Source: Liolophura sinensis (lineage: Eukaryota > Mollusca > Polyplacophora > Chitonida > Chitonidae). Taken from it: a DNA stretch of 64,000 nt. Each line of letters begins with the position of its first letter. Positions within the stretch are counted from its first letter, which is position 1. The translations under genes and the position numbers were made by a program. Positions 1 through 64,000 of this stretch are shown here, piece by piece. The notes under the pieces are model-generated. The model had not been told where the DNA came from, ran no database searches, and worked only from the letters and a program-made list of their open reading frames with translations. Location of the stretch: positions 7,487,717-7,551,716 of the forward strand of contig NC_088305.1 in NCBI RefSeq assembly GCF_032854445.1, written 5' to 3'.

Positions 1-551
1 TGCTCTTCGAGACATGCATAAATTAAATGTTAAATTCTGGATAAATTGTTACAATGTTCTTTGTTGACCCGTGGTTTTCCAGGCAAAAGCGTCAACAATT
101 GAGCTTAAACGTCTATTTCAATTTTTTCAGGCAGACTTAAATAGTCAATAACACCTCAGTTGGCATATTTAAGATACGGCAAATCGTCTCTAAGGCGATA
201 TAGCTCCTTTAGAGCTTCCGGGGCCTTGGCGGCCCCTGGAGCCTCGCCTTTTTTGCTGGGGACTCTTGCTCCACCCTCCCACCCCCCACTTTGAAATTAC
301 TTCCTACGCCCCCTGCTACTGCAGTTCAGTGTTCATTCAGTGTTAGCAGGACGTTTAAATTAACATTATTTATAGGTTAAGTGATCAACTTTAATTTGTC
401 AGTGTGAAACATAGCCTCTAAAATTCTAGAAACGAGAGACAAGGCAACCAGTCATGAATAGGCGTTTAGCATTCGTCACATCTTGTTTCTTCCAAATAAA
501 AACGTCGATCCTGTTTTTTCATATCACCCGTGGCTTTGCTGAAAGTCAAAA
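1..551. other. Upstream flank of KAT2, no gene seen
   Basis: No coding exon is recognisable. A GC-rich patch near 218-236 contains the palindrome GGGGCC, a five-base spacer, then GGCCCC, which could form a short hairpin. The stretch probably holds the KAT2 promoter and 5' leader, but no TATA box or other defined core element is evident. Confidence 0.5.
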
Positions 552-627
552 ATGGCGTCGGGTGAGGCTCAATTTGGAGATATGACCAGCCTCGCTCGAG
601 AGCCTCACCCAAGGCTCCACGGGAGAA

Positions 628-644
<17 letters not shown>
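552..644 (+). other. Upstream ORF overlapping the KAT2 start codon
   Basis: An ATG at 552 in a strong context (aaaaATGG) opens a 30-codon frame that ends with TAA at 642-644. It overlaps the chosen KAT2 start at 628 by 17 nt in another frame. It may be a regulatory upstream ORF, or the true N-terminus separated from the main frame by a one-base assembly error in a short A run. Confidence 0.4.
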
Positions 645-21196
<20,552 letters not shown>

Positions 21197-22125
21197 GTCT
21201 TCATGACAAACACACAAGTCACAAGTCCTCACGACAAAGACTGAAAGACGGGGAAGTTACACTTTCGCTTTTACAGCAGAAAGTCAGTTCAGATCTGTAT
21301 TCAGTGAAAAGGGCGAGATATTCACATTTACCGTGACTAGGGGGCAGAAAGTAGGATGTGCGGAAGTGAAATGGACAATTGCCAAGATGCATTGAACTAG
21401 GCCTCCGTTTCCAATGAGTCCAGTCTGAGGTCCCTTGTTTTTTTAACAGAATATATCAGATTTTGTGCCAGAAGATCGAAGTTCCTGGATGCCGTACTTA
21501 GCACACAGACTCGTTTAGCTTCTTTGCAAAGAAATAGTGTTCTTTTTTTTCCCTGTGCAAATGTTAATGAAAAGGTCTACTGAGGGTATTTATGTGCTGT
21601 TTATATTTATGATAGATGTGTGTATTATCTTTCGAAAAGTTTGGGTTGCTTTTTTGACATATCGCATGGCTTTTGTACAAACCTTCACTCTTTTATAACG
21701 TTTCTCATTATTCATACATCATCAACTATTCCCAGCTAGTAGTAACCATTTTTGAAAACATGAAAGATAACCTTAGGAAGAATAAGCTGGCAAGGGTAGA
21801 TCAAGTCCGATGTGTTGTACTGGACGTTGTAAAGCAACTTTGCTAGAAAAAAGAAAAGTGGACCACTCCATACCCAAGTGACACTGGAGTGAAATCTCAG
21901 TTTCTGTCTATATTAATTTATGTTTTTTTCCCTGTTCTAAGTCCGTTTTCAACAAATGTTGAATGATCTGTTGTGTGATGTAAATATGGTGGTGTCACGT
22001 GACCTTCATTGGTATGTAAGGTAAATTCTGATTGGATGAACTAGAGAGTTTGTGGATATGAATTGTTCCAGGGGGTCCATTACGACTTGTTATTCCATGT
22101 GTAAATAAATGATTAGGTCGAAGAC
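21197..22125 (+). other. KAT2: 3' untranslated region and polyadenylation signal of KAT2
   Basis: After the stop the sequence loses coding character. The first canonical AATAAA is at 22104-22109, about 0.9 kb downstream, followed by T/G-rich sequence. This is the likeliest cleavage site, but the true end is not proven. Confidence 0.45.
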
Positions 22126-24640
22126 TTTATGTTTTTGTAAGTCTACAAATGTTTGTTTTAGCTTTATGCCATATGCATATAGCACAAAAGTTTTACCCTT
22201 TCTGGATATTACAGATATGTACTGACTTAAAGGAGAAGAAAACATAAAAATGGTGCCAAAATCAAATGAAAGAACTTGGCCTTTTATATTTTTTCGATAT
22301 CATCTTTCAGGAGAAAATAATATTTGAAAATATTTTTGTATGGTGGTTATATGAGACCTTTTGGTACGATATGTATCATCTTTGCGTAATAATGTTCTAA
22401 ATAAGGATGTGATGCATGTCTAATCTGAATTGTGATAATATTTTTGAATATATTAAAAATCTAAATATGATCAAAATCCAGGTTAAACACATTTGTTAGC
22501 CGCCAAGACCAAATTCTTTTGCAAATATATTTATTGAACATGTGTTACATCATCATTTATACCATTATTACACAAAGACAAGAGGTAATCCCATATACCC
22601 ACCATACAAAAACTATTTTCAAGCGTCGTTTTTCTCTTTAAAGAAAAACTGAAAAAATTATTGAAGACTACATTTACAACTAACATGTCGCACTCTTTCA
22701 TCTGGACTTTGTATACTGTTTATGCTTTCTCCGCATTTAGTGCAACACGTCACTGTTTAAGGCAGATTCCATAAAACCGGTTTCGACATTGAAGCAGAAT
22801 TTGACAGTCTTTTTTGGACCGTAGGAGTCATATTGGCAAACTTTAACAGTGGGTCTACCGAGAAATCCTGTTTCAACACCAACCTTGATACCCATAAATA
22901 CGAGTTACATTGAAGATCTAAATATTGTGTCAAATATTGTTATGTAGAAAAGTCCCAGGCTCTTATCCTGTATGACATGAATTTATTCACTGGGGTTTTG
23001 GTAAGAAATATATGTAAAACTGTGAATTACAACGAAATTCCTGTATTCAGAATGACGGTTTTTAATGGAACTTTCTGCCGATGGACGCCTTCATTTATTT
23101 CATTTGATTATCTTTGCAGTTTGTGCACACTACTCCAGAATGATTGACTTACGCGATGGCGATACATACATGTACACTTGGATCAGCTTACCACATTCTT
23201 TTGGAGAATGTGTATATGTGCTGCATTTGATTCACTAATTCTGTACGAATGAGATCGTGAGTGCGAATCTCGGCCATACTCGTTATATACAATACACAGA
23301 TTGCCATTTTGGTCCTCGGAAACTAGCGTTTACGTGTATATACGGGCACACGAAGGTGGATAACCATTAGTGTCTTGCTTTGGTCATGCTTGACTAAATC
23401 CGCCATACCTATTCTCAGCCTCAATCTTGGTATAGTCTGGACTTAATACCTCTCTGTCACACCAGCCAATCAGAATCGATTCTGCATCCCTTCTGTAAAA
23501 GTTATGATGTCAAAAACTTCACCTTCAGACAGACGGATGGCGATTGTCACAGAATAAAAGAACTGCCTTGTAGAGATTTCAGCGCATTTTGCGATTCTTT
23601 GGCCAATATCCTCCGAGATATAGCAGGATGCTTGTCTAAACCTGTCGGATTCTGACATGGTTACTACAGTGGGTCTGTTTAGGAGATACAAACCCATGAC
23701 CGTCTGATGGTGAAGAACATGTAAGTTAGAATTTGAAAGCTGAATGTGTTTTGATGTGTACAGCGTATGTTACTCACTGCAAACTTATTTATGTAAGTAC
23801 ATTTCATGCATCATTAAACGATAATGAGAACGTGGATGTGGCGAAGCTTGTGTTTCATCTGTAGGCCTGGATATCACATCGACAGCTCTTTTTTTCAGAT
23901 ACTGAACCAAAGTACACAGCCCCCCCCCCCCCACCCCTCCACTCCCACCCCCAGCCACCGCCGTTAAAGCCCCTCAGCGGAGAGCTATCAGATATGAAGG
24001 GGAACATTGCTCATTTTTTTAGTTTTTTTTTTTTTTAGTTTTTTTAGTTATTAGATTTATTATCTTTTCCGTCATACTCAAGAATATGTCACTCATACGA
24101 CGGCGGCAAAACATCACGGTGCGAGGGAACCGTGCAGAGGTTCAAAGAAACACACGACAATCCGCAGGTTGCTGGAAGACCTTCCCCCTTACGGTCCTAG
24201 AGGAAGCCAGCTTGAGCTGAACTGGAGTTCATATACCCACAGCAGTGTTAAAATGCTCCTGAGCGTTGTGTATGCGATAGATTGTCTGCCACAATACATA
24301 ATATACGTTGTGGATAAATTGAATATCATTTCCTCCAGTGGTCATAAAGGGATAACGTAACGGGGATGTAGAAATGTTCATTTGATTGTGCTCTAATCTT
24401 TGCATAAGGACGACTGTATATTTCAAGGTTTCCATTTCAATAATCCGTCTTATGTATCATACGACATGTCTGCCATGACTATTGTATTAACTTTGAAAGC
24501 CATTTAGTTTCGGGGGTGGAGAATGTGACGAACTAGGAGATTTGGATCTAGCATTATAATTGACTGGGAACTCCAAATGAAATCGTGGTTTGTTTCATCC
24601 ACAAGTTCTGTCTAAAATATATTGTGACAAGGTTCAATGA
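22126..24640. other. Intergenic sequence with no supported gene
   Basis: AT-rich sequence with a C run near 23921-23935 and one degenerate SINE listed separately. No exon-like frame with recognisable similarity was found on either strand. Confidence 0.6.
24060..24240 (-). mobile_element. Degenerate family A SINE
   Basis: Minus-strand body with tactcaagaatatgtcactc and cgacggcggc landmarks, preceded by T-rich sequence. Intergenic between KAT2 and the first carbonic anhydrase gene. Confidence 0.65.
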
Positions 24641-25150
24641 CTGTTGTACTGTGGTGCATATTTATTAAACTCAAATGTAGACCTACACGTGTGTAACAAC
24701 AGGCATGTAATAACATGAGTGCAGTGACAGGAGTGTAATATCTGGCGTGAAATAACAAGAGTGTAAATACAGAAGTGTATTATCAGGCGTGTAATAACAG
24801 GCATGTGAATAGTGTAATGGACGAAGTGTATTAACAGTTGTGTAATGACAGGCATGTGGATAACAAAAGTGTCATAACAGGAGTGTAATGGTAATGAAAG
24901 AAGTAATGTTTATTACCAGGCATGTAATAACAGGAAAGTGAATAACAAAAGTGTCATAACAGGAGTGTAATAAAAGAAGTGTAGTACCAGGCGTGTAATA
25001 ACAAGAGTGTGAATAACAGAAGTGTCATAACAGTAGTGTAATTAAAGACGTGTAATAACAGAAGTGGAGTAGTGTAACAAAAGACGAGTAATAACAGAAT
25101 AATGTAGTGAAAGGTGCGCAGCCACAAGAATATAATAGTTAGAACACGTG
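24640..25150. repeat. Irregular minisatellite, gtgtaataacagg type
   Basis: Units of roughly 15-20 bp built on agtgtaataacaggcatgtg and gtgtcataacagg, imperfect and of variable length. Intergenic. Confidence 0.8.
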
Positions 25151-25299
25151 ATCTCAGTTGGGGGCTCGATCGGCAGTAGAACAAACTACTTCCGCATCTA
25201 CTAATCCGTACTGTTTCCTGTTTCGGTTTCGGTTTTTTTTCTCGTCACGATATGGCTGAAATACTGTCAGTGTGGCGTTAAATGCCGTCCATTTATTCA

Positions 25300-25560
25300 T
25301 GAGCTCACTTGTTCATTCAATTATTTATTCACTCATTCACGCCTTCACCCAATCATTCACTCACTCATTCATTCATTTATTGATTCACCAACTCATTCAT
25401 TCACTTATTCATTCATTCACTCATTCATCCATTCTGTCTTTCATTCATTCACTTCTTCATTCATTCTTTCATTCACTAGTTCATTCATTGATTCTCTCGT
25501 TTATCATTCACTCGTTCATTCATTCAATCATTCATACATTCATTCTTTCATTCTCATGTG
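25300..25560. repeat. (TTCA)n-type tetranucleotide tract
   Basis: Runs of attcattcactcattc with interruptions, following a short gttaaatgccgtcc element tail at 25240-25290. A C run follows at 25588. Confidence 0.9.
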
Positions 25561-26029
25561 TGCATCAATGGCCGCACGCTCCCCATTCCCCCCCCCCCCC
25601 CCCCAACCCCCACCCACCCCCATCCTTTCCAAGCGGGCCAGTGATAAACTTAATCCGTGACCACAGCATGTGTTACCATTTCAAAAAGTTTTAGGCTACG
25701 TATATATAATATATGTATATCTATGCTCAATTAAATTCATTGATTAGACATCTCTGACGGACCAGTTTAAAGCGGCGCCAAGGTAGGAAAACCAGCATGG
25801 AGTGTAACAAGTGTTGACAGGAGGTACAACATAATGCTACCACAAGTGCTGAAACATATGTCTACTACATTCCAGTGTATAACTAAAATTTGACAAAACA
25901 CTTATCAAGTAAACTATGTATTTTTTTTAATGATATAAAATGACAAGAGTAAATCCCCACAAGTAGCGCTATCTGGTGTATCGTGTAATCTTGCACCCAG
26001 TTTCCTCGCCAAGTGAAAGGAACACGCTA

Positions 26030-26205
26030 AAAGATAGGATGCCCAAGTGGTTAGCGTGCTAGTGCAACACAATATCCCATAAGGCTCAAGTCCAGCTCAT
26101 GCTGGCTTCCTGTCTGGTCCTACGTGGGAAGGTCTGTCAGCAGATGGTCGTGGGTTTCCCCTCTACCATAATGCTGGCCTCAGTCGTGTGAGTAAAATAA
26201 AATTT
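26030..26205 (+). mobile_element. Degenerate family A SINE
   Basis: Head gtggttagcgtgctagtgca and body tcatgctggcttcctgtctg are visible; the tail is lost. Confidence 0.65.
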
Positions 26206-26209
26206 GATC

Positions 26210-26660
26210 CAAATACTGACAGAGAGACCTACGACGGACAAACCTACCGACATACTGACAAAGAGACATACCAACAGACGACGGACAAACCTACCGACAT
26301 ACTGACAAAGAGACATACTGACAGAGACCTACCAACAGACTGACGGGCAGACCTACCGACATACTGACAAAGAGACATACTGACAGAGACCTACCAACAG
26401 ACTGACAGACAGACCTACCGACATACTGACAGAGATACATGCGAACAGACGACGGGCAGACCTACCGACATACTGACAGAGAGACCTACGAACAGATTGA
26501 CGAGCAGACCTACCGACATACTGACGGACAAACCTACCGACACACTGACAAAGAGACATACTGACAGAGAGACCTACCAACAAACTGATGGGCAGACCTA
26601 CCGACATACTGACAAAGAGACCTAGTGACAGACAGACACACCAACGGATAGAGAGAAACA
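26210..26660. repeat. Tandem array, cctaccgacatactgacaaa type
   Basis: Units of about 39 bp that alternate cagagagacctaccaacaga and gacgggcagacctaccgaca segments, with subunit periodicity near 4 bp (gaca). Intergenic. Confidence 0.85.
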
Positions 26661-26874
26661 TGTAGCAAAGAATGTGGTAGAATGAATATGTACAGGAACT
26701 CTTTCTAGAAACGATTGTTGCACATTTGAACACTAACCTGTAGACTGACGGTCATTTGGTCACTTTTACAAAGTACAGTGCGAGTCATATATGTCATACC
26801 CCAATCGTCGACTACCAGTAACAGCTAAAGGGATTCAGAATCGAACTGACTGGATCACAGTACACATTTGATTT

Positions 26875-27146
26875 CCTGGGTTTAATATTTGTTTATTTTG
26901 ATTGGTGTTTTACGCCTTGCTCAAGAATATTTCAATTATACGACGGTGGCCAGTATTATGGTGGGAGAAAACCGGGCAGAGCCCGGGGGAACCCACGACC
27001 ATCCGCAGGTTACTGGCAGACATTCCCACTTACGGCTGGAGAGGAAGCCAGCATCTGGACTTGAACCCACAGCGACCGCATTGTTGAGAGGCTCCTGGGT
27101 GATTACGTTGCGCTAGCGCGCTAACCAACTGACCCCCTGGGTTTAA
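26875..27146 (-). mobile_element. Family A SINE with target-site duplication
   Basis: Full minus-strand copy flanked by cctgggtttaa at 26875-26885 and 27136-27146. Intergenic. Confidence 0.85.
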
Positions 27147-27575
27147 CAGAATATTAAGCAAATGATATGCAGGTGTATACAGATTAAATTTACAAGCTAC
27201 AGGACTTTGTGGCCTTTGCCAAGTGGGAAAATCTTTGACCACTTTTTTACCTGTGTAATTAGGTGTAATAAATTCAGGCAGTTTCGTTTTAAGCTACATC
27301 AACGGGTAGCCCCATTATCGATTAAGCACCTTACAATGCACAGTGTGCTTGCTCAAGAGAAGAACAGGATCAGATTCACTTTCTGTTTATTGAATACGGT
27401 ACTGTGTAAAATCACTGTTCCATAAATGTAAAATTCAGCCCATACGTGTAATTCCACTACATGTTACGTGCGACACAGTGATTTGCCCTTCACATGTTCT
27501 CTCTCTCAAGAAGGATTCACGCATATAGTTTCGGTCTGCTTGCCTCATGGTACGTGCACGAATGCTTGAACAATG

Positions 27576-27633
27576 CTTACAATATTCTTGAGTACGGCGT
27601 AAATCACCAATCAAATAAATAAATAAATAAATC
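27576..27633 (+). mobile_element. Family A SINE tail fragment
   Basis: Only the last 58 bp remain, ending in (aaat)n. Confidence 0.7.
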
Positions 27634-28479
27634 TTACCAACTAATACAGAGATGGAGATTTTAAGCTTGCCAGAAAAGATTGATGACAATGTAACTTTAC
27701 GTTTTAAATTTTACATGACAGACGTTAAGGAAAACAAAGCGTTGACCACACGTAAAAATACAAATGCTTCAAAGTTTCATTGAACTATTTTTCTGGTTGA
27801 CGTCGATCTTCATGTAGAAAATCCATCTTCATTTAAAATCACGGATCCCTAATTCAACCGAAAATTATTATTTTTTAACCAAGGGGGCCTTTTTGGTTAA
27901 TTGTTACTGAGGAAACATCTCTCCCATGGTCATGTACCTATTATGGGCGTTTCCACCAAGTTTCATTGCTCTGAATTTTGCGCGAATTTTGAAATTTGCA
28001 TTTAGTTCCCCTACCCCTTTGGGGCCGATTCCCCGCCTCGCCATATAGGACCATTCTCACTGCCAATAAATAAATAAAAAAAAAACCAGAAATGCATGTA
28101 CTTTCCTCTTTCTGTAAGGGAATAAGTGTTAATCGACTGCCAGACATAATTTGCCTCATACAACATTTGTTTTACGATAAGCCAAAATTGCAGACCTCTG
28201 GTCTTTAATTAGAGGTGTCATCTCGTGGTAGATTTGCAAACGACCCCACTGGGCTCTTTCCTTCAGATGTCTCTGCTCTTTCTGCCCTCTATGATTTAAA
28301 CCAAAGGATTTTACACAGATAACAAAATTTTATTTAATTTAATTTAACACGATTGTTGTTGAACTTATCCAGTTCTATGACGTATATACAGATGACATAT
28401 TCACGCACTCAAGCCTTATTTACATCGTAAGGTTTCTTTTAAATGTCTGATCGATGTAATGTTTATCCTGTTTTTGAGT
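27634..28479. other. Intergenic sequence, nothing recognised
   Basis: AT-rich and without exon-like frames or clear repeats. It is followed by the family B SINE at 28480. Confidence 0.5.
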
Positions 28480-28850
28480 GAGTGAGTGATTGAGTGCCTA
28501 CGGTTTAATGTCGCACTTAACACTTTTTCAGTCATGTGACCACGAAGGAGTCCTTAGAGTGCATGCACGTGTAATGTGCCTCCTTGTTGCACGGATTTCC
28601 ACCGCTCTTTATCTAGTGCTGCTTCACTGAGACGAGTTACAGAAGATAAATAAGTCGCTCCCACTCGAGCCATTATACTAAATACGGGTCAGCCAGTCGT
28701 GGAACTATCCCCTTAATGCTGACGATACTTCCTCTTTTAAGGTCTTAGGTGTGACCCTGTTCAGGATTGACCATGAATCTAGCCCCACTCTCCTATCCAA
28801 AAGCGGCCGCTCTACCAACGGAGCCATCGGTGCCGGTAGCTAGAATGATG
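28480..28850 (-). mobile_element. Family B SINE, minus strand
   Basis: Starts with a gagtgagtgagtgattgagt tail and ends near a reversed tRNA-like head with ccgctctaccaacggagcc. It ends about 250 bp upstream of the first carbonic anhydrase gene. Confidence 0.65.
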
Positions 28851-29024
28851 AATAAGTTGTCCAAATTCACGGGTGTGGTAAATACGCGCCGATATAAATT
28901 GTATAATGACCCCTCAGTATTGCAGGACACCCTACTGTGGAGTCTTTGACATAATTTTGTCAAGGTCACAGGTGTTACCCTTGTCTAACACCACAACCCA
29001 GCTGAAATCAATAAAACCGACAAG

Positions 29025-29030
29025 TATAAA
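29025..29030 (+). promoter_or_regulatory. Candidate TATA box of the first carbonic anhydrase gene
   Basis: TATAAA in the context caagtataaaactg lies 73 bp before the start codon, which would give a leader of about 40-50 nt. Position-based inference. Confidence 0.5.
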
Positions 29031-29102
29031 ACTGATCGCAGACGGAATTTTTTAAGTTGCGAGCTGGCAGGTGACATTTGTTGGTGGACAAATTAACAAG
29101 AA

Positions 29103-32100
29103 ATGAAGGTTTTCTTTTTGTCCCTGGCCGTGCTCATGGTGCAGAGTGCCCACAAGGACTTAGTTCACTTCAATTACGACCCTAATGATGAGAATAATGG
29201 TAAGCACACCTTCAATTGTACACGCAGGACTAAGTCTCTATATACTCTAAAAAATGTATTAAATTTATTAGAAAGTCTATTGTCTGAGTGATGCTAGAAT
29301 GTCACCTGTTATTGCATGCTCAAATATTCTGTTAACTCAGTATAGGATATTCTCTTAGGCTAATAGGATATATTTTGAATATAAGACAGTATTATGTTAT
29401 AATGACAGAATACATTTTAGAATCACTCAGACAACAGACTTTGTGTTAAAATGAACAGATTATTTTTTTAGTGTACATCACGGAGAGCAAAACCAGAGCA
29501 GCGATACAGCAGAATTGTGCACGTATTGTCAAATGTTCAAACGTAGCCGGTGAAATCAGGAATCTTGTTCTTTGACCTCAGTTATGGTTTTACTCTAACT
29601 GCTCATGTAAATTGTAACAATTTAATTCACAATCTTCCGCAGTAAATTCTCCCTTTTTCTAACAAAGTTCGACTCAAGTTTTGCTTTTTATTCTAACGTT
29701 ACATTGCATAAAATCTTCGTATCTACATATACACACAATATTTGGCTGTATTTGACGACAAATATTTGCACAACATGTAAATGATGTTCAAACACAAGTA
29801 TCTGATGAATGTTTACATCATTTATTTTCCATTGAACTTACGTACACTCTTTTTAGATGTAACCTTACATTCAAGGAATACAAATCTGTACTCTTCCATT
29901 CACTAATCTGCAACTCGGTAGCTTTCAGGAATGCATGGAGAGCATGTAATCAGTGACCCGAAGATGTCAAATTTATTAAAGGAGAGTAGTAGTTTTCATT
30001 TGATCCGAGCCTCCGGCATACGGCATTTATTTATCCCATAAATGAACAAGCGATACAGTCTACAGAGCATTGATTTCTAACAGAATTTAAGTACGGTATA
30101 TATTGTTGGTTTCATCTGGATACTGTCAAAATCAGAGAAGCACAAAGTTTTTAGGCCTATAGAGTAATATTAAAAAAAATAATGGCCTACCCAACGTTTC
30201 CGTTCTGGGGATTTTACTTAGCCTTCGTGGCGATAGCTCTGTGTCGTAGTCAATGTTGAGGATTTCCACCTTGATTCGATTATCTCTTATCACATTTATA
30301 ACTCTGGCATGTCCTTTTTTGTCAATTTTTACGATACCCCCTGGTCGAAAATCGGCCATGTTGACATTTGCAGACGACAAGAAAAAGTAGTGCCTGTACA
30401 GCCAAGTTATAACTTTTGATTGGTCGATTTGATGAATGAAAAGATACACAGACCAATCAAAATGTCGGATTTTATATTACACGAGGTGCATATCAAAACG
30501 ATACGTCATGCCTTTGTTACCCGGAAAACATTTATGGGAAAAAGGTCTGTACTCTACCATTCGCTAATCTGGAACTCGGTAGCTTTTAGATATACAGATC
30601 TGTACTCTTATATTCCCTAATCTGGAACTCGGTCTTTTCAGATGTGTTGTCCCCAACGTGTCAAAGCTGTACACTACAAAACCATGTTTCCGTTAATCCT
30701 ACAGTAATTCTGACCCCCAACATCACCTACTTATTGGTGAACAATAAAACTATACCGTCACTGTGAACACAAATGTACCTGACGCGTGGACAGCAAATCC
30801 AAAGTACACTAACTTCCGTGTTCAGTTCGAGTCGGCCGATCCCGGCATTGTCCGGAAAGATAACGTTTGCATGGATTGAAGTCCAGATCATGTAATCCAT
30901 TATAATCGCGATTGATGACTTGTTTGGGGATCTTGGTGTACTTTTTACTGTGATAATAGAGTGTTTAGAACCAGCATCGAAAGACCGAAGTTCAATCCCG
31001 ACACTAGATTATGTCACACTCTTCAAATTTGATACTTGTAATGCGAAATCACGTGTAATTTTGTATTGTTCTATGTTAAAATTATTTATATTTTGCTGTC
31101 TTGGTCTCTTTATTTAGGGTGACTATTGGGCTGAAAGCAGTAGTGAAAGTAAGGACTGCAATGGTCCAGTGCGCTGTCCACGTGACAGGGTGGAATGTCA
31201 TATCTGATGATTTCAGCACAGTGTAACAGTGAGGCTGCACCCAGGATCGGGGTATCTGCTGAAAGTGATCAAACTTAAAGGAAAAACAAACAAACAAACA
31301 AACAAACAAACAAACCAACAAATGCCAAAAACACTACACAATTTGCTCTAGCTTCAACCATCTTGTGAGAAATTCTCCATTTTAATTATTTATATACATG
31401 TATTTTATACAGGACCTGGTCACTGGGGAGCTAGTTGCGGCAGTAAGGTCCGGCAGTCTCCTGTCAACATCCGCAGAGCGGAAGTGCAGTTCGGACAGAG
31501 CTTCTCTCTAGAGTACAACCATGATGTTCATCCTGTGGACGGATTGCTCATGAACAACGGTGAGTAATCCGTCTGAAACCATCAGGATTTATTTATATTT
31601 AAAGGCAAAGCTAATGAAACAATATAAAGAAGTATAAAATACATGACAGACCATTAAACTGTCCTGCAAACAGTCTTATTTGTTTTGCTTCATAACAAGG
31701 GCGAGTGCTCTATAGACACAGAATGTGATTCTGTTCCAAGTATTTGATTTTTTGGGGTATAAACAAACAGAAATTGACTCCTTTCCTCTACTGCTTAGAA
31801 TTACAATCTTCAAACTTTTCCCACATAATTTCCATTACCCGTCAATTTATTTAAGCATGTAAGCGGAAAGCTGGAAGCCTTTTGTTTTTTCTAAGATTAT
31901 TTTTTTTCTTCTTTGTTTTTCTAACTGTTTTTGTCGTTTTGCGAGAAATCTATGTATCACAGCTGTTAATTTCTTACACAGTTCATCATCAAATCGTTTG
32001 GGTTCCTAGCTGGTGTATAAATTGAACCCGCCTGTTACCCAATTGCTGCCATATTAGAAAAGTTTTGAAATCCTTCTCCAGAACTACCGATCCGATTACA

Positions 32101-35100
32101 TTGAGTTCAGGTCTTAAAGTGTTATTCTAACTGTTCATGTATAGGCCTAGAAAGTAGCAACCTTTGGTAAAAAGTGATTATACTGCACATTATGGGACGT
32201 CTCTGGAATATCAGTAATTACTCAAAATGCTGTGTTGTCATCCCATTTAAGACGTAACCACATTACGACAAACCTTACTAAAAGCATGATGTTTAATGAT
32301 GTGTATTCACCTAATTTATCGTTAGTCCACCGTGTCATTTTCTATCTCCTATGGATTATTCGTCAACGAATATTTGCCATAGTATGTCTCTTGATGGCTT
32401 AGATTGAGTTGAAGGAAGAGGAAATGTTTGCTATGTCGCCTTTTCCCTTCTCTTTTCGCTAGGTCACTCGGCGTCCTTCCAACTGGACGACTCGTCGTGT
32501 GTTTTGAAGGTCACCGGCACACCAGGAATTGGGAACCAGACGTTTGAATTGAGCTCTTTTCACTTCCACTTCGGACCAAGTAACAATGTCGGGAGTGAGC
32601 ATCGCATGAACGGCAGGGCTTTTCCGGCCGAGGTACAGTATTTAGGAATTTTATTTATTTGTTTATTTATTTTCAGTTGGTGTATTTGAAGAATAATTAA
32701 GTGACATGTGAGTTCGGACCGAGAGATGGCTTTCGCTCTGACTCGGCTAACAAGCATCTTTCATTGATCTATTTCCCAGCTCATTTAATGTCATAACTGA
32801 CTCTGTAAAACTAGGAATTAAAAAGGATCATTTGGTTACAACGAAAGAATTCGTAAAAATGAACGAAGACTCATCAGACAGACAACTGAAAACTGTGCAC
32901 AAAATTACTTTCATTTATTTTTTTAAATAGATTTTAATAAAAAGCTAAATGCAGTCAATTGTTTAAATTCTATATAACCAGCGTTCACGGGTTTTCCCAT
33001 CCTAAACACAGTCTTTAATGCTGATACAGCTCTTATTACCCACGAGTGAACGCTTTTTTTAAAAATAATATCATCAAAAATATCCTCTTTGTGAATGTAC
33101 ATGCAAAAGGCCGAAGTAGTGTCAGAGTACGGTGCGGTATTTCGCTTCTGACGGTATGACCCATAACATCAAAACCTCTGAATGTATATTGTTCCATTTT
33201 AAAATGTCGAAGAATACGAGTAAAATTATGTACTCTTAGACTAAGTCGTGAGCAGCGTATCTGGCAATGCGTACAGGAATACTTTCTTGTCCTTTAATTT
33301 TCTTTTAAAACGTACTACATATTGTTGTGTTCTGTATAATAATCTGAAGGGAAAGCACCGTGTTGACCGTTAGATCTACTCTATTCAACAGTCCAGTTTG
33401 TGAGTGAAGTGCTCACTGCTGGCTGTCCTTATAAAGACACAGAAACTGTTGTCAACCACCACGTGTCCCTTCAAGTTACACTTGTGTTGTGTTCCCTATG
33501 GTGACCTAATCCCCAATCAGCGTCTGACTGGACATGGTAACCATAGGACTACTGATTGTTAGACAAAACTCAAGTTAAGGCGAAGCCTGCAGTTGGCACT
33601 GGTTTCCACAATGTAACTAATAAATCTTACGCATCTAGCATGACAAGTAATACACACTAATTCCTACATCTTTGTTAAAAATAAGGGCATATTAGTATAT
33701 AAAAATACAAAATTAACTCGTATGTGTATACCCACATATGAACATACAATAATTCTTTACCTTAATACAATATAAAATACATAGTAGACACCCATATGAA
33801 ATTTAATAACATATGTACATGCATAATTCATTCACATATGGATATAAACATAAAGCCATACAATAATTCTTTACATTAATACAAATATAAAATACATAAT
33901 TGACACCATATGAAAATCTAGTAACAATAGTCTTTAATATCAATTAGACAATCTTTTTAGTTTACGTATACTTCATGTGTACAATACAACAATATCTCTG
34001 AATGGGATGTACATACACAACAGTAAGATTATACTATTTTACTAAAGTTGTTCAAGCAACAACTTTAATGCAATCTTCAAGCAAGGTGTTCTGCGGTTTG
34101 CTTTAGATATGCCACCGGAACTGGAAAAATGTGAAAATAAGCTGAAACTTCAGGGTCAAAAGTAACATTTTACGACCTTTATTCGTCTCTAGAAATGCAT
34201 ATGATTGGTGAAAACTTCCCAATAGAATATCATCCAAAATGTACCTTCCAAACAAAGCTCAGAATACCTTTGTACGATCAACAGAATGTTGGGTCATTTA
34301 ACACGGGTACCGAACATACAATTTTTTCAACAGGGTGAAACATTACTGACTGGCTAACAAGATAACATGTGCCGTCAGACGATTTATTTTAATTATCAGA
34401 TTGCTGTACCTATTTATTATTATTTTATTTTTTATTTATTTAATTGGTGTACTACGCCGTCTATGTTAGGATATAGGATGTTATCAGATGGAGGATTACA
34501 GGCACTTTGACTGGTTTGATTGACATGACTGAAAGGTGATTTATTTATTTATTTGATTGGTGTTTTACGCCGTACTGAAGAATGTTTCGCTTATACGACG
34601 GCGGCCAGCATTATGGTGGGAGGAAACCGTGCAGAGCCATGGGGAAACCCACGACCATCCGCAAGTTGCTGTCAGACCTTCCCACGTACGGCCGGAGAGG
34701 AAGCCATCGAATGTAAAGCGAAAGGCAGAGAGCAACGTATGCGCTGTAAGAGGTATGGATGGAAGTGTGGACTCCATACCCAGAGGTCGCTGGTTCAACC
34801 ATTCGGATTAATCAGTCAACACACAAATATAGCTTAAAATCAGATGTTTTGTATGCTGTCCTCAGAGAAAATTCAAGACAAGATTTTGTCCCTTTTAATA
34901 TTCTAGCTGAATGATTCAACATATGTTAATGCCCATACTAAGTTAGAATTTTGTGCTCCGGCTGAGAATTCTGTAAAGAAAGGGAAATGTTGACCTTGTA
35001 TTTCATGGCCCGGCGCGTAGGTACAGAATATAGCTTCAGCTATCAAACACTTCTTGATTAAATCTTTTGAGGCCTCGGTGGTCGAGGGGGTTAGAACACC

Positions 35101-38100
35101 AGCGCGGCGCAATGATCCAGGAGCCTCCAACAATGTGGATGCTCTGAGTTCAAGTCCAGCTCGTTTATGGTCGTGGATTTCCCCTGTGCTGTGCCCGGTT
35201 TCCTCCCATAATAATGCTGGTCGCTGTCGTATAAGTGAAATATCCTTGAGTACGGCGTAAAACACCAATCAAGTAAATAAATAAATAAATCTTTTAAGGT
35301 ATATCAGAGACTTCTTTGTGACCAGTCTGCATACTGTCTTATGCTAATGCTAACTTATTTGTAGTTCTGTTATCAATTAATCAATGTTTTGTTTTTTTAC
35401 TGCCAGATACATTTTGTCCATGTCAACACAAAGTATAGTTCTCTGGGCGAGGCGTTGACCCACCCCGATGGGCTGGCTGTAATTGGTGTCTTCCTTAGGG
35501 TAAGCTCTATCGGTTCAGAGTTCGATACCGAGTGTAGTCGTAAAATACTCCAAAGCTTGTAAAATGTTTGAAATTGCTTGAACTTGGGGAAAGTCCATGT
35601 AGCCTGAAAAAACAAAATTACAGGATTTGTAAGGTAGCCTTGTCATTTAGATATTCTCCGTAGTACCTGAGAGAGGCTTGGTGGTTGAGTGTTTTGTATT
35701 TGTTTTATATTTTAGTATAAATGTTATTATTATTAATAACAATTCAAATTAAATAAATAATTTTATTAGTGATTTCCTCGCTTAGCTCGGCCAACGAAGA
35801 AATAAGGAGTTGTCCAAAGTGATAAACAAGATGGAGAGTATCGAAACAAAAGGTGAGAATGGCTGTTTTCTGAGCATAGCTGTTTTCTGAGCATAGCTGT
35901 TTTCTGTGCATAGCTGTTTTTTTTTTTAGCATAGCTGTTTTCTGACCATAGCTGTACGTTAACTAAGTATACAGTTATTCAGCATATATCAGCTGAAATG
36001 CTGTATATATTATATAGAGCGAATTTAGGCACAGGAGTGTGATCTTTCAAAGAGAAATTTTGCAGGACTGACCTTCCTAAATGAGAAACCTTTCCCTGCA
36101 AAGTAATTCGGGTCCAAGCTGTGTAGCATATTGACCAGCCCTACCTTTGCGATGACGTTTTGTAGGCCAATTGGTGGCGTACATGTACATATGAAATACT
36201 CATGCATTGCAAGAGAACAATGGTGACTCTATAGTCACCCCGAGTCTGTTGCGCGGGAAATGTTTGAATTCATAGTTTAAATGAATGGATGAATAATTGG
36301 GGTTTGACGTGGTACCAGAAGTCCGTTACCTAGAAGTATGCAACTTCCCTATGGCTAGTCTCTACGGCATAGCGCACACGTTGCGTTACCTGTAGAAGCT
36401 CATGCAACCTGGTGAAGAAATATGCCAACCTCATGGATTGAAATTGTGAACTAAATCACGAGAAATCTAATGTAAACGGTTCTTACAAAAACTGGCCACA
36501 CCTTCAAATCGAAACTACGTAGCGGTATTTAAACACTACGATTTTTAAATTACTGTCACAGACATTGTTGTCATTTTACAAAACTCTCAGTGGTCGTAAT
36601 TGTATAAGGTGTCCATTTCAATACAGTAGCGTTTGGGACATTTCTCCCACCATGCAACAGCCGTTTCTCAAACGTTTGGTGCGCAACAGAGAGAAAAAGA
36701 TACATGTCTGCGCAGATACGTCACATAATGTGTTTGAGATCGAAGAAAAGCGTAAAATGACTTGCTATAGGGAAGTTGTATACTTCTAGGTAATGGACTT
36801 CTGGTCGTACTTGACAATTATTCATATGACGACAAGGGGTCAGGGGGTGTACACATATAATTTGTCTTCTTGTGACCGGGCGCGCCCATGCCGCCAAAAT
36901 GCTGCCGCCACTGAAGTATCATGCCAAAGACACCAGACATGACACCCTACCCAGTCACATTATACTAACATCGGGCCGACCAATCTCTAACCTTTAGGCC
37001 ACCGAAGCGGTCTATTCACAATTTGATATGAGTTTATGTGAATAGTTGTGCAAAGGGACATTAGCTGTACGGTTTGATAGCTTATTTACGGTAAGGGAAA
37101 CTTCGGCGTGAGAACATCCACCTTATTTGTACGACGATTTATAAAATTGAAGGTATAAGAATTCATGGTGGGAAAAAAGAAAACAAATTTGTTGCGTATA
37201 AGTTTTGCACAATGATAACCTTAAAAGCTACAATGTTGTCATGAAATTGTCTTTCCTTTGCAGAATCCAAAGTTCCGTTGAGTGTGGCATTTGCCAAGTT
37301 GATGCCGCCCTTGACTAAGGTGTATTCCTACGCCGGCTCACTGACAACTCCTCCGTGCAGCGAAGTAGTGCAGTGGTTTATCTGCAAACAGCGCATGGTC
37401 ATCACGGAAAGTCAGGTACCGTACATTCTTTTCTTATTTGTATCACTGCTGGTGACGATAGCTGAAAGTCAAACATGTTTGATGGAGAACGATAAGCCAC
37501 TTATCACTTTATTGGCCATGGGCCGCCAGGTTTGCGCGGAAAAAGCGACAAAATGCAGCGATATATTGCTGTACGATTATGCACGCCCTGAACTGAAAGG
37601 AGAAGAACAATCATTCAGGTAACTAATCCACCTGCGGTGGGTATCAATCATTCAGGTAACTAATCCACCTGCGGTGGGTATCAATCATTCAGGTAACTAA
37701 TCCACCTGCGGTGGGTATTAATCATTCAGGTAACTAATCCACCTGCGGTGGGTATCAATCATTCAGGTAACTAATCCACCTGCGGTGGGTATTATAGCTC
37801 ATATGAATAATGTTAGGCACACTTACGTTGCATCCATTTTTTGTTCTTATTTATTCAAAGCAAAACATGTGTGTGAAGCTGAATTACGTATATATTCAGG
37901 ATTATAAAATACATTATTTACATACTCAGACATATAAAATACATTATCCATATACTCAGGCATATAAAATACATTATGCATATACTGAGGCATATAAAAT
38001 AAGATATGTATATACTCAGTCATATAAAATGCATTATGTATATTCTCAGGCATATAAAATACATTATGTGTATACTCAGGCATATAAAATACAATATGTA

Positions 38101-38518
38101 TATACTCAGACATATAAAATACATCATTTACATACTCGGGCATATAAAACACGTTATGTATATATTCATTCATATAAACTACATTATGTATATACGAAGG
38201 CACATAAAATACATTATGTATACACGCAGGCATTTAAAATACGTTATGTATATACTCAGGCATATAATATAAAATACATGGTATATATACTCAGCCATGT
38301 AAAATGCGTTATGTATATACTCAGGCATTTAAAATACGTTATGTATATTCTCAGGCATGTAAAATACATTATTTACATACTCAGACAGGTAAAATACGTT
38401 ATGTATATAGTCAGGCATGTAAACTATATTATGTATATACTCAGGCATATAAAATACATTATGTATATACTCAGGCATATAAACTACAATATGTATATAC
38501 TCAGGCATATAAAATACG

Positions 38519-38612
<94 letters not shown>

Positions 38613-40236
38613 TCAAACATACAAAATACAATGTGTATATACTCAGGCATTTAAAATACGTCATGTATATACTCAGGCATATAAAATACGTTATGTATAT
38701 ACTCAGGCATATAAAATACGTTATTTATATACTCAGGCATATAAAATAGCCATTCTGACATGAAAATCACAATTTATTGGGACAAATATAACGACTGGAC
38801 ATTATTGTGGTCATAATGGTATACAGGTACCTAGTGCAAAAAGCCCATGCTTCATGAGATACGTCCTTTTGCGAATTTTGATTCCCGAAATTTCTTTAAA
38901 AAAAAAACAACGTTAACTGAATGTAGTTTCTGAGACCGTATTTTACAAAGCGAGTTTTGGTTTCATTATTCAGTCAAACAAAACACAATTCAATCCGATG
39001 CGCTATATACGGCCTAAGAATTTGAAGATTTGATACATTTATATTATGACATCGCTGATGTTGTCATTTTGTGGCCCAACAAGATAAGCCTTGAATATAA
39101 TTTTCGATTTAGACTTATTTCCAGCTTTGTGGCATGTGTCCCGCATATACTTGTCAGTGGACTATCTTACATCACATTAAATTTGAAAGGCCAGCACAGG
39201 TGGTGGAGCGTCCGCTTCGGGAGCGGTAGGTCCAGGGTCAATCCTGAATCCTCGAGTCACACCCAAGACTTTAAAAGAGGATGTTTTAGCTCCCTCGTCT
39301 GGCGTCCAGCATAAAGGGGATAGTGCAGCTACTGGTTGACCCGTATCAGTATAATGGCTCGGGCGGGGCGGCTTACTTGCCTTCGGTAAAGCGTGAAGCA
39401 GCACTAGCTAAATGAGCGGTGGAAATCCGCCCTGCAACAAGGAGGCACATTACATGCATTCCAAGGCTTCATTCGTCGTCATATTGTTAAGTACGACGTT
39501 AAACCCCAAGCACTCACTCACCCACTCACTCACCCACTCACTCATTCACTCACTCACAATGACCGTAATTCAGTATGAATAGTGACTAAGGATACCTGAA
39601 CTAATAACTGGCTTATCTGAAAAATATGTTATGAGTACTGATGTCACGGTGCTAAGGGACGTGTAAATTGGCACATTTTAAGCACTTATGGGAATAGTTA
39701 GAATAAAACTCTGAGATAAATTGACAAACGGCCTGATATGACATATGTCACTCGCGTGCGAAAATTTGACAGCTATCAAACTGTCGTCGCTGCTCTAATT
39801 TTGCTGTCTATGCAGTAGTCTTTGATAATTTGGGTTACATTAACAATTGACGTACCCAGTATTTTATATTGTTTAAACAAGTGTCAGCAAAAGTCCTTAA
39901 TGGCATAGCATAAAGTTGTGAAAACGGGAATATCACATGGATTATGGATACCTCTGACAGTTTATATCCTCTATTTCCGACATCTGGCGTTACACTGTAA
40001 AATAAGCCTTCTTCAACTAGAATCGAACTAGGGATGTTAATGGTTTGACATAAACAATATTACCACCCAATGGAGTGTATTTCATTATGTTTATGTTGTT
40101 GCAGTTGGCCCAGCTGCGCATGCTCAAATCAGGCGATCAGTCATCGGATTTCATGTCGAAGTTCGGGAATTTTCGGCCAATCCAACCGAATCAAGGGAGG
40201 CAAGTGATGGCGAATTTCGGGACAAATCAAGGGTAG
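29103..40236 (+). CDS. Secreted alpha-carbonic anhydrase, 7 exons
   Basis: Zinc enzyme interconverting CO2 and bicarbonate, predicted extracellular. Exons: 29103-29199, 31413-31559, 32463-32632, 35407-35499, 35786-35852, 37264-37415, 40105-40236; 858 nt, 285 residues, all phases consistent. Residues 1-16 ([16 protein letters not shown]) form a signal peptide. The mature start contains GPGHWGASC, as in secreted family members. Active-site residues by CA II numbering: His64 is H83 (NNGH), the zinc ligands His94/His96 are H115/H117 (FHFHFG), Glu106 is E127 (GSEH), Glu117/His119 are E138/H140 (AEIHFVH), and Thr199 is T219 (GSLTTPPC). C41 and C223 can form the disulfide common in secreted alpha-CAs. 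The C-terminus has the RPIQP motif and no membrane or GPI signal. All catalytic residues are present, so it should be active. The tandem neighbour at 45785 shares the fold. A role in mineralisation or pH control is inference. Confidence 0.93.
29885..30645 (+). repeat. Three dispersed copies of a 42-bp motif in intron 1
   Basis: ctgtactctwccattcrcta then atctgsaactcggtagcttt occurs at about 29887, 30546 and 30601. Each ends in a ttttcag- or ttttag-like sequence. Confidence 0.75.
30191..30359 (-). CDS. Doubtful minus-strand first exon, 56 codons
   Basis: Inside intron 1 of the first carbonic anhydrase gene, a minus-strand ATG at 30359 opens [20 protein letters not shown] and continues with a balanced composition to a GT at 30190-30189. 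The translated piece looks protein-like (alternating beta-type pattern, few low-complexity residues), but no family was recognised and no second exon found. It may be a fragment of a transposon gene or chance. Confidence 0.25.
34075..34275 (-). repeat. Unnamed dispersed repeat, reverse copy
   Basis: Reverse complement of 20235-20440, with similarity along its whole length. No coding sequence or family A/B landmarks are present. Confidence 0.8.
34541..34712 (-). mobile_element. Family A SINE, 5'-truncated
   Basis: Minus-strand tail and body without the head, in intron 3 of the first carbonic anhydrase gene. Confidence 0.8.
35066..35290 (+). mobile_element. Family A SINE with internal deletion
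   Basis: The head and tail are present, but part of the central body after box B is missing. It lies about 115 bp upstream of carbonic anhydrase exon 4. Confidence 0.8.
36825..36998 (+). repeat. Dispersed repeat family C, copy 1
   Basis: Shares catgccgcc, ccactgaagtatcatgc and accagacatgacaccc with two later copies at 61735-61910 and 62258-62415. It looks like the core of another SINE; no head was identified. Confidence 0.6.
37416..37622 (+). other. In-frame read-through of carbonic anhydrase exon 6
   Basis: If the donor after exon 6 is not used, the frame stays open for 68 codons to TAA at 37620-37622, starting [19 protein letters not shown], a hydrophobic run. This would replace the 43-residue C-terminus encoded by exon 7. 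Other T-rich introns here also translate to hydrophobic runs, so chance is a strong alternative. Confidence 0.25.
37609..37790 (+). repeat. 37-bp array, nearly perfect, five units
   Basis: tcattcaggtaactaatcca then cctgcggtgggtatcaa repeats with almost no divergence. Each unit has a donor-like CAG|GTAACT. Intron 6 of the first carbonic anhydrase gene. Confidence 0.95.
37890..38755 (+). repeat. 30-bp minisatellite interrupted by a TA microsatellite
   Basis: Unit catataaaatacattatgta then tatactcagg, about 25 copies, with (TA)n at about 38520-38610 in the middle. The 30-bp period keeps frames open as a ten-residue repeat, giving a spurious 317-codon frame. Confidence 0.95.
39184..39555 (+). 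mobile_element. Family B SINE, full length
   Basis: Head ggtggtggagcgtccgcttc-like, central body with ttgacccgtatcagtataat, and a tail with acgacgttaaaccccaagca followed by (actc)n. Intron 6 of the first carbonic anhydrase gene. Confidence 0.7.
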
Positions 40237-40449
40237 ATGGAAATGTTGACCGGAACAAACCCATAATATCAAACCTATGACGTCTTTTACCACCTACGTG
40301 TGTTCTAATGTATACGTACTGTTAAGTTTAAGAGAAGGTCTGTCGTCTGAATAATGCTGGAATGTATTCTGTTACTATGACATAATGCTGTTTTAGATTG
40401 TAACGACAGGACTATCTGCGTTACTTCTGGCTGCTCTCCAACTCTAATG

Positions 40450-40455
40450 ATTAAA
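40450..40455 (+). terminator. Candidate polyadenylation signal of the first carbonic anhydrase gene
   Basis: ATTAAA about 214 bp after the stop codon, followed by T/G-rich sequence. The commonest variant of the canonical hexamer. Confidence 0.4.
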
Positions 40456-40793
40456 GCTGTCGGTCTGACATATCAACGGAGTTTTAGTTCCATTTATATT
40501 CATGTTGTTGTTGTACTGGATTGTCAAACACACAGCAACTTTTATGGCATTACGATTGGTGTGTATGCTAACTGCTTATATTCGAGTAACGAACATTTCA
40601 AGCCGATCTGAACTCGACATGAAATACCTATACCTGAAGGCTTTATTATGTCTGATTTCCTTCTTTTTCCTACATGGAGAATACGGACTGAAACGTTGAC
40701 TGCCATCTTGTCTAGCTCCTGCTCACGTGCAGCGGAAGTGTTGCCATAAGGAATGGCGCAATGCGGCAATCCCTCGTAGTGTGAGGGATTTTG

Positions 40794-40839
40794 ATTGGTT
40801 AAATGCGAGGTCATGGCTCGTAACCTTTTAGTATAAATA
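40794..40839 (+). promoter_or_regulatory. Candidate CCAAT/TATA core promoter of an unannotated transcript
   Basis: ATTGG (inverted CCAAT) at 40794-40798 and TATAAATA at 40832-40839, spaced 34 bp, with GC-richer sequence around them. Downstream, cgcactgtaagtaaa at about 40947-40961 could be a splice donor. The ATG codons between give only very short frames, so any product is unknown. Confidence 0.3.
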
Positions 40840-40961
40840 ATGAGCCCGCAAGGTCGGCATTTTCGGAAAAATAGCAAAAGCACAGTTTACTTACAGCTAT
40901 CCGACCAGAGATGGCACAGCGATAGCCGAGTGCGGTTGATGGCCATCGCACTGTAAGTAAA

Positions 40962-42960
40962 ATTACAGTGCATGGTTTGTTACTGGTGAGGAATATCGGT
41001 ACACCAAGCACATGGCTAATTATAATATTTATGCTATGTAGATCATTACAACGTCACCAAATTCGGTGGAATCCCAGTTGTACATTTCACTGTCTACCAT
41101 ATAGACAGAGATTACACTGGCTTAATAACTTAATATCGATACTACGAGTCTATGCGGGGTGGAAGTTAGTAACCTGCTACTCACCATACCAATCTTGAGA
41201 TCCTTTATGAATAATTTACCTCAAACAATACGTGAGGGTGAATTCGGAGTTTATCCAATCTACTGTCAACCCCACCAAATCCGGTAATGGATGTTGACGG
41301 ACTGTTCCTTGGGGATTTCTTACGAGTATAGCTGTTTATAGACTGGCGTTTGGGAGAAAATCTGGCTGTTGACAGCTTGTTAAAGTGTCACTGTGATTTA
41401 TGCCAGTTTTCGTAGAGATCGCGACAATTGAGGACTAGATGATACTGAAGAGATGTGTTATTTAGGTAGCGTGGACTGAACATTCCACCAATTTAGGTGT
41501 ATTCTGTTTCTGTCCTGGTAGTAAATGTCTCAAGCTCATATAAATACATAGGCCCGTTTATGACCTTGGAAACCAGTTATATGGAGATGCATATTATTTA
41601 ATCTGAATTGAACATACCACCATTTATGGTGATATTAGTTTCAATATCCAGTTTATTATGCATTACCTCGTTTTCACCATATTAGGAACTGGAAGATTAC
41701 AAAAGCTTACCCTGCCTATCTGGTACCTGGAAGATGACAGAAGCCCCCGAGAGATACTTTAAATATTCGTGAATCGTTTTATTCCACTCTAAAGTTATTT
41801 CTTTAGATCATTATGCTGTCTTATAGCACCCAGGAACCCTATAGGTTACCAGGGTACCTAAAACTCTAATGTCAGTTCTTCCTCTGGGATCTCATGTTTG
41901 GAGATTTATTAGAGAATTTCCTACAATAACAATTATCCTGGGGGTAGGGCGCGACAATTTTCAACGTAATATTCTGAAGCATTGTGTTAAATTAACAGAA
42001 TATTTGTGCTACATTTAAAAGAATAATCGGCTGCAATAACAGAATGCAATCTAGCATCACTCTAACAACAAAATTTCTATTAAATTGAACACATTAGTTT
42101 TTGTGAGTAGCTCGCTGCTGAGAATCGTCTTCCTAACTTTGCCCTACATGTTGAAAGCCTGTGCTCACTTTCACAGAACTTCGTAAAGTCTAATTTCTCG
42201 TATAAACGTTTTTCGTAAAAAGATGTTATCTAGGTTATAGTACCACAAGGTGACGCCATTTACCAGAAAAGTTAAAAAAATCTGAATTAGTAAGTTCAGT
42301 GGAAATTGCCCCTGGATCTACTCCATTCGTGGAGACTACACATCCGCCCTCTATATAAGGGCGAATTTATGCCCACACAACACAATCTGTCCCCAGTCGT
42401 TTATTAATGGTTTATTAATGCTGCTTTTATAATAAAGTATGGAACATGGGATATATGGGACTTTATTCCCATTGAATTTACCACTGATGTTGCCCATATT
42501 TTGATATCTGCTATTATGTATGTATGTATGCTTCGGGTTTTACGTCGCACGTTACAAATTTTTTTTAAGTCATATGACGGCGAGGTCTGATATTATGGTG
42601 AATAAACAAACAAACAAACAAACAATACTTGGACGTGTCACAGAGCAAGATTTATTTTAGCTTCGGATTTATTTTGATTTGAATTATTTTAATACAAACT
42701 ATTTATATGAATGTTGTTTAATGAAACACTCGAGAGTTTTTTTTTTAAGGAAGTGAAATAATCCGAGGATCTCCAGTCGGTGATCCTGTGGTATCGGCGG
42801 GAATGGAATGTTTGACTGAGTTCAATCTCTGTGATACTAGAGGGTCACGAGTTGTCTGTTTATCCCCTAAATACAACGACGAGAAAAAAGTACGAAATTG
42901 AGCATCAAATCAGCGAAATATGTTGTCATGTTTCTCTGTTTATACAAGCGGACTAATGTA
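40962..42960. other. Intergenic sequence with no supported gene
   Basis: AT-rich sequence without exon-like frames. A short element head resembling gcttcgggttttacgtcgca lies at about 42530-42600 and ends in (caaa)n at 42605. Confidence 0.5.
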
Positions 42961-42966
42961 AGGATG

Positions 42967-43210
42967 TGACGTCAGCCATTCGGCCTCACACCATAGCGCA
43001 ACATTGGGGAGGCGACACATTTTTTAATCCCGTGAGGTGGCGCTAGTGTGAAGCCGGGACGGGAGCCATTGTTACGTCAAGAATGGATTGTAGTGTAACG
43101 TCTACACCATTACAATGTATCAGATTCTATTGCGACGTCGTAGTGTCTTTAATGTGACGTCATTATGGTGAGTTGGATGAGGTACAATTGACGTCAATAA
43201 AATGACGTCA
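42967..43210. promoter_or_regulatory. Cluster of four TGACGTCA palindromes
   Basis: Exact 8-bp cAMP-response-element palindromes are at 42967-42974, 43155-43162, 43189-43196 and 43203-43210. A half-like site, ttacgtcaa, lies near 43073 and gcgacgtcgt near 43132. Such sites bind CREB/ATF bZIP factors in animals. It lies 2.6 kb upstream of the second carbonic anhydrase gene and just before the open frame at 43265. Confidence 0.6.
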
Positions 43211-43264
43211 CCCTCCTGCTTTAGGTCGTTTGTCGGGTTTTCACTGAACATACGTGTAGGATAA

Positions 43265-43681
43265 ACCTATGCCACACAAAATAATTCAACTTCAGAACTG
43301 TTTTTGCCGACCCAAGATTGGCTGGATTTTTTACATTATCATCTAAATTTATATCAAAGAAAAAAACCCCGAAAGGCTGAAAATTGTCTGCAAACAGTGC
43401 ATGACCATGTTTGTCAGACAAAGGAAGACCTGGAAGACAGAGTGAAAACAGTGATGACGACACTGGTGAGTAGTAGAGTGCAAGTCAACATGCGTCAGAT
43501 TATTCAAAGAAAATCAAGAAGAACATCATTATTACATAACAATGCAGAAATGAAATTGATAAAAGAATCTCCAAGGCATATACGGTTAAAGTCTACATAT
43601 ACTCGAACGTTTGCACCCGATGCAGACAACAAAATCACGTCACGTCAAAGTAGTTCGACGTTTGTGTATGCGTATCTTTGA
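43265..43681 (+). CDS. Doubtful open frame after the TGACGTCA cluster
   Basis: 139 codons without ATG near the beginning, containing DWLDFLHYHLNLYQRKKPRK and KEDLEDRVKTVMTTL, then a basic C-terminal half. A plausible donor, ctg|gtgagt, follows MTTL at about 43465. The composition is not low complexity and looks partly coding-like, but no family is recognised and no start or partner exon was found. It could be an exon, an old pseudogene or chance. Confidence 0.25.
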   Translation, partial: TYATQNNSTSELFLPTQDWLDFLHYHLNLYQRKKPRKAENCLQTVHDHVCQTKEDLEDRVKTVMTTLVSSRVQVNMRQIIQRKSRRTSLLHNNAEMKLIKESPRHIRLKSTYTRTFAPDADNKITSRQSSSTFVYAYL

Positions 43682-43852
43682 TTGGCTGATTTTTATCAAT
43701 TAACTGCCATGAACCAATCAAATACAACTCTTAACTTTTGTTGCCGTAACAGGGTATACGATATTATCCCAAACACCTCATCATTCGTTCTGTGTCACAA
43801 GAGTTTTGAAAAGTGCACCATCGGCGGCTTATTACGGCTACGGGTATGTATT

Positions 43853-44015
43853 TATGTATATATATATGTGTGTGTGTGTGTGCGTGTATGCATGTGTGCG
43901 TCTGCGTGTACGCGTGTGCGTGCGTGTGTGTGTGCATGTATATATGTATGTCTGTATGTCTGTATGTATGTATGTATGTATGTATGTATGTATGCAAGCA
44001 TGTATGCATGCATGT
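43853..44015. repeat. (GT)n and (TGTA)n microsatellite
   Basis: GT-rich run at about 43866-43935, then tatg/tgta tetranucleotides to about 44010. Confidence 0.9.
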
Positions 44016-44039
44016 AGGTATTTGACAGCATACTCTATT

Positions 44040-45784
44040 TGTCTAGATTACATACACTAATCTAGGATTAATACGATTTTCGCCTTGTAACGGAAGTATG
44101 TTAATATAGCACAATGGGTCAATTACGTAGGTCTAAATAACAAATAAAGTTAAACGTGATTTGTTATAGAATGGGAGTATAAGTATATTTTTGGAGTTCA
44201 GAATTGCCTTTTCTGGGTAAATGACAGATAAAATACTGTTAATACCAACCTGTTTTGGGATATATTCCTCTGACAATTCTTAACTGTTAGCAAATAACCA
44301 TGCAAGTTAATCAAAGTGCTATGTACTTACTTATCTCATTTCCTGTTACCATCCTCTTTCTCAATATCCAGTGTATAATTACGAGGTTAAGTTCTGAATG
44401 TTGTTAACCCCTACCCCAACCCCCTAGTTCGTAACAGTTCCTAGTGAAGTAACACGTTTATTCGTTTATCGTCCCATCAAACAAAAGCGGAGATCAACCT
44501 GAGTACTTATCGACGCCATTTTGCGTAGTGATGTTAGAAATCTGATGGGGCGGAGTTTTGCGGCCGTATTTCCGCCGAATTTCAGTCTCTTGTTATAGGC
44601 TGTTTTATGTGGCCTAAATTCTCTTAAATTTATGAGATCCTTATTCTAAAGAAACCAGTTAAATAAAGCCAAAATTTCAAAAAAAATATTTTGTAAACAA
44701 AGCTGTGGATTACTCCTGACAAGAAGAAACATGTCTGTGAAAGAAGTGCGTGTTTCTACGATCGAGGTCTACTCGGTGTTCGTGCAACCGGGATGTTTCT
44801 TGATGTGTGTCCACGAATGTCACTTGGAGAAGACCAACCTCAATTTCGAGTTGACCGTCTCACCGGAAGTCAGCTCTCGACTCTTAAGTGGACATCCAGG
44901 GGTGAAAAGGCAGCCGGTCATATTTTCTGAAGGCATTCGGTAATCCCTGGGAATAATCAACGCCTGACTTGAAGTGTCTCTGATTTCACTTATAAGCATT
45001 ATTTCCACAAGTTCGTCCGAAGAACTTATATGGCAAATGTGTAAGCCAGAGCGGTCACCTCCACCCACAAACCTGTTAGATGGCGGATAAATAATTTAAT
45101 CAGCATTTATTTAATTGCCTGAGCGATGAAGGCACATGTATTTTTCACTTAAACGAGACTAATTAGATTTATACGGGTGGAATGCCACATGCCTGACAAA
45201 CGTTCTGACTCAGCTGGGTTCGAATCTACCACCTCACTGATCAGGCGCCAAACTGCCAAAGGGGGAAAAAGAGATAGCTACTGTGCCCCAATCCAGTATC
45301 TATATTTTGAACAAAATTCGTCGTGGTAAATTTTATGCCATTAATCATTTTGGTAGGCTTACTTTAGGGTGTTTAGATGGATTTCGTATGCGACAATACA
45401 TCGGCATTTAGATGAAATATATCACCTCACTGCCTCTACATGTACAACTACAATGGCTATAAGATATTCCCTGCCTCAGATCTTTAGTTTGGGGTCTTAT
45501 TTACATGCTGAATAACGCGTAGTCTTCAGCGCTTAAACCAGCCTGGCAGAGAACAAAATGGTCGGCGACTATGTCAGAGTTTGTCGTTGGGTTTTCTCAT
45601 TGGAGTGTGGAGGGTACTGTTTACTCCTTCCAGCACTCACACCAATGTAGTAGGGGGTGACTTGGAGGAGAATTTCACCATCCACTGGAAAACAACACTC
45701 TGTTTTTGGCCTCTTTGTCGAATATTTCAATGCTCAAAAGGTTAAGTTAATTTATCCGGAGGGAGTTGGATAAAATAAGAGACA
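44040..45784. other. Upstream flank of the second carbonic anhydrase gene
   Basis: No gene supported. A 70-codon frame at 44731-44943 has even composition but no recognised family. A reversed tRNA-like fragment, ggttcgaatctaccacctca, lies at about 45218 and probably belongs to a SINE. Confidence 0.45.
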
Positions 45785-45905
45785 ATGCGTTTATTACGAG
45801 TTGTGAAGTGGTGCCTACTGTTAGGTTTACTAGATAACTGTAGCGGCAGCCCTGTCGAAAGTTTGACTGTGGAAGACAAGGCCATGGGAAATTCAGCACA
45901 AATAG
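45785..45905 (+). other. Signal peptide exon
   Basis: MRLLRVVKWCLLLGLLDNCS is a basic start followed by a Leu-rich core, with likely cleavage near CSGS-P. The exon ends in phase 1 and is separated from exon 2 by a 4.2-kb intron, so its linkage is the least certain in the gene. Confidence 0.75.
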
Positions 45906-48900
45906 GTGAGAATACGCAAAGCCATAGAATTTGTGTTTTCGCGCCATTTTGATAAGTATGGTCAAAATATTGTGTTTACTCCCTCTTCTTCCTTTCTTTG
46001 TTTTGAAAATATGCTCTTCCCACAATGTGCGTATAAGCATTTTTTTTACTTTAATACGCTAAGAATCTGTCACTTTGACCTTGTTTGTTCATTTTGATAA
46101 GCATTTCCCACAAAGATGTCGGTATGAGCATAGTTAAATGTTTCCCTCCATTTTAACAGTATATTGGGCTTACAATGGTATACCGCATAGGTAGAGTATC
46201 TTACGCCATCATGTTATACGTAGGTCTTTGTATGTACGTACGTACCTATGTATGTGGTCGTGGGTTTCACCCGGGCTCTGTCCGGTTTCCTCCCGCCATA
46301 ATGCTGGCCGCTGTCATATATATGAAATATGTAAAACACCAATCAAATAAATAAATATATAAATATGTACATGTGTGTATGCATGTATTGTTGATATGTA
46401 TATTTACTTCTCTTGATGTTTCGCAGCAGCCTGCGCATGGCTGTGGTGGATGATAAGAATTAAGTGACTCATTACCTATACGATTTATGGTATTAAACTG
46501 ATTCTAAAAAATTTAAAATGCGACCCGCTTTAGAACTATTCGAAACTTTATTAACCATTCATTATTCGGGCTACTATAAAAAAAACGTTTGAAATTCGAA
46601 TACATATGCGCTGATCAAATCTTGTGCTAAGCATCTGAGGTGAACATCTTTAAGTCATTCATGTGGGGGAATTTAGATAGCCGACCTCATGTGGCTAGGT
46701 GGTGTACCTGACAAACCTGACGGTTATAATGATGAAGTTAGACTCACACTGGTGATCTCACCTTACATTTGCCAGCACTGCATTTGAAGTAATTCTACAC
46801 TATACTGACTTATTATAAATTGCATGTTTTTGAACCTGCTTCTCCTTTAGCCATGCTGCTAGGGGGCGTGTACTCTGTTACTATTTAAACATTTACATGA
46901 ACATTTAGAATAAAACATAAAACCCTGGCTGAGGTAAATTGACAAGAGGCCGTATGTCATCCGTTACGTTTGACCATTTGCCAGCTATCACACTGTCGTC
47001 GCTGTCCGTGTGCAGAGTCTTACGATCGACATAGCCCACTTCTCTTCAAGCAGTAAGGTATGCATATCGTCTTAAGTATGGCGTTAAATAACAATCAGAT
47101 ACATTAAATACATTAAATACATTAATCAATATAAGTCTGCTGGGGATCGTTCACCCGAGGCTGGAGCAACACTTTGTACGTTAAGTAAGAATCTGATCAA
47201 CGTTGAAGACCATCAGTTGAAGCCATCAATTGCAAGAGCTTAAAATATCAAACGCGACTAAAGAAAAGACTGAAATTGTGAGTGGTACATTTTTCTGCAG
47301 TAAAAACACCAGCGTATAAATTTTAAACTTCCTGCAGTTAAAAATATTTTAATTTTAGCTGTGTTCGAATTTTGGACTTCAGTCTTAAGACGTTTGATAA
47401 ATATGGGTCCCGAATTCATATATACATTTGGAGTGTTTGGACAAGCTAACAAAATAAAACATCTGGCTAATTATATAACGTAATTTTTAGGCCTACATTA
47501 ATTATTTACGGCTTGCAACACAAGTTGTAGGCTTATATCAATTGTTTACGGCTTGCAACACAGGTTGTAGGCTTATATCAACTGTTTACGGCTTACAACA
47601 CTGTTGTAGGCTTATATCAACTGTTTACGGCTTACAACAAAGGTTGTAGGCTTATATCAATTGTTTACGGCTTCCAAAAGAGGTTGTAGGCTTATATCAA
47701 TTGTTTACGGCTTACAACACAACTTGTAGGCTTATATCAACTGTTTACGGCCTACAACACAATTTGTAGGCTTATATCAATTGTTTGGACTTGCAACACA
47801 AGTGGTAGGCTTATATGTAACTTGTTTACTATGAATCCCGTTTAATAAGTAAACCGATGGTTTACAAAGGACGAGTATACTACTTGCGACAGAAATTACA
47901 AAACGTACCCTAGAAATTCGGACACACGGTAAACTATAATTATAGTTCCATATGAGGACATACAAGCTGATGTGAAACCGATAATTAAGCTATGTGTGTT
48001 CAGCCCTGGCCTTGGCCAATGAATTTGTAGATTCCTGAAGACCTCGCTATTTTTGGGGCCTTGGTGACAACAAGGACAACAAGTGGTCGAGGACACTCAT
48101 ATGACCACTTCGCCAGAGTAACATTCATCGAAGACCGCTCGACCAATATGATGTGTAGGCCTATATCTGTACGTCACACTTGAGAAAGTTCATGGTAACT
48201 TGTCAAACTGACAGGGGTTTTCTCCGGGCATTCCGGTTTCATCCACCTATAAACTGACCACCATTGTATAAGTAAAAAAAAATGAGTATTGCGTTAAATA
48301 AATATTAATTAGATAAATACATCGTGCAACTGGGCAAAGACTACACAGACTGTTCATAGTGTGAGGTAAAGACTTACACTAAATTATTGATTTACACAAA
48401 AAATCCGTAATACCGACATTTTAACCCACAGATTATTAAGTAAGTATTGTACAGTTGAATCTCATGAAAGTTATTTCGTTTAGTTTAGAGCGCACTATAC
48501 ACAGCTGGTTGAATTTTTATATATATTTTTGTACAAGTTATATGAAGAAAAACCATTCTCCGTACAGATTAAAGTGAGCATGGGAAAACCTATTTAAAAC
48601 CAATTATTTTTTGTAAGATAATCTTTATCTGTTGAAGTAATCAAGTTAACTGAGATAAATTGTTTCCGTGACCATTTTATTCAATTTTACTTCAAAGTTT
48701 ATCAATTTAAGTAATACCTGCAAATGTGGTGGAGTGGGGTGGCGGGGAGGGGCTCTCATTGTATTTTGACCAAAAATGTACTAATTTAAAGTATCTTAGA
48801 ACATAGGTTTTTGGACATACATTCGATACATTCCTCCTGCAATTCAATTATCTGCGTGGCTTACACAGAACAGTACATGTTCAGTGCTGAAATATCGTTT

Positions 48901-51900
48901 TTTATCCTCAGAAATTCAGCACAGTTCAATTTCATGACTGAAACAGAATATTTTGTCATCTTCAATTACAAAAAAAAAACAACTTCTGACTTATTACTAA
49001 AACAGTACCTTTCGTTACCAGGAATAAAAATCTACCGTACTTGTTTATCGCTCAAACAGTACCCTTCGTCACCACAAATGAAAATGTAAAAAAGTTGTTC
49101 AATGCTAAAACAGTACCTTTTGCCACCAGGAAAGAAAATGTACCGTACTTATTCATCCAAAAACAGTATCCATCGTTACCAGGAATGAAAATGTACCGTA
49201 CTTGTTTGTCGCTCAAACAGTACCCTTCGTCACCACAAATGAAAATGTAAAAAAGTTGTTCAATGCTAAAACAGTACCTTTTGGCACCAGGAAAGAAAAT
49301 GTACCGTACTTATTCATCAAAAACAGTATCCATCGTTACCAGGAATGAAAATGTACCGTACCTGTTCATTACTAAAACAATACCCTTCCTTACCAGGAGT
49401 AAAAATGTATCGTAATTGTTCATTACTAAAACAATACCCTTCCTTATCAGGAATGAAAATGTATCGTATTTGTTCATTACTAAAACACTACCCTTCGTTA
49501 CGAGGAATGAAAATGTACCGTACCTGTTCATGACAAAAACTGTACCCTTCGTCAGCAGGAATGAAAATGTACCGTACCTGTTCATGACAGAAACCGTACC
49601 CTTCGTCAGCAGGAATGAAAATGTACCGTACCTGTTCATCGCTAAAACAGTGCTCTTCGTCATCAGGAATGAAGATGTACCATACATGTTTATTACTAAA
49701 ACAATGTCCTTCGCCAACAGAAATGAAACTGTACCATATGTGTTCATTACCAAACAGTAGATCTCGACACAAAGAATGAAACTTTACCGCATATATCCGT
49801 TACTAAATCAGTACCATTCTAATAAAATAACACCGTTTATGTGCAATACTGAAGCAAAATCAAACAAACATTGACCATTTTACTACCGTTAGACACATAT
49901 CAAGTTCCTACTCCCCCCTCCCCCATCTCTGAAATGTCGTTGTTACATTAGCTTAATTAATCGCCAACTGAGAAACTTTACCACTCATGTACTTTGCGGG
50001 AACTGGTGGATTTTTTTCTAGCACAATTTATCAGTTATTCCAGTTTTCTTCCCCCAGAATTTCCAGCGTTCTGTGTTCTCACCGAAGGCCGGTTTCTCCA
50101 GCGATTTGACGGAGCTACCCGAACTTTACCGACGGTTGGTGGGGAGACCGTCACGAGCCTTTGTTCAGATCCCAACCAGTTTCACGTGACTGTAACGATA
50201 ACGGGATCCTACGAGAACAAAACCGCTCATCTATTCCTGACGGTCAAGGACGGTACCAGGGTAGTCAAAGCAAACTTGAGGCAGCAACAGGACTTCCAGG
50301 TAAATATAATTAAAAACTACATGAAATATTTTAACTAAAGGGAAGTAAATGAAAATAAACCTGGAAACAAATAATACTGCCCACTCTCACAGAAAGGGGA
50401 TTTTGTGGCGAGGGAACTCGCCGTTCAAAACATGAAAGAATTAAAGAGAGTGCGACCAAAATCTTAATGTTAGAAAGTCAACTTTAATTATTTTAAAGGA
50501 GGCAATACTGGGAAAATTTTAAATAAGTTCTTGACTATATTATCTTTTGGAGTGCAAAGGGACAGCATCCATCGATTTACCTAATGCTTGATTCCAACGC
50601 CCTATTGTTTTTGGCTGTTTTAAGGCGATATGTTCAAGTACTGCAGCAGTATTGACGTGTAGAATTGCAATGCAGTATTAGATAAAAGAGATCTTCACTA
50701 AGTCAAACTGTCGAAATCTTTACTAACCGGTGGTCATGAGATCTTCGCCAGGTTGTGTAGTCAAAATCTTCACTAAGTCAAGCTGTCGCGATCTTTAGAA
50801 ACCGATGGTCATGAGATCTCCTGCAAGTTGTGCAGTCAAGATCTTCACTAAAGTTGTGCAGTCAAGATCTTCACTAAGTCAAGCTGTCGCGATCTTTATA
50901 ACCGGTGGTCATGAGATCTCCGGTAAGTTGTGTAGTCAAGATCTTCACTAAGTCAAGCTGTCGAAATCTTTACTAACCCTTGGTTACGAGATCTTCGCCA
51001 GGTTGTGTAGTCAAAATCTTCACTAAGTCAAGCTGTCGCGATCTTTACAAACCAGTGGTCATGAGATCTCCGGCAAGTTGTGTAGTCAAGATCTTCACTA
51101 AGTCAAGCTGTCGCAATCTTTACTAACCGGCGGTCATGAGATCTTCACCAAGTTGTGTAGTCAAAATCTTCACTAAGTCAAGCTGTCGCGATCTCTACAA
51201 ACCGGTGGTCATGAGATCTCCGGTAAGTTGTGTAGTCAAAATCTTCACTAAGTCAAGCTTTCGAAATCTTTACTAACCGTTGGTTACGAGATCTCCGGCA
51301 AGTTGTGTAGTCAAGATCTTCACTAAGTCAAGCTGTCGCGATCTTTACTAACCGGCGGTCATGAGATCTTCACCAAGTTGTGTAGTCAAAATCTTCACTA
51401 AGTCAAGCTGTCGCGATCTTTACAAACCGGCGGTCATGAGATCTCCTGCAAGTTGTGCAGTCAAGATCTTCACTAAAGTTGTGCAGTCAAGATCATCACT
51501 AAGTCAAGCTGTCGAAATCTTTACTAACCGTTGATCATGAGATCTTCACCAAGTTGTGTGGTCAAAATCTTCACTAAGTCAAGCTGTCGCGATCTTTACA
51601 AACCGGTGGTCATGAGATCTCCGGCAAGTTGTGCAGCCAAGATCTTCACTAAGTCAAGCTGTCGAAATCTTTACTAACTGTTGGTCATTAGATCTTCACC
51701 AAGTTGTGTGGTCAAAATCTTCACTAAGTCAAGCTGTCGCGATCTTTACGAACCGGTGGTCATGAGATCTCCGGCATGTTGTGTAGTCAAGATCTTCACT
51801 AAGTGAAGCTGTCTTGATCTTCGGCAAGTTGCGCAGTCAAGATCTTCACTGAGTCAAGCTGTCGCGATCTTTACTAATTGGTGATCATGAGATCTTCACC

Positions 51901-54900
51901 AAGTTGTGTAGTCAAGATTTTCACTAAGTCAAGCTGTCGCGATCTTTACTAACCGTTGGTCATGAGATCTTCGCCAGGTTATGTAATCAAGACCTTCACT
52001 AATCAAAATTTTGACGAAATATTTTGCAGTACAATTCTTACAACGATGGAGGCTATGACTGTCTCTCCATGGCTGGCGTACAGACTGTAGTACGGAATTT
52101 CGGCGAATCACTGGTTATAGAAACAGGTAGGCACAAGTTTTGATTTGTATCCATTTCATCGTTGGGGATGGCGGTTAGGCTTGTGTCTGGAGGAAACAGG
52201 AAAGAAACCTGCCGGGCACCGGTCAAACCTCCTGCCGTAAAGCCTCGACTGGATAAGTTGAAGCTGGATCCGAACTTCCCACCTCTTTCATCTAGCGTAG
52301 TAGTACCAGTATGTTGGCAAAACCCCGTTAGACTAGATGACCAACAAGAGCTGGGAGAGCATCACATTTTGACCATGGGGCTTCCGTGGTTCAGTTGGTT
52401 ATCGCGCAATGACCCAGGAGCCTCTCAATGCGGTCGCTGTGAGTTCAAGTCCGAGCTGGCTTCCTCTCCAGCCGTAAGTGGGAAGGTCTTCAAACAACCT
52501 GCATATGGTCGTGGATATCCCCTAGGCTCTGTCCGGTTTCGTCCCACCATAATGCTGGCCGCCGTGGCATAAGTGAAATATTGGCCTAAAACACCAATCA
52601 AATAAAGAAATAAATAAATCATTTCGGCCATCACCCCCAACATCTTCCCTCCCCCAATATATTCTATCGGTTCACTCAGTGATTAATCAGTTGCAACTTA
52701 CAGCCTTCAAACAACTTGGCCTAAGCAGGATTAGGGTAACAAAAAGTTGCAGTGACGTGAGACGTCTGTAAATACTCAAAATGATGTGCTGTTGTCATAT
52801 TTGTCAAAATAATATAGAATGTTAATTTGACAAAACATTAAGCAGTACAAACGGAACAAAAACTGTTAATGTAAATTCCTTGCGTGATATTCCTATCGTC
52901 GATAACTAAAGGTCATTGATCACAACCGATATATGCAGGATTTGCTTTACTTTCTTTCTAGGGGCATCCATAGCTTGGTTAGTGTGCTAGAGCAGCAAAA
53001 TAACCCAGGAATCTTGCACTTATGCTATGGCTGTAAGTTCAAGTCCAAATCATGCTGGCTTCCTCTCCCGCCGTGCATAGGAAGGTCTGTCCGTCAGCTT
53101 GCGGATAGTCATGAGTTTCCCCTGGGCTGTGTCCGGTTTCCTCCCATGATAATACTGGCAACATCCACATTGGTGAAATAGTACTGGTCGGAGCGTAAAA
53201 CACCAGTTAAATGAACACCAGTTAAATTAAATTGTTATACTGTTGCCATTGTCCCAAACTACAAACAGATCTACCATATTTTTGCACTATATCCTCTGTT
53301 ATGAACTCTTCAATCTTGTTCAGGGTTTGCGTCCATTATCGTGAACAGGGACCTGAAACTTGAGACTTACATGGTGCAGAATCCCCGATCTCCGCTGTGC
53401 GGCACGTGCGGCTACGTGCCAGACATGAGCGAGGTCTGCTCTAAGCAAGGTACGAATCTGTCATATCCTTCCCTTTCTTCATAAAAAGTTCTAGTTTCAT
53501 TACATTTTTTTCAAATATAGTAGTTAGATACAACTACTTGCTGAATGTTTCCAGTACACTCTCAGGAAAAAAATTGTCTTTGTAAAATTTTGAAGAGTTG
53601 TGTTTTCACAGGCATACAAGGGTCGACTGATTTATGACACGTATAAGTAATGCAGAGAAACGAATAAAACATTGTGCATTTGAGGTTGTATTCTTAAAGT
53701 CCGACACATTATATCCTTTAGGTGCATTTATTTGCAGTTCTTATCCTCGAGCCAATGTCTGCCGGTTTGAAGGATGATGGGAACGAGGCAGTGAATTCCG
53801 GTAACGACAAAGAGGCCGATGATCACTTGGTACATTGGTCGTATGACATGCACGGAGAAGGAGGTTTGTGAATCGTTTAACAAACGCTATAAACATTGAG
53901 GAACAGGAATACAGCGAGCCATTGCATGTGCTGGTTTTGCACATGTCTGGGACATTATGATATATCTTTTTAAATAAATTGACGACATGGTTTCCATTCT
54001 TTTCAATAAACAGTTCTATTTTTTATTAAGGCTATGACAGTTTGTTTCTTTGGATTCAAAATCACGTTCAATATTTATTTTTGTATAATCATGACGTTAT
54101 CTCCTTTAAACCGGCAGCTGTCTTTATAGTGCTGTATCAGTAAAATACAATGCTGAAGACACCACACATAATTCTCCACGACATGACAGTCAATTGACAT
54201 CAATACAACAAGATTTTACAGCATAAAGAGTAAAACCAGAACAATGGCAACAGTACAACAGCCAGCAAATGGACATACGTGACACGACCTCATGCCAATT
54301 TACTAGTTAGGGTTAGGGTTAGGGTTTTATTCTAACTGTTGATGTACATGCTGTGGTTTTCACCCTCGCCTCCAGGTCCCGATCACTGGTCTCAGCTGGA
54401 TGCGGAAAAAGTCGCTTGTGATGTGACTCGTTCCTTTTCCCGCCAGTCTCCTATCAATATCGAAACCGGAACCACAAAGTTGGACCCGGCTGCACCCGTA
54501 CCGCATTACACCATCACCAATCCATACGCGCAAGGCAAATTGGTGAATTCCGGTAAGACGAAACAGGGGCCCTTTTCTTTTTATAATACTACTATTTAAA
54601 ATTCATTTCTCATCTAGGTTGCATGTTCTTGTGCCTATGTTCCTCGTTTGGCTGCGGCTTTAAGCCAGTGGGTACCAGTATCTCGAGAATGGCGGTAAAT
54701 TCTTCCAGGCACTCCGGTGTTATCCTACCATAAACCTGATTGATTAATAAATACAAAGGTTTTCCTAATTTTTACATCTTTCTGCCGGTGTACGTGTGGA
54801 GGTCTGACAGCAACCTGCGGATGGACGTGGGATTCCACCGGGTTCTGCCCGGTTTCCCCTCCCCCCCCCCCGCTCCCAACCATAACGCTGGTTTTAGTCG

Positions 54901-57900
54901 TATAAGTGAAATATTTTTGAGTATGGTGTAAAACACCAATAAAATAAATAAATGCATCTTTCTGCTCACTCTATTATATCAGACGACAGCAAAACAGCAT
55001 TGAGTTTCAAACAGATTTCCTTTTTAGACTGCCTGAAAATAATCGTGGACTACAAGAAATATCAGAGTTGGTTTTATATTTTTCTTTTATCTCCAAAGGA
55101 GCAACCTACTTTAAACTGATAACAGGTTTGAAAGTATAAAATTCCTTTCACATTAATATGTGTACAATGCTTTGTGATGCGTGTCATTAAAAATACTGTG
55201 AGTAATTGCTTTGTAGGCCACGCCCCCTCTTTGACGCCTGTGAACGCCTCCTATATCCTGAAAAACGTTCCGTATAGCCTTGAAGAATACACTCTGCTAG
55301 GACTGCGCATACACTTCGGACCAAATAGCAATTCCGGCTCGGAACATACGGTGAACGGAAAGACCTACTCAGGGGAGGTAAGTCGTTCGAGAGGTTTATC
55401 GTTTCAGATTGTTGCGCTATCGAAACAGCGTACTGCTTTTTTAATAGGGTATGTTATGTACGGATTATTATGTATATTTTTCCATATCATCTACCAGGAC
55501 TCATACCAATATGGGTACATTATAGTCTATAATAACAACATATCCGTTTAACAATCTATAAATTGACGAGCAGGAACGATGAGTGATTGACAGACGGAGA
55601 CATGACATGCAGACAGTCTCCGTTGGGCGTGAAATACAGAAATAGAGAGACTCACTCTAGCACGCGCAGCAAAAAAATATTAATTTAATGATATCAGCCC
55701 GAGGCTGATATGTACTTTTCGGACCCCACCACACAGAGGTGCAGTTTTACGTGTATTGTTGGGAGATATGTTATAAATATTTCTTTTGCTTGCTTAAAGG
55801 AGGAAGTTGTAGCTTCCTCGCTTGGCGTTCAGCATGAAGGGGATCGCGCAAACGACTTGTTGACCCGTATACTTGTTGACCCGTATCAGTATAATGGCTT
55901 ACTTGCCTTCGGTAAGTCGTGTCAGTGAAGCAGCACTAGATAAAAGAGCGATGGAAATCCGGTCTGAAATAAGGGGGCACATTACATGCACTCTAAGGAT
56001 TCCTTTGTCGTCATATGATTGAAAAATTATTAAGTTCGACGTTAAACCCCAAGCACTCACTCATTCACTCTTTTGCTTACTATTGAACAGTTGTATAATT
56101 TTTATTTTCAGGTTAGGTTCATAATTCCGTTTTTCATATTTCTACACCCAGATTTGTTTGAAACTCGATGCAATAAAAGCCACCTATTGTGTTCTTTCCC
56201 AAGATTCATTTCGTGAACTACAACACACGGTACGGTGGACTCCGAGAGGCCTTGAAACACTCTGACGGATTGGCTGTCATTGGCGTTTTCCTGGAGGTGT
56301 GTTTGACGAATTCTGATTGGTGGACGGGATACGACCATCACGCTGGTTAAACCCTCTGTAACTCAACCTGTCATCACATAAACCCGATCATATCGTATGA
56401 CTTCCACATCTAACGAGTTTTAAACCAGGTGAAATCCCTTTTAACTTAAAATCGATCAGTTTTTGAACTTATGGCCCACAAGTGGAAAGACACATCTGTC
56501 TGCAGATGCTTCAGTATTTGAAAGCTTAAACCACCATAAAACGCGTGGGAAATCTCCGAAAAAGAGACCACCAAAAGAGCACAAGCCCAGCCATACAAAT
56601 AACCTATTTCTGCTTCTTTTGCCTTCAGTCAAAGTCTGATTGACGTCGTATAAGCGGTCAAGTTTATTCATGATTATATCAACAAGCATATAGGCAGTGG
56701 ATTTGAACCAACGATTTAAGGATTATAAATTCAGGCTTTTACCGCTAAACCAATCGGAAACTCACCGAGCCATAAGGCTGATCTAGCTTGTATCCCGTGA
56801 TACATGTGCGCATGACAAAATCAAACCACTGATGTGAGAGAAATATTGTTGTAATTTTACAGGTTTCGGATGGACCTCCCGGTGCCAGCAACAACGAGGA
56901 ATTGTCAAGAGTCCTGGATCATCTGGACGCCATCAGCAACAAGGGTACGACTAAAAATTTTTTGTTGAGATATTTGATTTCCTACTCACTGCTGCAGTAT
57001 TACATACAACCAGTTTTTGATGTTTTGAGGATTTGCTTAAGTTGCTTATACAACAATTGCCACATTTACCGATTGAGACAATGTGGCACTACCGCTGGGT
57101 TTTTTTTTTTTTTGACACACGAAACTTTATTTTACAGAGGAAACTTTATTTTAGAGGGGACATTTTATCATACAGAGGAAGTTTTATTTTACTTTTATCT
57201 TATATTTTACTTCCATGTTTACCCTTTAATTAATGCCCTGCTTTAATTAAACTCTCCACAACTTTTATATACCAGATTCTCCTTTTTCTCTTGACGAAGA
57301 CATATTTGACATATAAGTTAGGCTTGAGACACATCCTCATTCATGGGTTGGGGTTTACTAGGCAAGTTACAAGTTAACGAATCTGGCACGTTTCTATCTA
57401 TATGCCAGACAATGAAGCATTCCTGCCTGTGGATATGTCAAAAATCCTTCCAACGGAATCGGACCTCAGCTCTTACTACACATACGATGGCTCCCTGACC
57501 ACCCCCGGGTGTGACGAAATCGTACGATGGATCGTCCTGTCCCGTCCCTGGGGAATGACTGAACGTCAGGTGAGGCTATGTTTTCTAACCTATATCTGGA
57601 ATACCACGACGCCAGTTGAATGTTTGGAAAATTAAGGCTGCCTTAAATCTTAATCCATACATGTATACGTCTTGACCAAATACAAAAGTGGGGGGGGGGG
57701 GACTTGAGTCAAGACTAAAGCCAATACCGGTCGTAACACCCTAATCCTTACCTCCCCTAACATCCTAACCTAGCACTAACGCCCTAACCCTAACCTAGCA
57801 GTATCACCCTAACCCTACCTACCCACCCCCCACTTAACACCCTAGCCTAGCACTAACACCCTAACCCTCTTCCCCTTAGCACCCTAACATAGCAGTAACA

Positions 57901-60900
57901 CCCTAACGCTAACCTATCATTAACATCCTAACACTAATCTAGCACTATCATCTTAACTCCAACCTCCCATTAACACCCTAACCTAGCTCTAACAAACTAA
58001 CCTAACCTATCCTTAACATCCTAACCCAAACCAAGCACTATCATCTTAACTCTAACCTCCACTTAACACCCTAACCTACTACTAACACCATGACTCTAAC
58101 CAAACCCTAGCCTAGCACTAAAACTCTAACCCTAACCTAGCTCTAACACCGTAACCCTAAGATAGTATTAACACCCTAACCCTAACCTAGCACTAACACC
58201 CTAACACTAACCTAGCATTAACCTCCCCTTGACACCCCTAACTTAACACTAATACCCTAACCTAGCCCTGAGGCCCTAACCCTAACCTCCCACTAACATC
58301 TTAACCCTAACCTAGAACTAACCTAACACTAAGATCCTAACCTAAAGTATCCCTAACACCACAACCCTAATGCACTGACACCATAAGGCTAACTTTGCAC
58401 TAACATCATATCCTAAAGTATCCCTAACACCATGAAATAACACTGACCCTAATCCCAAACACTATCCCGCCCGAATCCGACTAATCCACCGTTTGTTCCA
58501 AACACATTAAGCATGGTGAGCTCTTCCACGGCATGTACATGGGGTTAAGCCCTAATTATTCATTCCACGCCATGTACAGCATACCAATACGTGCACACAT
58601 CCGCAAGGAGAATGTGCTAATATTTTCATCAGGAAATTCAAACATGCTGAATCGACTGAGCGTTTAAGTCATTAGATTTGCTATCTACATGATAAAGGCA
58701 CGTTTTTGTTCGGATTTTTTCCTCTACTTCTTAACTTGGTTTTCGTCGTAAAGTTGGCAGATTCTTACTATCTTCAAGTCCTATATATAAATCTATTAAT
58801 CGTAAATCCACCATCTATGCAGCGTTGGAAAATGGAAAGAATTTATGATACAGGGTAAATACTTTTTGTATATGAACAAGCTGCATGTATATCAACAAAC
58901 TGTAACTTTAACCTTTACCCTGCTACATACATGTAAGACCTATCAGTTTTTAGAAAACAGATCCAGATCTCCTATGCGAAATGTTTTATGGAATATATCA
59001 TCTACGCGTTTCAGTTGAGCGCGTTACGTTTGCTGCGGACGGGCGGAAACGAGTCCGAGCCGATGGCTGTCCACGGAAACTACCGACCAGTGGCGCCACT
59101 GAATCGACGAACGATCATCAGGAGTAAGTACGGAAGACTTTCGCCTTTGCCTGATTGACCGCAAGACATTTAGAAAGTGGTTCTAGTCACAGTTTTATCA
59201 CAGGTTAAACGCATTTTGTATTGGATAAATTTTTAGAAAAAAATTCTGCAGGGGGCGTGGAGGGGGGGGGGGGCTCCGTGGCAGAGGTGGTTAGCACGAA
59301 TGACCGAGGAGACACCAATGCGGTCGCTGCGAGATTAAGTCCAGCTCATGCTGACTTCTTCTCCGCCCGTAGTTGGGAAGGTCTGACCGCAACCTGCAGA
59401 TGGTCGTGGGTTTCCCGCTGGTTCCGCCTTGTTCCCCCCCCCCCGCCCCTTAATGCCAGCCGCCGACGTACAAGTGAAATATTCTTGAGTACGGCGTAAA
59501 ACACCAATCAAATAAATAAACAAATAAATACGGTATATATATTCTGAGCTTTATTGTTCTCGGCACGGTATGGCTGGGATATTGCCGAAGTGGCCATAAT
59601 AATTCATTCACCTTAAAGCCACTTTAATTGTCACCCTTCAGAACAACACAGAACAGATTAATTAATTGAAGTAAATAATTAAAAGAATTAATAAAATAAT
59701 TAATTAATAAAATTAGTAACAATCTAAGTGTTGTTTAACGTCATATTCAAGAATTTTTCACTTGTACGATGGCGGGCAGTTGAATGGAGAGAACCAAAGT
59801 AAACGGCGAAAAGCACCGACCTTGGGCAAGTGAACTTTTCTGACATGTGACTTACATATGGGTATCTGTATTCGTGGAACAGAACAGAACAAAACTGATG
59901 ATGTAAGCTTATTATTCAAAAATAAATCTCGTTAATATTCACCATTCATGGGCTGACGTGATTTAATCTGACCTTTGACGTATACGAACTACTACATGGT
60001 GGAACCCATCACGGTGGATTGAAGTTTACAAACAGTTGATAAGCAGACTTTGATATTGTGGATACTCGTATCAGGAAGCTTTCTTGTTTTCAGGAGAACC
60101 GGGACTTCACACGGAACCTTTGGTGCCAGGTAGGAGAATGTAATCTTTTTACCTCAGCGTGGTTCATCTAGGATAACTTATGGTAAAGTAAGCATCGCCT
60201 GGAGCAGCTTGTGATACAGTAGGCATCGCTTGTGGCAATTTGTGATACAGTAGGCATCGCCTGTGGCAACTTGTGATACAGTAGGCATCGCTTGAGGCAA
60301 TTTGTGATACAGTAGGCATCGCCTGTGGCAACTTATGATACAGTAGGCATCGCTTGAGGCAACTTGTGACACAGTAGGCATCGCCTGAGGTAACTTGTGA
60401 TAAAAGTAGGCATCGTCTGGGGCATCTTGTATACAGTAGGCATCGCCTGAAACAACTTGCGATATAATAGACATGGTGCAAAACAAGCTCTTATACAGTA
60501 GGTATCGCCTGAGACAACTTGTGATACAGTAGGCGTCGTCTGAGGCAACTTGTATACAATAAAATTCGCCTGAGACAAATTATAAAACAGCAGGCATCGC
60601 CTTAGGCAACTTGTGATACAGTAGATAAGCAAACTTTGATATTGTGGATACAAGTGTGGATACTTGTATTAGGAAACTTTCTTGTTTTCAGGAGAACCGG
60701 GGCTTTACATGGAACCTTTGGTGCCAGGTAGGAGGATGTGATCCTTTTACAAGATCAGAAAAAGTTGTCTTGCTGGAGATCAGTTAAAATAAAATATATG
60801 TATTGTGGGAGTTAGTACAAAGTGTGGTTCACTTAGGATAACTTATGATAAAGATGGCATCGCCTAAGGCAACTTGTCATGTAACAGATCTCGCCTAGGT

Positions 60901-63741
60901 ATCGGGTAAATTATGATACAGTAGGTATCGCTTGAGGCAACTGGTACAGTAAGCATCGCCTTAGGCAACTGTGATACAGTTGGCATCGCCCGAAACAACT
61001 TACCATACAGTAGGCATCGCCCGAGGCAACCTGTGATAAAGTAGGTATCGCCTGAGGCAAGCTGTGATACAGTAGGCATCGCTTGAGGCAACCTGTGATA
61101 CAGTAGACATTGCTTGAGGCAACCTGTGATACAGTAGGTATCGTCTGAGGCAGTTGTCATTAAACATCGCCTGAAACAGTTGATGGCACATTAGGCATGC
61201 CCTGAGACAACTTGTGACAGAGTAGTCATGACCTCAGACAATATGTGATACAGTAGGCACCGCTTGAGGTACTTGTGATATAGTAGGCATGGCCTGAGAC
61301 AACTTGTGACAGAGTAGTCATGACCTCAGACAATGTGTGATACAGTAGGCACCGCTTGAGGTACTTGTGATACAGTAGGCATGGTCTGAGACAACTTGTG
61401 ACAGAGTAGTCATGACCTCAGACAATGTGTGATACAGTAGGCACCGCCTGAGGTACTTGTGATACAGTAGACATGGCCTGAGACAACTTGTAATACAGTA
61501 TCGCATCTCGTGGTATCTTTCAGCAAAGTATAGATCACAGGAGGCAACTCATGACACGGTATGCATGGACTGGATAAGTACTTGCGAAGCAGCATATATT
61601 ACTTGAATACAACAATGTTCGACATAACACTGTATGAATTACCTAATATACGTTATGAAGAGTAAGTATGGCCTAATATAACCACTGAGACAATGTACAT
61701 AGCTGTGAAATAACTTATACCCCAGTGAATGAATAGATATTTAACAATTTTTCAGTCATATGACCTCGATGTATCACATAGAGTATAAACCACCGAAGCT
61801 GTTTATACTAATGCATGCCGCCGCTGAAGCATCATGCCGAAAGCACCAGACATGACACCCCACCCAGTCACAGTATACTGACACTAGGTCGACCAGTCAT
61901 TTTCAGTCTTTGCATGGCTTAGCTCAAATGTCTTCATCTCTGTATTTAGGGACTAACAAAATTTTCGTATATCCCAAAACCAAGAAGAAAGAATCATTGA
62001 AAATCCATTAACCAGTCTGATTGTTGTTTTTGTTTTTTTTTTCCATTCGAAGACCTCCCCTCGCTGGAGCAGAGAGCATCTGACATCGAGGGTCCCACAA
62101 GACCCGGCACAACACCCCGAAAGACAGCTCGCAAAGACTACACATTCAATTATGACGTCAACTCCCCGTCAGGTATGATGCTGTTTTCCTTTCAGTCATT
62201 TAATCCCTGGTACAAACCGATCAAACTGTCTTCGTTCTTATTTTACTATATGTATCTATGCTTGGGGTTTAACGCCGTACTTAGCAATTTAGTCATATGA
62301 CCATGGCGTCATTTGGTGTACGTGCATGTATTGTGTCTTGTTGTGGCAGGGCGAGTCCATGCCGCCTAAGTGCTGCCTCCACTGAAGTATCATGCAGAAG
62401 ATATCAGACATGACCGAGTTATCTTTTATTTATTTCACTGGTGTTTACCGTCGTGTTCATGAAATTTTTAAGAGAGGTAGATTCGAACTCACAGCCTCAT
62501 TGACCAAGGACTTGATATTCGCACTCAACTAGCGCTTTAACCGTATGACATACCGAGGAACCTAAATGCTAAAATACATATATATTCGTGTGTATATCCT
62601 TTCTTTTAAAGGACATGCGCATTGGAAAGATCAGGGTCCAGGGCCGGGAGCCTGTGACGCTAGTCGTGCCGCCAGTCGACAGTCCCCCGTAGACATCATC
62701 ACGCCGGCACTGAAGAGAGCTATTGTTCGGGACCCTCTCGTCTATAACCACCAATCGGGAGCTTTGGCGGGAAACCTGAGGAATAACGGTAAAACAAAAG
62801 TGTTGTCATAATATTCTACACTTGTAAACTTTACCAGAAACCACTTCAGAGTCACTCTGATTTAAGGCTCTTATTCATACGGCCTACACAGAGACACATT
62901 TTGCCATTTCTGAAATGAACACGTCAGATTTACCACATATTGTTTTAAGTATTCAAGGATTATGTTGTTTTTTAAATATACTTCAAATTTATAGCATTCA
63001 TTGTTTGGAAGTTCACTTTCACATTTACGCAGTTTACGCGCATCCTTACCGCTATTGTGTGTGTGTGTGTGTTTTTAATTAATTTCATGGGTCACTTTGA
63101 GGTATTGCCTCAAATTGGTATTGCCCCCTGCCACATCTAGCCAAACAGTCAAACAGAACACATTTCATATTGAAATAAGATCTTTTCTTCTGAGGATTTC
63201 ATCGAAGTACTTGCGATTTCGCCAAACAAATAAAAGCGACCGTATTCTGTTGCAGATAAATACAGTATCTGTAAGATTATTTAGAAACGTTTTAGTATGT
63301 TGTAATCAAGCTACATTTAATGTGGTTTTCGAATTATAATTGATTTCTTTTCATTTTTTGTTGCTTTAAATTGTGCCTTTTTTCTATTTTTACTTTTGGA
63401 AGTTTCTATTTTAAGATCGAAACCATATAAATGTTTCCTGGTTCTAATATGTTTTCACCACGACATGAATGAAATACTTCGATTATGATTTAAATCCCAA
63501 TAATTAAGACTCAATTACTCAATATATGTGTGGTCATACTTCTTTGTGCCTTCCAATGCCGTACGTCATGCTCTACACAGGCCATTCGCCGGTGTTCGAA
63601 TTTGACATCCCTGACCGCATCCTGAGCGGTGTGCCCAACACGACAGATGAGTACGAGCTACTCCAGTTCCACATGCATTTCGGCCCAAATGACGTCACTG
63701 GATCGGAGCACCTACTGGATGGCAGCGCGTTTCCGGCTGAG
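45785..63741 (+). CDS. Secreted VWD-like / double alpha-carbonic anhydrase protein, partial (3' end outside window)
   Basis: Exons: 45785-45905, 50058-50299, 52030-52126, 53324-53449, 53738-53863, 54376-54552, 55217-55377, 56204-56296, 56863-56944, 57409-57569, 59015-59123, 60094-60129, 60692-60727, 62053-62172, 62612-62788, 63581-63741. All are GT/AG, phases agree throughout, and 2025 nt (675 codons) are visible. Order: signal peptide (residues 1 to about 22), VWD-like module about 41-196, alpha-CA domain 1 about 230-498, linker 499-550, alpha-CA domain 2 from about 551. Domain 1 has Arg327 at the His94 zinc position and is predicted inactive; domain 2 keeps H652 and H654. The exons for the rest of domain 2 lie beyond 64000. 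Grouping all exons in one gene rests on continuous phase and direction, absence of a stop, and linker exons joining the two CA domains; transcript data would be needed to exclude two genes. Confidence 0.82.
46255..46360 (+). mobile_element. Family A SINE, 5'-truncated
   Basis: 3' half only, in intron 1 of the second carbonic anhydrase gene. Confidence 0.75.
47475..47822 (+). repeat. About 40-bp minisatellite, intron 1 of the VWD-CA gene
   Basis: Unit gtaggcttatatcaattgtt then tacggcttgcaacacaggtt, eight to nine copies. Confidence 0.9.
48985..49815 (+). repeat. 54-bp minisatellite with higher-order period, intron 1 of the VWD-CA gene
   Basis: Unit aaaacagtacccttcgtcac then caggaatgaaaatgtaccgt then acctgttcattact, about 15 copies. 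A three-unit block of about 161 bp is repeated (gtaaaaaagttgttc at 49086 and 49247). Open frames on both strands are 18-residue repeats, not genes. Confidence 0.92.
50690..52010 (+). repeat. About 75-bp minisatellite, intron 2 of the VWD-CA gene
   Basis: Unit gatcttcactaagtcaagct then gtcgcgatctttacaaaccg, gtggtcatgagatctccggc and aagttgtgtagtcaa, about 17 copies. It ends about 20 bp before the exon 3 acceptor. Variants alternate between tcgcgatc/ctccggc and tcgaaatc/cttcgcc types. Confidence 0.92.
52376..52620 (+). mobile_element. Family A SINE, near full length
   Basis: Box A-like gtggttcagttggtt and box B-like gagttcaagtcc are present, with an (aaat)n tail. Intron 3 of the second carbonic anhydrase gene. 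Confidence 0.85.
52962..53205 (+). mobile_element. Family A SINE, diverged
   Basis: Same intron as the copy ending at 52620. Head, box B and body are recognisable with many substitutions. Confidence 0.75.
54305..54328 (+). repeat. Short telomere-type (TTAGGG) tract
   Basis: agttagggttagggttaggg in intron 5 of the VWD-CA gene, about 50 bp before exon 6. Confidence 0.8.
54778..54952 (+). mobile_element. Family A SINE, 5'-truncated
   Basis: Body and tail with an expanded C run inside. Intron 6 of the second carbonic anhydrase gene. Confidence 0.75.
55798..56085 (+). mobile_element. Family B SINE, 5'-truncated
   Basis: Matches the 3' two thirds of the 39184 copy, including ttgacccgtatcagtataat, part of which is internally duplicated. 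Intron 7 of the second carbonic anhydrase gene. Confidence 0.7.
57725..58460 (+). repeat. Degenerate CCCTAA-rich tandem tract
   Basis: Hundreds of bases built on caccctaaccctaacctagc and ctaac, with units of about 20-25 bp. Intron 10 of the VWD-CA gene, in opposite orientation to the TTAGGG tract at 54305. Confidence 0.85.
59263..59530 (+). mobile_element. Family A SINE, full length
   Basis: Head through (aaat)n tail, with an internal C run. Intron 11 of the second carbonic anhydrase gene. Confidence 0.8.
60094..60129 (+). other. 36-nt linker exon 12, copy 1
   Basis: Encodes EPGLHTEPLVP in phase 1 on both sides, between CA domain 1 and exon 14. It is duplicated at 60692-60727 with a spacing of 598 bp. 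Confidence 0.75.
60170..60625 (+). repeat. 31-bp minisatellite between the two 36-nt exons
   Basis: Unit gatacagtaggcatcgcttg then aggcaacttgt, about 14 copies in intron 12. Confidence 0.93.
60692..60727 (+). other. 36-nt linker exon 13, copy 2
   Basis: Encodes EPGLYMEPLVP, with both splice sites identical to copy 1 (gttttcag before, gtagga after). Either copy can be skipped without changing frame. Confidence 0.75.
60835..61580 (+). repeat. 31-bp minisatellite, second array
   Basis: Same unit family as 60170-60625, about 20 copies in intron 13, more diverged towards 61500 (gacagagtagtcatgacctc variants). It starts at the same distance after copy 2 of the exon as the first array does after copy 1. 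Confidence 0.9.
61735..61910 (+). repeat. Dispersed repeat family C, copy 2
   Basis: Best match to copy 1. Located in intron 13 of the second carbonic anhydrase gene. Confidence 0.6.
62053..63741 (+). other. Linker and start of alpha-carbonic anhydrase domain 2, exons 14-16
   Basis: Exon 14 encodes a charged, Pro/Thr-rich linker, then the domain entry YTFNYDVNSPSG. Exon 15 has GHAHWKDQGPGPGACD, SRQSPVDI and LRNN. Exon 16 has NNGHSPVFEFD (His64 kept, H623) and LLQFHMHFG (zinc ligands H652 and H654), with GSEH and a terminal AE before the His119 exon. Exon sizes 177 and 161 nt equal those of domain 1, showing internal duplication. Confidence 0.88.
62258..62415 (+). repeat. Dispersed repeat family C, copy 3
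   Basis: Begins with a ggggtttaacgccgtactta segment and ends in gcagaagatatcagacatga. Intron 14 of the second carbonic anhydrase gene. Confidence 0.55.
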
Positions 63742-64000
63742 GTATGTGTGTCTGTTTACAACAACGGCGGAGGCGTCTTCTGAGCTTTGCATTATCCGGA
63801 AAAGTGCAAAGATTTTAAGATGAATGCTCAGTTTTCGCTTGCTTCTTTTTCATGTATGATATCTGGATAGGTCAGACTCTGGTTTCAAAGCCCGGATACC
63901 GAATCGTTGTTTGTAATAATCGATATCTGGATAAGAAAAGGCTGTGAAAAGGGGAAAACCCGAATACTACATGTCTGCTTGCCATGACCGGTATCAAGAT

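Follow-up and report, generated by a model that had tools for sequence, protein, structure and literature searches.

Between positions 45785 and 63741 on the + strand of the window, by which we mean the whole 64,000-nucleotide stretch of DNA analysed, lies a chain of exons that we read, with moderate confidence, as one gene, apparently of an animal, for a secreted modular α-carbonic anhydrase (CA). Its predicted signal peptide is followed by a VWD-like module of divergent sequence, a first, probably acatalytic CA domain (CA-1), a short linker and a second CA domain, apparently of catalytic type (CA-2), with more to come beyond the window. The parts are known and their combination is unusual. 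The exons of the rebuilt gene are given below, where codon usage is the fraction of open background windows that score as high with a model trained on the CA exons alone.

Exon 1, 45785..45905, + strand: predicted signal peptide (MRLLRVVKWCLLLGLLDNCSG...), 40 codons, phase-1 donor; codon usage 0.455 of background
Exon 2, 50058..50299, + strand: N-terminal half of the VWD-like module (C....GRFLQRFDG); codon usage 0.0515 of background
Exon 3, 52030..52126, + strand: middle of the VWD-like module; codon usage weak, 0.154 of background
Exon 4, 53324..53449, + strand: C-terminal part of the VWD-like module, with the CGTCG motif; codon usage 0.0299 of background
Exon 5, 53738..53863, + strand: linker and lead-in to CA-1 (HLVHWSYDMHGEG); donor GAG/GTTTGT; codon usage 0.0051 of background
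Exon 6, 54376..54552, + strand: start of CA-1 (RQSPINI)
Exon 7, 55217..55377, + strand: CA-1 zinc site LRIHFG, with Arg for His94 and His96 kept
Exon 8, 56204..56296, + strand: third ligand of CA-1, His119 kept (EIHFV)
Exon 9, 56863..56944, + strand: CA-1
Exon 10, 57409..57569, + strand: CA-1, GSLTTPGC, with Thr199 kept and Cys203
Exon 11, 59015..59123, + strand: end of CA-1; donor GGA/GTAAGT; read-through stop at 59156-59158
Exon 12, 62053..62172, + strand: linker between CA-1 and CA-2; open frame without an ATG before the donor; codon usage 0.0438 of background
Exon 13, 62612..62788, + strand: start of CA-2 (RQSPVDI)
Exon 14, 63581..63741, + strand: CA-2 zinc site FHMHFG, with His94 and His96 kept; the gene goes on beyond the window

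The chain thus comprises 14 exons, rather than the sixteen counted in the earlier note, and 13 introns, all of them GT-AG; the phases agree throughout, as that note had claimed, and the joined frame runs for 651 codons without a stop. The gene continues past 63741 and runs off the end of the window at 64000. At the five module borders the introns are all of phase 1, which fits the expectation for shuffled extracellular modules. By codon usage, exons 2, 4, 5 and 12 rank within the best 0.5-5.2% of the open background, and the weakest of the 14 donors (53863, score 2.8) is the one that leads from the linker on the VWD side into CA-1. The least certain exon of the gene is the first, which lies 4.2 kb from exon 2. 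The signal peptide proposed for it earlier fits in phase and has a hydrophobic core, but its neutral codon usage lends it no support, and it has competitors: the interval 40240-50050 holds seven rows of ATG-plus-donor candidates, four of which are one simple-repeat ORF.

Two CA domains, also part of the original proposal, are recognized by the Pfam profile PF00194, which matches the joined protein in two stretches (E 1.8e-81; 273.9 bits, where the curated cut-off is 27 bits), the second domain being partial in the window. CA-1 begins at residue 238, after an N-terminal part of 237 residues, and is by itself a full-length match (profile positions 2-252 of 254); against the solved structures of CA 2 it gives an E value of 5.2e-41. 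The position of His94 is occupied by Arg, and His96, Glu106, His119, Val143, Thr199 and Trp209 are kept, leaving two of the three zinc histidines (94, 96 and 119) by which a catalytic α-carbonic anhydrase is recognized. Because this zinc ligand is replaced, CA-1 is probably acatalytic, in line with its earlier description as pseudoenzyme-like. CA VIII also has Arg for His94, and the loss of a zinc ligand, the sole point compared, is what CA-1 shares with the carbonic anhydrase-related proteins CA VIII, X and XI; these, however, are single-CA proteins, whereas CA-1 is a module of a tandem secreted protein. The incomplete CA-2 has 113 residues within the window and keeps His64, His94, His96 and Glu106, the position of ligand 119 falling past exon 14, where the visible coding sequence ends; over the visible portion it is apparently intact and of catalytic type. 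Of the two positions of the extracellular CA disulfide, which we take to be Cys23-Cys203, both are occupied in CA-1 (C252 and C443) and the first in CA-2 (C553).

The N-terminal module that the earlier note had called VWD-type is probably a very divergent VWD domain. We weigh this assignment against a rather unlikely alternative, namely that the N-terminal module is an unrelated cysteine-bearing beta module, which would make the protein a secreted tandem CA whose N-terminal extension is novel. Standard searches speak for the latter. With HMMER filters on, the Pfam VWD family (PF00094) gave no match at E values up to 10 for the whole protein or for three sub-regions; a search of the region against NCBIfam returned no VWD, and neither did phmmer against the PDB, whose sole line was a sperm antigen (E 0.09). 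The other Pfam and NCBIfam lines for the region, EndIII_4Fe-2S (E 0.21, 0.17 and 0.056) and HypB_prefix_2 (E 0.45), are at chance level and were set aside. The predicted structure of exon 2 alone is all strand and of low confidence (mean pLDDT 46.6), too poor for a fold search.

Dedicated VWD profiles, run without filters, do align the region, and it is here that the unrelated-module alternative loses ground. Measured by the earlier note's own yardstick, a profile search turning down the VWD assignment, the outcome is mixed. A profile of 13 known VWDs covers residues 46-184 at 15.4 bits and brings FDG and CGxCG into register; 1 of 20,000 shuffles reaches that score. A 7-domain profile gives 14.6 bits, reached by none of 20,000; across four VWD profiles the reversed sequence scores just 0.0 to 1.0 bits. 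An 8-row profile yields 16.2 bits on the region alone versus 12.3 for the whole 651-residue protein, and an FCGBP-only profile 11.2 bits on the region. With a VWF-only profile, on the other hand, the region scores 6.6 bits and 42 of 20,000 shuffles do as well, and hhalign, comparing the region with seven VWDs, aligns just 45 C-terminal columns (P 0.0019, probability only 14%); both results count for the unrelated module. True VWDs left out of the profile score 37-157 bits, compared with 10-17 bits for the module, and we regard its above-chance alignment as marginal. The window contains 275 natural open segments, among which the one holding exon 2 ranks first with the 13-domain profile (8.6 bits), only fourth with the 7-domain profile (3.8 bits) and outside the top four with the FCGBP-row profile.

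At the level of single residues, nine of the 15 columns that are invariant among seven known VWDs are kept (C1, F12, D13, C31, F40, C137, G138, C140 and G141) and six are lost (G5, G21, C23, Y25, P89 and L139), the absence of the consensus Cys23, Tyr25 and Pro89 again favouring an unrelated module. The module resembles the VWDs of VWF, MUC2, FCGBP and ostracod luciferase in its C....G...FDG start, its CGxCG end and its alignment along the module, but differs from them in these losses and in its lack of a Pfam match. It also differs in what follows: in the D assemblies of VWF and mucins a VWD is succeeded by C8 and TIL, whereas across the 651 residues Pfam lists only CA, with no C8 or TIL module after the VWD-like one.

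Tandem extracellular CA domains are already known. In the text covered of the paper describing it (PMC5879104), the dual-domain CA (DDCA) of the giant clam Tridacna squamosa has a signal peptide and two tandem α-CA domains and is placed at the cell surface or outside the cell; T. gigas tgCA and the two-domain CA of Phreagena okutanii likewise have two α-CA domains and a cell-surface or extracellular location. As the marks of a DDCA we took a signal peptide, two CA domains with complete zinc histidines, and a C-terminal GPI anchor or transmembrane stretch; the C-terminus of the present protein falls outside the window. The present protein could be an ordinary mollusc CA of this type, serving inorganic carbon uptake at an epithelial surface and carrying an incidental N-terminal part. 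It has the tandem CA pair and, by prediction, the signal peptide; but in DDCA, as described in the same text, neither domain has lost any of the three histidines and the first CA starts at residue 43, whereas CA-1 starts at residue 238 and is without His94, and the text covered mentions no VWD-like module such as the one present here. We consider this identification unlikely. Nacrein and nacrein-like proteins are, like the present protein, secreted α-CAs. In the parts of the sources covered, nacrein has two CA domains with a Gly-X-Asn repeat between them (PMC3374290), and relatives in mussels and oysters can lose zinc histidines (PMC6639325). The difference is that CA-1 is a full-length CA match by itself, and neither CA-1 nor the linker contains a Gly-X-Asn repeat, CA-2 being only partly within the window. 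As far as our literature searches reach, no described protein unites VWD and CA, in agreement with the earlier statement that none is known with this order.

Under the reading that we favour, of a secreted modular CA, we hypothesize that the protein would be exported and disulfide-bonded, that the VWD-like module, perhaps aided by the pseudo-CA domain, would hold it in extracellular matrix, in mucus or on a surface, and that the anchored CA-2 would convert CO2 to bicarbonate and back at a fixed site. A bolder version, which we entertain only tentatively, is that of an undescribed class of extracellular proteins in which CA domains form a chain that is polymerised or anchored through a VWD assembly module, so that the matrix sets the local supply of bicarbonate. 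In such a class the acatalytic CA would be a binding or spacing unit, followed by the catalytic CA and perhaps by further CAs, and the site of deposition might be, for example, shell, tube or mucus. The scaffold that the earlier note proposed, and any link to mineralisation, would likewise be hypothetical. Should both the VWD assignment and the single gene be true, an enzyme of bicarbonate supply would be built into an assembly module of the VWF/mucin type beside a dead copy of itself, which would offer a directly testable route to fixing CA activity within an extracellular polymer. Should only the tandem CA be true, the protein would be a divergent, partly acatalytic addition to the few known dual-domain CAs.

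That the VWD-like part, the pseudo-CA and the second CA belong to a single gene, as first proposed, is the best model. Two adjoining genes, the first running from signal peptide through VWD to CA-1 and ending at the stop at 59156-59158, the second a separate CA-2 gene starting in the 59-62 kb interval, seem to us improbable. Reading through exon 11 does meet that stop, 11 codons past the splice point, and the last exon of an upstream CA gene (CA-A) likewise stops a few residues beyond the matching place; CA-A itself exemplifies single CA genes standing in tandem at the locus. The donor at 59123, between CA-1 and the linker, scores only 4.4, the fourth weakest of 14; this is because its exon side is poor, whereas its intron side is a full GTAAGT. 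Moreover, the junction with exon 12 is in phase, and the open frame of that exon lacks an ATG ahead of its donor. A first exon that would give CA-2 a gene of its own was sought in 59130-62050, and no signal-peptide-like candidate with a phase-1 donor was found, the threshold being one that even exon 1 barely passes.

CA-A, which was absent from the earlier note, is a separate secreted single-domain CA gene at 29103-40236. Upstream of it, tblastn and a motif search for a second VWD-like module gave only chance-level lines. The idea that CA-A forms part of the same gene was dropped, since a separate signal peptide and a stop codon at 40234-40236 set it apart from the tandem-CA gene. The end of exon 5 resembles exon 1 of this upstream CA gene (LVHFNYD...).

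Guided by homology, open reading frames and splice signals, we manually assembled a gene on the forward strand whose predicted product combines a signal peptide, a VWD-like module, a first carbonic anhydrase (CA) domain (CA-1), a linker and the beginning of a second CA domain (CA-2). The GC content of the window is 38-42% in 4-kb blocks, and its spliced genes, with KAT2 and secreted CAs among them, suggest animal DNA; they are as follows:

2640-2763, 3281-3426 and 21000-21192, + strand: exons of a KAT2 (PCAF/GCN5) gene, with domain matches to PCAF_N and bromodomain
29103-40236, + strand: CA-A, a complete separate gene of 7 exons encoding a signal peptide and one alpha-CA domain (285 residues)
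45785-63741, + strand: the gene under study; 14 exons, 13 introns, all GT-AG, with compatible phases, 651 codons and 0 stops

The chain of 16 exons claimed in the earlier note was correct in its fitting phases, but 14 exons were found, and these suffice to keep the frame open. A further donor follows exon 14, and the gene therefore extends beyond the window. Ranked against open background windows, with a codon-usage training set consisting only of the CA exons and CA-A, exons 2, 3 and 4 (the VWD-like module) fall in the top 5.2%, 15% and 3.0%, and the linker exons 5 and 12 in the top 0.5% and 4.4%, respectively. Exon 1, the predicted signal peptide, is the least secure exon of the model because its codon usage is neutral (45.5% on the same ranking); its hydrophobic core is barely above the signal-peptide cut used. 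The introns of the gene contain long minisatellite arrays (48993-49819, 50688-52006, 57871-58433 and 60175-61500), and TTAGGG occurs three times consecutively at 54307-54324, in the intron preceding CA-1.

The CA parts of this architecture are well supported. In the joined protein, Pfam assigns two stretches to PF00194 (E 1.8e-81, 273.9 bits), in agreement with the two CA domains proposed from the sequence, CA-2 being incomplete in the window. When segments were compared individually with Pfam CA, five of seven matched, three of these over the curated cut-off; the two unmatched segments were the exon with the VWD-like sequence and one surrounding exon 9. CA-1 (residues 238-498) shares 38.0% identity with human CA2 (242 aligned residues) and 40.3% with CA-A (243 residues). 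In human CA2 numbering, it retains His96, Glu106, His119, Val121, Val143, Leu198, Thr199 and Trp209 and has Arg at position 94, consistent with its earlier description as pseudoenzyme-like. The visible portion of CA-2 (113 residues) retains His64, His94, His96 and Glu106, and the His119 position falls past the window end. Both members of the cysteine pair typical of extracellular CAs are present in CA-1 and CA-A, and the first one in CA-2.

The VWD part is modestly supported. By eye, the module starts at C....GRFLQRFDG and ends at CGTCG ~130 residues on. The VWD-type assignment of the earlier note found no backing in Pfam, NCBIfam or PDB sequence searches, none of which reported a VWD, but residues 41-225, searched with filters off against profiles built from known VWDs of PDB entries, scored 15.4 bits with a 13-row profile including MUC2 and ostracod luciferase (1 of 20,000 shuffles as high). 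Scores with the other profiles were 16.2 bits (8 rows, one of them a consensus; 0 of 2,000 shuffles as high), 14.6 bits (7 rows, that consensus removed; 0 of 20,000), 11.2 bits (FCGBP only, 4 rows; 1 of 20,000) and 6.6 bits (VWF only, 3 rows; 42 of 20,000). The alignment to the 13-row profile covers model positions 1-136 of 145. In 13 leave-one-out runs of that profile, the query region reached 10.3-17.1 bits, whereas the left-out true VWDs reached 37.2-156.9 bits. When the natural open segments of the window (275) were ranked by score, the one containing exon 2 came top under the 13-row and VWF profiles and fourth under the 7-row profile, and it was not among the best four under the FCGBP profile. 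An hhalign comparison of VWDs with the module was weaker than the profile searches (P 0.0019, probability 14%, 45 columns). From these scores and ranks, we consider the module probably VWD-related but very divergent, and not a clear VWD. Single-sequence AlphaFold models exon 2 alone as all strand, with low confidence.

On the question of whether the VWD-like part, CA-1 and CA-2 belong to one gene, the exon 11 to exon 12 junction is in phase. There is no ATG upstream of the donor in the exon 12 frame, and a candidate first-exon scan found no signal-peptide-like first exon between exons 11 and 12. However, reading on past exon 11 leads to a stop at 59156-59158, and, when all 14 donors are scored on a generic matrix, the one at 53863 ranks lowest (2.8) and the one at 59123 fourth lowest (4.4); alternative gene models therefore keep some probability. 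The single-gene model is fairly supported.

Multi-domain extracellular CAs are of a known kind, of which the order signal peptide, probable VWD, pseudo-CA, CA is a variant. Tridacna squamosa DDCA, like the product of our gene, has a signal peptide followed by a pair of CA domains, but with all three histidines in each (PMC5879104), in contrast to Arg94 in CA-1; apart from T. gigas, that paper names four further CAs with two domains, of which two are alpha. Zinc histidines are known to be lost in nacrein-like CAs of mussel and oyster (PMC6639325). In work on limpet shell, nacrein is given as a pair of CA domains flanking a Gly-X-Asn repeat, and of three nacrein-like limpet entries, two have a single CA domain and one has none predicted (PMC3374290). 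Abalone shell CAs are also reported (PMC6003135). Red coral skeletons contain both vWD and CA, listed as domains and, in the portion available, not described as one protein (PMC7853314). The claim that no protein with this order has been described agrees with our searches of open-access literature, whose listings included no description of a VWD-CA protein, although mentions confined to article bodies or supplements could escape. Ciliate armour depends on a fusion of a CA with an aldo-keto reductase (PMC13344042), which indicates that CA fusions can matter in mineralisation. A mineralisation role for the product of our gene is hypothetical.

CA-A matches Pfam CA with E 1.6e-68 and has all three zinc histidines (His94, His96, His119). 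Its intron phases are identical to those of CA-1, as are, by reading of the alignment, the intron positions; with this upstream gene, the locus forms a small cluster of tandem CAs, in which duplication of a CA unit and capture of a VWD-like module may have given rise to the multi-domain gene. An intron of CA-A holds a 37-bp tandem repeat (5 copies, 98% match) at 37608-37792. The KAT2 pieces sit further upstream than CA-A; of five segments tested from 1-21 kb, two matched PCAF_N and one the bromodomain. A 43-bp minisatellite at 3400-4212 (19 copies) has a unit made up of the last part of the PCAF_N exon together with its splice donor; the intron thus carries a series of decayed copies of a genuine exon end and donor.
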